In this document: piece by piece, positions 1-50,789 of the stretch
Layout: each line of letters begins with the position of its first letter
Numbering within the stretch: position 1 is the stretch's first letter
Assembly: GCA_017887095.1 (NCBI GenBank)
Contig: JAGHIT010000106.1
Coordinates: 1 to 50,789, forward strand
Length of the DNA stretch: 50,789 nucleotides
Reading direction: 5' to 3'
DNA from: Clostridia bacterium
Lineage (GTDB): Bacteria > Bacillota > Clostridia > Christensenellales > Borkfalkiaceae
The notes under the pieces: generated by a model
The model's input: only the letters and a program-made list of their open reading frames with translations
Told to the model about the DNA's origin: nothing
The model's database searches: none
Translations under genes and position numbers: made by a program

Positions 1-329
1 AGGAACTCGGTCGCCTTGCGCGCCTTGACTTTGACGTCGCCGACGTCGATCGTGACGGAGAGCTGCACTTCCTTGAGTTCGACGACCTTCTGGTTGCGCC
101 TGTTCTCTTTCTCTTTCTTCGCCTGCTCGAATTTGAACTTGCCCCAATCCATGATCTTGCACACGGGCGGCACGGCATTGGGCGAGATCTTGACGAGGTC
201 CAGCCCCGCTTCCTCCGCAAGGCGCATCGCCTCGCGCGGCGACATGACGCCGAGCATCTCTCCCGTCTCCGAGATCACTCTGATCTCACGGTCGCGGATC
301 TCTCCGTTCATCTGATTCTGCGTTTTAAT
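1..329 (-). CDS. infC: Translation initiation factor IF-3, N-terminal part (cut by window edge)
   Basis: IF-3 binds the 30S subunit and checks initiator tRNA and start-codon pairing. The reading frame shows the N-domain (NGEIRDREIRVISETGEMLG) and the linker with LAEEAGLDLVKISPNAVPPVCKIMD followed by a Lys/Arg-rich helix (FEQAKKEKENRRNQK); the C-domain continues beyond base 1. The start is taken as ATT at 327-329: an AGGTGG Shine-Dalgarno lies five bases before it, and infC genes are known to begin with the rare AUU codon, which IF-3 discriminates against so that it limits its own translation. The first in-frame ATG (309-311) has no ribosome site at proper distance. The gene has its own promoter and leader downstream of thrS; rpmI and rplT would be expected next outside the window. 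Confidence 0.96.
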   Translation of the reverse strand, partial: MKTQNQMNGEIRDREIRVISETGEMLGVMSPREAMRLAEEAGLDLVKISPNAVPPVCKIMDWGKFKFEQAKKEKENRRNQKVVELKEVQLSVTIDVGDVKVKARKATEF

Positions 330-474
330 GGTTCCCACCTCAGAAAAAATTATAGGGCCGCACAGAGTGCGACCCTTTGAATCACCGTAATACAACGCAA
401 TTTCTTGCGTCTGACAATTCATTGACCCGTTCCGCTTGGCAGATACGGGGAGAAGGGTTCACCTCTGCTTGACT
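330..474 (-). promoter_or_regulatory. infC leader with intrinsic attenuator (L20-leader-like)
   Basis: About 145 nt of untranslated leader precede infC. Near its end a 9-bp hairpin (GGGTCGCAC, loop TCT, GTGCGGCCC) is followed by TATAATTTTTT, an intrinsic terminator placed just before the Shine-Dalgarno. An upstream segment ACCCTT can pair with AAGGGT at the 5' foot of this hairpin, giving a possible antiterminator. In low-GC Gram-positives the infC-rpmI-rplT leader is controlled by ribosomal protein L20; that this leader responds to L20 is inferred from position and layout only. Confidence 0.65.
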
Positions 475-480
475 TTTTTT

Positions 481-509
481 ATTTTAACAGAAAGTTTTCC
501 CTTTGTCAA
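481..509 (-). promoter_or_regulatory. sigma-A promoter of infC
   Basis: TTGACA (504-509) and TAAAAT (481-486) are separated by 17 bases, between the thrS stop and the infC leader. This gives infC a transcription start of its own near 474. Confidence 0.85.
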
Positions 510-528
510 CTATTTTGACGTGATATTT

Positions 529-2436
529 TCAGAAAATCGTCTTCTCGTCGTTCTCTTTCTTGACAAGCGCGAAGAAGTCCGCCTTTGCCATCGCGCCGAT
601 GTCCCCTTCGCCGCGGCGGCGCACGGAGACCGTGCCGTCCTCCACTTCCTTGTCGCCGACGATGAGCTTGTAGGGAACCTTCTCCACCTCGGCGTCGAGG
701 ATCTTCCTGCCGATCTTCTCCTTTCTGAGGTCCGCGGAAGCGCGCAGTCCCATTTCGTTCATCTCTTTGACGAGCTGCTGCGCATAGTCGGCGGCGCGGT
801 CGGTGACGGGCAGGACTTTGACCTGCTCGGGCGCGAGCCAGACGGGGAACTTGCCCGCAAAGTGCTCGATGAGGATGCCGATAAAGCGCTCGATGGAGCC
901 GAACACGACACGGTGGATCATGATCGGGCGGTGCTTCTGTCCGTCCTCGCCCACATATTCGATCTCAAAGCGCTGCGGAAGCTGGAAATCCAGCTGAATG
1001 GTGCCGCACTGCCAGGTGCGCTTGATGGAGTCCTCGAGGTGGAAGTCGATCTTGGGACCATAGAAGGCGCCGTCGCCTTCGTTGACGACGTAGTCCAGCC
1101 CGATGCTGTCCAGCGCGGCGCGCAGAGCATTCGTCGCAGCCTCCCAGTCCTCGTCGCTGCCAATGGAGTTATCGGGACGGGTGGAGAGTTCGACATGGTA
1201 CTTGAAGCCGAAGAGCTTATACACTTCGTCGATGATGCGCACGACGCCCTTGATTTCATCCGTGATCTGCTCGGGAAGCATGAAGATGTGTGCATCGTCC
1301 TGCGTGAAGCACCGCACGCGCATCAGCCCGTGCAGCTGACCGCTCTTTTCGTGGCGGTGAACGATGCCCAGCTCGCCCATGCGGATAGGAAGATCCTTAT
1401 AGCTGTGCGGCTGGGTCTTGTACACGAGCAGACCGCCCGGGCAGTTCATGGGCTTGATCGCACAGTCCTCGCCGTCGATCTTGGTCGTGTACATGTTCTC
1501 CTTGTAGTGATCCCAGTGACCCGAGGTCTCCCAAAGCGAGCGATTGAGGATAATGGGCGTCTGCACTTCGACATAGCCCTCGCGGCGGTGGATCTGGCGC
1601 CAGTAGTCGATGAGCGTGTTCTTGAGGATCATTCCGTTGGGCAGGAAGAACGGGAATCCTTTCCCTTCGGGCAGCAGCGCGAACAGCTTCAAATCCTTGC
1701 CCAGCTTGATATGATCGCGCTTCTTTGCCTCCTCGAGCATTGCAAAATACTCATCCATTTCGTCCTTTTTGGCGAAAGCCGTGCCGTAGATACGGGTGAG
1801 CATCTTTTTCTTTTCGTCGCCGCGCCAGTATGCGCCCGCAATGGAAACGAGCTTGAACGCCTTGATCTTGCCCGTGGAGGGAAGATGCGGTCCGCGGCAC
1901 AGGTCGGTGAACGCGCCCTGCTGATAGAAGCTGATCTCCTCTCCTTCGGGAAGATCCTGGATAAGTTCTACCTTGTAAGGCTCGTGATACTGGCTCATGA
2001 GAGAGATTGCCTCTTCGCGGGGAAGGGAGAAGCGTCGGATGGGAAGATTGCTCTTGATGATCTTGCGCATTTCCGCCTCGATTTTCTCGAAGTCATCCAT
2101 CGTGATAGGCGTCTTGAAATCGACATCGTAATAGTACCCATTGTCAATAACGGGACCGATTGCAAGCTTACATGTGGGGAAAACCGTCTTTAATGCCTGC
2201 GCAAGGACATGCGCGCAAGTATGGCGGTAGACCTCCAGCCCCTCTTTATCTCTGAGCGTTACGATCTCGACGGAATCCCCCTCCCGCAGGACATGCGAAA
2301 GATCGACGAGCACGCCGTTGACCTTCGCCGCGACTGCTGCGCGGGCAAGCCCCTCGGAGATCGCCTGTGCGGCATCCTGCGCAGTCGCGCCCTCTGCAAG
2401 CTGTATTCCATCCCCGTTCTTCAAAACGATCTGCAT
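529..2436 (-). CDS. thrS: Threonyl-tRNA synthetase
   Basis: Class II aminoacyl-tRNA synthetase that charges tRNA-Thr in the cytosol. The 635-residue protein has the family's full length: an N-terminal TGS domain, the editing domain with HTCAHVLAQALK (about residues 72-83), a catalytic core with MNCPGG, the class II motif 2 region (RHEKSGQLHGLMRVRCFTQDD, motif shortened here to its known core) and a C-terminal anticodon-binding domain (FPVWLAPEQVKVLPV onward). The start at 2436 is chosen because AGGAGG lies at ideal spacing; an upstream in-frame ATG at 2472 falls inside the T-box terminator. Expression is controlled by the T-box leader. infC follows downstream with its own promoter. Confidence 0.98.
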   Translation of the reverse strand: MQIVLKNGDGIQLAEGATAQDAAQAISEGLARAAVAAKVNGVLVDLSHVLREGDSVEIVTLRDKEGLEVYRHTCAHVLAQALKTVFPTCKLAIGPVIDNGYYYDVDFKTPITMDDFEKIEAEMRKIIKSNLPIRRFSLPREEAISLMSQYHEPYKVELIQDLPEGEEISFYQQGAFTDLCRGPHLPSTGKIKAFKLVSIAGAYWRGDEKKKMLTRIYGTAFAKKDEMDEYFAMLEEAKKRDHIKLGKDLKLFALLPEGKGFPFFLPNGMILKNTLIDYWRQIHRREGYVEVQTPIILNRSLWETSGHWDHYKENMYTTKIDGEDCAIKPMNCPGGLLVYKTQPHSYKDLPIRMGELGIVHRHEKSGQLHGLMRVRCFTQDDAHIFMLPEQITDEIKGVVRIIDEVYKLFGFKYHVELSTRPDNSIGSDEDWEAATNALRAALDSIGLDYVVNEGDGAFYGPKIDFHLEDSIKRTWQCGTIQLDFQLPQRFEIEYVGEDGQKHRPIMIHRVVFGSIERFIGILIEHFAGKFPVWLAPEQVKVLPVTDRAADYAQQLVKEMNEMGLRASADLRKEKIGRKILDAEVEKVPYKLIVGDKEVEDGTVSVRRRGEGDIGAMAKADFFALVKKENDEKTIF

Positions 2437-2471
2437 AGTTTTCCTCCTGTCGCGGCGCCATCGCAATTTCA

Positions 2472-2675
2472 CAAAAAAACGCGCCCTTAAAACTCCCTCG
2501 GGAAGATTTAAGGACGCGAAAATTCGCGCGGTTCCACCTTAATTGCCAAACTTCGGCCGCTCTTTTCTTTGTTTTGTCATAAAGAAAGTGGTTTCGTGCT
2601 CCGATTGCCGCTGCGGATCTTACAGCCGTGGATCCGCTCTCTGAAAGCTGCGCGCGGGACTACTTATCTTTCCGT
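2472..2675 (-). promoter_or_regulatory. T-box riboswitch, threonine specifier
   Basis: The leader carries the conserved T-box AAGGTGGAACCGCG (2527-2540). It is followed by a terminator hairpin with CGCGTCCTTAAA pairing to TTTAAGGGCGCG and then seven T (about 2474-2518). Upstream is a Stem I with an AGAGAG-type apical region. The specifier is read as ACC (Thr) at 2590-2592 in the context GAA-ACC-A, which fits the thrS gene downstream. Uncharged tRNA-Thr is expected to stabilise the antiterminator. Confidence 0.95.
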
Positions 2676-2681
2676 ATCCGT

Positions 2682-2710
2682 ATTATAGTTTATGGCACGT
2701 TTTTTGTCAA
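2682..2710 (-). promoter_or_regulatory. sigma-A promoter of the thrS T-box transcript
   Basis: TTGACA (2705-2710), 17-base spacer, TATAAT (2682-2687): a consensus promoter. The TGA stop codon of the upstream YtxC-like gene (2707-2709) is embedded in the -35 hexamer. Confidence 0.9.
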
Positions 2711-3396
2711 GAAAATATTGCCCGCTCGGCATAATATTTTTGCAGAAAATCCCCCAAAGAATCCTCAACTTCACCGAGACAGTAGATAAATCCCGCATCC
2801 GAAAGCACGATCTCCGTTTCGATATCTTCGGCGCCCGTGAGGCGGCTGCGCCTGAGCGGCATGAAATCCTCCCCGTATACGGCGTTTCCCTTGAGATAAA
2901 TGGTATTATTGCTCTCCCCGGAAAGAAATTCGCAAAATCTTTTCAGATCCGAAACAGAAAAACCGGCAGGAATGTACGCAACGATCTTCTCCCACTTTTC
3001 CCGCAATGCGCCAAGGCGGAAAGTATAGACTCCGTCTACGGCACACCGCGGCTGAACGGGGATCTTCCTCTTTACATACGCAACATCGCCCGCATAGTCC
3101 GCCGCAATGAGCGCCGCCGCAAGCAGGCGCCGCTCACGCCGCGGCAGGCAGACGCACAGACTTTTTTCCAGAAAACGATATTTATACCCCACGCATAAGA
3201 CCTCTGCGACGGCATCCGCCGCTCGACCGGAAAATGCGCGCATATCGGGCACTGCGATCCGCACAACCGCTCGGTCTCCGTAAAACTCTATTTCGCCGCG
3301 CCCGCCCAAGGACACGGCATCCGGAAGGAGCGTATTATACAGGTAAGAAAGAAAGACGCGGTGTCCGCTGCGTTCGGAAAACTCTATAATCTCCAC
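2707..3396 (-). CDS. YtxC-like putative sporulation protein
   Basis: A 229-residue soluble protein with no signal peptide or membrane segment. Its position immediately upstream of thrS matches the ytxC-thrS order of Bacillus, and the C-terminal part (SRLTGAEDIE, then GFIYCLGEVEDSLGDFLQKYY) looks like the conserved end of the YtxC family. The match is from memory of the family and its context, so it is moderate. The start codon is GTG at 3394-3396. It has no Shine-Dalgarno and lies six bases after a CATACAAT box, which is the sigma-E -10 consensus, so the message may be leaderless and sporulation-specific. Its molecular role is unknown. Confidence 0.6.
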   Translation of the reverse strand: MEIIEFSERSGHRVFLSYLYNTLLPDAVSLGGRGEIEFYGDRAVVRIAVPDMRAFSGRAADAVAEVLCVGYKYRFLEKSLCVCLPRRERRLLAAALIAADYAGDVAYVKRKIPVQPRCAVDGVYTFRLGALREKWEKIVAYIPAGFSVSDLKRFCEFLSGESNNTIYLKGNAVYGEDFMPLRRSRLTGAEDIETEIVLSDAGFIYCLGEVEDSLGDFLQKYYAERAIFS

Positions 3397-3402
3397 GTAT
3401 CT

Positions 3403-3428
3403 ATTGTATGAAGTTCAAGACGTTTGAT
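3403..3428 (-). promoter_or_regulatory. sigma-E-type -10 box of the YtxC-like gene
   Basis: CATACAAT at 3403-3410 matches the mother-cell sigma-E -10 consensus exactly. The -35 region (around GGAATCAA) is a poor match. The GTG start codon begins six bases downstream. Confidence 0.5.
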
Positions 3429-3485
3429 TCCTTTTGCGTGAAAAAGGGCAAATTGTACGAAAATGCAAATTAAAGAGAAGTTGGC

Positions 3486-3514
3486 TTGACTTTTGGTCAT
3501 TTTTATAGTAAAAT
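3486..3514 (+). promoter_or_regulatory. sigma-A promoter of leuS
   Basis: TTGACT (3486-3491), 17 bases, TAAAAT (3509-3514). The resulting 5' leader is only about 25 nt, so unlike thrS there is no room for a T-box. Confidence 0.85.
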
Positions 3515-3546
3515 GACGGGAACAAATGCATCTTGAGAGGAATCGC

Positions 3547-5979
3547 ATGGATTATCAATCGATCGAGCGCAAATGGCAGGCTCGGTGGGAAAAGGCCAAA
3601 GTCAACCAGTTTGACAGAAAATCGGAACGCAAAAAGCTGTATGTTCTGGAGATGTTCTCCTACCCTTCCGGCGCAAAACTGCACATCGGGCACTGGTACA
3701 ATTACGGTCCCACGGACACCTATGCCCGCTTCAAGCGGATGCAGGGCTACAATGTATTCCAGCCGATGGGCTTCGATGCATTCGGTCTTCCCGCAGAGAA
3801 CTACGCGATCAAGACGGGCATCCACCCCAAGGACTCCACCGAGAAGAACATTGCGACGATGGAAGGTCAACTGCGCGCGATGGGCGCGATGTTTGACTGG
3901 TCCGCCGAAGTCAAGACGTGCGAAGAGAGCTACTATAAGTGGACGCAGTGGATGTTCTTGCAGCTGTATAAAAAGGGACTCGCCTACCGCAAGGCGGCTC
4001 CCGTCAACTGGTGTCCCTCCTGTCAGACCGTGCTTGCCAACGAGCAGGTCGTAGACGGTTGCTGCGAGCGATGCGGCACGCAGGTCGTGCGCAAAAACCT
4101 GACGCAGTGGTTTTTTAAGATCACCGACTACGCAGAAGAGCTGCTGACCGGACTGGACGCACTCGACTGGCCGGAAAAGACCAAGAACATGCAGCGCAAC
4201 TGGATCGGAAAGTCCACGGGCTGCGAGATCGAGTTTGAGTGCGACGGCGGACAAAAGATCCGCGTATTCACGACCCGCTGCGATACGATCTTCGGTGTGA
4301 CATACGTCGTTCTTGCGCCGGAGCATCCTCTTGCGCGCGAACTCACGACGCCGGAACAGCGTGACGCAGTCGAAGCTTATATCGAACAGGCAGCAAAATC
4401 CAATGAGATCGAGCGCCTCTCTTCTACCCGCGAAAAGACCGGCGTTTTTACAGGTTCTTACTGCGTAAACCCTGTCAACGGAAAAAGGATCCCCGTCTAT
4501 CTTGCAGACTATGTGCTTGCAACCTACGGTACAGGTGCGGTCATGGCCGTCCCGGCACACGACGAACGCGACTTTGCCTTTGCGACGAAGTACGGCCTTC
4601 CGATCGTTAAAGTCATCGAGAAGAAGGGCGGCGAGACGAAGCTCCCCTTCACAGAGGACGGTATCATGGTCGGCTCGCTGCAATTTGACGGCCTCTACGG
4701 CGACGAGGCGCGCGCGGAAGTCGCGGCCTGCATTTCAAAATTGGGCAAGGGAGGCAAGAAGGTCAACTATCGCCTTCGCGACTGGCTCGTCTCCCGTCAG
4801 CGCTACTGGGGCGCTCCCATTCCCGTCATTCATTGTCCAGTCTGCGGCGACGTCGCGGTTCCCGAAAAAGACCTGCCCGTCAAACTCCCCTATGACGTGG
4901 AATTCCGCCCCGACGGAAAATCTCCGCTCGCCAAGCATGAAAAATTCATGCACACGGTCTGTCCCAAGTGCGGCGGTCCCGCCGAGCGCGATCCCGACAC
5001 GCTGGACACCTTCGTCTGCTCGAGCTGGTATTATCTGCGCTACGCGGACGCACACAACGAAAAAGAGCCGTTCTCCCGCGAGGCGGCAGACAAAATGCTT
5101 CCCGTGGACGTGTATGTCGGCGGCGCAGAACACGCCTGCATGCATCTGTTATATGCACGCTTCTTTACAAAGGCGCTGCGCGACATGGGATACCTGGACT
5201 TTGACGAACCTTTCAGGCGCCTCGTCCATCAGGGCGTGATCCTGGGTCCCGACGGCAACCGCATGAGCAAATCTCACGGAAATATCGTCTCTCCCGACGA
5301 ATATGTGACGACATACGGTTCGGATGCCTTCCGCCTCTACCTCATGTTCGGCTTCTCCTATACGGAGGGCGGACCTTGGAACGACGACGGCATCAAGGCG
5401 ATCGCAAAATTTTTGGACCGCGTCGAAAAAATCGTCGCCAAGGTCGCCGCATGCAAGACGCCCAAAGAGGAAGGTCCTTACGGTGCGGAAGAAAAAGCCC
5501 TCGATTATGCGAAAAATTATGCCATCGAACATGTCACGCGCGACGCGGAGGCATTCTCCTTCAATACGGCGATCGCACGCGTCATGGAGTTCGTCAACGC
5601 ACTCTACAGGTACGATGGTCTGGAGCTTAAAAATATTGCCTTTGAAAAGGCTGCCGTGCACGATCTTGTTCTTTTGCTGGCTCCATTTGCACCGCATGTC
5701 TGTGAAGAACTTTGGGAAATGATCGGCGGCAAAGATTTCGTCATCGAGGAGAGCTATCCCGTTGCCGATCCGAAGGCGCTCGTCCTCGACGAGAAGGAGT
5801 ACGCCGTGCAGGTCAACAGCCGCATGGTGTGCAAGGCGATGCTCGCCACCTCCCTTTCGCAGGAGGAAATCGAGCAGCACGTCCTTGCGCTAGCCGAAGT
5901 GCAGGAAAAGCTCGCGGGCAAAACGGTGAAAAAGTGCATCGTCGTCCCCGGACGCCTCGTCAATCTGATCGTCGGTTGA
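3547..5979 (+). CDS. leuS: Leucyl-tRNA synthetase
   Basis: Class I synthetase charging tRNA-Leu, 810 residues, normal length for the bacterial enzyme. Visible features are HIGH at residues 46-49 ([12 protein letters not shown]), a zinc-binding Cys set (CPSCQ...CERC) near residues 158-180, the CP1 editing domain with [15 protein letters not shown], a second Cys cluster (CPVCGD...CPKCGG), and the KMSKS loop as NRMSKSHGN near residue 573. The start at 3547 is preceded by GAGAGGAA and gives the usual N-terminus [11 protein letters not shown]. The gene stands alone on the plus strand with its own promoter and a strong terminator. Confidence 0.98.
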
Positions 5980-6013
5980 TCAAAAAATAAGAACGGCTTC
6001 AAAAAAACGATAC

Positions 6014-6063
6014 GCAAATAACAGGCGCCGCCGTGCTATGGCACGGCGGCGCCTGTTATTTGC
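6014..6063. terminator. Bidirectional terminator between leuS and the ATP-grasp gene
   Basis: A perfect 23-bp stem with a 4-base TATG loop lies between two convergent genes. It is followed by AATTTTTAAAA on the plus strand and TATCGTTTTTTT on the minus strand. Confidence 0.9.
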
Positions 6064-6078
6064 AATTTTTAAAATACG

Positions 6079-6954
6079 TCACCCGAGTTTACACATCGTC
6101 TGCACGATATGATGCGCATACAGCCGCGCGACGTTGATGCCCGTCACGCGCTCGAAGGTGCCGAAAAAGGCGTTGGAGTTGACCTCGCACACCTCGAAGC
6201 CGTCTTTGCCGAATAACAGGTCTACCCCGCAGAAATCCAGTCCGAGGGCATCTGCGGTCTTCTCACAGAGGGCGGCGGTGGCGGTATCGAGCGGGTATTG
6301 CTCTCCCCTGCCGCCCAGCTCGGCGTTGGAGCGGAAGTCCGTCTCCGAGACGCGGCGCATGGCAGCGATCGCGCGCCCGCCCACGACGAGCACTCTGAGG
6401 TCTTTGCCCGCGCTCTCCGCGACAAACTTCTGGAAAAGATGCGGACGCAATTTGAGTTTCTCCGCGATCAAAGCAAGCTGAGCGCGGTTTTCGGCGAGAT
6501 ACACGCCCTTTCCCAAAGACCCGTAGCATTCCTTGACGACGACGGGATAGCCAAGCACGCGCTCGACCTTGTCCAACAGCGCCGCAGAGACAGGCGCAAC
6601 CGGCGTATAGCACAGCGGCGCGGCGATCGTGGCAGGCATTCGCACAACACCCGCGAGCGCCATGTGCGTGCGCATCTTGTCGTCGCAGACTTCTACCGCC
6701 TGCGCTCGGTTGAAAAGGCGCATGCCCGCGCCCTCCAGAAGGCGCGGGACATACTTATCCTTATCCAAATAGACGCAGAAATCATATTCTGCCGTATCCG
6801 TTTTGATACCGCTGTCCAGGTATGCGGGGCAGAAATCGTTACGCTTCAAGTCCGTCGCAACGCCCAGCTCCGCAAGTTCTTCCTGCAGACGGCGAGGCTG
6901 ATAGAGTTCGTGCTCGCTGTGCGTGTACGCATTGACGAGAATGAGTCCCTTCAT
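6079..6954 (-). CDS. RimK-like ATP-grasp ligase
   Basis: A 291-residue cytosolic protein of the ATP-grasp superfamily, which joins a carboxylate to an amine or thiol through an acyl-phosphate. The central ATP-binding segment VLGYPVVVKECYGSLGKGVYL (about residues 133-153), the LFQKFV hinge and the C-terminal metal-binding element VCEVNSNAFFGTFERVTGINVA identify the RimK-type group; the substrate cannot be told from sequence. The start at 6954 is preceded by AAGGAG. It begins 36 bases after the clpB stop with no promoter between them, so it probably shares the clpB transcript. Confidence 0.85.
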   Translation of the reverse strand: MKGLILVNAYTHSEHELYQPRRLQEELAELGVATDLKRNDFCPAYLDSGIKTDTAEYDFCVYLDKDKYVPRLLEGAGMRLFNRAQAVEVCDDKMRTHMALAGVVRMPATIAAPLCYTPVAPVSAALLDKVERVLGYPVVVKECYGSLGKGVYLAENRAQLALIAEKLKLRPHLFQKFVAESAGKDLRVLVVGGRAIAAMRRVSETDFRSNAELGGRGEQYPLDTATAALCEKTADALGLDFCGVDLLFGKDGFEVCEVNSNAFFGTFERVTGINVARLYAHHIVQTMCKLG

Positions 6955-6990
6955 TCCGTTCTCCTTTTTCGCTCGTATTTGAGGGATACG

Positions 6991-9585
6991 TTATGCCGTC
7001 TCTTGTGCATCCGTGCGCAGGAACAGTCCGTTGTCGCCGCAATCGAGCACGATCTTCGAGCCAGCTTCGGGGTTCTCCTTGACAATAAACTTTGCAAGCA
7101 GGGTCTCCGCGCGCGACTGAATAAACCGCTTCAACGGTCTTGCGCCAAACATGGGGTCGTAGCCGTTGTCCGAGATAAACCCGACCGCGCGGGGCGTGAC
7201 CTCCAGCGTCAGATTTTCCTGCGCAAGGCGCTTTTGGAGGCGCTCCAGCAAAATTTCGACGATCTTATCGATATTCTCGCGCGTGAGCGGCTTGAACATG
7301 ATGATCTCATCCAGACGGTTCAAAAACTCGGGACGGAAGGAGCGTTTCAGAAGCGCATCCACCTCCTCGCGGGCGCGGGGACAGATCTCGCCGTCCTCAA
7401 TGCCGTCCATGATGATATCCGAGCCGAGGTTGGAAGTCAGGATGATGATGGTGTTCTTGAAGTCCACCGTTCTGCCCTGCGAATCGGTCACTCTGCCGTC
7501 GTCAAGAATCTGCAGAAGAATATTGAACACGTCGGGATGCGCCTTCTCGATCTCGTCAAACAAGACGATAGAATAAGGCTTACGGCGTACCGCTTCGGTG
7601 AGCGCACCGCCCTCTTCATAGCCGACGTATCCGGGAGGCGCGCCGATGAGACGGGAAACGGAGAACTTCTCCATATACTCCGACATATCGATACGCACGA
7701 TATTCTTTTCATCGTCAAAGAGGTTCTCGGCAAGCGACTTCGCAAGCTCCGTCTTGCCAACGCCCGTCGGTCCCAAGAACAGGAAGGAACCGATGGGACG
7801 GTTGGGATCGGAGATGCCCGCGCGCGAACGAAGGATTGCCTCCGAGACCTTGGTGACCGCCTCGTTCTGCCCGACGACGCGCTTATGAAGGTCGTCCTCA
7901 AGGCGCAGAATCTTTTCGCGCTCCCCTTCCTTGAGCTTGGCAACGGGGATGCCCGTCCAGCGTGCGACGATGCGGTTGATCTCCTCTTCGGTAACTTCAT
8001 CCTGCAACAGCGCATCCTTTCTGTCGTTGACACTGGATTTTGCCTGCTCAAGTTTCTTCTGAAGTTCGACTAGCGTACCGTATTTAAGACGCGACGCCTC
8101 CTCATACTTGCCGGCGTTCATCAGCGATTCGATCTTTCCGTTGACGTCGTCGATCTTTTCTTTCAGATCTTTCTCGGCATGAATGGCGTTCTTCTCATCT
8201 TCCCACTTTGCCTTCATCGCGGCAAACGTCTCCTTGAGGGAGGCAAGTTCCTTTCTCAAAGCCTCCAGGCGCGCCTGCGAGAGATTGTCGCTCTCCTTGG
8301 ACAGCGCCTTCTCCTCCACTTCGAGCTGTGCAATTTTACGGTTCATCGCGTCCATGTCCGCAGGCATGGAGTCGATCTCCGTACGGATCATCGCCGCCGC
8401 CTCGTCGACGAGGTCGATCGCCTTATCGGGCAGGAAACGATCGGTGATGTAGCGGTTGGAAAGCACCGCCGCCGCAACCAGTGCATCGTCGTGGATGCGC
8501 ACGCCGTGGAAGATCTCAAAGCGCTCTTTCAGTCCGCGCAGAATGGAGATGGTATCTTCGACCGTCGGCTCTCCGACCATGACGGGCTGGAATCTGCGCT
8601 CCAGCGCCGCGTCCTTCTCAATGTACTTGCGATACTCATCCAGCGTCGTCGCGCCGATGCAGTGCAGTTCGCCGCGCGCAAGGAGCGGCTTTAACAAGTT
8701 GCCCGCGTCCATTGCGCCGTCCGTCTTGCCCGCGCCGACAACGGTGTGAAGCTCGTCGATGAACAGCAGGATATTGCCGTTGGACTTGGTGACTTCGGCA
8801 AGCACCGCTTTCAGGCGCTCTTCAAATTCGCCGCGGTACTTCGCACCCGCGATGAGCGCGCCCATATCGAGGGAGAAGAGCGTCTTGCCCTTCAAAGTCT
8901 CGGGCACGTCGCCCTTGACGATCCGCTGCGCCAGTCCTTCTGCGATCGCCGTCTTGCCGACGCCCGGCTCACCGATGAGCACGGGATTGTTCTTGGTCTT
9001 GCGAGACAGGATACGAATGACGTTTCTGATCTCCTCGTCACGTCCGATGACAGGTTCGAGCTTATGTTCGCGCGCCCGCTTCGTGAGATCTGTGCCGTAT
9101 TTGTCCAGCGCCTCGTAAGTATCCTCGGGATTGTCGCTGGTTACGTTCTGATTGCCGCGCACCTGCTTCATTCCCTCCAAAAACTTGTTCTTATTCAGCC
9201 CGAAGCGGGAGAAAATGTCCTTTAAGCCGCGTTCGTCGTTGTCGAACAGGCACAAAAAGAGGTGCTCGACGGAGATATAGTCGTCCTTCATGCCGGAGGC
9301 GAGCTTCTCCGCCTCGGTGAGAATGCGGTTGACGGCGCTCGTCGCGTACGGCTGAGAGCCGCCCGAAGTCCTCGGAAGCCGCTCCACGGCGTCCTTGACG
9401 GCAGATGCCAGTCCGTCCGCATCTGCGCCGGCGCGCCCGACGATGCGGTAGTTCAGCCCGTCCCTGTCGAGCAGTGCGCAGGCAAGATGCAGCGCCGTCA
9501 GCTCCGGATTGCCGTACTCGACGGCGAGGCTCTGTGCGCTCTGGATCGACTGCAATGATTTTTGTGTGAATTTGTTTGCGTCCAT
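6991..9585 (-). CDS. clpB: ATP-dependent disaggregase ClpB
   Basis: Hexameric AAA+ chaperone that works with DnaK to pull proteins out of aggregates. The 864 residues hold a Clp-N domain (two repeats, residues 1-150), NBD1 with GEPGVGKTA, a long coiled-coil middle domain (about 400-530) with heptad-rich [20 protein letters not shown], and NBD2 with [16 protein letters not shown] and [13 protein letters not shown]. The middle domain distinguishes it from ClpA and ClpC. The start at 9585 follows AGGAGGG. No CIRCE element or CtsR-type direct heptamers are seen upstream, so its heat-shock control is not evident here. Confidence 0.98.
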
Positions 9586-9655
9586 ATCTGATCCCTCCTG
9601 TATCAGGATGGTTCGGAAAACACATGCGATGTTTCCAACCCTTTATGTTCACTTT

Positions 9656-9684
9656 ATTATACCGCATGTTTTATGCCGTTAAAC
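9656..9684 (-). promoter_or_regulatory. clpB promoter with weak -35
   Basis: TATAAT at 9656-9661 with GTTTAA 17 bases upstream. An imperfect inverted repeat (GGAAACAT...ATGTGTTTTCC) lies in the 5' leader at about 9613-9635; its role is unknown. Confidence 0.6.
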
Positions 9685-9798
9685 AGACGCGATACAAAAA
9701 AGAACAGATGTTTGGAAAATTCAATTTACAGGTAAGGGCAAAGCCATACGGACACCCGATGCAAGCGGTCCGGAGCTCAAACAGGCGCGATGAATCAG

Positions 9799-9828
9799 TA
9801 AAAAAGTGCGCCCGCTTCCGCGGGCGCA
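9799..9828 (-). terminator. Terminator of ilvE
   Basis: Minus-strand hairpin TGCGCCCGC, loop GGAA, GCGGGCGCA, then CTTTTTT, just after the ilvE stop. Confidence 0.9.
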
Positions 9829-9850
9829 TCCTGTATCTCATACAAATCAT

Positions 9851-10912
9851 TCATCTGACGATCTTGCGCCAACCGTAGGGATCGGGCGTCCTGCCGTACT
9901 GGATGCCCGTGATCGTATCATAGAGCATCTTGGTGATCTCCCCCATCTTGCCGCCGTTGATGACGTAGTCCTTGTCCTTATAGCGGATGAGTCCGACAGG
10001 CGAGATGACCGCCGCCGTGCCCGTGCCGAATGCCTCGTCCAGCGTGCCGTTTTCGGACGCCTCCAACACTTCGTCAATGGAAATGCGGCGCTCGGTGACG
10101 GGGATGCCCTTGTCCTTTAAGACCTGGATACAGCTCTTACGCGTAATGCCGGGCAGGATGGAACCGACGAGCGCGGGCGTGACGACCTCGCCGCCGATCA
10201 CAAAGAACATATTCATGCTGCCCACTTCTTCGACGTACTTTTTCTCCTTGGCATCCAGCCAGAGGACCTGATCGAAGCCCTTTTCTTCTGCCTCTTCGCC
10301 CGCCTTCATGGACGCGGCGTAATTGCCCAGGCACTTTGCCTCGCCCGTGCCGCCCAGCGTCGCGCGGGTGTAATAATCCTCGACGACGAGCTTGGTCGGC
10401 TCCAGTCCGTGCGCATAGTAGCTGCCGACGGGCGAAAGGATGATAAAAAACAGATACTCTGTAGACGCATGCACGCCGAGCATGACGCGCGTTGCGACGA
10501 TGGTCGGACGAATGTAGAGCGCCGTGCCGGGCAGGGTCGGGATCCAGTCCTTCTCCAGCTTTAAAAGCTCTTCAAGTCCCTCTTCGACAATGTCCTCCGG
10601 GAAATTGGGGATACACATTCTCGTTGCGGAGCGGTTCATGCGCGCCCAGTTCTCCTCGGGACGGAAGACGGCAATGGAGCCGTCCGGCTGTCTGAATGCC
10701 TTCATGCCCTCGAAGATGCCCTGCGCGTAGTGAAAAATACTCGTCGCAAGGTCGAACGGTTTGGGTTCGTTGGGTTCGATTTTTGCATCGTGCCAGCCCT
10801 TCTCGGCGGTGTACTTCATCGTGAACATATAGTCGGTGAAGTAGTGACCAAAGCCGAGCGAGTTATCAAACACGGGTTTTTCCTTGAGCTGTTGTCTTTT
10901 GATGATCTCCAT
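9851..10912 (-). CDS. ilvE: Branched-chain amino acid aminotransferase
   Basis: Fold-type IV PLP enzyme that interconverts leucine, isoleucine or valine with their 2-oxo acids using glutamate/2-oxoglutarate. The 353 residues are of the long (BCAT/eukaryote-like) type. The PLP lysine is K193 in GGTGEAKCLGNYAAS; FHYAQGIFEGMKAFR (substrate pocket) and EVGSMNMFFV, then FGTGTAAVISPVG (PLP phosphate-binding) are all present. The start at 10912 has a GAGG about seven bases upstream. It is a single-gene transcript, with its own promoter in the 3' end of the upstream gene and a terminator behind it. Confidence 0.96.
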   Translation of the reverse strand: MEIIKRQQLKEKPVFDNSLGFGHYFTDYMFTMKYTAEKGWHDAKIEPNEPKPFDLATSIFHYAQGIFEGMKAFRQPDGSIAVFRPEENWARMNRSATRMCIPNFPEDIVEEGLEELLKLEKDWIPTLPGTALYIRPTIVATRVMLGVHASTEYLFFIILSPVGSYYAHGLEPTKLVVEDYYTRATLGGTGEAKCLGNYAASMKAGEEAEEKGFDQVLWLDAKEKKYVEEVGSMNMFFVIGGEVVTPALVGSILPGITRKSCIQVLKDKGIPVTERRISIDEVLEASENGTLDEAFGTGTAAVISPVGLIRYKDKDYVINGGKMGEITKMLYDTITGIQYGRTPDPYGWRKIVR

Positions 10913-10942
10913 ACGAATACCTCGAAGGCTTGATTTCTTTCC

Positions 10943-10971
10943 ATTATACTCCGCTTTTTTCTATTTTTCAA
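10943..10971 (-). promoter_or_regulatory. sigma-A promoter of ilvE
   Basis: TTGAAA (10966-10971), 17 bases, TATAAT (10943-10948). The -35 hexamer lies inside the last codons of the upstream YigZ-family gene. Confidence 0.8.
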
Positions 10972-11587
10972 GCGGAAAAGGCGAAAAATATGATTTCCCG
11001 CGCAAAATCTCCGCGCGGCCGATGAGAATGTCGTTGCAGCGCGCGCAGAAGTCGTCTACGTTCTCCTCCCGGACGGCGACCGTAAAAGACGCTTTCTCCG
11101 CAAACTCCCTTTGAAGCACGTTCTCACCCTCCAGAAAGCGGGTGAGCGCGTTGACTTCAGGATAATTGACGGCGATCGTCACCTCGACACAGACGGCGTA
11201 TTCGCAGATCTGCGCGCGTTCCAGCGCCTCCGCAGCACTCGAAGCGTACGCACGCGTCAGTCCGCCCGCCCCCAGCTTGATGCCGCCGAAGTAGCGCACG
11301 ACCGCGACGCCCGTTTCAAACAGCCTGCGCGCGCGGATGACTCCGAGAATGGGCATACCCGCCGTCCCCTGCGGTTCGCCGTCGTCCGAAAAGCGCATGA
11401 GATTGCCGATGCGGTCTGCAACGAACGCATAGCATACATGGGTCGCAAGCGGATGCTCCCCGCGCACCTGCGCCAAAAAGGCACGCGCCGCCGCCTCATC
11501 CTCCGTGTGCGCGACGTAGGTGAGAAAGCGCGACTTTTCGATGACCTTCTCGTATAAGGAGGGCTTTGCGACGCTCAAATAGCTCAC
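10961..11587 (-). CDS. YigZ/IMPACT-family protein
   Basis: A 208-residue protein of the IMPACT (UPF0029) family. Bacterial YigZ binds nucleic acid and is of uncertain physiological role. The N-terminal domain carries the signature [16 protein letters not shown] and [19 protein letters not shown]; a smaller C-terminal domain (DUF1949-like) follows. The start is taken as GTG at 11585-11587, which overlaps the tyrS stop in a GTGA arrangement with AAAGG upstream; a longer frame upstream would run through tyrS. It is therefore translationally coupled to tyrS. The stop is TAG, which shows that TAG is read as stop in this genome. Confidence 0.88.
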
Positions 11588-12777
11588 TGCACGCTGACCT
11601 TTAAGCGCACCTTCTTGCCCTTGAACAGCGTGAAGGGAGACGGAGGCAGCGGTGCGTTGACGTCTACGACCTTCTCGCCGTTGATCGTGACGCCGCCCTG
11701 CTCGACGAGGCGGCGCGCCTCGCCGTTGGACTTGCACACGCCCGTCGCAACAAGCGCCTGCAATACCGTCTGCGTGTCGGCGGGAACGACCTTTTCCGGC
11801 ATCTCGCCCTCGCCGCCGAATGCAGCCTTCGCCTGCGCGCGGACGGCGTCCGCGTTTTCCTGCCCGTGGACCATCTTGGTCAGCTCGTACGCGAGCACTT
11901 CCTTGGCGGCGTTCATGCGCTCGTCCTGATAGCGCGTCAACTCTGCGATCTCCTCAAGAGGCAGGAAGGTGAGAAGCTTCAGGCACTTCTCGACGTCCGC
12001 GTCGGCGGTGTTGCGCCAGTACTGATAGAACTCATAGGGCGAGGTCTTGTTCTCATCCAGCCAGACGGCGCCCTTCTGCGTTTTGCCCATCTTCTTGCCT
12101 TCGCTCGTCGTAAGAAGCGTAAAGGTCATCGCAAACGCGGGTTTCTGCTCCTTGCGGCGGATAAGATCGGCGCCCGCGAGGATATTGCTCCACTGATCGT
12201 CGCCGCCCAACTCCAACGCGCAGCCGTACTTTTTGAAGAGCACCAAAAAGTCGTACGCCTGCATGAGCATGTAGTTGAATTCAAGGAAGGATAGTCCGCG
12301 TTCCATACGCGATTTGAAGCACTCCGCCGTGAGCATCTTATTGACGGAGAAGTGCACGCCGATATCGCGCAAAAAGTCAATATAGTTGAGATTTAAGAGC
12401 CAGTCGGCGTTATTGACGATGATCGCGCCGTTCTCCCCTTCAAAGGAAATAAAGCGCGACATCTGTTTCTTGAAGCATTCGACGTGGTAGGCGATGGTCT
12501 CCCTGGTCATCATCGAGCGCATGTCCGTCCTGCCCGAGGGATCGCCGATCATTGCCGTTCCGCCGCCGATGAGGATAATGGGCTTATGCCCCGCGTCCTG
12601 CATATGCTTCATGGCGATGAGCTGCATGAAGTGACCGACGTGAAGACTGTCCGCCGTCGGGTCGAAACCGATATAAAATGGCACGCTCTCCGAACCGAGC
12701 TTTTCATACAGCTCGTCCTCGTACACCGTCTGTTTGATAAATCCCCGCGCGCGCAGGGTATCCATCACATTCTGCAT
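11584..12777 (-). CDS. tyrS: Tyrosyl-tRNA synthetase
   Basis: Class I synthetase charging tRNA-Tyr, 398 residues. The HIGH-like motif is HVGH (46-49) in [11 protein letters not shown], the KMSKS-like motif is [14 protein letters not shown] (about 225-238), and an S4 RNA-binding domain closes the protein ([24 protein letters not shown]). The long spacing to the KMSKS loop suits the TyrZ-like/long TyrRS subgroup. The start at 12777 is preceded by AAGGAG; the ATG further upstream in frame lies inside a terminator hairpin. The leader encodes a Tyr-rich peptide and a terminator, so attenuation by ribosome stalling at Tyr codons is likely. The YigZ-family gene is coupled downstream. Confidence 0.98.
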
Positions 12778-12804
12778 TGCTGTCTCCTTCTTGCCCGTCC
12801 GCAA

Positions 12805-12834
12805 CAAAAAAACGGCTTGCACGCGCAAACCGTT
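12805..12834 (-). terminator. Attenuator hairpin in the tyrS leader
   Basis: AACGGTTTGC, loop GCGT, GCAAGCCGTT (10 bp with one G-U pair) followed by TTTTTTG. It lies between the leader-peptide stop and the tyrS Shine-Dalgarno, where a regulated terminator belongs. Confidence 0.88.
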
Positions 12835-12868
12835 CTACTGTCCTTCCGATCTACGCGCGAAAAGAGTA

Positions 12869-12925
12869 TTACGCAACAACGTAATACGCGTAGCCGTAAA
12901 TTGCAACTGCGAGCGAATGTTTCAT
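12869..12925 (-). CDS. Tyrosine-rich leader peptide of tyrS
   Basis: A short frame encodes MKHSLAVAIYGYAYYVVA, then TAA. Four of residues 10-15 are tyrosine (Y10, Y12, Y14, Y15). The codons from Y12 onward lie in the 5' arm of a 43-nt hairpin (12851-12893): CTACGCG pairs with CGCGTAG, and TATTACG with CGTAATA. The attenuator terminator follows. This is the layout of amino-acid biosynthetic leader peptides (trp, his, phe) applied to a synthetase gene; no T-box consensus or Stem I is present. The ATG sits six bases after the -10 box without a Shine-Dalgarno, so it would be read as a leaderless message. Confidence 0.75.
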   Translation of the reverse strand: MKHSLAVAIYGYAYYVVA

Positions 12926-12931
12926 GCTTTT

Positions 12932-12960
12932 ATTATACGCCCCTTTTGTACCTTTGTCAA
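12932..12960 (-). promoter_or_regulatory. sigma-A promoter of the tyrS transcript
   Basis: TTGACA (12955-12960), 17 bases, TATAAT (12932-12937). Between this and the WYL gene promoter (to 13173) I see no convincing gene. Confidence 0.9.
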
Positions 12961-13173
12961 ACGCTTGTACCCCATTCATACAAAATTCAGCGCATTTTCC
13001 GTCGATTCGCCCAGTCCCCTCATCGTAAGGAAACGAGACAGAACGCATTCCGCAGTCCCCGCTTCAGCAAGACGGATGCGAAGTTCCCGATTTCGCTTCG
13101 CTCTTGCCGCCCGACGCAAACATTCCAACCGCTTGTCCATAGAGAGCTGTTCCATACTCCCTATTGTACGCAT

Positions 13174-13200
13174 CATACTTGACAGATATTGTCATGTATG
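13174..13200. promoter_or_regulatory. 27-bp palindrome over the WYL-regulator promoter (candidate operator)
   Basis: CATACTTGACA, GATAT, TGTCATGTATG: 11-bp arms matching at 10 positions around a 5-base centre. It covers the -35 box and most of the spacer of the promoter, so a bound dimer would block transcription. Autoregulation by the downstream protein is the simplest reading. Confidence 0.65.
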
Positions 13201-13207
13201 GTAAAAT
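13179..13207 (+). promoter_or_regulatory. sigma-A promoter of the WYL regulator
   Basis: TTGACA (13179-13184), 17 bases, TAAAAT (13202-13207). Confidence 0.85.
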
Positions 13208-13248
13208 TGTTTTAAGAATTTTCTACATTGTTTCAAGGAAAAAAACCG

Positions 13249-14169
13249 ATGAAATACCAGATCATGATCGATATCCTCTTCACCCTGCTTGAAAAGCGAC
13301 GTATCAGTGCGGGAGAGCTTGCCGCGCGCTATAACGTATCGGTCAGATCCATTTACCGCTACATCGATGAAATGACGGTTTCAGGCATTCCCATTGACGT
13401 ATCGCGCGGAGCAAGCGGAGGCATCTGTATTTCGGACGCATATAAACTGCCGCGCGGATTTATGACGCGCAACGAATATGACAGAGCGATCGAGGCAATG
13501 CGTGCAATGGAGAGCGAACTGGGCGATCCGGTCCTGCGGTCTGCGATCGAAAAGCTTTCCGCCCAAAGGAAACTTGAGAGCCGCGACGATGCGCTCTCCG
13601 GAAATATTTTAGTAGACAGCGGCGCGTGGGGCAGCGAACGGACATTTTCAGACAAACTGCGGCTGCTTTCGCGCGCTACGGACGAACGGGAAGCCATAGA
13701 AATCGATTATGTTGCCAGAAACGGCAACCGAACCCACCGCACCATTTTACCGCATCTGCTCGTATATAAGCAGAATATATGGTACGTCTATGCGTATTGC
13801 CGACTGCGGGCAGAATTTCGGCTGTTTAAAATAGGACGAATGCGCACCGTAGTACTGACGGGAGAAACCTTTGAACGCTTTCCGTTTACACGCAACGACG
13901 TCCCGCTCTCCTTTTGGACGGACAGCGAAATGTGTGTCGAGGCGCGCTTTAGCATCTCTGAAGACGTCCTTCCCTTCGCGGAAGAGTGGCTGGGAATTGA
14001 AAACGTATATGAGCGGAACGGAAAATTTTATGCGGACGTGACGCTTCCGGACGACGAATCGCTCATCGGCAAGATCCTGTCCGCAGGCGCAGGATTTCAG
14101 GTGCTCTCCCCTGCTTCGCTCGCCGAACGGGTGAGAGCGGAGGCAAGGAAAATTCTGGAAAGCTATTGA
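13249..14169 (+). CDS. HTH-WYL transcriptional regulator (YafY-like)
   Basis: A 306-residue one-component regulator. The N-terminal winged helix-turn-helix (HTH_11 type) contains RISAGELAARYNVSVRSIYRYIDEM (about residues 18-42) and SGIPIDVSRGASGGICIS. The WYL ligand-sensing domain lies in the second half: REAIEIDYVARNGNRTHRTI, then LLVYKQNIWYVYAYCRLRAEFRLFKIGRM, where WYV-Y takes the WYL position. A C-terminal WCX-type extension closes it. The start at 13249 has AAGGAA upstream. It is monocistronic, bounded by a palindromic promoter and a terminator; its ligand and other targets are unknown. Confidence 0.92.
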   Translation: MKYQIMIDILFTLLEKRRISAGELAARYNVSVRSIYRYIDEMTVSGIPIDVSRGASGGICISDAYKLPRGFMTRNEYDRAIEAMRAMESELGDPVLRSAIEKLSAQRKLESRDDALSGNILVDSGAWGSERTFSDKLRLLSRATDEREAIEIDYVARNGNRTHRTILPHLLVYKQNIWYVYAYCRLRAEFRLFKIGRMRTVVLTGETFERFPFTRNDVPLSFWTDSEMCVEARFSISEDVLPFAEEWLGIENVYERNGKFYADVTLPDDESLIGKILSAGAGFQVLSPASLAERVRAEARKILESY

Positions 14170-14180
14170 GCAACAAGGGA

Positions 14181-14216
14181 AGCGGGCGGCGCAACTGCGC
14201 CGTCCGCTCTTTCTTT
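14181..14216 (+). terminator. Terminator of the WYL regulator gene
   Basis: AGCGGGCGGCGCA and TGCGCCGTCCGCT form a 13-bp stem with one G-T pair, followed by CTTTCTTT. It separates the gene from the convergent repeat-protein gene. Confidence 0.85.
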
Positions 14217-14223
14217 GATCAAA

Positions 14224-17200
14224 TCAATAATAAATCGTTGCTTGGTTTGCTGTAACTATACAAGAAATATCTGTCTCCGTTCCGTTTGCCGCCACAACGC
14301 GGTAGGTATAAGTCACGGTGACATCGACGTGCATCACGCTCCTGTCCTGCGAAAGATCGATCGTCTGCGAGAAGGACAGTTGATCCGTCGAGCCGGTACG
14401 TACCTCGTCGCTCTGGAACCAACCGCTTCCGGGCAACGTCAGCGTATAGTCGGTCCTGATACCTGCCGTGGCGACGCTTTCCTTCGGAGCGCCCGCAAGC
14501 GTGCCGCCGGAGACGTTCACGTTTGCGCTGTGGTGATACGTCTTGATGAGCCAGCCAGACGACGTTCTGGAGCCGCTCGCCGATACCGTCACATTGCTTA
14601 CCCAAAGCGCAGAGACCGTCGTCGAGGTGCCGCCGCCCGTGTACGCGAACTCGGTCACATACCGGTATTCCCCATCCTCTTGAACAAACCAGCCGAGGAA
14701 GGTATAGCCCTGCGCGGCAGGCGTCTCAAGCGTATAGAACGAATCAAAATCGACTTCCGCACTCGTTACGTTCACCGCTTCACCGAGCGTAAAGGAAACG
14801 CCGTTGCTCGTATAGATGACCGTGTCAGGCACGAGCGGAATGCGGACGGTCGTGCCGTTTGCAAGGAGATCGAGATCCGTCTCGTTCCAAATAACCTGCG
14901 CGTCCCCGATCACTGCGCCGAAATCGAACACGTTATCCTCGCTTCCGACCGTAAACGTATAACTCTTATCGCCCCAAATGATCTCGACTTTTGCGTCATA
15001 GTACATCTGCATCGTAAGAGCAAAGCTGCCGTCTGCCTGCAGCGTCCAATCATCGCCCGGCCGCTCGGGAGACACGAGGGTCACATCATAGAGCTTGGGC
15101 GTGTATGTCGCAGCGATCGTGCCGTCTGCAGCGATCGAATCGTTCCAGGCGAGCGTATACCCTTCCCTTTCGTATGCCGAAAGATCGGGATATTGCAGCT
15201 GAGAGAGCATAACGCCGCTGACTGCATCATACCAAAGCGTCTGCTGATCGATCTGCTCGCCCTCCAGCGTATAGCGGACAGATCTTTGCTCGGGGATAAT
15301 GTAGTAATTTTCTGCCTGCGCAGACCAGTCAATGGATGCAAAATCAATGCCGCCGAATTCGTCAGCAATATCGTTTGTCAGATCGGAATACCCGTCCTCC
15401 CATACGTTCATCGGGTTGCGGAAGGTCAGGTTTGCCGTCAGGCTGACAAAATCCATGATGGACGTCCTGACGTCAAGCGTACGCAGAACGTTGTTCGTTC
15501 CGTAATAGGTCTGCGAACCCAGTTCGATGCCGATATCGGTGAGGACGCCATCCGTCAGGGCATCGCCGTTCATGGTGAGCAGCCAGTTCCCGCCCGTTCC
15601 GTCCGCCTTGGCGGTATAGCTGTAATTCTTGAGGTAATGATACAATATAGCCCCGTAGTCCTCTGTGATCGGGCCGGAACCGTTTGACTCCGTCGGGATC
15701 TTAGAATTGATCCAATCGGACAGGTTGAACAAATACCCGATCTGCCCGAGGAAACCGCCAAAGAAGTTCGAAAGCGGCATGACGCGATAAGTCACAACGG
15801 GTGTATTGTACGTCTCTTCCGTTGTCCAGATAATGGTCGTCTTCCAATAAGTGTACTGCGTACGCTTTAAATAGACCATTCCGTCCTCGATCGTGATCTC
15901 CAGCTGCGTGCGCCCGTTGATGACCACGATATTCAATTCCTGTACGCCGGGATAGTTGATCTTGGCATTGAGCGCGATCTCTCCGTTTTCATCCGTGGAA
16001 ACGGCAAGATCAATGGTAATGCCGTCGATCGTATATCCGAGCAGGGATGCCTCCGCCGTACCGCTGATATAAAATCTGTCGTTCAGAGCGTAACCGCTTT
16101 CCGATTTGTGCGTCGCTGAGAGCGCAACAGACTTCAGCAGATCGTCAACGCCGGCAAAAGTGTAGCTGTCGTAATCGGAGAAAGTAATGCTTGCGATCTG
16201 CTTGCCGTTCTGCATAACAAACGCGTTGCTGTCGCCGCTTTCCAGCGTGAGCGCCGCATAATCAAAGGAAAACGCAACGCTCGTACGCTCACTGTTATCA
16301 CTGCCGTAAATATTGGACATCCCGACCGCCGTGAGGTAACTCTCTCCGTCTCTGTCAGCCTTTGTAAGCGCAATGGTGAGCGGCTGCAGCCCTTCCCCGC
16401 CAAAAATCCGATCGGAATCCAAAGACAGCGTAAATACCGCTTCGCCGTTGTCGCCATAGGTAAGACCGAATTGCTTCAGATAAGCAGCGGGATCGGTCAC
16501 AGCACTGCCGAGATCGGCATCCTCCAATGCTCCGCTGACCGCATCCGAGACGCCGCCAAGCATTGTTTCAAGCTTTTCCTTGATGCCGAGCGTGTTCATC
16601 AGCATATTTCCGACCGCCGCAAGCTGCCCTTCTTCATCCGCGGTAAGCCAATTGCCGACGAGATATTCGTCCAGCACGGTAAAGAGCGCCGTGACCATGT
16701 CTTTCGGCACGCCCATGCCGACGAGGAACGTTTCAAGCACGCCGCCTTCGCCGCCTGCCAGCGACAGCCCACCCGAGAGCAAGGTCATAACGTCGCTTGC
16801 CGAGACTGCAAAGCGCAGCGGAACAGGCTTTCCCGTCAGGAATTTGGAGAGGCTGACAAAGAATTCAAGTTCATTATCGCCGTTGGAATCGAGCATCCAG
16901 AACTCAAAGTTGAGATCGGTGCCGCTGCCGCTTTCCTCATCCAGTTGTAAATTGAAGTAAAGGTACGCCTCAGGATCGACCGTGACTGTCTTGCCCTGCG
17001 TATCCACAACGATCGGGAATCCGGCAACGCTCAGTCCCGAATGATAGACCAGCTTTCCGTTGATCGTAAATTTCTTGCTCTGGTCCGCAGTATAGACGGT
17101 AACGCCGTCCTGAAAGGAGATCGAAAGATCGGGAGACGCAAGCGAACCGACCGCCGCGCCGACAAAGTCGACGAGCTCGCAAAGGTCACGCACGGTGAGA

Positions 17201-20200
17201 TACTCGCGCTGCACCTCGGCGGCTCTTCCGTCAGAGACGGAAACGCCAAGCATGCCGTTCAAGGATATGCCGCCGACGGAAAGACCGCTTGCATGGAGCA
17301 CGACGCCCTTTTGCGCGAGGCAGACATCAAGTATCGCATTGCCATAAGCTACGGTCGCAATGCTGCCCTCCCGATCGGAGGCACCGCCCAATACAAGGTT
17401 GTTTAGTAAAGAGGGCAGATCGAGCGATGCAAACAGGTCAGTGACCGCAGCGCCGGCGCCGAGCTGTAAACCGATCTCCTTGACTTCCGCGGGCAGAATC
17501 GTCCCCTCTGCCGCAGAACGGTTGACAATTTCTGCGATGCGCGCGTACACATCTGCGAAAGCAACCTTAAGATCGTCCAGTTCGCTGTATGCGAGTTCCA
17601 CCGCAAGCGCACCGAATACGATGCGGATACGATCGGCGGTTGCATCCACGCTGACCGATACGACCGTTTCTCCTGCCGTCACCGTGAGATCGGCACACAG
17701 GGCGATACCTTCTTCCCAGGACAGCCACCCGTTCTCGACCGCAACGTTGAGCGAAATATCGCCGTAGACGACGTCAAGGGAACCGTTCAGCGCGACCTCC
17801 TGTTCTTTAAGGATGGTCACTACCGTATCGAACAGGGGCGTGATGTCCACGTAGTTCAGATAGTATTCGTCATGAATGACAAACGGTACTGTAGGGGAAA
17901 CGGAAACGCTCATCCCCAGCGCCTCCAGGCGAACGCCCCTCGGGAACAGACTGAACTGTACGTCGCCGAGCGCAAGTTCGACGCCAAAGAGAGACAGAAG
18001 CGTTGAACCATCCACGCAGATACCGTCTTCCGTGACGGTAAACAGAGATGAAAGATCAAGCGAAAGCAGCTTTGTAAGCAGCTCCTGCACATCGATATCC
18101 CCTTCCGACTGCGGCATATCGCCGAGCAGCTCACGAAGCAGTCCGGCAAGCTCGGACGCCGTCGCCCTGATCTTAATGCCGTCTATTGCACAGAAGATAT
18201 CGCCTTCGGGATCATAGGTAAAGGAAAGCCCCCTTACTCTGCTGCCCGTCCTGATATTCATGACGCACGAAACACTCTTGGACGCCTGATCGAAGGCAAT
18301 GGCTCCTGCAAGGGATATATCTCCCTGCGACGAGGCATAAGAAAACTCCAGCATCCATGCCTTTGCCAACGCAAGTTCCGCGATCGTCTCGATCCAGGGC
18401 ATGACATCCACATAGTCCGCATAATCCCCTGCCGAAACCGTGAACGCCTCTGTCGGAATAAACTCGATCTCCGCACTTAAAACCGAGACGGAGACGCCGT
18501 TCTCTGTGAGCGTCAGCTGTACGTCGCCGAGCGTAAAATCGACGCCGAACAGGGCAAGAAGTTCCGTGCCGTTCAGAGTAATACCATCCTCCGTAAGTCC
18601 AAAGACTTCGGAGACATCGATCGCAAACAATCGTTCCAGGATCTGCTGCAGATCCGCATCCATGGCGGGCGCTGCGGCATCTGAGGAGAATAAACCGTTC
18701 ACCAGAGCGGCGATTTCCGCTGCGGAGGCTTTCACTTTGATGCCGTCCACCGCAAGATATACCGTGTGAACGCCGTCCGACTGCGCAGACGCAAATGTGA
18801 GCCGTTTTGTAATGCCGCCCCATGCGAGGTCAACTTCGCCTCTGACGGAAAGTGTCGTCACATCGAAATCGAGCGAAGCGGCGAGTGAAAATGCCTCGGT
18901 CTCATACGCTGCGTCCGCATGCAGCGCCTCCGCCCGGGCAAGCGAGGCAATTGCCTCCAGCCAGGGGCCGGCATCCACATAATCCGCATAGTCCCCTGCC
19001 GAGACCGTGAATGCTTCGGCAGGCGCAAGCGAAACATCTGCACCTGAAACGGAAACGGAGATGCCGTCCGCCGTTTCGCCGATCGTTACGTCGCCGAGGT
19101 CGAAGGAAATTCCGAGCGCCGCAAGCAGCTTTCCCGCCGCGACCGTGATCCCGTCCTCCGAAGTGGAAACCATGGACGCAAGATCAAGCGAGAGAAGCAT
19201 ATCGATCAGAGACGCCGCATCGTTTGCTCCCACGGTTGAAATGCCCGCCGCGGAATACTGTTCTGCGAGCAGCTCAGACAAAACTGCCGCAACATCATTC
19301 ACTGCAACGCGCACCTTTACTCCGTCCAGTTCCAAATAGACAACGGGAGCGGCACTGTTAGTGCAATAGGCAAAGTTCAGCGTCTTGCTCATACCGTTAT
19401 ATACGATATCGAGACTGCCGCGCGCAGAGAGCGAGGCAAAATCCAGCGAGACGCCGCCGTGCAGCGCAAGCTCGCCCTGCGCCATAGGAAGCGTATAGGA
19501 AACACTGACGTCAACCGCTTCGCCCGTGACAATGTCCGCAAGTTTGAGAACCATACCTGTAAGGTCGGTATAGGATGCAGGATCACCCGCTTCGGGGACA
19601 GTCGCCTGTGAATAGGACAGCTCTGCACCGACCCGCATGCCCGCAAGCGTCAGCTGCGTCGTGACACCGCCCAGAGAGACAGTCTTGCCGTCCTCCGCTA
19701 TGTCAAAAGAAAAAACAACCGGAAGTTCGATACCGGAGATCGTGAGAACGGAGGAAAGCGTTGCGCTTCTGCCGTCCTCCGCAACCGTAAACGTACCGCT
19801 GCCAAGCTGCTCCAGGAGCGCATCGGTATCCGTCACGCTGCCGTCTCCCGTCATTGCCGTAAACAATGCCGCAAACTGCTCGGGATCGAGCGAACCGCGG
19901 AAGTTGTCGCCGATGCGAAGATATACGTCCTCGTCCGCATAGGCAACATAAAGCGCTCCGATCTGCGCGCGCAACTGCAAGTTGCTGAAGTCAGCCGCAT
20001 CGACATAGACAAGCCCTTCGACCGCTCTTCCGTCGAGCGACAGTCCGAGGCGGAAGGTCACAGGTCCCTGTAACACGGGAGCAAACGCAGCGGAAAGGCA
20101 TCCCGCCGCCGTCACCGCAGCATTCTCTTCCGCGCCCGTCGCAGGCTTGGAAGCATACTCTGAATAATAATCGTCGTAAACGTTTGTCACCGCTTTTTGC

Positions 20201-21132
20201 GTGCCGTATTCATACGCCGTATGATAGGAAGCGCGGCAGCCGACGGAGATGCCCATCGTTGCGGTATAGCTCTCGTCGATGTCCGAGGAAAGCACCTGCC
20301 AGGTGGAATCGAAAGTATATGTGACGGTGATATGATCAAACGTGGGAAGCCCCGTAAGTCCGCCCGTCGTCATCATCTGGTTGACGTAGTATGCAGGCGC
20401 CTTATCTGTCGCAGGGTTCAGATAATATGTCTGCGAATAGGTGCCGTCGCCGTTGCTGACGACCTCCTCCGCGCCCAAGAGCGTCTCTTCATTGATCACA
20501 TACACGGAAAACTCCGTGCCGGGAAGCCCGCGCGACGCCTTGAAATCGTCGATGGTCATATTGCCTGCGGGAGTTCCCTGCTTCCACTCCGTCGCCAACC
20601 CGTTATATGTGGAAGCGCCGCCCGCCGCCTCGCGCCAGATGACGCGGTCGCCGACATAACAGAACTGCCGCGCGGAATTGACCATGCTCGAACGGGTGAT
20701 ATCCGTCTGGATGAGAACGCCGTCGTCATACTGTTTCCATGTATTGACCTGCTGGGTCAGCATCGTATCGACCGTGCCGCTCATTTCCGTATAGTAATTG
20801 CTCTGCGCGCGGAAACGGGTGTTCATATAGCCGATATTTTCCAACGCGCTGTGCATATCGGGCGTAGAACCGTCCGTCGGAAGTTCATACGAGACGGTAA
20901 CGAACCCTTCTTCCACCGAATTCGGAGCCGCCTTATTAAAAAAGAGCGCGTTGACCGCAAATGCCCCACCCACCAAAACGGCGCAGGCAGCAACACCCGC
21001 CAATCCCTTCACAAGGCGGCGATGGTGTTTCGCTCTCAGGCGGATCCTTCCCTTTTTTCGGACTGCTTTCGGGATCCCCTCTCCTTTGAGTTCGGATAGT
21101 GTCGGTTCCTGTCCGCAATCGTGTTTTTTCAT
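14224..21132 (-). CDS. Giant membrane-anchored extracellular repeat protein
   Basis: 2302 residues, not recognised as a known family. A basic cytosolic N-terminus (residues 1-40) is followed by one hydrophobic segment (about 41-64) that should anchor the rest outside. Residues about 540-1105 hold three clear repeats of roughly 190 residues, with a fourth diverged. Each unit has beta-rich segments, a [LV]DG[IV]K[VI][RK] strand, a helix with LLSLDL, EDGI[TC]V..., then FTVSAGDYADYVD. Near residue 2132 is a Listeria-Bacteroides-type repeat (AAQGYTFLGWF). No LPXTG or SLH anchor is seen. The start at 21132 has GGGAG upstream, with a consensus promoter. It is monocistronic; surface adhesion, spacer or lipid-binding roles are all open. 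Confidence 0.9.
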   Translation of the reverse strand: MKKHDCGQEPTLSELKGEGIPKAVRKKGRIRLRAKHHRRLVKGLAGVAACAVLVGGAFAVNALFFNKAAPNSVEEGFVTVSYELPTDGSTPDMHSALENIGYMNTRFRAQSNYYTEMSGTVDTMLTQQVNTWKQYDDGVLIQTDITRSSMVNSARQFCYVGDRVIWREAAGGASTYNGLATEWKQGTPAGNMTIDDFKASRGLPGTEFSVYVINEETLLGAEEVVSNGDGTYSQTYYLNPATDKAPAYYVNQMMTTGGLTGLPTFDHITVTYTFDSTWQVLSSDIDESYTATMGISVGCRASYHTAYEYGTQKAVTNVYDDYYSEYASKPATGAEENAAVTAAGCLSAAFAPVLQGPVTFRLGLSLDGRAVEGLVYVDAADFSNLQLRAQIGALYVAYADEDVYLRIGDNFRGSLDPEQFAALFTAMTGDGSVTDTDALLEQLGSGTFTVAEDGRSATLSSVLTISGIELPVVFSFDIAEDGKTVSLGGVTTQLTLAGMRVGAELSYSQATVPEAGDPASYTDLTGMVLKLADIVTGEAVDVSVSYTLPMAQGELALHGGVSLDFASLSARGSLDIVYNGMSKTLNFAYCTNSAAPVVYLELDGVKVRVAVNDVAAVLSELLAEQYSAAGISTVGANDAASLIDMLLSLDLASMVSTSEDGITVAAGKLLAALGISFDLGDVTIGETADGISVSVSGADVSLAPAEAFTVSAGDYADYVDAGPWLEAIASLARAEALHADAAYETEAFSLAASLDFDVTTLSVRGEVDLAWGGITKRLTFASAQSDGVHTVYLAVDGIKVKASAAEIAALVNGLFSSDAAAPAMDADLQQILERLFAIDVSEVFGLTEDGITLNGTELLALFGVDFTLGDVQLTLTENGVSVSVLSAEIEFIPTEAFTVSAGDYADYVDVMPWIETIAELALAKAWMLEFSYASSQGDISLAGAIAFDQASKSVSCVMNIRTGSRVRGLSFTYDPEGDIFCAIDGIKIRATASELAGLLRELLGDMPQSEGDIDVQELLTKLLSLDLSSLFTVTEDGICVDGSTLLSLFGVELALGDVQFSLFPRGVRLEALGMSVSVSPTVPFVIHDEYYLNYVDITPLFDTVVTILKEQEVALNGSLDVVYGDISLNVAVENGWLSWEEGIALCADLTVTAGETVVSVSVDATADRIRIVFGALAVELAYSELDDLKVAFADVYARIAEIVNRSAAEGTILPAEVKEIGLQLGAGAAVTDLFASLDLPSLLNNLVLGGASDREGSIATVAYGNAILDVCLAQKGVVLHASGLSVGGISLNGMLGVSVSDGRAAEVQREYLTVRDLCELVDFVGAAVGSLASPDLSISFQDGVTVYTADQSKKFTINGKLVYHSGLSVAGFPIVVDTQGKTVTVDPEAYLYFNLQLDEESGSGTDLNFEFWMLDSNGDNELEFFVSLSKFLTGKPVPLRFAVSASDVMTLLSGGLSLAGGEGGVLETFLVGMGVPKDMVTALFTVLDEYLVGNWLTADEEGQLAAVGNMLMNTLGIKEKLETMLGGVSDAVSGALEDADLGSAVTDPAAYLKQFGLTYGDNGEAVFTLSLDSDRIFGGEGLQPLTIALTKADRDGESYLTAVGMSNIYGSDNSERTSVAFSFDYAALTLESGDSNAFVMQNGKQIASITFSDYDSYTFAGVDDLLKSVALSATHKSESGYALNDRFYISGTAEASLLGYTIDGITIDLAVSTDENGEIALNAKINYPGVQELNIVVINGRTQLEITIEDGMVYLKRTQYTYWKTTIIWTTEETYNTPVVTYRVMPLSNFFGGFLGQIGYLFNLSDWINSKIPTESNGSGPITEDYGAILYHYLKNYSYTAKADGTGGNWLLTMNGDALTDGVLTDIGIELGSQTYYGTNNVLRTLDVRTSIMDFVSLTANLTFRNPMNVWEDGYSDLTNDIADEFGGIDFASIDWSAQAENYYIIPEQRSVRYTLEGEQIDQQTLWYDAVSGVMLSQLQYPDLSAYEREGYTLAWNDSIAADGTIAATYTPKLYDVTLVSPERPGDDWTLQADGSFALTMQMYYDAKVEIIWGDKSYTFTVGSEDNVFDFGAVIGDAQVIWNETDLDLLANGTTVRIPLVPDTVIYTSNGVSFTLGEAVNVTSAEVDFDSFYTLETPAAQGYTFLGWFVQEDGEYRYVTEFAYTGGGTSTTVSALWVSNVTVSASGSRTSSGWLIKTYHHSANVNVSGGTLAGAPKESVATAGIRTDYTLTLPGSGWFQSDEVRTGSTDQLSFSQTIDLSQDRSVMHVDVTVTYTYRVVAANGTETDISCIVTANQATIYY

Positions 21133-21183
21133 ATTCTGTCTCCCATCCGCAAAACGCGGGCTGTAACGATTTCTTATGACATA

Positions 21184-21212
21184 AGTTTACCACCAGACAA
21201 GAATTCTGTCAA
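21184..21212 (-). promoter_or_regulatory. sigma-A promoter of the giant repeat-protein gene
   Basis: TTGACA (21207-21212), 17 bases, TAAACT (21184-21189). Confidence 0.85.
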
Positions 21213-21286
21213 CAAAATATATGACAATTTTCATGAAAACATAAAAATACTTTCGTGTCGCCTTGTTGAATAAAAGAAAAATCTTC

Positions 21287-21312
21287 TCAAAAAAACGGGC
21301 AAAAGCCCGTTT
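21287..21312 (-). terminator. Terminator of the TM1266/ABC operon
   Basis: AAACGGGC, loop TTTT, GCCCGTTT then TTTTT on the minus strand, directly after the ATPase gene. Confidence 0.9.
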
Positions 21313-21318
21313 GAAACC

Positions 21319-21996
21319 TTAAAGTTCCACTTCTTCCGTAAGAATGCGTACAAGTCGTTCCTCGCACGGCGTACGTTCAAAGAATCCGCGCGGAGGACTT
21401 CCCTCCACGGCAAAATCAGCGGCAACACGCCCATGCTTTAAGACAACTGCGCGATGTGCGAGCATCGCCGCCTCGCGCACATCATGCGTGACAAACACGA
21501 TGCTGCTGCGGGACTGCTCCCAGAGTGACGCAACCAACTCGATGAGCGACTTTTTCAACGAAAGATCGAGGGAAGCAAACGGCTCGTCCATTAAAAGCAT
21601 TTCATGCGGGTACAGAAAAGCACGCGCGATCGCGACGCGCTGCCGCTCGCCGCCCGAAAGCTCGTGCGGGTACGCCCGCTCCCGTCCGGCAAGCCCCACC
21701 TTTCCGAGCATCTCATCTGCCGCAGCATGTACGCTTTTGGGCAGTACGAATTTAAGATTTTGCTCGGCGGTCAGATTGGGCAAGAGCTTGGGCGACTGGA
21801 AGAGATAGGAGCATACCTTTCTGCCCTCTACGCTGCCCTCAAACGAGGTCTGCCCCGCAAGGACGTTTAAAAGCGTCGTCTTTCCCGCGCCGCTCTCCCC
21901 GAGAATGGCAGTGATCTTCCTCTCCTCCAGCGCGAGAGAAACGTGATCGAGCGCGGTGATCTTATCATATTTCTTGCATATATCCCTTAAAATCAT
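21319..21996 (-). CDS. ABC importer ATPase (SsuB/TauB/ThiZ-like)
   Basis: A 225-residue nucleotide-binding subunit. Walker A is GESGAGKTT (about residues 34-42), the ABC signature LSGGERQRVAIARA, Walker B LLMDEPFASLD and the switch histidine in VFVTHDVREA. Its short size and sequence pattern fit the nitrate/sulfonate/taurine/thiamine-precursor importer group. The start at 21996 has AGGTGG upstream and overlaps the permease stop by four bases (ATGA). It is the last gene of the operon. Confidence 0.94.
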   Translation of the reverse strand: MILRDICKKYDKITALDHVSLALEERKITAILGESGAGKTTLLNVLAGQTSFEGSVEGRKVCSYLFQSPKLLPNLTAEQNLKFVLPKSVHAAADEMLGKVGLAGRERAYPHELSGGERQRVAIARAFLYPHEMLLMDEPFASLDLSLKKSLIELVASLWEQSRSSIVFVTHDVREAAMLAHRAVVLKHGRVAADFAVEGSPPRGFFERTPCEERLVRILTEEVEL

Positions 21997-22751
21997 GTCC
22001 GCCACCTCACGATCAGCCGATAGGCAAAATAGCACACTCCTTCCAAAACAAACCCCATGAAAAGAACCAACAGCGTGAGCGCCATAAGCCGCGGCATATT
22101 GAGATACATCTGCGCATCCTGCATCATGCCGCCGAGAGAACGATAGGTACTTGCAAGAACCTCACCCGAAATGACGACCTTGAGTCCCAGCGAAAAGATG
22201 CCTCCCGCCTGTTTGAGCATGACGGGCGCAGCGAGCGGAAGATACATTTTCCCGATGCGCCTCATAAGCGGTACCCGGAAGGCGCGCGTGAGTTCGCCGT
22301 AGTTTTCCCCGACCTCATCCAAGGCGGCAAGTGCGGCGGCATAGACGGCAGGGAACAGGACGAGCGCGGAAACGATGACGGGAACCATGGAGGGCGTCGT
22401 CCACAGGAGCAGCATCAGGATGACCGCCATCGTCGGCACCGTACGCACGACGGAGATGACGGGCGCAAAGAAGACGCGCAAACCGGCCGTAAGGTGTGAG
22501 CAGACAGCCATGGCGATGCCGAGCGCCATGGACGCAAGAAACGCCCACAGTGTTCTTAAAAAAGTATTCCAAAAGGCACGCCAAAAGGACGCATCCGCAA
22601 GAATGCGTCCCATTTCCGCAAACGCGTCCCAAAAGGAGGGGAGCACGTAGTCATTGCGCACGATATAGTAGGCGGCGATCCATACAAGCCAAAGCGCGAC
22701 GATCGCCGTCAGCGACAAGAGCGCGTTTTGATACTTCTTTGCCACCTTCAC
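21993..22751 (-). CDS. ABC importer permease (SsuC/TauC/ThiX-like)
   Basis: A 252-residue inner-membrane protein with about six hydrophobic segments. The cytoplasmic EAA-type loop is YGELTRAFRVPLMRRIGKMYLPLAAPVMLKQ (only the core YLPLAAP is diagnostic), which contacts the ATPase. The start is GTG at 22749-22751, overlapping the stop of the binding-protein gene as GTGA. No good Shine-Dalgarno precedes it, so translation is probably coupled; a second GTG two codons on is an alternative. Confidence 0.9.
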   Translation of the reverse strand: MKVAKKYQNALLSLTAIVALWLVWIAAYYIVRNDYVLPSFWDAFAEMGRILADASFWRAFWNTFLRTLWAFLASMALGIAMAVCSHLTAGLRVFFAPVISVVRTVPTMAVILMLLLWTTPSMVPVIVSALVLFPAVYAAALAALDEVGENYGELTRAFRVPLMRRIGKMYLPLAAPVMLKQAGGIFSLGLKVVISGEVLASTYRSLGGMMQDAQMYLNMPRLMALTLLVLFMGFVLEGVCYFAYRLIVRWRT

Positions 22752-23788
22752 GGCTGATAGTAAAAGGCATCCGAAACGGTCGAAGTAAATTCGGGACTGA
22801 TGGCGATCAGCTCTGCAAGGAAGGCATTGACACGCTCCTTGCACGCCTGCGCAGGCGTAAAGCGCACGGAGCAGTTGGCAATGACCTCGCTCGTCAGGTT
22901 ATCGGCGTTGAGCGAAGGCGTCATGCCTTCGGTGTACTTGTCCTCCAGCAGCGCAACGACCTCGGCCGCATCCGCTCCGGAGAGGAACTGCGCGCCGTCT
23001 TCCATGTATTCGATCAGCCGTGCAACCGCCTCCGCACCGTATTTATCGCCGATGACGGACGTCTTTGCAACGAGCACCGCCTGAGGATATCCCGTACCGT
23101 CGCCGTAGAGCGCCTGCAGGCTGCCGGCAAGTTTGAACGGATTGGCGCTTACAGCCGTTCCCTTGATCTTGGCGCTTGCAGCAGGCTCGGGGCAAAGATA
23201 ATAATCACACCCGCCCGCGGGCGTGACGCCCGTTGCCGCATCCTGAATGGGCTGCAGGTTGATCATTTCATCGGAAGCCCCGACCTCGCTGGAGAGGATC
23301 CGGTAATCGAGATCGTTGGCTTTCAGAACCGTCTGAAAGGTCAGCCCGGGCACGTTGCTCAGCTGGACGACCCCCACCGTCTTTCCGACGAGCACGTCAA
23401 GGCTGTCCGTCGTGAGCTGCGCATTGTCCCCCGTCGTGAGAAAGTACATATTGCCGTTCGTAACGGTGCCGAGCATCTGATAGGTCTCGCCCGAGCCGAG
23501 CAGCTTTGCCGCCGCATTGACGGGCAGGACGCAAAAGTCCGCCGCCGGAGCCTCCCCCGTCACCTGCGCCGCGATCGTGCTCGATGCGACGATATGATAC
23601 TCGAAGCCGTTATCCGTCGTCTTGTCAATAGCGTTTGCGAGCGCCAGGGCGGGCGCGCCGTCGGGCGCATAGACGGTGTAGACGGGCGAATCGGACTGAG
23701 TGTCCTCAGCGGGCGTACAAGCTGCAAATGCGGCGAGCGCTGCCGTGCTCAGGAAAAATGCCATGGTGACTGCAACTGTTTTTTTCAT
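22748..23788 (-). CDS. Substrate-binding lipoprotein, NMT1/ThiY/SsuA-like
   Basis: A 346-residue lipoprotein. The signal peptide MKKTVAVTMAFFLSTAALA ends in the lipobox AFAAC, so the mature protein is lipid-anchored at Cys24 or so. The mature part has the periplasmic-binding-protein type II pattern: VYAPDGAPALALANAI at the N-lobe, a phosphate- or acid-binding-like loop, and VGVVQLSNVPGLTFQTVLK at the hinge. The start at 23788 is preceded by GGAGGA. The ligand is not determinable from sequence. It follows the TM1266-like gene by 17 bases and leads directly into permease and ATPase genes. Confidence 0.92.
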   Translation of the reverse strand: MKKTVAVTMAFFLSTAALAAFAACTPAEDTQSDSPVYTVYAPDGAPALALANAIDKTTDNGFEYHIVASSTIAAQVTGEAPAADFCVLPVNAAAKLLGSGETYQMLGTVTNGNMYFLTTGDNAQLTTDSLDVLVGKTVGVVQLSNVPGLTFQTVLKANDLDYRILSSEVGASDEMINLQPIQDAATGVTPAGGCDYYLCPEPAASAKIKGTAVSANPFKLAGSLQALYGDGTGYPQAVLVAKTSVIGDKYGAEAVARLIEYMEDGAQFLSGADAAEVVALLEDKYTEGMTPSLNADNLTSEVIANCSVRFTPAQACKERVNAFLAELIAISPEFTSTVSDAFYYQP

Positions 23789-23805
23789 AGTTTCCTCCGG
23801 AAATT

Positions 23806-24048
23806 TTATCTGAATAAAGACTTTGCCGTGACGCCTTCCAGCCGACCGATCTTGCCCGTCAGGGCGTTGACCGCGGCAGAAGGTGCGTCCAGCACGACGC
23901 AAAGAACGGAGACACCCCGCTCCCGATAGGGTATTCCCATGCGCCCGACAATGTATTCTCCGTACTCGGAGAGATACCCATTGATTTTTTCCGCCTCCTT
24001 CCTGTCTTCCACGAGGACGGAGAGCACGCAGAGTCGTTTTTCTTCCAT
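23806..24048 (-). CDS. TM1266-type putative iron-only hydrogenase system regulator
   Basis: An 80-residue ACT-like (NikR C-terminal fold) protein. The segments VEDRKEAEKINGYLSEYGEY, IVGRMGIPYRERGVSVL and VVLDAPSAAVNALTGKIGRLEGV match the TM1266 family, whose members are usually found with [FeFe]-hydrogenase maturation genes; no DNA-binding domain is present, so the family name regulator is provisional. Here it heads an operon with an ABC importer, not with hydE, hydF or hydG, none of which is in the window. It has no independent Shine-Dalgarno except GGGG eight bases upstream, which is the 3' arm of a leader hairpin. Confidence 0.88.
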   Translation of the reverse strand: MEEKRLCVLSVLVEDRKEAEKINGYLSEYGEYIVGRMGIPYRERGVSVLCVVLDAPSAAVNALTGKIGRLEGVTAKSLFR

Positions 24049-24150
24049 AAATAAATCCCCATGCCCGCGCGGACATGGGGAGACGGCGCACCGAATGTGC
24101 GTATGGTTCTATACGTCTCCTTTACGGTCAGACCGCTCTTTCCGCTCAGG
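24049..24150 (-). promoter_or_regulatory. Structured leader of the TM1266/ABC operon (candidate riboswitch)
   Basis: The about 100-nt leader folds by eye into a small hairpin (CGGT, CTG, ACCG). Next is a three-way junction closed by GGAGAC/GTCTCC (24115-24120 with 24079-24084) that holds hairpins GTAT-AGAACC-ATAC and GCAC-ATTCG-GTGC. Last is a 10-bp hairpin CCCCATGTCC-GCGC-GGGCATGGGG (24057-24080). The last hairpin contains the only Shine-Dalgarno-like run (GGGG) and shares two C residues with the junction stem, so the two folds compete. I recognise no known riboswitch class. Confidence 0.6.
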
Positions 24151-24157
24151 CGAAGAT

Positions 24158-24186
24158 ATTATACTACAAACAATGCGGCGCGTCAA
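24158..24186 (-). promoter_or_regulatory. sigma-A promoter of the TM1266/ABC operon
   Basis: TTGACG (24181-24186), 17 bases, TATAAT (24158-24163). The -35 box lies in the loop and 3' arm of the preceding gene's terminator. Confidence 0.85.
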
Positions 24187-24201
24187 GCAGGACGCGCCGC
24201 A
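24174..24201 (-). terminator. Terminator of the L15-like gene
   Basis: Minus-strand TGCGGCGCGTC, loop CTGCTT, GACGCGCCGCA, followed by TTGTTTG: an 11-bp stem right after the stop codon. It overlaps the next promoter. Confidence 0.8.
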
Positions 24202-24205
24202 AATT

Positions 24206-24925
24206 TTATTCTTTTATCGTGACGATGACCTTCCCTCCGAGAAGAAGGATCATCTTAGCGGCCTCCATGGAGTAGACGTCCGCCTCGACTTCAAGCGTCT
24301 TTGTCAAAATCCCGCGCGCCAGTACCTTGACATACGTCGCTCGCTTGTCAAAGAATGGAATGCGCGCTTTCATCGCATCGATATCGACGTACTCGCCGTC
24401 CTCAAAATAATCGCTCAGCGTATCGATATTGACGATCGCCGTACGGGTCTTATCCGCCATACGCCCGGAACGCTCCATCTGCGCTTCCGCTTCTTCGTCC
24501 GCCATCATCTCTGCCGCTTCGGCAACGCTGACGCGGTGTTCCGCTGCGAAATCACGCCGTTCCTGCATGACGGCGAGTTCCGCAGGCGCTTTGACCGCCA
24601 GCGCCGCAGGGGGCATGACGGCGAGTTCCGCAGGCGCTTTGACTGCCAGCGCCGCAGGAGGCACCAGCGAAACAGCGGTTTCTTGCTCTGCCTCTTCCGT
24701 CACCGCTGAGACAAGCGGCTCCGCTTCAATCGACACGGAATCGCTTTGCTCTGTCCTGACCCAGCGGATCGTCAGATTTTTCCTCGGCACGGAGGCATCC
24801 CTTTTGAACTTCCTGCAACTGTGACCGAAATCGGCGATAACCAGCACGGCGATCAGCACAGCCACCGCTCCCAATGCCGCCAGCAGATATGCAGGATCGG
24901 GGGCAAGCAACATTACGCTCATCAT
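24206..24925 (-). CDS. Membrane-anchored protein with C-terminal ribosomal protein uL15-like domain
   Basis: A 239-residue protein. Residues about 10-32 (AYLLAALGAVAVLIAVLVIADF) form a single membrane segment. A low-complexity Ala/Glu-rich linker follows with two 16-residue repeats (KAPAELAVMPPAALAV unit). The C-terminal 70 residues have the pattern of the uL15 C-terminal domain: TLSDYFEDGEYVDID, KVLARGILTKTLEVEADVYSMEAAKMILLLGGKV. This is not the ribosomal L15 itself, because the N-terminal rRNA-binding region is replaced by the anchor. The start at 24925 follows GGAGGG. It is monocistronic with a promoter and terminator; its function is unknown. Confidence 0.8.
   Translation of the reverse strand: MMSVMLLAPDPAYLLAALGAVAVLIAVLVIADFGHSCRKFKRDASVPRKNLTIRWVRTEQSDSVSIEAEPLVSAVTEEAEQETAVSLVPPAALAVKAPAELAVMPPAALAVKAPAELAVMQERRDFAAEHRVSVAEAAEMMADEEAEAQMERSGRMADKTRTAIVNIDTLSDYFEDGEYVDIDAMKARIPFFDKRATYVKVLARGILTKTLEVEADVYSMEAAKMILLLGGKVIVTIKE
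24569..24664. repeat. Two tandem 48-bp repeats inside the L15-like gene
   Basis: The 48-bp unit starting at 24569 recurs at 24617 with few mismatches. It encodes 16 residues per unit in the linker, so copy-number change keeps the frame. Confidence 0.9.
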
Positions 24926-24954
24926 GCAATCCCTCCCGTCGAAATATTATTTAT

Positions 24955-24984
24955 ATTATAACAAGCCCTCCCCCGCTTTGTCAA
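24955..24984 (-). promoter_or_regulatory. sigma-A promoter of the L15-like gene
   Basis: TTGACA (24979-24984), 18 bases, TATAAT (24955-24960). Confidence 0.8.
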
Positions 24985-25039
24985 TCCCCCTTTGAAAAAT
25001 TTCACCGTAGCCGGCAGGATCTCCGCCGCTTCGACAGAA

Positions 25040-25070
25040 TGCGCCCCGCCGCTTGACGCGGCGGGGCGCA
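25040..25070 (-). terminator. Strong hairpin after spoIVA
   Basis: TGCGCCCCGCCGC, loop GTCAA, GCGGCGGGGCGCA: a perfect 13-bp stem 20 bases after the spoIVA stop. The T-tract is poor (ATTCTGTC), so it is a weak or processing-type terminator. Confidence 0.6.
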
Positions 25071-25091
25071 AACATAAAACGGATCAAAGCG

Positions 25092-26558
25092 CTATAACAA
25101 GATACAGATGACGCCTCCCCTGCCCTCGTTGACGATGCGCGTAACGGTGCGCCGCATCTTTTTTTGCAGCGGTTCGCTCATGGCGCGGTTCTTGACTGCA
25201 AGTTCTCCGCCGAGAAGATCTTTGAGCGACTTGCCGAACATATTCGTCTCCCATGCCCGTGCGGGATCGGCCTCAAGGTCGGCGGAAAGCTGTCTGACGA
25301 ATGCAGCGCTCTGCTCCTCGTTGCCGAGCGCAGGCGAGACTTCCCCGCTCACATCCACACGAATCACATGGTAACTCGGCGCATCGGCGCGCAGGCTTAC
25401 CCCGGCCCTTCCGTTCTTTTTAACCAGCGTCGGCTCGGCGAGCATCATTTCAGCCTCATCGGGCGGGACAATGGAATATCCCGTTTCCTGCGCTTCCTCA
25501 AAAGCCTGCCCGACGCGGTCATAAAGTCTTTTTGCCTCCGATAATCCGGTGCAGAACTTCATCAGCGTGAGATCGTCGGATATAGGTGCCCCGCACTGCT
25601 CTCCGAGCACGGAATAAAACACCCCTTCCTTCGCTTCGACAACGCAATATACCCTTCCCGTTGCAGCATCCAACTCTACAGATGACGGCGGCAGCAAACG
25701 AGCGCTCTCGGCATACAGCGTATCGAGCAGAGCGCAGTCGCTCATTTTGCTGAGTTTGGGCGCAACGGATCGGACCCCTTCAAGCACCTCGGAAATGATC
25801 GGACTATCCGCATCCAGAATCCGCATCCAATCGGGAAGATCAACATCTACACACGAAACGGGAAATTCATAGAGCACTCTTTCCAATACGGCGCAAAGCG
25901 TCTCACCCGTTGCAGTTTCTACATTGATCGCCAATACCGGCGCTCCGTATTTTTCCTCCATCTCCGCCCGAAGCGTTTCCGCTGCCGCAGGATCGAGACA
26001 GTTGAGCACAATGACGTATGGCTTTCCGAGGGTCTTTAATTCCTCCTGCGCGCGTTCCTCCGCAGCCTCATACGCAGAACGCGGCAGCTCTGTGACGCTT
26101 CCGTCCGTCGTGACAAGGACTCCTATGGTCGAATGGTCGCGTATGACCCGCCGCGTCCCATCCTCCGCCGCTACGTTGAACGGCACGCTCTCCTCGTTCC
26201 AAGGCGTCTTGACAAGACGAGGCGCACCGTTTTCTTCAAATCCCGTTGCCCCTTCCGCAGGGTACCCGACACAGTCGATGAGCCGCACACGCGCAACTGC
26301 ATCCTTCACTTTGATCTCCGCCGCTTCCTCGGGCACAAATTTGGGCTCGGTGGTCATTACCGATCTCCCGCTCGCCGACTGCGGCAACTCATCCGTATAC
26401 CGCTTCTTTTTGGCGCCCGTGATCTGCGGCAGAATAAGTTCCTGCATAAATTTTTTGATAAACGTTGATTTACCCGTTCGGACGGGTCCTACGACGCCGA
26501 TGTAGATCTCGCCGCCCGTCCGCGTTGCGATGTCCTCATAGATACTGAATGTCTTCAT
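25092..26558 (-). CDS. spoIVA: Stage IV sporulation protein A
   Basis: ATPase that polymerises on the forespore surface to form the spore-coat basement layer. The 488 residues match the family's usual length (about 490). The protein has Walker A GPVRTGKS (residues 24-31), LIDCVGYPAEGATGF as the switch/Walker B region, and the family's conserved hydrophobic C-terminus ending GGVICILL, which anchors to SpoVM and the membrane. The start at 26558 gives the family N-terminus MKTFSIYEDIA; AGGAGG lies 11 bases upstream, slightly far. The promoter is of sigma-E type, as in Bacillus. This is the clearest sign that the organism belongs to an endospore-forming lineage. Confidence 0.97.
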   Translation of the reverse strand: MKTFSIYEDIATRTGGEIYIGVVGPVRTGKSTFIKKFMQELILPQITGAKKKRYTDELPQSASGRSVMTTEPKFVPEEAAEIKVKDAVARVRLIDCVGYPAEGATGFEENGAPRLVKTPWNEESVPFNVAAEDGTRRVIRDHSTIGVLVTTDGSVTELPRSAYEAAEERAQEELKTLGKPYVIVLNCLDPAAAETLRAEMEEKYGAPVLAINVETATGETLCAVLERVLYEFPVSCVDVDLPDWMRILDADSPIISEVLEGVRSVAPKLSKMSDCALLDTLYAESARLLPPSSVELDAATGRVYCVVEAKEGVFYSVLGEQCGAPISDDLTLMKFCTGLSEAKRLYDRVGQAFEEAQETGYSIVPPDEAEMMLAEPTLVKKNGRAGVSLRADAPSYHVIRVDVSGEVSPALGNEEQSAAFVRQLSADLEADPARAWETNMFGKSLKDLLGGELAVKNRAMSEPLQKKMRRTVTRIVNEGRGGVICILL

Positions 26559-26601
26559 GCCCGCATTTGCCTCCTGACTCGTCCGATTGCTTTGCATGAA
26601 T

Positions 26602-26631
26602 AGCGTATGCGACAACAAAAGCGAATATGAC
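26602..26631 (-). promoter_or_regulatory. sigma-E promoter of spoIVA
   Basis: GTCATATT (26624-26631), 14 bases, CATACGCT (26602-26609). This fits the mother-cell sigma-E consensus in both boxes and spacing. Confidence 0.75.
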
Positions 26632-26709
26632 AAAGTAAGCTGCATACCGCGATCGCCCAAACTTTTTCCCTGCGCCGCGCGCAAAGATCGCGTACTTCTT
26701 TGTGATTGT

Positions 26710-26738
26710 TTGACAGACAACGCTGCGTCTTCTATAAT
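26710..26738 (+). promoter_or_regulatory. sigma-A promoter of the HAD hydrolase gene
   Basis: TTGACA (26710-26715), 17 bases, TATAAT (26733-26738). The ATG starts six bases after the -10 box, so the message is predicted to be leaderless. Confidence 0.88.
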
Positions 26739-26744
26739 ATAAGT

Positions 26745-27395
26745 ATGAACCGGACATTCAAAGCACTCCTTTTCGACCTGGACGGCACACTCACCGATCC
26801 GTTTGAGGGCATTGCCAATTCCATTGCTTACGCACTCCGCAAATTTGGCATCGAAGTCGAAGACAAGCACTCTCTTACTGCATTCATCGGTCCTCCGCTC
26901 GTACAGTCATTTTGCACTTTTTGCGGGTTTACCCGAAACAATGCCCTGAAAGCCGTGGAGTTCTACCGTGAATACTTTGCCGAGAAGGGACTCTATGAAA
27001 ATGTCGTCTATGATGGGATCGTCCCAATGCTACAGATGCTGAAGGCTCACGGCAAACAACTGTATGTCGCCACGTCCAAGCCGGAAGTCTTTGCCAAGCG
27101 TATCATAGAGCATTTCGGCATGGCAGAATATTTCGTCGGCGTTGCGGGCGCAACCTTGGACTCTTCGCGTAACGAAAAAGCGGACGTCATCGCTTATGCG
27201 CTGAAAAAATATGCCGTCGACGCGGAAAGCGCCCTCATTATCGGCGACAGAAAGCATGATATCCTCGGCGCGAAAGCAAACGGGCTGCACTCCATGGGCG
27301 TTTTATACGGTTACGGCAGCCAACAAGAGCTGCGCGCCGCAGGCGCAGACATGCTCGCAGATGCGCCGCTTTCGATCGCCGAGATGCTCATATGA
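26745..27395 (+). CDS. HAD-family phosphatase (phosphoglycolate phosphatase-like)
   Basis: A 216-residue soluble HAD-IA hydrolase that removes phosphate from a small metabolite through a phospho-aspartate. Motif I is FDLDGTLTD with the catalytic Asp11 and Asp13, motif II YVATSKP (Ser/Thr), motif III Lys in the NEKADV region and motif IV IIGDRKHDILGA. A helical cap lies between motif I and II. It resembles Gph/5'-nucleotidase-like members; the substrate is uncertain. The start at 26745 is preferred over an upstream ATG because the promoter -10 box lies between them. No Shine-Dalgarno is present. Confidence 0.92.
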   Translation: MNRTFKALLFDLDGTLTDPFEGIANSIAYALRKFGIEVEDKHSLTAFIGPPLVQSFCTFCGFTRNNALKAVEFYREYFAEKGLYENVVYDGIVPMLQMLKAHGKQLYVATSKPEVFAKRIIEHFGMAEYFVGVAGATLDSSRNEKADVIAYALKKYAVDAESALIIGDRKHDILGAKANGLHSMGVLYGYGSQQELRAAGADMLADAPLSIAEMLI

Positions 27396-27499
27396 CGTGC
27401 AAAAAATAACCTAGAGCGTGCAAAGCGGCCTGCGAATTCGGGCATAACCGTTATCCGCCGGCAATATGAAATACAAAAAAAGCAAAAGAGGAAAATCCA

Positions 27500-27528
27500 T
27501 TGACCGGCAGCGCAATCTGCATTATAAT
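27500..27528 (+). promoter_or_regulatory. sigma-A promoter of the GH30/DUF1294 operon
   Basis: TTGACC (27500-27505), 17 bases, TATAAT (27523-27528). Confidence 0.85.
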
Positions 27529-27561
27529 GGGGTAGACATTTTTCCCAGACGGAGATCCGAT

Positions 27562-28893
27562 ATGATGAAACTCATCCGACAGATCACAACCACAGAGAAA
27601 ACGCCCATGGACGATCGCATCCGAACGGGCGGTATTTGCACGAGCGAGCTGAGTAATCTGCCGCCCTTGCGCAACGTGAAATGGCGCGGATTCGGCGGAT
27701 GCCTCAACGAGGCGGGCATCGCTGCGCTGGACATGCTGCCTCCTTCGCTGAGAAACAGCATTTTGGACGATCTGTTTCTGCCGGAACGCATGGGACTGAA
27801 TTTCTGCCGCCTGCCGATAGGCGCCAATGACTATGCGTTGGAATGGTACTCCTGCGACGAAACGTCCGAGGACTATTCCCTGCGGGATTTCTCGATCGCA
27901 CGGGACAAGCACTTTGTTCTGCGCTATGCGGAAGAAGCGCTTGCGCGCAACCCGAACATAGAATTTTTCGCCTCTCCCTGGAGCCCGCCGTCCTGGATGA
28001 AAGAACCTGCCCGCTACTGCGGCGGGCACATAAGGTCAACTCCGGAAGTTCTCTCGGCATATGCACGTTACCTTATGAAATGGCTCCGAGCCTATGAAGA
28101 GGAAGGCATACACGTCAGTATCTTGCTTCCGCAAAACGAATGGGCGTCAGACAACATTTACCCCACCTGCCTCTGGACGGGCGAAATGATGCGGGAATTT
28201 ATCGCAAAATACCTCGGTCCGGCGTTGGAAACGAGCGGTCTTACCACAGAGCTTTGGCTGGGCACGATCAACGGGACCGGGACTTTGGGAGGTCCCGGCT
28301 CTCGCTATAACGAATACACCAATATTGTACTGGATGATCCCGAAGCCTTCCGTCATATCAGAGGCGTAGCCTATCAGTGGGAAGGCAAGGCGGCACTCCG
28401 CCCCAGCGTGGAAAGTTACCCGGAACTGGAGTACATGCAGAGCGAAAACGAATGCGGAGACGGTTCCAACAGCTGGGAGTATGCCAATTATGTATTCGAA
28501 CTCATGCGGCTGTATATCACGGGCGGCGTTTGCGCCTACTGTTACTGGAATGCCGTTCTTCCCAAGGGAGGCGAAAGTTCCTGGGGCTGGAAACAGAACA
28601 GTATGATCACGACGGAACGCGGGACCGCACACAGAGAATATGAGTACTATATATTTTATCATGCGGCAGGCTTTGTCCGGCGCGGAGCGCAAGTCCTTCG
28701 CCTGAGCGGCCGCATGAGCGGAAACGCGTTCGGATTCATCAATCCCGACGGAACGCATGTGATCGTCATACAGAATCCCTTTCCTTACGAAAAGAGCATA
28801 TCGTACGAAGGCGCATCTTGCACGCTGATGCCTCGCTCTGTGACCACGCTTCTCTTTTCCGATACGACGGAGGCGCCTTTTTCTCAATCATGA
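27562..28893 (+). CDS. Glycoside hydrolase family 30 (glucosylceramidase-like)
   Basis: A 443-residue retaining glycosidase of the clan GH-A (TIM barrel) with a small beta domain at the C-terminus. The proposed acid/base is Glu193 in LLPQNEWASD and the nucleophile Glu295 in MQSENECG. FFASPWSPPSWMK is the well-conserved family segment. No signal peptide is seen, so it should act inside the cell on an imported glycoside; the exact linkage (beta-glucoside, beta-xyloside or other) is not set by the sequence. The start at 27562 follows GGAGAT. It overlaps the next gene by ATGA. Confidence 0.9.
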   Translation: MMKLIRQITTTEKTPMDDRIRTGGICTSELSNLPPLRNVKWRGFGGCLNEAGIAALDMLPPSLRNSILDDLFLPERMGLNFCRLPIGANDYALEWYSCDETSEDYSLRDFSIARDKHFVLRYAEEALARNPNIEFFASPWSPPSWMKEPARYCGGHIRSTPEVLSAYARYLMKWLRAYEEEGIHVSILLPQNEWASDNIYPTCLWTGEMMREFIAKYLGPALETSGLTTELWLGTINGTGTLGGPGSRYNEYTNIVLDDPEAFRHIRGVAYQWEGKAALRPSVESYPELEYMQSENECGDGSNSWEYANYVFELMRLYITGGVCAYCYWNAVLPKGGESSWGWKQNSMITTERGTAHREYEYYIFYHAAGFVRRGAQVLRLSGRMSGNAFGFINPDGTHVIVIQNPFPYEKSISYEGASCTLMPRSVTTLLFSDTTEAPFSQS

Positions 28894-29168
28894 TTTGGTT
28901 TTATCTCTTCTGCGGAGCAATGGCTCTCATCTCTCTGATCACCTTCTGCCTCTATGCACGCGATAAATATGCGGCAAAAAACGGAAAATGGCGCATTCCG
29001 GAAAAGACTCTGCTTCTGTGCTCCTTCTTTTGCGGCGCAATCGGCGGCACGCTTGCCATGGCTCTGTTCCGACATAAAACACAACACTGGTATTTTATAG
29101 CCGTGAACGCCTTCGGACTGATTTGGCAAATCGCCGCACTCATTGCAGTCACGATCCTTGCCATGTAG
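28890..29168 (+). CDS. DUF1294 small membrane protein
   Basis: A 92-residue protein with three hydrophobic segments and the DUF1294 pattern: YARDKYAAKNGKWRIPEKTLL, GGTLAMALFRHKTQHWYF. The function of the family is unknown. The start at 28890 overlaps the GH30 stop as ATGA, so translation is coupled. Confidence 0.88.
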   Translation: MIWFYLFCGAMALISLITFCLYARDKYAAKNGKWRIPEKTLLLCSFFCGAIGGTLAMALFRHKTQHWYFIAVNAFGLIWQIAALIAVTILAM

Positions 29169-29176
29169 CACTCAAC

Positions 29177-29220
29177 GATAAAAAACAACGGCGCCTTATC
29201 CGGCGCCGTTGTTTTTTATC
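29177..29220. terminator. Bidirectional terminator
   Basis: Perfect 19-bp arms (GATAAAAAACAACGGCGCC and its complement) around TTATCC between convergent genes. T-tracts lie on both strands. Confidence 0.92.
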
Positions 29221-29226
29221 GGATGA

Positions 29227-29676
29227 TCACTCGGACTTTTCGGAATCCTTGCTCTCTTCTGCAGACGATTCCGTGGACGCCGGCTCAGACTGCGCGGCAG
29301 AAGCGTTCGAGGTTTCTGCCTTCGTCTCTTTCTTCTGCTCCGTCCTGGAGGAAGTCAGAGACACATCGCAAAGCGTCATGATGATACCGGCCGCAAAAAT
29401 GCCGATCTTGGCAAGCAAAACAAAGAAGCTGATCCAGTTGAGTGCGGTACCCATATTCACGTTCAAGGAAGCGATGCCGCTTAAAATGGCGATGAGCGCC
29501 TCGATCGCGGTAAAGATCAGCGTGATCACAAGCACCAGCTTTGCCGTCTTCTGCAATTCCTTATCGTTCGATTTGACGATGGCATATCCGCCCACAATGG
29601 CGTATGCAATGATGCTCAGATAGCCGCACAGCCAGATAAGCACCTTTTTCCAGCTCTTTGTCCAGATTTCCTTCAT
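29227..29676 (-). CDS. Small membrane protein with acidic Ser/Glu-rich tail
   Basis: 149 residues, not recognised. Three hydrophobic segments are visible: about 12-34 (LIWLCGYLSIIAYAIVGGYA), 46-68 (LVLVITLIFTAIEALIAIL) and 80-104 (ISFFVLLAKIGIFAAGIIM). A polar tail of about 45 residues is rich in Ser, Glu and Lys. The start at 29676 has GGAGG upstream; an earlier in-frame ATG lies before the promoter. It is monocistronic. Confidence 0.8.
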   Translation of the reverse strand: MKEIWTKSWKKVLIWLCGYLSIIAYAIVGGYAIVKSNDKELQKTAKLVLVITLIFTAIEALIAILSGIASLNVNMGTALNWISFFVLLAKIGIFAAGIIMTLCDVSLTSSRTEQKKETKAETSNASAAQSEPASTESSAEESKDSEKSE

Positions 29677-29700
29677 ATGATTGCCTCCATATTTTTCATC

Positions 29701-29729
29701 ATTATAATGCCATTCGACAAAAATGTCAA
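29701..29729 (-). promoter_or_regulatory. sigma-A promoter of the small membrane protein gene
   Basis: TTGACA (29724-29729), 17 bases, TATAAT (29701-29706). Confidence 0.88.
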
Positions 29730-29866
29730 CCCTTGCGCAAAAATAATCTCCACCGCACCACGATCTTTTTCCAAATGAAAGCTCGTCGACCGCAGGAAAA
29801 CAGAATGTCCCGTCCGAAAAAAGCAGACGGGACAAACGTTATGAGCTGTGTACTTCTGTCAGAAAA

Positions 29867-31948
29867 TTATTCGGAAACAGGCTCCAGGATAGCGGTAACC
29901 GTAAGATCATTCACCGCGTCACAAGCTACGGTGATCGTATCCCCCGGCTTAAATTCTGTTTCTACATAGTATCCGTTATAATCTTCCGCAGGTTTTGCTG
30001 ACAGATTATATGTTACGCCGTTCACAACAACAGAAACGTTACAGCGCCACAGCAGCACGGTTCCGGAGAATACAAGGCGATAGGTACCTGCTTCAATATC
30101 GTTTCCGACCATCATCGTGACCGCCTCACCCAAACCGCGATTTCCTCCGGGAAGCGTGATCGAGATTTCTTCCGACGTTGTGACGGTGGGAACAGTCGTT
30201 TCTTCAACAGTAATATCTAGCTGCACTTGCTCGCTTGCACTGTGGAACACCAACATGCAATATTCATTCGACGCGGTAACCGTCTCGAAAGTAGCCGAAA
30301 GCTGATCGGAAGTGATCAGGAAATCCTTTGCCGAACCATCGGGGCTGATCAACGTAACGGTGAATGCTACGTCGGTCGATGATCCTACCGTCAGTTTATA
30401 CCAGCCGGCAGCGCCCATGATCATGCTGCCCGTGGTAATTTTCGGACGATTGGTCTCTTCATCCAACTCATCGATGGAAGTTGTCGGTACAGAAATAGAA
30501 AGTGTCGCAGAAGAAGCGTTTCTAAACTGGAAGTTTGACCTTCCCTGGATCATCGTCTGACCGGTTCCCTGCACTCTGAAGCCCTCAAGCTCCACATCGG
30601 GATCCGCATATGTATAGAGACCGTCGCGATAATATCCTCTGCTGGAAAAACGGTAGCTTACAGTATAATCATAAGTGCCGTTTTCCACATTGGCTTCCGT
30701 GAGAGCGGGCAGTGTAATGGTTTGCATCGTCTTTTCGCAAACGGGGCACTTCAGTTCCGCCGAGCCTGCGGCCGATGCGGTCGGTGCCTGTGTCACCTCC
30801 GCGGTATATGGCTCGGTATGAGCCTTTACGGGTATGGTGACTTCCGTCACTTCCGTCTTGCCCTCCGCGTCGGAGAACGTCTTGCCGCACGCCGAGCAGG
30901 TGTAATATTCGATATTCCCCGCTTCCGCGCAGGTCGCTTCCTTGGCTTCCGTCTTGGTCAGCTTATGACCCGCGGGAATGCCGACTTCCGTCACTTCCGT
31001 CTTGCCCTCCGCGTCGGAGAGCGTCTTGCCGCACGCCGAGCAGGTGTAGTACTCGATATTGCCCGCTTCCGCGCAGGTCGCGTCCACCGCTTCCGTCTTA
31101 GTCATCTTGTGCCCTGCGGCGGGGATGCCGACCTCCGTCACTTCCGTCTTGCCCTCCGCGTCGGAGAACGTCTTGCCGCACGCCGAGCAGGTATAATATT
31201 CGATATTGCCCGCTTCCGTGCAGGTCGCTTCCTTCGCTTCTGTCTTGGTCAGCTTGTGACCTGCGGCGGGGATGCCGACCTCCGTCACTTCCGTCTTACC
31301 CTCCGCGTCGGAGAACATCTTGCCGCACGCCGAGCAGGTATAATATTCGATATTTCCCGCTTCCGTGCAGGTCGCGTCCACCGCTTCCGTCTTGGTCATC
31401 TTGTGCCCTGCGGCGGGGATGCCGACCTCCGTCACTTCCGTCTTACCCTCCGCGTCGGAGAACATTTTATCGCAGACAGAGCAGGTATAATATTCGATAT
31501 TTCCTGCTTCCGTACAGGTCGCCGCCTTCGCCGCCGTCCTGGTCAGCGCGTGTCCTGCCGCAGATACGGAAACATTCGCCACTTCCGCTTTTCCTTCCGC
31601 GTCGGAGAACGTCTTGCCGCACGCCGAGCAGGTATAGTACTCGATGTTCCCTGCTTCCGTACAAGTTGCAGCCTTCCCCTCCGTCTTTGTCAGGGTATGC
31701 CCCACGGCGTCGGTCACTGCCGACTCATATGTGATCTCATGGTTCCCCTCTTCATCGGAAAATGTCTTGCCGCACCCGGAACAGACATAATAGGCAATAT
31801 GCCCGTCTTCCGTACAGGTCGCTTCCACAGCTTCCACAAAGTTCATTGTGTGCTTGTGCTCTTCCGCAGGCTCCGAACAGGCAACCAAAGCCGCCGTCAT
31901 AATTCCAGCCAACTAAACGGTACAGCAAATCGTTATCAGCCGTTTCAT
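29867..31948 (-). pseudogene. Cys-rich tandem-repeat lipoprotein gene interrupted by an amber codon in its signal peptide
   Basis: With AGGAGGG in front, translation should begin at ATG 31946-31948 (MKRLITICCTV). TAG at 31913-31915 then interrupts the signal peptide, and the frame resumes with LAGIMTAALVACSEP, a proper lipobox (LVAC). Restarting at TTG 31910-31912 would lack the basic n-region. Downstream the frame is open for about 680 residues: seven 49-residue repeats with ATCTEAGNIEYYTCSACGKTFSD and a lead His, one degenerate unit, then two beta-sandwich-like domains of about 290 residues. TAG is a normal stop elsewhere in this window. Either the gene is broken by a single base change, or the base is an assembly error. 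Confidence 0.75.
30826..31860. repeat. 147-bp tandem repeats (49 residues each) in the lipoprotein gene
   Basis: Six near-identical units lie between about 30826 and 31705 and a seventh, diverged one is next to the lipobox. Units alternate in two versions (HKLTKTEAKEATC and HKMTKTEAVDATC), a pattern suggesting duplication of a two-unit block. One unit has lost an Ala codon before its Gly. Confidence 0.92.
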
Positions 31949-32137
31949 GTTTCCCTCCTCTTCATATGCTTTTCAAATTTGATATAACACGACGATTTCA
32001 CGTCACTCAAACCTATTAATTGTTTTTGTTCTTTGCCTTCGGCAAAGAACAGAGGGCTAGCCCTCTAAAAAATCGAACGTCGTTTCCCCCTTTTTTTGTG
32101 ATAAAATGGAGAAAAGCGTATGAAATTTTTATAAATT
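31949..32137 (-). promoter_or_regulatory. Long 5' leader of the repeat lipoprotein gene
   Basis: From the promoter to the start codon there are about 190 untranslated bases. The only structure I see is the pair of adjacent hairpins at 32028-32066 and a purine run AAAAAAAGGGGGAAACG before them. No known riboswitch consensus is recognised. Bases 32173-32322, between the promoter and the UvrA-like gene stop, are AT-rich and without visible features. Confidence 0.5.
32028..32066. repeat. Two adjacent palindromes in the lipoprotein leader
   Basis: On the plus strand, GTTCTTTGCC-TTC-GGCAAAGAAC is directly followed by AGAGGGC-TA-GCCCTCT. Both stems are perfect. Neither strand has a T-tract immediately downstream, so they are not ordinary terminators. 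Confidence 0.85.
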
Positions 32138-32143
32138 ACTTTT

Positions 32144-32172
32144 ATTTTAATACTTAATTTTGCAAAAGTCAA
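32144..32172 (-). promoter_or_regulatory. sigma-A promoter of the repeat lipoprotein gene
   Basis: TTGACT (32167-32172), 17 bases, TAAAAT (32144-32149), in an AT-rich tract. Confidence 0.75.
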
Positions 32173-32322
32173 CAAGCAAATCCAAAAAAGAAACTTTCAA
32201 ATCATGAAAGAAATCTATAATCGCTATTTTTATTTTGCATTTATTGTCCGATCTGTTCTCCCGGCTTATTTCCCATTGATTCATTCCGGCAACACCACGC
32301 GATCACTCTGCCAACGCAGATC

Positions 32323-34800
32323 TCAGATAAACTTTCCCGTCCTGCTCTCGGAGGAAAGCTTCACTTCTTCGGGCGTTCCCGCCGCCACGATCCTACCTCC
32401 TTCGGCTCCGCCGCCCGGTCCCATATCGACGATATAATCTGCACAACGAATGACGTCCAAGTCATGTTCAATGACGATGACCGTTGCGCCGTGATCGATG
32501 AGCGTCTGAAACACACCCACGAGCGTCTTTACGTCCGAAGGATGCAGCCCGATCGTCGGTTCATCGAACACGAACACGCAATCGTTCTGGTCCCGTCCCA
32601 TCTCACTCGCAAGCTTGAGACGCTGCGCCTCCCCGCCCGACAGGCTCGGCGTTGCCTCGCCAAGCGTCAGATATCCAAGTCCGAGATCATCCAATACCTG
32701 CAATCGCCGGCAAACCAGCTCCATATCACGGCAGGAAGCGATCGCACTGTGTACATTCATAGCCATCACATCGGGCAGAGAGTACGATCTTCCCGTACTT
32801 GTCTTATACTGTACCGAATGGGCGTCTCTGCCATAGCGCGATCCGCGGCATTCGGGGCAGGGAACCTCCACATCGGGCAGAAACTGCACGTCCAGACTTA
32901 TGATACCCGTGCCGTCACAGACCGGACAACGCAGCTTCCCCGTATTGTAAGAGAAGTCCCCCGCCTTATATCCGCGCGCTTTCGCCTCCGTCGTGCGGGC
33001 AAAAATCTTGCGCAGTTCATCGTGAACATCGGCATACGTTGCGACCGTCGAACGCACATTGACGCCGATCGGCGTTGCATCGATCAGTTTGACCTGCGCA
33101 ATCCCTTCCGCCTCGATGTTCAGGACATGCTCCGGGAGTTTCTTTCCTCCGATCTTTGCTTCCAGTGCGGGGATCAGACTTTCTAAAATGAGCGTCGTCT
33201 TCCCCGAACCGGATACGCCTGTCACGACCGTGAGCCTGCCCTTCGGGATGCTGACTTCCAACGGTCTGACCGTATGGATCGCGCCGATCGAAAGACGTAT
33301 GCTCCCCGCCGCATACAGTGCGTCTGCAGACACCTGCGGCCGCAATCTCGCCTGCAGCTTTCCGCTCAGATAGGGTCCGATTTTGGAATCCGCATTGTTT
33401 CCGATCTCCTCAACCGTACCCTGCGCGATCACATAACCGCCGTCCGCACCCGCTCCCGGTCCCATTTCAATGATATGATCGGCAACTCTCAGAATCTGCG
33501 TATCGTGATCAACCAGCACAACGGAATTGCCGTCCGAAATGAGATCGTGCATGACGTCGACAAGCCCTGCAATATTGAAAGGATGAAGCCCGATAGACGG
33601 TTCGTCCAACACATAAAGGACGCCCGTCGTCCGGTTGCGTACGGCGCGCGCAAGCTGCATGCGCTGCCGCTCCCCCGTCGAGAGCGTAGATGCGGCGCGA
33701 TCGAGCGTAAGGTATCCAAGCCCCAGATCCAGCAGACGTTTCGCTGCGGTGCGGAAAGACTCGCAGATGCTCTCCGCCATCGGGCGCATCTCCTCGGGCA
33801 GGCTTCCCGGAACGCCGTCCACCCATTGGGTCAGGTCTGTGAGCGTCATGCGGCAAACCTCATCAAGAGAGAGCCCGCGTAAACGTGGTGCGCGCGCCTC
33901 TCGGCTGAGACGCGATCCGCCGCATTCCGGGCAGCATTCCTGTTTGAGAAATTTTTCCACGCGCTTCATCCCGCTCTCGTCTTTAACTTTGGAAAGCGCG
34001 TTTTCTACTGTGTAAACAGCATTATAATAGGTAAAATCCAGTTCTGTTGCGACATCCGAATTTTTCGCACGATACAGAATATGTTTCTTTTCGGCAGGAC
34101 CGTGAAAGACGATATCTTTTTCCCGTTCCGTCAAATCGCGGAACGGAACATCGGTACGCACCCCCATTGCCCGGCACACATCCGTCATCAGCGACCACAT
34201 CAGCGAATTCCAGGGCGCGACCGCGCCCGCATCGATGGACAGGCTTTCGTCCGGTACAAGCGTACTTTTATCTACTGTACGAACGATGCCCGTCCCGCCG
34301 CACGCAGGACAAGCGCCGCGGCTGTTGAACGCCAACTCCTCCGCGGAAGGAGCATAGAACTTCGCACCGCATTCGGGACAGACAAGTTCCTGTTCCGCAG
34401 CAACTGCAAGCGAGGGGGGAAGATAATGTCCGTTGGGGCAACGGTGACTTGCAAGGCGCGAAAACATGAGCCGAAGGCTGTTCAAAAGTTCTGTCCCCGT
34501 GCCGAAGGTACTGCGTATCCCCGGAACGGCCGGCCGCTGATGCAGCGCAAGCGCAGCGGGAACATACAAAATATCGTCCACTTGTGCCTTTGCCGCCTGC
34601 GTCATGCGCCGTCGCGTATATGTAGAGAGCGCTTCCAGATAACGCCGGGAACCCTCCGCATACAGAACGCCCAAAGCAAGCGATGACTTTCCCGAACCGG
34701 ATACTCCTGCGATCCCGACGACCTCATTCAAAGGCACGTCCACATTGATGTTTTTCAGATTGTGTACCCGCGCACCGCGGATTTCTATATGATCTGCCAT
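32323..34800 (-). CDS. Class II UvrA-like ATPase (UvrA2)
   Basis: An 825-residue dimeric ABC-type ATPase related to the DNA-damage sensor UvrA. Both nucleotide-binding halves are complete: Walker [10 protein letters not shown] near residue 33 and GVSGSGKTT near 505, signatures [12 protein letters not shown] and [12 protein letters not shown], Walker [12 protein letters not shown] and [11 protein letters not shown]. Zinc modules are CPNGH...CPECG...CPACGG, CCPECGG and CPVCDG...CPECRG. It is shorter than UvrA (about 940), consistent with loss of the UvrB-binding insert in class II proteins, which are linked to drug or DNA-intercalator tolerance. The start at 34800 follows GGGAGGA. It is monocistronic. 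Confidence 0.92.
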
Positions 34801-34820
34801 GCCGTCCTCCCGTTTCATAC

Positions 34821-34849
34821 AGTATACCATTTCCGAACATAAAAATCAA
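34821..34849 (-). promoter_or_regulatory. sigma-A promoter of the UvrA2 gene
   Basis: TTGATT (34844-34849), 17 bases, TATACT (34821-34826). Confidence 0.75.
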
Positions 34850-34952
34850 GAGGCCGATCTCGGCGCCTCACGGCAGCAGACCGAAAGTCGACGCAACACT
34901 TCGTACTGTCGGGCTATTCCCGATCCGACGCACATATATTATGCGGCAAAGC

Positions 34953-34981
34953 TTGCTTTTTCAAAAGAAATGTTGTATAAT
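34953..34981 (+). promoter_or_regulatory. sigma-A promoter of the ferritin gene
   Basis: TTGCTT (34953-34958), 17 bases, TATAAT (34976-34981). No Fur or PerR box is evident to the eye. Confidence 0.75.
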
Positions 34982-35007
34982 ATCATCCGAAATTCAGGAG
35001 GTCAACG

Positions 35008-35529
35008 ATGTTAGACAATACTGTCAGGCAGCTTCTCAACGAACAGGTCACAAAAGAATTTTATTCCGCTTATCTCTACCTCGACTTTGCAAATTATTAT
35101 GCAGATGCGGGGCTGGACGGATTTGCGCACTGGTACGAAATTCAAGCGCAGGAAGAGCGTGATCACGCAATGATGATACGCCGCTATCTCCTCGACAACG
35201 GAGAACGCGTTTTGTTTGCGGCAATCGAAAAGCCGGACAAACTGTATGAAAACGATGCCGCACCCGTCAAAGCGGGACTTGCGCATGAACAGCTTGTAAC
35301 GGCATCCATCAACGCCATCTATGCGGCTGCATTTTCCGCAAAGGATTTTAAAACCATGCAATTCCTGGACTGGTTCGTAAAAGAACAGGGCGAGGAAGAA
35401 AAAAATGCCGAGGATCTGGTCAAAAAGATGCAACTCTTTGGCGGCGATCCGAAGAGCTTATACCTGCTCAACAGCGAACTTGCGGCGCGCGTCTATACGG
35501 CACCGTCCACAAACGCGCCCGCCATGTAA
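35008..35529 (+). CDS. ftnA: Non-heme ferritin
   Basis: A 173-residue four-helix-bundle protein that assembles into 24-mers and stores iron as ferric mineral. Ferroxidase ligands are visible: Glu17 in VTKEFYSAYLYLD, the EERDH motif (Glu50, His53) and Glu94/Glu127 equivalents in HEQLVTASINAIY and VKEQGEEEKNAED. The start at 35008 has CAGGAGG at ideal spacing. It is monocistronic, ending at a terminator shared with the phage-type cluster. Confidence 0.94.
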   Translation: MLDNTVRQLLNEQVTKEFYSAYLYLDFANYYADAGLDGFAHWYEIQAQEERDHAMMIRRYLLDNGERVLFAAIEKPDKLYENDAAPVKAGLAHEQLVTASINAIYAAAFSAKDFKTMQFLDWFVKEQGEEEKNAEDLVKKMQLFGGDPKSLYLLNSELAARVYTAPSTNAPAM

Positions 35530-35553
35530 ATGGCGTATTCACCCCATTCAAAA

Positions 35554-35586
35554 ACAGGTCCCGCAACGGCGGGACCTGTCCTTTTT
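35554..35586. terminator. Bidirectional terminator between ferritin and the head-gene cluster
   Basis: ACAGGTCCCGC, loop AACG, GCGGGACCTGT. CCTTTTT follows on the plus strand and TTTTTG on the minus strand. It marks the 3' end of the phage-type operon. Confidence 0.92.
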
Positions 35587-36077
35587 CAGCAGTACGACGC
35601 GAGAAGATCGTACAGCGTTGCGTAATATTCTCCCAGATACGTCCGTGCAAGAGAGTCTACCGTGTACGCCTGCAGACGGGCATCGGGATCGTCCGTCACA
35701 CTCATATAATATTCGCGTACAACGAGGAATCGTTGCGAAGGAGTAAGGTTGTAGTTGGGATTTTCGGGATACCGGTACGGGCCCTGTTCATTTCCTTCCG
35801 ACCCGAGCGACTCGTAGGCGAGTTGATAATCGAGATCCTCTTTCAGCGCTTCGATCGCCTTGTACTGTGCCGTATTGATGCGGGCATTCGCCATGACCTG
35901 TACATAAGAACGCGCAAAGTTATTGGCAACGAGCTGGCGTTGAATGGACGCCTTCTCCTCATCTGCTTCGGCAACGATCTCGTTCTTTTTGACCTGCGCC
36001 GCACGCACCATTGCCATCTGCACGGCATTGAGATCGGCATATTTCTCGTCAGTCAGATCAACAATATCGATGGTCAT
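35586..36077 (-). CDS. Phage-cluster helical protein, unknown
   Basis: A 163-residue, mainly helical, soluble protein: residues 10-85 are rich in Ala, Glu, Lys and Gln with heptad-like spacing, followed by a region with GPYRYPENPNYNLTPSQRFLVVREYY. It is the last gene of the head cluster, and its ATG overlaps the stop of the nozzle-like gene (ATGA). In P22 the corresponding position encodes the tail needle or an ejection component. Position suggests a similar accessory particle role, but there is no recognisable homology. Confidence 0.7.
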   Translation of the reverse strand: MTIDIVDLTDEKYADLNAVQMAMVRAAQVKKNEIVAEADEEKASIQRQLVANNFARSYVQVMANARINTAQYKAIEALKEDLDYQLAYESLGSEGNEQGPYRYPENPNYNLTPSQRFLVVREYYMSVTDDPDARLQAYTVDSLARTYLGEYYATLYDLLASYC

Positions 36078-37354
36078 ATCCTGTCCTCCCTTCTGACACG
36101 CAGACCGATCCCGTCAATACATGCCGCAGTCTGACTGAAACTTACCGTCAGAGAGATATTTTCCCCGCGCACCGCAGTCGGAAAGCGCGTCCACTCCCCA
36201 GCCTTTGCCGAAGCGGAAGAAGAAAGTCCGTCCTCTCCCGCCGCCGATACCGTGAACGAACCACTGCCGGAAATATACACTGCTTCCAGTCGCTTTTCCC
36301 CTTCTCCGAGATCGGACAGAGCCATTTCCGCAACAAGTTTGCAGCCGCCCGCCGAAGGAAGCGCCTTCCCCGTTAAGCGGTACACCGACCCTCCGTGCAT
36401 GGTATATATGTATGGTCCGAACGCACATCGGTCAAAAGTACGGCGGATAAATCTGCCGCGTTCCTGAACGGGATCGTATACATAGACGGCTTTGACACCG
36501 TCCGTCATTGTCACCGACGCCGCTGCCTGCATATGATCCAAGGTTCCCATGCGCAGATCTGCGGAAAGAGAAATCTCCTCGTCGGACGCGCCGGCTGCCT
36601 GCTCGGCTTTTGTTCCGTCAAAGCGGCAAAGCCCCCTGCTCGTGAAAAAGTACGCAGTCTCGCCGATGACTGCCGCCCGCGACAGGATCTCTCCCATCCC
36701 GAAGGGCATCGCTTCCTGCTGAAAGTTGTAGATATCGCAGTATCCTGTCAGACGTGTGATACCGTATCGGCGCAGGAAATACACTCTGTCGCGCATGGAG
36801 ATGATGTCCACCACCTCTCCCGCACCGGGAAGGAGGTCGAAATAGCCCGCATCGTGCTCGCCGTAATTTTCCCAGCCCCGGAAATCCAGAGGTTTGGTAT
36901 AGTATACACGCGTACCGACTGCGCCGAACAGCCGCTCATGATGGAGCGCCAGTGCCGAAGTGGACGGCGTGGGCGAAAAGGTCACAATGCTGTTTGCCGT
37001 ATTGGCAAAATAGTGAAAATATGTATCACCGATCGCAAAATAGCGCGTGGTTCCTTCAGCTTCGACAAGTGCGGTAAGATTATGCATGCTGCCGCCGGAC
37101 GGATAGGAGACGTTCGTATCCAGAAATTTGCCCGTCTGCGTACTCTTCACATATGCAAATACACGATCTCCGGCACAAAAGATATCCGTGGCGGACGACG
37201 GAAGCGTATATGCCTTGATTTCCCCCTCCGCGCACACGAAAGAACCGTTCTCCTCCCGCAGATGTTCCAGCCGGAAACGACGGAATCTGCCTTCCCGCCT
37301 GAGCGCCGAAACGGGATAATGCAAAGTATACGTCCTGCACGAAGGCACCGTCAT
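36074..37354 (-). CDS. Beta-propeller tail-hub/nozzle-like protein
   Basis: 426 residues made largely of short beta repeats (RVFAYVKSTQTGKFLD, RYFAIGDTYFHYFA, RVYYTKPLDFRGW, RVYFLRRYGITRLTG, TAYFFTSRGLCRFDG, AVYVYDPVQERGRF), each like a propeller blade, then a beta-sandwich-like tail. In position and size it corresponds to the podovirus hub/nozzle (P22 gp10, T7 gp12). The start at 37354 is chosen because it has GGAGG upstream and overlaps the adaptor stop as ATGA; a longer frame from 37435 would overlap 85 bases. The functional assignment is inferred from architecture and gene order. Confidence 0.72.
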   Translation of the reverse strand: MTVPSCRTYTLHYPVSALRREGRFRRFRLEHLREENGSFVCAEGEIKAYTLPSSATDIFCAGDRVFAYVKSTQTGKFLDTNVSYPSGGSMHNLTALVEAEGTTRYFAIGDTYFHYFANTANSIVTFSPTPSTSALALHHERLFGAVGTRVYYTKPLDFRGWENYGEHDAGYFDLLPGAGEVVDIISMRDRVYFLRRYGITRLTGYCDIYNFQQEAMPFGMGEILSRAAVIGETAYFFTSRGLCRFDGTKAEQAAGASDEEISLSADLRMGTLDHMQAAASVTMTDGVKAVYVYDPVQERGRFIRRTFDRCAFGPYIYTMHGGSVYRLTGKALPSAGGCKLVAEMALSDLGEGEKRLEAVYISGSGSFTVSAAGEDGLSSSASAKAGEWTRFPTAVRGENISLTVSFSQTAACIDGIGLRVRREDRI

Positions 37355-37926
37355 ACCCACCTCCGCGCCCGAACACACAGTTTTCTGCGTGAAAGCCCCG
37401 CCGCCCGCAAAGCTTCGGTATACTTCGTATCCCATACAGCCGCCTCTGCATACCGACCCGCCGAGAGCAGATATTCTCTGACAACGCCGAATGCAAGCAA
37501 TCGTGCGGACACCTTATCGGAGAACGCCGTTTCTCCGTCGATGGTCGGTTCTTCGGGCGCATATGTATATTTGACGACCACGCTCCCCGTCGGCTCCTTG
37601 AGCCGCAGCCTTGCGGGAAAAACTTCGAACTCCGTATTCCGGCCGGAAGGATCGCACACTTCGATCACATCCACGGGCGGATAAGAGAAATCGGTAAATG
37701 CAAGATAGCCTTCGGACGGCGTCATCCGTTCCTCTGCCTTCAGCGGAAGATGATCGAGCGCGACTTCGTTCTCCACGAGACGGTAGCAGCGCAGCAAAAC
37801 GGCGGTCTCGCCCGCAGGAACAGTGCCTGAACTGACAGCTGCGCTGTACGCCGAACGGATCGAAGCGGACAGATCGGTCCTTCCGAGGCTTTCCGCCGCA
37901 AGAATTAGCACATCCCTGATGAGCAT
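37351..37926 (-). CDS. Portal adaptor / head-completion-like protein
   Basis: 191 residues with an N-terminal helical part (MLIRDVLILAAESLGRTDL, LLRCYRLVENEVALDHLPL) and a beta-rich middle. It lies directly after the coat gene and before the nozzle-like gene, the place of P22 gp4 or T7 gp11, which are of similar size. The start at 37926 has GGGGGAG upstream. The role is inferred. Confidence 0.65.
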   Translation of the reverse strand: MLIRDVLILAAESLGRTDLSASIRSAYSAAVSSGTVPAGETAVLLRCYRLVENEVALDHLPLKAEERMTPSEGYLAFTDFSYPPVDVIEVCDPSGRNTEFEVFPARLRLKEPTGSVVVKYTYAPEEPTIDGETAFSDKVSARLLAFGVVREYLLSAGRYAEAAVWDTKYTEALRAAGLSRRKLCVRARRWV

Positions 37927-37939
37927 GCCGCGCTCCCCC

Positions 37940-39094
37940 TTACTTCTCCGTGATGCCTGTCAGCATCGCCTGTCCGCACGGGCGATAGCACATGAGCTCC
38001 GCATACTTGACAAGCGTCGCCTGATAGACGGGTTTTCCCGGGATCTGATTGAGGACTCTGCCGTTTTCTCCTTCCAGCCACTGCCAGTCGCACAGCTGGT
38101 GCAGACGAAAATCGTCGGTATTCAGAAGGTACATCGTCCCGTCCGGACAGAATCTGTCAGCCACGACAGGAATGCCGTTGAACGTGATCGCACGGGAACC
38201 GCCGACCAGATCGATGCTGTCACACTGTCGGTATTTGCTGAGAACATTATACAGAGCGCGCCGCACGCCCCACGAACAGACGATAAAATTGATCTTGCCG
38301 CCCGAATTTTCCTCCACCTGATCGATCGCCGTCTGCACGGCAAGTTCGGTCAGCGAACCCACGCTCTCGACGATGACAGGATTCAGCCAGCCGTTCTCCG
38401 ATCGGTCAAGCCCGTACAGCGTATCGGAATCAGAGAAGATCGCACCCAGCCCCGTGATCTCGAGATTGCGCGAGTTCTGCACATACAGCCCGCAATTGAC
38501 CGCCGTGGACACACTCTCCCCGGATAGCGTGATCGCCTTTGTGTTGCGATCGATCGTGAGGACGGTCCTGCTCTCCGCAGCCGTCGACCCGGCATCCGAA
38601 ATGATATCCACGATCATGCCGACCATAAGATTTTTCGTACTGTCAACGGTGTATTTCGTCCCGGAGACAGTCGATATCTTGGCGAGCTTGCCGGACCCGT
38701 CGCCAAAGAGCATTCTTCCGAGATTAAAGGAAGAGCTTCGTACCAGTCCGTTCATCTCTTCGTTGAGCAGATCGACGAACGCCCCCTCATCGTTTCGCGA
38801 AGCGCGCACCGCCTTGTCGCTGATCTCTATTTTTCCGTAGAGGTTCTTCAGCGTTGCGGTAAACTGGGCATAACAATTGCCCGTGCCGCTGGGAAGATCG
38901 CCATCCTCCGTGCCTGCGCCGATCCCGCTGTGCAGTCCGTAAACGACCGTCTTTTTGATATCCTTGCCCCAAACATCCGAACTGGTCTGTTCGACGGCTG
39001 CGAGAAAGGGATTGACATTCTTGTTAAGCTGTTCTGCGACCGCATCGAGATAATACGAGCGGAGCGCGCTGTCTGCCGAAGTGGTTGTAACCAT
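37940..39094 (-). CDS. Major capsid (coat) protein, HK97-fold
   Basis: 384 residues. The layout fits a phage coat protein without a protease-removed delta domain: N-arm (TSADSALRSYYLDAVAEQLNKNVNPFLAAVEQTS), E-loop-like strand (YGLHSGIGAGTEDGDLPSGTGN), then IEISDKAVRASRNDEGAFVDLLNEEMNGLVRSSSFNLGRMLFGDGSG as spine helix region, and a P-domain ending in GRVLNQIPGKPVYQATLVKYAELMCYRP (these are pointers, not motifs). The scaffold and portal genes lie upstream in the usual order. The start at 39094 has AAGGAG. Confidence 0.85.
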   Translation of the reverse strand: MVTTTSADSALRSYYLDAVAEQLNKNVNPFLAAVEQTSSDVWGKDIKKTVVYGLHSGIGAGTEDGDLPSGTGNCYAQFTATLKNLYGKIEISDKAVRASRNDEGAFVDLLNEEMNGLVRSSSFNLGRMLFGDGSGKLAKISTVSGTKYTVDSTKNLMVGMIVDIISDAGSTAAESRTVLTIDRNTKAITLSGESVSTAVNCGLYVQNSRNLEITGLGAIFSDSDTLYGLDRSENGWLNPVIVESVGSLTELAVQTAIDQVEENSGGKINFIVCSWGVRRALYNVLSKYRQCDSIDLVGGSRAITFNGIPVVADRFCPDGTMYLLNTDDFRLHQLCDWQWLEGENGRVLNQIPGKPVYQATLVKYAELMCYRPCGQAMLTGITEK

Positions 39095-39112
39095 AATGAG
39101 TCTCCTTATCGT

Positions 39113-39511
39113 TTATTTTTGTAATTTAAAAAAACCGAGCGCCATATTTCCTGCTTCTTTGAAGGACTGCGCTCTCTTTACGGGCGCCGTGACGCCCGCA
39201 CCCCCGCCCCCGAGGAGGGGCACGCCCTTGCAGGAGGCAAGATATTCGCCTACAATGCGCGCGCGCACCTCTTCGTCCCCCTTGACGGCGCGATACAGCT
39301 CCTCATGAGCATCCGCAGCCGCGCGCGACGGCTTCTCCGCCTCCGATTGAGCAGCGGCAGCCTCCAGCGCCCGCAAGCGTTGACTGCGACGGGTAAATTC
39401 CGCCTCGAGCTCCTTATACGCGCGCATGAGGGCGTCTACGTTCTGAAATTTTCCGAGATCGACCTTGGTCGTGTCCTCGGGTTCCTGCGTTGTGTTCTCC
39501 TCTTCCGTCAT
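39113..39511 (-). CDS. Capsid scaffolding-like protein
   Basis: 132 residues, acidic N-terminus (MTEEENTTQEPEDTTK), a central helix with strong coiled-coil character (VDALMRAYKELEAEF, then RRSQRLRALEAAAAQSEAEK) and a Gly-rich loop. Size, charge, helicity and the place between portal and coat genes are those of phage scaffolding proteins; sequence identity to any one family is not claimed. The ATG overlaps the portal stop (ATGA). Confidence 0.72.
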   Translation of the reverse strand: MTEEENTTQEPEDTTKVDLGKFQNVDALMRAYKELEAEFTRRSQRLRALEAAAAQSEAEKPSRAAADAHEELYRAVKGDEEVRARIVGEYLASCKGVPLLGGGGAGVTAPVKRAQSFKEAGNMALGFFKLQK

Positions 39512-41358
39512 TTTTCTCCTCCCATTTTTTGATGAGACGCAAGGTGCCTGAGAATATGTTCCCTTCGCACCGCGTCCTCCTCCCCGCCCGAAAGCAGGGC
39601 GCGGACGTGTTCGGTCATATGCAGCGAATGATCGTCGTATACATCCGCGTCAACGTCCGTCTCGGCCAGCAGGATATTTTCCCGTTCCGCTTTTCTGATA
39701 TGCAGATGGGAAATATCCCGCGCATTGTCGAACGACCCGTATCCCAGCGCCTCCAGAACGCGGTTTCGCGTGTCATCCGAAAAATTACCGTTCTCATCCT
39801 TCAGAAGCCCGAGCGACAGAAGGTACAAAATATCCTCCTTCCTCTGCTCGGCGGTACGTTCGTATCCGGATACAAACTGTACGTCGTCGGCAGAAATGTC
39901 GCTTCTGCTGAACTCGAACAACTCGGCGTACCCGCCCGTCCCCGTCATACGCATGATGCGCCGACTGCCGGCAAACTGCTTATAAAGATGCAGGATCTGT
40001 TTTCCCGTCTCTCTGACAGCCCGCTCCATGCTCTCCACGCTCATGTGCATGCGGTTGACGTCCTGATCGATGAGCAGCTGCAGCCCCGTTGCGCTGGTGA
40101 CATGCGTCGGGTTTGCGGAATTGCGGGAAATCTCGCTCATACCGGATACGAGAATGAACTCCGACGACAGCCGCTCCTCTTCTTTTTCGAACTCCGAGGG
40201 CAACGTCCCGCTTTCAAGAAAGCCCGGCTTCTCCGACCCTCTGCGGTAAACAAGCACCTTCCCGGGATACAGCCCGTCCTCCGCAAGATCTTCGGCATCC
40301 ACCGAACCGTCCTCGACCGCGATAACGCCCATCGACAGCCGGTTAAGAAATTCATGCTTGCGGTTTCTGACCGCATTGTACGCCCGCTGGAGCGGGATCA
40401 TCCGATCGACAACGCTGGTTCCGAAGAACGCCCCCGCCAAGGCGATACACGTCTGCCGCACAAATGGCAGAACGCGTTCGCCGCGGTCTCCGTTGCAATA
40501 GGGAAGATCCCCTTCGTACAAAAGTTTGTCAGCCGCAACGATCTCCAACCGTCCGTTCGGAAATTCTCCGTTCGGACGGGTATACCGCTCCATTAAAATG
40601 ACCGCATCCTCAAGCGCAGGCTGCACTGCGCCGTCAACGGGACGCCTCCACCCGCTCGCCGCCGAAAAGGGAACAAAAGGAAAATCAGTGATTTTCTCCC
40701 CTTCAATCTCAACGCCGAAACGTTCTTTGATCTGAGAAACGGGCACCGCTTTTGCATGAATGAGGCTGCCGATCTCCTCCATCCCCTCGGCTGTGAGGGA
40801 GTCGGGATATACCTCAAACGGCGAGAGCGCCACAACATTGACGTCTCCTTCGCGCACCGAATGTCCAAGATCATCCGTACCGATGACCTTGCCGTCCTCA
40901 TAATTCCACACGATCTTATAAAACGCCGTGCCGCAAGTTTCCGACCAAAGCGTCGCACGATCAATGATTCCGTCAAGATCGATCCTGTTTTTGACAGCCT
41001 TCAGAATGTTGGAACATAGCCGCGCAGTCTTCATGTCGTCGTCCGAATCGGAAAACGCCCGTACTTCAAGACTGGGACGCACTTTGGCAAGACGCGCAAT
41101 TCGGGTATCGATCGTTGGCGCAATATGGTTAAAACTGCGGCGCGACTGCCAGTAATATGCCGCAGTCTCCTCTTCCAGTTCCCCTGCCTCGCTGATATCG
41201 CAGTACTGATTTCCGCTGACAAAATTCATATTGAGCTGCCAGCCGCGCTCGAGACTGCGCCGCGCCTCCCTGCGCGCCGCAAAATCATCTCTGACGTTTC
41301 TCACGATTGCCTCAACGCGCTTTTGTTCCGCTGTTTTCTCAGTAATAGGTTCGCTCAT
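39508..41358 (-). CDS. Phage portal protein (P22-like)
   Basis: 616 residues. The dodecameric portal forms the DNA channel at one capsid vertex. Visible portal features are an N-terminal helix with YCDISEAGELEEE, RRSFNHIAPTIDTRIARLAKVRPSLEVR, the wing region with VVALSPFEVYPDS, and a long stem/clip region with FFGTSVVDRMIPLQRAYNAVRNRKHEFLNRL and SATGLQLLIDQDVNR. The length fits podovirus-type portals rather than shorter siphovirus ones. It starts by ATGA overlap with the 87-residue gene and ends by ATGA with the scaffold gene. Confidence 0.9.
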   Translation of the reverse strand: MSEPITEKTAEQKRVEAIVRNVRDDFAARREARRSLERGWQLNMNFVSGNQYCDISEAGELEEETAAYYWQSRRSFNHIAPTIDTRIARLAKVRPSLEVRAFSDSDDDMKTARLCSNILKAVKNRIDLDGIIDRATLWSETCGTAFYKIVWNYEDGKVIGTDDLGHSVREGDVNVVALSPFEVYPDSLTAEGMEEIGSLIHAKAVPVSQIKERFGVEIEGEKITDFPFVPFSAASGWRRPVDGAVQPALEDAVILMERYTRPNGEFPNGRLEIVAADKLLYEGDLPYCNGDRGERVLPFVRQTCIALAGAFFGTSVVDRMIPLQRAYNAVRNRKHEFLNRLSMGVIAVEDGSVDAEDLAEDGLYPGKVLVYRRGSEKPGFLESGTLPSEFEKEEERLSSEFILVSGMSEISRNSANPTHVTSATGLQLLIDQDVNRMHMSVESMERAVRETGKQILHLYKQFAGSRRIMRMTGTGGYAELFEFSRSDISADDVQFVSGYERTAEQRKEDILYLLSLGLLKDENGNFSDDTRNRVLEALGYGSFDNARDISHLHIRKAERENILLAETDVDADVYDDHSLHMTEHVRALLSGGEEDAVRREHILRHLASHQKMGGEK

Positions 41359-41618
41359 ACATTCTCCTTTTCGCTCTCAAGTTGCCTGAGCAGTCTTTGC
41401 CGCTCCGTTTCCAACTGTTCATCCGTATAGGAAGCATAGTCCGTTCCCTCCAACAAAAGGCGTACTGCCTTCAGATCGGGCGGAATATCCTTATGCGTCT
41501 CCCTTCGCTTGACAAGACGCATCTCCCCATCCTCCATGCCGTACTCTTCCGTCACCTCTTCTACACGAAACCCGAGCGCGACTTTCAGCACCGCATCCCT
41601 GACTTTATCATCCTGCAT
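41355..41618 (-). CDS. Small phage protein between terminase and portal
   Basis: 87 residues: DKVRDAVLKVALGFRVEEVTEEYG, then MRLVKRRETHKDIPPDLKAVRLLLEG. The end of the sequence resembles the C-terminal part of small terminase subunits (a basic strand followed by PPDLKAV), but no DNA-binding helix-turn-helix is left, so it could be a truncated TerS or a separate phage gene. The start has AAAGGAGGG upstream. It overlaps the portal start. Confidence 0.7.
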   Translation of the reverse strand: MQDDKVRDAVLKVALGFRVEEVTEEYGMEDGEMRLVKRRETHKDIPPDLKAVRLLLEGTDYASYTDEQLETERQRLLRQLESEKENV

Positions 41619-41648
41619 GCAATTTTTTGCCCTCCTTTTGTTTGTTTT

Positions 41649-41677
41649 CGTTGTATTATGTCTGACATAATACTATG
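41649..41677. repeat. Palindromic element, copy 1 (between terminase and the 87-residue gene)
   Basis: GTATTATGTC, T, GACATAATAC: perfect 10-bp arms around one base, extended to 29 bp. A related element is at 49766-49802; the 29-bp cores match at 23 positions, including an identical ACATAATACTATG. Confidence 0.8.
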
Positions 41678-41684
41678 CTCTTTG

Positions 41685-43121
41685 CTAAAATTTGCGATTT
41701 ACTCCCCTCCGCAGTGCACGAATCCGGCGTTCTTTATCTCTGGCGATCGGGCCCTTTTCATCCTCCGACCGACAGGGCTGCGGGCGATCCATAACAAAAT
41801 ACCGCAGTTCGTCCATTGCATGATCATCCCTTTTGACCGGACTGTCTCCGCTCCCCCAAAAATAACTTTTGAATTCGCGAATCATGTTGACGCAATTTGA
41901 AAAAATATACAGATCGGGCAAACCGTTACCGCGCCCGAGATAACCCTTTACGCGCTCGATCCCCGAAAAGACGTCCTTATCTACATGCGGATCGACCATG
42001 ATCCCGCGCTCGCTGAACAATTCCGCAACCGATTTGGACGCCGCCAGCGTGCGCTGCCCCGCCGCCGAATCGATCAACGCTTCCACCCTTCCCCTCGCAT
42101 CCCGTTTCCAACCTATTTTTTCGCTCATCGCAAGAATAGCGCGCACATGAAAATCGATGTCCTTTCCGGCAGCATAATGTTCGGCAACAACATATATATT
42201 TCCATCCCAGTCAACGGCGTACCAATGCGCCGAAAGAGGATTTTTCAGCCCGGGGTCGATGCTGATCTTCATTTGCCATTCGACCGGAACGGAAAAAGGT
42301 TCAATCACATGTATCCTCTCATCAAACTCCGGATAGACAAGCCCTTCCCGTGCGGCAAATCTTCCGTAGCGGCGAGATTGCAGCGTTGCCTCGTCCATGG
42401 ATGCAGAGAGCATCGCGATCTCCTTTCGGGAAAGATAGGGATTATCTGCCCACTCCATAAATTCGTACCAGATTTCCGGATTGTTCCCACGGTTCAGATA
42501 GATCTCCTCGTATACGAACGTCAGTCCCTTCAGCGGAGTCATTGTCCCGAAAATATCCCCTTTCCGGTCGATCACACGCATGAGACATTCCTCATATATG
42601 TCGCGCGGAGGCTCCTCGTCAAACCAAACAAAATCCAAAGAACTGCCTTGAAAACGCTCTCGGCCCTGGTCGCAGCTCTTGAATCCGATCACGCTCGTTC
42701 CGCCAAAGACGTTCTTCACTACGATCTGATCGACAATGCCCGCCGCGGGATTGTCCTTTCTGCCGCTGACCATAACGATGTCCGCGATCTGATCGGGGCG
42801 CAGATAGTAGAGCACCTTTTTCTGCGCGACGTCCCGCTGCACCTGCATGGTCGGCGACACTACCCAGCCAAACACATTTTTCCTGTTCTTACGGTATGGA
42901 TGACACCCTCGTGCGATCCATACCGCCTCAACTGCACCGCACTCCGTTTTCCCCGAACGGTTTCCCCCGAACACCCAGCGGTTTCGCTTCCCGCACTTAT
43001 GGAAAGCAAGCTGTTTTTTATGTTTTTTCCTGCCCGTATTATACTGCGCAAGATGGTCAGCCGCACGGCGCCGCGCCAGCTCAGCTTCTACCGCGCGAAG
43101 TTTTATCGATAATTCGCTCAT
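41685..43121 (-). CDS. Phage terminase large subunit
   Basis: 478 residues, the ATPase-nuclease motor that cuts and packages phage DNA. Walker A is FGGNRSGKT (51-59), Walker B FVWFDEE (164-170) with the catalytic Glu, and a coupling-type motif follows. The C-terminal RNase-H-like nuclease keeps its acidic residues: Asp289 in ISIDPGLKN, Asp351 in ALIDSAAG, and the DDHAMDELRY segment near 432-437. Both activities therefore look intact. The start is set at ATG 43121; TTG nine bases upstream (43130) has GGGGAG at better spacing and is an alternative. Confidence 0.95.
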   Translation of the reverse strand: MSELSIKLRAVEAELARRRAADHLAQYNTGRKKHKKQLAFHKCGKRNRWVFGGNRSGKTECGAVEAVWIARGCHPYRKNRKNVFGWVVSPTMQVQRDVAQKKVLYYLRPDQIADIVMVSGRKDNPAAGIVDQIVVKNVFGGTSVIGFKSCDQGRERFQGSSLDFVWFDEEPPRDIYEECLMRVIDRKGDIFGTMTPLKGLTFVYEEIYLNRGNNPEIWYEFMEWADNPYLSRKEIAMLSASMDEATLQSRRYGRFAAREGLVYPEFDERIHVIEPFSVPVEWQMKISIDPGLKNPLSAHWYAVDWDGNIYVVAEHYAAGKDIDFHVRAILAMSEKIGWKRDARGRVEALIDSAAGQRTLAASKSVAELFSERGIMVDPHVDKDVFSGIERVKGYLGRGNGLPDLYIFSNCVNMIREFKSYFWGSGDSPVKRDDHAMDELRYFVMDRPQPCRSEDEKGPIARDKERRIRALRRGVNRKF

Positions 43122-43174
43122 ATTCGTCAAAACCGCTCCCCGCCCGCCCGCACAAATGCGATACGATAGCTGAT

Positions 43175-43858
43175 ATGAAACGTCTGATCCTCCTTTTACC
43201 GCTTCTTGCGGCACTCTTATTTCCTGCTCCGCCGCTGACTGCTTCTGCCGTCGACGGCCGGTATGCGGTATGCGAACAGGATGTCTGGTTCTACGCAGGC
43301 GCGAGTGAAGAGGAGCGTCTATTCCTCATCCCCGATACTTACTATGTGCGCGTCCTTGAGGAAGGCGAGGTATATTCCACCGTAGAATACCTTACGGATG
43401 ATCCTCCATATAAAAAACTCCTCGGCTACTGTCGCACGGCAGACCTGCTATTTGTGGAATTTATTCCGGTACGGCCATATCTGCGCAAACAGATCACCGT
43501 AACCTATACTCTGCCGGAATCGGGCGATCTGGGCGACGATGCGCTTACGTCCGTTGAGCGTACTTTTGTTTATTACGGCGACCGCTATGAGAGCGGTCAA
43601 CTTTACCTCTATGTGTTGTGGGAGGGCACGTTTGGTTATATTCCTGCCGACACACCTCCGGAATACGAACACAACACGGACTACCTCACCGCGACGGGCG
43701 GCGAAGGCGAGACACTGGAGCCATCGCAGGAAAACGGCGGGATCAACGCAACGCAGATCATTGTCATCTGTCTCGCCTGCGGTGCGACGGTCGCAATCGC
43801 GATCATTCTCATGAAGGGAAAACGCCGGCAACCAAACAACGAACCGCAGGATTTCTGA
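43175..43858 (+). CDS. Secreted protein with SH3-like region and C-terminal membrane anchor
   Basis: 227 residues, not recognised. The signal peptide is MKRLILLLPLLAALLFPAPPLTASA, followed by an exposed domain with SH3-like strands (YAVCEQDVWFYAGAS, YYVRVLEEGEVYSTVEYL, KKLLGYCRTADLLF), a second beta region, then a membrane segment (INATQIIVICLACGATVAIAIIL) and a basic tail (KGKRRQPNNEPQDF). It lies on the plus strand among minus-strand phage genes and ends flush against the regulator stop (TGA/TCA adjoining at 43856-43861). No Shine-Dalgarno is present; a weak TACGAT box ends seven bases before the ATG. Its architecture resembles the 850-residue envelope protein at 44692. Confidence 0.85.
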   Translation: MKRLILLLPLLAALLFPAPPLTASAVDGRYAVCEQDVWFYAGASEEERLFLIPDTYYVRVLEEGEVYSTVEYLTDDPPYKKLLGYCRTADLLFVEFIPVRPYLRKQITVTYTLPESGDLGDDALTSVERTFVYYGDRYESGQLYLYVLWEGTFGYIPADTPPEYEHNTDYLTATGGEGETLEPSQENGGINATQIIVICLACGATVAIAIILMKGKRRQPNNEPQDF

Positions 43859-44371
43859 TCAGGGTGTCACGTTACGTTGTTTTCGGACGCGTTTTTGGGT
43901 AACCGCCCCCTCTCTTCCGGTTTTCAACGCTTCAAGCACGCGCACAAACGGCGAAAATCCGCCGAACGCCGCGTCATATTCCTGCTCCGACCACCCGTGA
44001 CGCGTCAGTCCGCAGACAAACTTTCTGAGAACGGCACACTGTCTGCGAAAATACGTTCTTTCGGAACAGTTCAGGCTATAATCCGCATATCGTTCCCGCA
44101 AAACGCGACCGCGGCGAAAATATTTATATTCAAGCAGATACAATTCGTCCTCGTTCAATGCCGCAAGCGTTTCCCCGACCGCGTACTCCAGCCGCATCAA
44201 CCTGGATTTGACCGCCAGCTCATCGGCAATTTTTTCCGCCGTCTTTAACGCGTCCTCCTGCGCACGAAAAGAAAGCATCGCCTTATTGACCGCTCCTACC
44301 CCAACAGCATCAATAAGCGCAGGAAGATACGGATAAGCATATAACACCACTTTCGCATACTCGTTTGCCAC
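43859..44371 (-). CDS. Phage-type transcriptional regulator (ArpU/sigma-like), putative
   Basis: A 170-residue soluble protein. The C-terminal half, LNEDELYLLEYKYFRRGRVLRERYADYSLNCSERTYFRRQCAVLRKF, resembles the sigma-70 region 4-like helix-turn-helix of late-gene activators (ArpU/RinA type) of Firmicutes phages, in which YKYF and SERTYFR are typical. It is the first gene of the head cluster, the usual place for a late regulator. The start is GTG 44369-44371, five bases after GGGGAGG; an ATG at 44413 is further upstream with no ribosome site. Confidence 0.72.
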   Translation of the reverse strand: MANEYAKVVLYAYPYLPALIDAVGVGAVNKAMLSFRAQEDALKTAEKIADELAVKSRLMRLEYAVGETLAALNEDELYLLEYKYFRRGRVLRERYADYSLNCSERTYFRRQCAVLRKFVCGLTRHGWSEQEYDAAFGGFSPFVRVLEALKTGREGAVTQKRVRKQRNVTP

Positions 44372-44427
44372 TTCTTCCTCCCCTCGTCCGATCACCCGAA
44401 CGAATGCGAACATTTGTTTGCCTTTTT

Positions 44428-44436
44428 ATATTAGCA
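44428..44436 (-). promoter_or_regulatory. Possible extended -10 promoter of the head-gene cluster
   Basis: TGCTAATAT fits an extended -10 element upstream of the regulator gene. No -35 hexamer is found at normal spacing, which would suit control by an activator. Bases 44437-44563 show no other feature. Confidence 0.35.
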
Positions 44437-44563
44437 TGTAAATATGACAGACGGCTGCCTGTATGCCAAAATTTCCCAAACTTTTTTTATTTTCCCGATA
44501 TGCACTTTGCCGCCGGTCTCCGAACGAGCCTTCCTGAAAAGAGACAGCGGCTCCAAAAAGCCG

Positions 44564-44602
44564 AACAGACCGACGAAATCAATTCCGTCGGTCTGTTTTT
44601 CA
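44564..44602 (+). terminator. Plus-strand terminator in the 44.4-44.7 kb gap
   Basis: AACAGACCGACG, 10-base loop, CGTCGGTCTGTT then TTTCATT. A plus-strand transcript must end here, but no plus-strand gene lies between 43858 and this point; the secreted-protein mRNA reading through the regulator gene is one source. Confidence 0.75.
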
Positions 44603-44656
44603 TTATATTCATGCGATGCAAATGTGTGAATTCTCTTGTTGTATGAAACAATCTTG

Positions 44657-44685
44657 TTGTTTTTTTTGCGCGCGCGTGTTATAAT
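44657..44685 (+). promoter_or_regulatory. Promoter of the 850-residue envelope-protein gene
   Basis: TTGTTT (44657-44662), 17 bases including a CGCGCGCG run, TATAAT (44680-44685). The ATG follows after six bases, so the message is predicted to be leaderless. Confidence 0.7.
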
Positions 44686-44691
44686 AGTTAT

Positions 44692-47244
44692 ATGTTATTA
44701 CGAAAGAGCGCCGCAGTTCTCGCCACTGTCCTTATCATTGGTCCGACATGCGCGGCAGTCCCCTCACAAGTCAATGCTTCCGCACAGCCGGCAACAGAAC
44801 AGGTCGCCCTTACCGCTGAGAACTCCTCTTTGTTTTTGCCTGCCAGCCATGAACAATATCTGGAATTGGAAGCCCCGTCGGATGCAGCTTTCACCGACGA
44901 TTATATCGCCATTGCAGACGGAAAAACGCTGTATCTGTATGCCCGCAGTGAAGGCGGATCCTATGTCGCCTATGAGGCGACGGGCGAAAATGCGACGATC
45001 ACAAAGATACAGTTTGTTGGTACAACCCTGTATTTTACCGTGCGCGGCACATACAATTCCTTCTGGCAATACGACTGCACAACGCATACCGCCGTACAGA
45101 TTCCCTCTCTCAACTGCTCTACATTCCTCATCGTGAATGACATGCTTTACACGGCGGTCATTTCCGGCAGTCAGACAACGCTTGCCTGCCGCAGCCTCAC
45201 CGATCTGCAGTCGGAAGGGACATACCTCGGAACGCTGACGACCGGAACGGAACCGTGGCTCGCCTACGCCGACGGCACGCTCTACTGTACGGTCAGCGAT
45301 CAGATCTACTATCCCGGCCCGGACGGCGTATATACGGATGAACTTAGCTACTACATTTCAAACGACACCACGATCAATCGTCATATCGCTTCTCTCTGTT
45401 CAGACGGCACATACCTCTACTTTTCCTCTGCGGCAGGACTGTTCCGCCGCAAGCCGGGCAGCGAAGCCGTACCCGTTCTTCTGTCAGATGCGTCAGAATT
45501 TTGCCGGGTCTCCGCATTGAGCTACTACAACGGTACATTCCACTGCATCCGAGATGCGTCCGTACGGGAAATCCGCATCACACAGGACATTGCAGAATAT
45601 ACCGATTATGAGATCGCAGCCGCCTCCGATTCCGTCAACCGACTGAACGATGCCGCAGACATCGCACGCGCGGGAAATCTCGTCGTAACAGCGGACGCAG
45701 GTAACGACAGGATCTCCGTTTACAACAGTGCAGACGACAGTTTTTCCACGCTTCCATGCGAAAATGAGCCGGAGTTGGTCGCCACGGACGGAGAAATTAT
45801 CGCCTACTCCGCAGGGACACAGGTCTACACATGTAATTTTGCGTCCGGTGAGACAACATTTTCTTCGGCACAGCTCACCGGAACCGAAGTCGTCGGCCTG
45901 AGCGTGCTGTACGGCAGCACATATTATGTCAAAGGAAACGGGACACGCGGCGTCGTCGGCGGCATTTCTGTAGAAACAAGCACATCCCCGAAAGGCATGG
46001 CCGCCGATCTGTACGGCAATCTGTACCTCTTCTATGCAAGCGGCGCCGTTCGTACCTACAGCGAGGAAGAATTTCTTTCTCAGGGCATGGGCGCCGATAC
46101 GGGCATACAGCTCCCCTCCGATGCAACCATGCTCCGCGCAGATCTGGACGGGAATCTCTACTGTCTCTCCGACGGCGCTCTCTTGCGCAACGGAACGATC
46201 TACGCCGTTATTGACGGTTCCGACTTTGTGTACGGAACGGATACGGCGCATCCGATCTCCTATGCGTTAGGATTCGAAGACGATCAAGTATATTTTATCT
46301 TCGGGAATTATGTCGTAACAACGCACGGGAGCACGGCAGATGCGGCAGGCGCACTCTCCGAGATCCCGACGCTCTCCGAAATTCCCGTCGGCGACGCAAC
46401 AGAGCGGATCTTCTCCCTTCACACCCAGGAAGGCATTCTCGTCGACATAGCGCAGCGCGCGGTCGGAATTTCGATCGATCTCGCCGCCCTGCGCGAAAAC
46501 AACGCAGCGACATTCCCATATTTGAGTTACGGCAGAAGCGAACAAGAGCGGCAGGGCATCCTGCTCGCCGACAGTCAGAGCAATCCTGACGGATACATCG
46601 CAGTCCTATTTTCCGCAGAAGACGGCAGCTGCACGGCGGAACTGTTCCGCGCCGAAGCCGTCATCCCTTCGGAAACGGCCGCATGGACTGAATCGGAACG
46701 GCAAACACGCTACTTGTCCTCCCAAATCTCCGCACGCTATGCGCCTTGCATGGACGCTTCGCTTGACCAAACGACTCTGCCTCGCGGGACACAGGTCTCT
46801 CTCCTCGGGACACTGGAAGCCCCCGACCGCACCTATGCGCTCATTGAATACAATACAGATTTGCGCGACGTGACGCGCGGATGGGTGCCCCTTTCCTATC
46901 TGACGACCGTCTCTCCTACTCCCAACACGGGAGAACGATATACGCTTTCCTACCTGAAGGCATCACCGGAAGGCGTTATCTTTACCGCGGAAGACGGCTC
47001 ACGGATCACGATCACCGAACGCACACAGGTTCAACTCTACGACAACGGAGACGGAACTTACACCGCCCGCCTTGCAGATCGGACCGAATACAGCGCAACC
47101 GTCACGGGCGACATGTTGGACAACGACAGCGCCGAAGCGATCCGCATCGCTCTGATCGTTATCCTCACCGTGTTGGCGCTGCTCATCATCGGCGTATACA
47201 TTTTCCTTCTGCCCCGTGAAAAATACCGAAAAAAAGGCAGATAA
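44692..47244 (+). CDS. Large beta-propeller-like envelope protein with C-terminal anchor
   Basis: 850 residues, not recognised. The signal peptide is MLLRKSAAVLATVLIIGPTCA. About 600 residues of repeated short strands follow (KTLYLYARSEGG, TTLYFTVRG, GTLYCTVSD, TYLYFSSAAG, GNLYLFYASGA, GNLYCLSDGA), a pattern of beta-propeller blades. An SH3-like segment lies near 660-720 (GTQVSLLGTLEAPDRTYALIEYN, RGWVPLSYL), then a membrane segment near 818-840 and a basic tail PREKYRKKGR. It should be displayed outside the membrane. The start has no Shine-Dalgarno but sits right at the expected transcription start. Function unknown. Confidence 0.85.
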   Translation: MLLRKSAAVLATVLIIGPTCAAVPSQVNASAQPATEQVALTAENSSLFLPASHEQYLELEAPSDAAFTDDYIAIADGKTLYLYARSEGGSYVAYEATGENATITKIQFVGTTLYFTVRGTYNSFWQYDCTTHTAVQIPSLNCSTFLIVNDMLYTAVISGSQTTLACRSLTDLQSEGTYLGTLTTGTEPWLAYADGTLYCTVSDQIYYPGPDGVYTDELSYYISNDTTINRHIASLCSDGTYLYFSSAAGLFRRKPGSEAVPVLLSDASEFCRVSALSYYNGTFHCIRDASVREIRITQDIAEYTDYEIAAASDSVNRLNDAADIARAGNLVVTADAGNDRISVYNSADDSFSTLPCENEPELVATDGEIIAYSAGTQVYTCNFASGETTFSSAQLTGTEVVGLSVLYGSTYYVKGNGTRGVVGGISVETSTSPKGMAADLYGNLYLFYASGAVRTYSEEEFLSQGMGADTGIQLPSDATMLRADLDGNLYCLSDGALLRNGTIYAVIDGSDFVYGTDTAHPISYALGFEDDQVYFIFGNYVVTTHGSTADAAGALSEIPTLSEIPVGDATERIFSLHTQEGILVDIAQRAVGISIDLAALRENNAATFPYLSYGRSEQERQGILLADSQSNPDGYIAVLFSAEDGSCTAELFRAEAVIPSETAAWTESERQTRYLSSQISARYAPCMDASLDQTTLPRGTQVSLLGTLEAPDRTYALIEYNTDLRDVTRGWVPLSYLTTVSPTPNTGERYTLSYLKASPEGVIFTAEDGSRITITERTQVQLYDNGDGTYTARLADRTEYSATVTGDMLDNDSAEAIRIALIVILTVLALLIIGVYIFLLPREKYRKKGR

Positions 47245-47245
47245 A

Positions 47246-47276
47246 TTTTGCGTCCCCCCGTTGACGCGACGCAAAA
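47246..47276. promoter_or_regulatory. Inverted repeat over the GH43 promoter (candidate operator)
   Basis: TTTTGCGTC, 13 bases, GACGCAAAA: perfect 9-bp arms that enclose the -35 hexamer. It could be a repressor site for the glycosidase gene; as a terminator for the upstream gene it lacks a T-tract. Confidence 0.5.
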
Positions 47277-47289
47277 AGTAAGGTATAAT
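47261..47289 (+). promoter_or_regulatory. sigma-A promoter of the GH43 gene
   Basis: TTGACG (47261-47266), 17 bases, TATAAT (47284-47289). Confidence 0.85.
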
Positions 47290-47356
47290 TAGAATATGAG
47301 ACACTGCGGGCGATTTCCGCCCCGAACGATCGAAAAATAATCAGCGAGGATATATT

Positions 47357-48376
47357 ATGGTAAAATATCTTTCTCCCCTTGCGCCTCAACGCGCCGACCC
47401 CTACCTCTGCAAACGAAACGGAAAGTACTACTTCACCGCTACTTGTCCTCTGTACGATCGGCTGGAGATCCGCTGCGCCGACACAGTCAACGGCATCGCA
47501 ACCGCAAAGAGCCGCGTCGTATGGATGAAGCACGAAACAGGCGAGCTTGCATCGCACATTTGGGCGCCCGAATTGCATTATATTATGGGCAAATGGGTCA
47601 TCTACTTCGCCGCAGGTCATTATCCCGATATCTGGGACATCCGTCCTTACGCGCTCATCTGTAAGGGACAGGATCCCATGACGGATGAATGGGCAGAAGA
47701 CGCCGTTCCCATGCAACCCGCTGACGGAGATCAATATCCCTTTACCGACTTTTCTCTTGACATGACAGTGTTTGAAATGAAGGGAAAATGGTACGCAGTT
47801 TGGGCGCAGAAATTCGGATGTGAACGTTCCGAACCGCCCATTTCCGATCTCCTCATCGCCGAACTGGAAACCCCCACCAAACTCAAGACGTTTTTCGTGC
47901 GTATCTGCTCGCCCGACTATGACTGGGAAAGAGACGGCGGATTTTGGGTCAATGAAGGACCTTCCGTTTTGTACGGACCTGAAACAAAAGGCAAGATTTA
48001 TCTGACCTATTCTGCTTCTGCAACGGGTGCCTGCTATTGCATGGGTATGCTTTCCGCCGATGAGGATGCTGACCTGCTCGATCCCCGCTCCTGGAACAAA
48101 GAACGCTGGCCCGTTCTCAAAACCAATGAGGAACTCAAAGTTTACGGTCCGGGACACAATTGTTTTGTGCGCGGAGATGAAGACGAATGGCTGACCATGG
48201 TTCACTTCCGCGATTACGAAAAAATTGTCGGCGACCCTCTGAACGATCATAACCGCCATGCCCATGTTCTCAAGGTAAAATTCCGTGAGGATGGGTACCC
48301 TCTTTTTGAATTGAATAAGGACGAGCTTTACAACACGCCCTTCCGGGACGAAATTCAGAAAGGTATCAACGATTGA
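47357..48376 (+). CDS. Glycoside hydrolase family 43-like enzyme
   Basis: 339 residues forming a five-bladed propeller typical of GH43 (arabinofuranosidase/xylosidase/arabinanase group), which acts by inversion. The acidic triad is visible: Asp14 in RADPYLCKRNGKYYFT (base), Asp135 in DFSLDMTVFEMKGKWY (pKa modulator) and Glu200 in WVNEGPSVLYG (acid). No signal peptide is found, so the substrate should be a short oligosaccharide taken into the cell. The start at 47357 has GAGGA upstream. It is monocistronic with promoter, candidate operator and terminator. Confidence 0.92.
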   Translation: MVKYLSPLAPQRADPYLCKRNGKYYFTATCPLYDRLEIRCADTVNGIATAKSRVVWMKHETGELASHIWAPELHYIMGKWVIYFAAGHYPDIWDIRPYALICKGQDPMTDEWAEDAVPMQPADGDQYPFTDFSLDMTVFEMKGKWYAVWAQKFGCERSEPPISDLLIAELETPTKLKTFFVRICSPDYDWERDGGFWVNEGPSVLYGPETKGKIYLTYSASATGACYCMGMLSADEDADLLDPRSWNKERWPVLKTNEELKVYGPGHNCFVRGDEDEWLTMVHFRDYEKIVGDPLNDHNRHAHVLKVKFREDGYPLFELNKDELYNTPFRDEIQKGIND

Positions 48377-48442
48377 TTATCTTGGCGGGCGCTCGCAAGA
48401 AGAGCACACAGCCCCATCAAACCGACAAACAAGAATGATAGC

Positions 48443-48476
48443 ATCCGCCCGCCGCACAACTGTGCGGCGGGCGGAT
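48443..48476 (+). terminator. Hairpin terminator after GH43
   Basis: ATCCGCCCGCCGCACA and its perfect complement around AC, followed by TGTTATG; a strong stem but a poor T-tract. Confidence 0.65.
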
Positions 48477-48581
48477 TGTTATGTAAAAAAACGTAACCAA
48501 TATCAAAGTTCCCACCCCTTTGCGGTGCAAAAAAGAGGCAAGATATTTTGCCTCTTATCAGATTGGATTGCACATAGCCCC

Positions 48582-49073
48582 CTATTCCTCGTAACTGATG
48601 ACCTGCTCCAATACTCCTTTCAGATATCCCTTCTCCTGCAAGCGTTTTTTGATTTCCGAAACAATTTTTGCCGACTTCTCCACATCATGTTTCAAACGAA
48701 AACAAGAGCTATAGCCTGACATCTTTATAATTTTTCCGTTTTTCAAGGAAACCTCAATGAAACAGTATTTTCTCGGATCGACGCTCGGACGATTGTTGAT
48801 CCGAATATCCTTGATCTCTGAAAACTTTGCCGTTCTCCGATAAATGGCTCGCAAAGATAAAATCCCTTTCTTTTCGTCAAAAATAACTCCATGAAAAAAA
48901 CAGGCAACAGTTGCGAATATCAAAAAGCATATCCAAAAACCCAAAAGGAGGACAGACCATAGCGGCACTTCTGGATAGAATATGATAAATATAATCAAAA
49001 GCGGTAAAAACCAACAAACTGCAAAGCAACACGCTACCTTGGAGCCAACACTTTGGCATGGATAAAACTTCAT
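48582..49073 (-). CDS. Small two-span membrane protein with PH-like domain
   Basis: 163 residues, not recognised. Two hydrophobic segments (VACCFAVCWFLPLLIIFIIFY; LLLGFWICFLIFATVACFF) are followed by a beta-rich domain of a bacterial PH-like pattern (GVIFDEKKGILSLRAIYRRTAKFSEIKDIRI, IEVSLKNGKIIKMSGYSS). The DNA is clearly more AT-rich than the surrounding genes and Cys and Phe content is high. It has the same layout as the next gene and lies 33 bases behind it, so the two form an operon. Confidence 0.72.
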   Translation of the reverse strand: MKFYPCQSVGSKVACCFAVCWFLPLLIIFIIFYPEVPLWSVLLLGFWICFLIFATVACFFHGVIFDEKKGILSLRAIYRRTAKFSEIKDIRINNRPSVDPRKYCFIEVSLKNGKIIKMSGYSSCFRLKHDVEKSAKIVSEIKKRLQEKGYLKGVLEQVISYEE

Positions 49074-49106
49074 TCTGTTACAGTCCTCACAGATATGACA
49101 AAACGC

Positions 49107-49601
49107 CTAATACACGTTATAATTGCCGTTTCCTATGATGCGCTTGATCTGACAGATATCCTGTTTCCTGTAGTACTCAATGAGCGTCGTCGGGCCTTGA
49201 TGCTTCCCGTATAACAAGATCGGCTCGCGGCAAAAAATATAGAAATCCCCGATGAACCCCTGCCTCGTGCTGACAACGCTTTTATAGTACAGCACATATT
49301 TTTGTTTCTTCCCGTTCATGCGGATCATCCTGTCCGGCAGGTATATGTCCACAACGCAGCGATATTTCCAGATCAGATATATGATCGCGAAAATGACAAA
49401 GCCCAGAATTACAATGCCGCCACAAAGTCCAACCACATCGCCTGAAATATCCGTCCCGTTCGCATCATTCGGCGAGATGATCCCGATGATCGCAAAAACC
49501 AGAATGGTAATCGCGCAAGCACCACCAATGATTCCCCACCCAAAAGCGAGACATATCGCCCACAACCTGGAACACCTTACCCGCAATCCTTCCTCGTTCA
49601 T
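49107..49601 (-). CDS. Small two-span membrane protein with PH-like domain, first of a pair
   Basis: 164 residues, not recognised. Two hydrophobic segments (AICLAFGWGIIGGACAITIL; GLCGGIVILGFVIFAIIYLIW) are followed by CVVDIYLPDRMIRMNGKKQKYVLYYKSVVSTRQGFIGDFYIF, a short beta domain like that of its neighbour. The start at 49601 has AGGGG upstream and a consensus promoter. A gene pair of this kind may have arisen by duplication; function is unknown. Confidence 0.72.
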   Translation of the reverse strand: MNEEGLRVRCSRLWAICLAFGWGIIGGACAITILVFAIIGIISPNDANGTDISGDVVGLCGGIVILGFVIFAIIYLIWKYRCVVDIYLPDRMIRMNGKKQKYVLYYKSVVSTRQGFIGDFYIFCREPILLYGKHQGPTTLIEYYRKQDICQIKRIIGNGNYNVY

Positions 49602-49663
49602 AATTCCCCTCTCAAACGTAGTCCGAGCAGACGCCTGATTTTATGCAGATAACTGCAAATAAA

Positions 49664-49692
49664 ATTATACCTGACGTCTAACCCATTGTCAA
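49664..49692 (-). promoter_or_regulatory. sigma-A promoter of the PH-like membrane pair
   Basis: TTGACA (49687-49692), 17 bases, TATAAT (49664-49669). Confidence 0.88.
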
Positions 49693-49765
49693 TATCATTT
49701 CAAAGATTTGCCCAAACATTTCCATTGCCCGCTGCATGCCATGCTGAAACCCAATAATTCCATTG

Positions 49766-49802
49766 TTTTCATAGTACTACGTGTCACATAATACTATGAA
49801 AA
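49766..49802. repeat. Palindromic element, copy 2 (between PH-like pair and asnS)
   Basis: TTTTCATAGTACTACGTG, T, CACATAATACTATGAAAA: 18-bp arms with 16 matches, the two exceptions becoming G-U pairs on the minus-strand RNA. It is related to the element at 41649-41677. The rest of 49693-49837 shows no gene. Confidence 0.85.
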
Positions 49803-49837
49803 TGGTCAAATTCCCCTCTTTTGCGGGCTATTTGGCA

Positions 49838-49868
49838 CAAAAAACAGCGCAGCCTGCAAGACTGCGCT
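49838..49868 (-). terminator. Minus-strand intrinsic terminator downstream of asnS
   Basis: AGCGCAG, 9-base loop, CTGCGCT then GTTTTTTG. It lies about 210 bases after the asnS stop. The stretch 49869-50033 between this and the nearer hairpin holds no convincing gene. Confidence 0.75.
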
Positions 49869-50033
49869 CGCCATTCCTTTATCTCATCCTCTTTTCGCCC
49901 GCAAAGGTGCCGCAATTTCGCCGTATTTCCCCTTCGCAAAGCCCCGGAAAAAATCCCGGCAGGCTGTAGGTTTTTGCTCTCAGACGCGCTCAGCCGCACT
50001 TTTTTCCCGAAAAAATATTTAATAAATAGCACG

Positions 50034-50059
50034 GCGCGCCCCTTTTTCAAGGGGCGCGC
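50034..50059 (-). terminator. Hairpin after asnS
   Basis: GCGCGCCCC, loop TTGAAAAA, GGGGCGCGC, right after the asnS stop. It is followed by an AT-rich but not T-only tract (CGTGCTATTTATT), so termination may be partial, which would explain the second terminator downstream. Confidence 0.65.
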
Positions 50060-50076
50060 TGTATAATTATTGATTG

Positions 50077-50789
50077 TCACATGATATTCTTGACCGTACG
50101 CGGGAAGAGCGTGACGTCGCGGATGTTCTCCATGCCTGTCACATACATGACAAAGCGCTCAAACCCCAGCCCGAATCCGCCGTGCGGCACGGTGCCGAAG
50201 GTGCGCAGAGAGATATACTGCTCATACGCGGAGAGATCCATGCCCCGCGCCTTCATCGCGGCAAGCAGCTTGTCGGGATCCGCCTCTCGCTCGCTGCCGC
50301 CGATGATCTCGCCGATGCCCGGCACCAAGAGATCGGCCGCCGCGACCGTCTTGCCGTCCGCGTTCTGCTTCATATAGAAGGACTTGATCTCCTTTGGATA
50401 GTTGACGACAAACACGGGCTTTTTAAACACCTCCTCGGTGATATAGCGCTCGTGCTCCGTCTGCAGATCGCACCCCCATTCGACGGGGAACTTGAACTCC
50501 CTGTCCGCCTTCTTCAAAATTTCGATCGCCTCGGTATAGTCGAGCACACCGAACTCGCTCTCCGCAACATGTGTGAGCTTGTCCTTAAGCCCCGGCTCCA
50601 TGAACTTATCAAAGAACGCGATCTCCTCGGGACACTCCGAAAGTACCGCACAGATGAGGTATTTGACCATCTCCTCGGCGACCTCCAGCACGTCCGGCAG
50701 TTCCGCAAACGCGATCTCCGGTTCAATGTGCCAGAACTCGGCAAGGTGGCGCGTCGTGTTGGAGTTCTCCGCGCGGAAGGAGGGTCCGA
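50077..50789 (-). CDS. asnS: Asparaginyl-tRNA synthetase, C-terminal part (cut by window edge)
   Basis: Class II synthetase charging tRNA-Asn. The visible 236 residues are the C-terminal half of the catalytic domain: [19 protein letters not shown] and the motif 2 surroundings ([11 protein letters not shown]) at the window edge, then [37 protein letters not shown] and motif 3 as [23 protein letters not shown]. The [13 protein letters not shown] and [15 protein letters not shown] signatures favour AsnRS over AspRS. The start lies beyond base 50789. Confidence 0.96.

Follow-up and report, generated by a model that had tools for sequence, protein, structure and literature searches.

The window analysed here, a stretch of 50,789 nucleotides from a Christensenellales genome, carries at positions 35586-44413 an intact podovirus-type operon in the order TerL-TerS-portal-scaffold-coat-adaptor-nozzle-HEL, together with a regulator and a membrane gene on the opposite strand. 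The head-gene cluster described in an earlier note on this DNA is real, given that all named ORFs are open at the coordinates reported below, with no internal stops, and that TerL, TerS, portal and coat were matched to families; the gene list of that note stands for the ORFs it named and lacked the membrane gene. On the minus strand the operon begins with the large terminase (TERL, 41685..43121, 43121 being its probable start; Terminase_6N, E 1.7e-12), followed downstream by a small terminase consisting of a C-terminal core (TERS, 41355..41618; PHROG 309, E 2e-4), a P22-like portal (PORT, 39508..41358; P22_portal, E 7e-19), a scaffold-like protein (SCAF, 39113..39511), the major capsid protein (MCP, 37940..39094; PHROG 14242, E 3e-59, and a weak match to SU10_MCP), a head-tail adaptor-like protein (ADAP, 37351..37926), a beta-propeller protein resembling tail nozzles (muzzles) (PROP, 36074..37354, with 37354 as the likely start of a 453-aa ORF open from 37435) and a shortened DUF7934-like helical protein (HEL, 163 aa, 35586..36077). 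The ATGA overlaps noticed earlier were found at three junctions (TerS/portal, portal/scaffold and nozzle/HEL), and a fourth, adaptor/nozzle, is added if the nozzle starts at 37354.

As single proteins the scaffold and the adaptor gave no significant family match and their assignment rests on position; both are present in 41/41 loci of the family, the scaffold by a profile of its own, and the adaptor profile matches (E 2e-12) a protein of a second head type, for which the Pfam name is SU10_adaptor. The profile of the nozzle family matches PQQ propellers (E 1e-5), the SU10 surface protein 7z47_G (E 0.001) and the crAss001 muzzle gp44 (E 0.04). HEL, with its 163 residues against about 300 in most other families, was assigned through a relative of 334 aa that matches PF25588 (E 1.7e-121); a first profile recovers it in 31/41 family loci and a wider one in 61/61 loci, maybe including coiled-coil matches. 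DUF7934 was also tried as a class-wide marker and rejected, as its 36 matches in 291, two of them over the cut-off of the family, are most probably coiled-coil noise.

The conserved neighbours of the cluster are the regulator and the membrane gene, and not the ferritin gene named earlier as its flank, which adjoins the cluster in 1/41 loci, namely the window itself, and was discarded as a locus marker. The regulator (REG, 43859..44413, minus strand), a 184-aa protein weakly assigned as an ArpU/sigma-like late transcription regulator (PHROG 36, E 0.003), is present in 38/41 family loci and in 13/20 loci of other families. Likewise, the membrane protein C11 (43163..43858, plus strand), convergent with REG and divergent from TerL, is found in 38/41 and 14/20 of these loci; it has N-terminal signal-like and C-terminal hydrophobic segments, and its outer part looks SH3-like by eye. 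Orphan copies of C11 occur in genomes without the cluster, and its matches in 247/296 genomes of the order are in many cases weak, so it was rejected as an exclusive cluster marker. Beyond the regulator lies W850 (44692..47244, plus strand), a large exported protein with a C-terminal hydrophobic segment, present in 35/41 family loci and 0/20 loci of other families; its association is limited to the window's family and it was not retained as a core gene. A promoter-like site upstream of REG (44602..44630, minus strand) is a consensus match only (11/12 positions), and such sites are not enriched (7 against 5.8 in shuffles). At the other end, the terminator that had been proposed beside ferritin exists as a hairpin with an 11-pair stem (35554..35579) between the operon and ferritin, which the scan lists as a terminator for ferritin's plus strand, while the T residues after the stem on the minus strand of the operon were seen by eye only.

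The claim of an intact large terminase holds, as the nine ATPase and nuclease motif residues, whose roles we take to be catalytic, are present in the window and invariant in 57/57 aligned TerL. The small terminase of the window covers only positions 194-243 of 319 in PHROG 309, and loci L249 and L251 have the same core-only match, whereas the coverage is longer in the prophage-like locus L265 (126-252) and in the related IMG/VR phage contig L200 (131-284), in which the longer TerS also lies upstream of TerL, unlike in the window. In 148/167 loci with TerS after TerL the space ahead of the core is under 45 residues, and room for an extra domain exists in 19/167; in the alignment the protein is core-only in 38/40 rows, 20/60 ORFs, mostly the longest, having been excluded beforehand. 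Pfam finds a weak helix-turn-helix in the TerS of L200 (E 0.001, under the cut-off) and none in that of L265, and the TerS profile gave no meaningful match among solved structures. As judged from this coverage, TerS retains only what follows the DNA-binding domain, in accordance with what is reported for RcGTA, which lacks this N-terminal domain (PMC6854486), and for FpGTA, in which none is obvious (PMC12946183).

The cluster is not strain-specific, since the coat gene gave one match each in 142/151 sampled genomes of the family, in 18/18 genera, and was found in 173/296 Christensenellales genomes (63/125 genera), with two or more matches in a few. The seven core genes have the same order in 41/41 family loci read, which were picked from the 142 for their long contigs and whose core ORFs lie above set length floors. 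The nine coat-negative family genomes should not all be taken as lacking the cluster: a portal match exists in four, another carries TerL and C11 at a contig edge, and only in the remaining four of the 151 was no coat or portal match, nor any other trace, seen. About 40 coat residues remain in genomes G007 and G053, and the middle of the G007 cluster has been replaced by an 8.4-kb island that includes a C5 methylase. Four genomes of 0.8-1.3 Mb have a split cluster, of which neither half has been lost. Genome-wide searches, which covered Terminase_6N, Mu F, coat, portal and BhlA, returned for the window's genome a single match each for Terminase_6N, coat and portal, hence no second terminase of such type that would point to a split prophage. 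The second head type is found mostly in families without the head type of the window. The loss of all other phage functions, also claimed earlier, needs correcting: a BhlA holin is found in 0/151 genomes of the window's family, but BhlA-type holins stand at the main locus in 11/20 loci of other families, and because such loci keep holins, further tail genes and a longer DUF7934 protein, the loss is to be read as a later reduction.

The descent of the cluster is largely congruent with that of its hosts. Thirty genomes were picked for comparison with rpoB, and two without an rpoB match were dropped; the concatenated TERL, PORT and MCP tree of the remaining 28 has 15/25 splits in common with rpoB, a number that never exceeded 2 in 300 shuffles. 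Mantel correlations with rpoB reach 0.70-0.73 for TERL, PORT, SCAF and ADAP (0/2000 permutations). They are weak for the coat (0.21 over 28 genomes, 0.11 within the family and 0.43 minus one fast genus) and for the nozzle amount to 0.17 over the order and 0.56 within the family. Six of the ten unshared splits are supported at 0.95 or more, and some exchange or a rate artefact is consequently likely, within a descent that is mostly vertical. The cluster genes are under purifying selection, with median dN/dS of 0.09 for TERL, 0.11 for MCP, 0.12 for PORT, 0.18 for TERS and 0.33 for PROP, well below 1 as had been anticipated; 8-15 of 15 independent pairs were used per gene, pairs lacking the gene or with dS outside 0.02-1.5 being dropped.

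Recurrence across the family and much of the order, a mostly single copy, fixed order, purifying selection and the lack of an att-like repeat at the two flanks compared together favour the domesticated DNA-packaging particle suggested in the earlier note, and on this evidence a gene transfer agent (GTA) appears favoured over a satellite or decay. We consider it probable that the cluster is a domesticated podovirus working as a GTA, of which particle formation, random packaging, release and delivery are the steps that we infer. The regulator would turn on the late operon; portal, scaffold and coat would assemble a small head; TerL, with a TerS lacking the sequence-recognising part, would package headfuls of roughly random chromosomal DNA; and the adaptor and beta-propeller nozzle would seal the head with a short tail. 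A few cells would then lyse, free the particles and have their DNA delivered to relatives. As the BhlA holin is gone from the window's family, release must take another route, for which C11 and W850 are, speculatively, candidates. Inherited in one order and under selection by many members of this large gut group, the compact set of virus-derived genes suggests a tamed virus, retained so that its hosts can package their own DNA and hand it on.

Few GTAs are known, most of them from Alphaproteobacteria; RcGTA resembles a siphovirus in its long tail and has a coat of the HK97 type, and the tail of PBSX is contractile, with lysis genes also present in the element itself. The first gut GTA, FpGTA of Faecalibacterium prausnitzii, was reported in 2026 in one genus, in 12/12 Faecalibacterium genomes, and is described as absent from Gemmiger and Subdoligranulum (PMC12946183). 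Both FpGTA and the present cluster are podovirus-like, occur in gut Clostridia and combine genus-wide presence with a compact TerL/portal/scaffold/coat operon. They differ in gene order, the TerS of FpGTA lying upstream of TerL and not after it, and the baseplate, fibre, holin and endolysin genes of FpGTA are in a second operon (PMC12946183); in contrast, the cluster described here extends over much of an order and has its regulator and TerL separated by a divergent membrane gene. The best explanation would be a podovirus-type GTA that forms a new lineage beside FpGTA. RcGTA (Rhodobacterales, Rhodogtaviriformidae) is likewise a vertically inherited, order-wide head-packaging cluster (PMC9662315, PMC6854486), in alphaproteobacterial instead of gut clostridial hosts, and PBSX of Bacillus subtilis is similar in being a chromosomally fixed, phage-derived particle of a Gram-positive host (PMC12946183, in part). 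P22/SU10-like podoviruses share the portal, coat and nozzle-type proteins and their order. The nearest phage coat genes, from Cellulosimicrobium DS1, Microbacterium Shocker and Arthrobacter phages, have an identity of only 25-32% (13 records), and the genomes of these phages measure 42-47 kb, unlike the compact cluster here. Shocker has 66 annotated features.

A DNA-packaging particle without delivery, that is, a PBSX-like particle for killing or lysis, retained to compete with relatives, is an unlikely reading to which some observations nevertheless lend weight. The nozzle is the most divergent core protein (mean within-family distance 0.81, against 0.43 for the coat and 0.23 for rpoB), as expected where a part meets targets or immunity, and the same option is left open by the FpGTA authors (PMC12946183). 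Yet dN/dS of the nozzle stays below 1 even at its maximum of 0.49, around the median given above, and the cluster genes of the window include no recognised toxin or immunity gene. That the cluster is a phage satellite or a stripped prophage still spreading, packaged by its own terminase, is very unlikely. Its compact head-packaging content and sporadic absence would suit such an element, and genome G182 carries a pair of such clusters, in one of which a longer TerS precedes TerL; but nearly every family genome has one coat match, the order is kept over 18 genera in congruence with rpoB, the TerS is truncated and split loci are retained. Nor was an att-like repeat found, the flanks 44381-44760 and 35481-35700 sharing no exact word of at least 10 bases; the locus has no recognised integration or replication genes, family searches detected no integrase among the cluster genes, and the window holds no tRNA, which together with near-universal presence in the family also speaks against a temperate phage. 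We regard as highly improbable another use of the capsid, as decoy, phage defence or compartment. In line with such a use, two genomes of another bacterial order that were read in detail have a scaffold-coat-c9-adaptor-nozzle cassette flanked by biosynthesis genes of leuA and serine type, and neither a portal nor a terminase was recognised next to it; but the present cluster has retained the catalytic residues of TerL together with a conserved portal and TerS, an indication of DNA packaging. A decaying, passively carried prophage relic, as the missing BhlA, the shortened HEL and the 113-aa protein and second holin unseen at the window locus might suggest, is extremely improbable: the evidence of selection contradicts it, the seven core ORFs being open in 41/41 loci, the motif residues present in 57/57 TerL and dN/dS about 0.1 for TerL and coat.

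Returning to the GTA, we tentatively hypothesize, with more doubt than confidence, that an ancient podovirus-type GTA was ancestral to most Christensenellales, that, following family lines, its head was exchanged between coat types of two unrelated kinds and the short-tail proteins stayed in place, that it was split in genome-reduced lineages and that in the window's family holin-based lysis was exchanged for release via own membrane proteins. With a selected, mostly single-copy, order-wide cluster of podovirus type, GTA-style exchange would count among the basic traits of a major, mostly uncultured group of gut Clostridia. The gene set can be tested against the chromosomal DNA of Christensenellaceae known from faecal virus-like particles, a family that accounts for 3/25 GTA-like packaging events, no operon being named for them (PMC12946183). 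Of the 72 IMG/VR loci found, 50 have the chromosomal TerL-TerS order, suggesting that viral databases file such chromosomal genes as viruses.

The cluster opens at position 44413 of the window with REG, a weak ArpU/sigma-like regulator, followed on the same minus strand by TerL (likely start at 43121), a very short TerS, a P22-type portal protein, a scaffold-like protein, a coat protein of the PHROG 14242 type, an adaptor-like protein, a beta-propeller protein and finally HEL, a short helical protein ending at 35586. C11 (43163-43858), encoded on the plus strand in the space separating REG from TerL, is a membrane protein of 231 residues with an outer part that by eye resembles an SH3 domain; its 3' end abuts REG, and 41 bases separate its start from the likely start of TerL. 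A hairpin (35554-35579) stands between HEL and ferritin. The earlier note described the large terminase as intact, and indeed the nine motif residues that we take to serve the ATPase and nuclease activities are kept in the window TerL and in 57/57 of the TerL sequences aligned. Matches of the propeller protein's family profile to PQQ propellers (E 1e-5), to the surface protein of SU10 (E 0.001) and to the muzzle protein of crAss001 (E 0.04) are consistent with the nozzle of a short tail. Elsewhere in the window, 29867-31912 encodes a surface-like protein and contains a 147-base repeat in 5.8 tandem copies that are 87% alike and each encode a CSACG-type motif, and a single ORF at 14224-21132 (2302 aa) appears by eye to encode a giant exported protein.

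In 151 genomes drawn evenly across the window's family, the coat gene gave a single match per genome in 142, covering 18/18 genera. Among the nine coat-negative genomes, portal was found in four (three of them partial) and TerL with C11 at a contig edge in one, and in four no trace of the cluster was found. Only about 40 coat residues are left in G007 and G053, and a contig end interrupts the coat of G098. When 41 family loci were read (the window and 40 picked for long contigs, with core genes counted above length floors), TerL, TerS, portal, scaffold, coat, adaptor and nozzle were present in a single order in all 41, REG and C11 in 38, and the exported protein encoded at 44692..47244 (plus strand) in 35. 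The cluster is thus inherited rather than inserted. The expectation that relatives would carry the same cluster held, but not that of a shared ferritin flank, ferritin being found at the cluster in the window locus only. TerL and portal of the window are 84% and 80% identical to their Gallimonas faecavium counterparts; in NCBI taxonomy Borkfalkia belongs to Christensenellales, and Gallimonas to Clostridia incertae sedis. In GTDB terms the window's family is probably Borkfalkiaceae.

Trees point to largely shared descent. In 28 genomes, a TerL, portal and coat tree had 15/25 splits in common with rpoB, compared with 0.23 on average and at most 2 when labels were shuffled 300 times, and single-gene trees shared 8-14/25 (coat 11, nozzle 9). 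Distances for TerL, portal, scaffold and adaptor correlated with those of rpoB at 0.70-0.73, values reached by 0/2000 permutations. For coat, r was 0.21 (reached by 186/2000 permutations), 0.11 inside the family and 0.43 after leaving out one fast genus; for nozzle it was 0.17 across the order and 0.56 inside the family. Since 6/10 of the concatenated-tree splits unshared with rpoB have support of at least 0.95, inheritance has not been strictly vertical, or else rates vary. The median dN/dS of each gene, taken over 8-15 of the 15 independent pairs, lay well below 1 as had been predicted: TerL 0.09, coat 0.11, portal 0.12, TerS 0.18, HEL 0.22, C11 0.24, adaptor 0.24, REG 0.25, scaffold 0.30 and nozzle 0.33. 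Against a domesticated and kept cluster stand its occasional losses, namely the replacement of the cluster middle in G007 by an 8.4-kb island encoding a C5 DNA methylase (PF00145, E 1e-57) and a possible remnant in G173, together with orphan copies of C11. The G007 locus (L304:2600-10950), where the island, which also carries unidentified genes, replaces everything from within TerL to near the coat-gene end, is a natural knockout.

Across the order Christensenellales, the coat profile matched 173/296 genomes and 63/125 genera, with two or more matches in at least seven genomes; in the rest of the class it matched 12 genomes of at most 372 (the 391 searched, minus 19 listed as order members). 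Twenty chosen loci from other families all had portal, scaffold, coat, adaptor and nozzle, with TerS in 19, C11 in 14, REG in 13 and TerL in 16, the four others being three split genomes and one contig end. Extra genes in these loci encode a zinc-ribbon-like protein (13/20), a 113-aa protein (16/20), a BhlA-like holin (11/20) and a second holin (7/20), the holins matching PF10960 (E 1e-13) and PF04531 (E 1e-5), respectively, in one example each, and Pfam assigns a full-length relative of HEL to DUF7934 (PF25588, E 1.7e-121). BhlA had no match in 151/151 genomes of the window's family, so the window carries a reduced form of the cluster. In one genome, G225 (L247), the coat has a C-terminal extension resembling by eye an InlB-type repeat, possibly a surface-displayed domain.

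In three small genomes, G220 (0.9 Mb), G200 (0.8 Mb) and G401 (1.3 Mb), REG-C11-TerL is separated from the coat gene by 38-45 kb or sits on a different contig, the two halves both having been read; likewise, the reading in G269 (0.9 Mb) took in the REG-C11-TerL half, with the coat gene about 40 kb off. That genomes of this size keep both halves speaks for a joint function. A 2.5-kb gap separates TerL from TerS in G344, and the cluster of G238 is unsplit. Tandem coat genes inside the cluster, with a mutual identity of just 44-49%, occur in G238 (L306:8035-10379) and in L193 and L198.

The TerS of the window matches PHROG 309 with its core part only, from position 194 of 319, and those of L249 and L251 from 195 and 196; the match begins at 131 in the phage contig L200 and at 126 in the prophage-like L265. 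TerS lies upstream of TerL in L200, L265 and L251, the last being core only. The extra part in L200 resembles a helix-turn-helix (Pfam HTH_7, E 0.001, short of the Pfam cut-off), and Pfam found none in that of L265. Fewer than 45 residues fit before the core in 148/167 loci with TerS after TerL, a set including IMG/VR contigs, some from one and the same species, and 38/40 TerS rows start at the core in an alignment that omitted 20/60 ORFs, mostly the longest ones. The TerS of RcGTA, a known gene transfer agent, lacks a DNA-binding domain, an absence that its authors put forward as the reason why packaging is random (PMC6854486), and that of FpGTA has no obvious one (PMC12946183). From these TerS data we infer random headful packaging, in which host DNA would be packed into a small podovirus-like head.

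A full-text literature search, with preprints and most subscription papers outside its scope, found the cluster described in no title or abstract; the closest work found is PMC12946183, which reports GTA-like packaging for Christensenellaceae genera. Of 72 'viral' loci found in IMG/VR (L152-L210), 50 carry the chromosomal TerL-TerS gene order; these 50 are probably pieces of host DNA entered as viral.

A second head type with related tail proteins is a lead. In G151, a compact cluster adjoining dnaB and rplI has an unrelated coat (PF25209/PF13252), with adaptor, nozzle and DUF7934-like proteins related to those of the first type. This coat was found in 42/296 order genomes, mostly of families without the first type (both types occur in f18 and f33), and a nozzle profile match lies beside it in 12/13 genomes read. 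Some of these loci may be prophages, as in two of them TerL is preceded by an ordinary TerS (Terminase_2) and three lie, by eye, near a repressor-like gene. Second-type loci are L378 and L411-L423, from families f2, f4, f11, f15, f17, f22 and f23. In genus g192 of another order, scaffold-coat-c9-adaptor-nozzle cassettes (L343:6785-11514 and L345:6381-10955), with neither terminase nor portal recognised alongside, sit between leuA and class-V aminotransferase/hydroxyacid dehydrogenase (serC/serA-like) genes and are apparently another domesticated capsid set.
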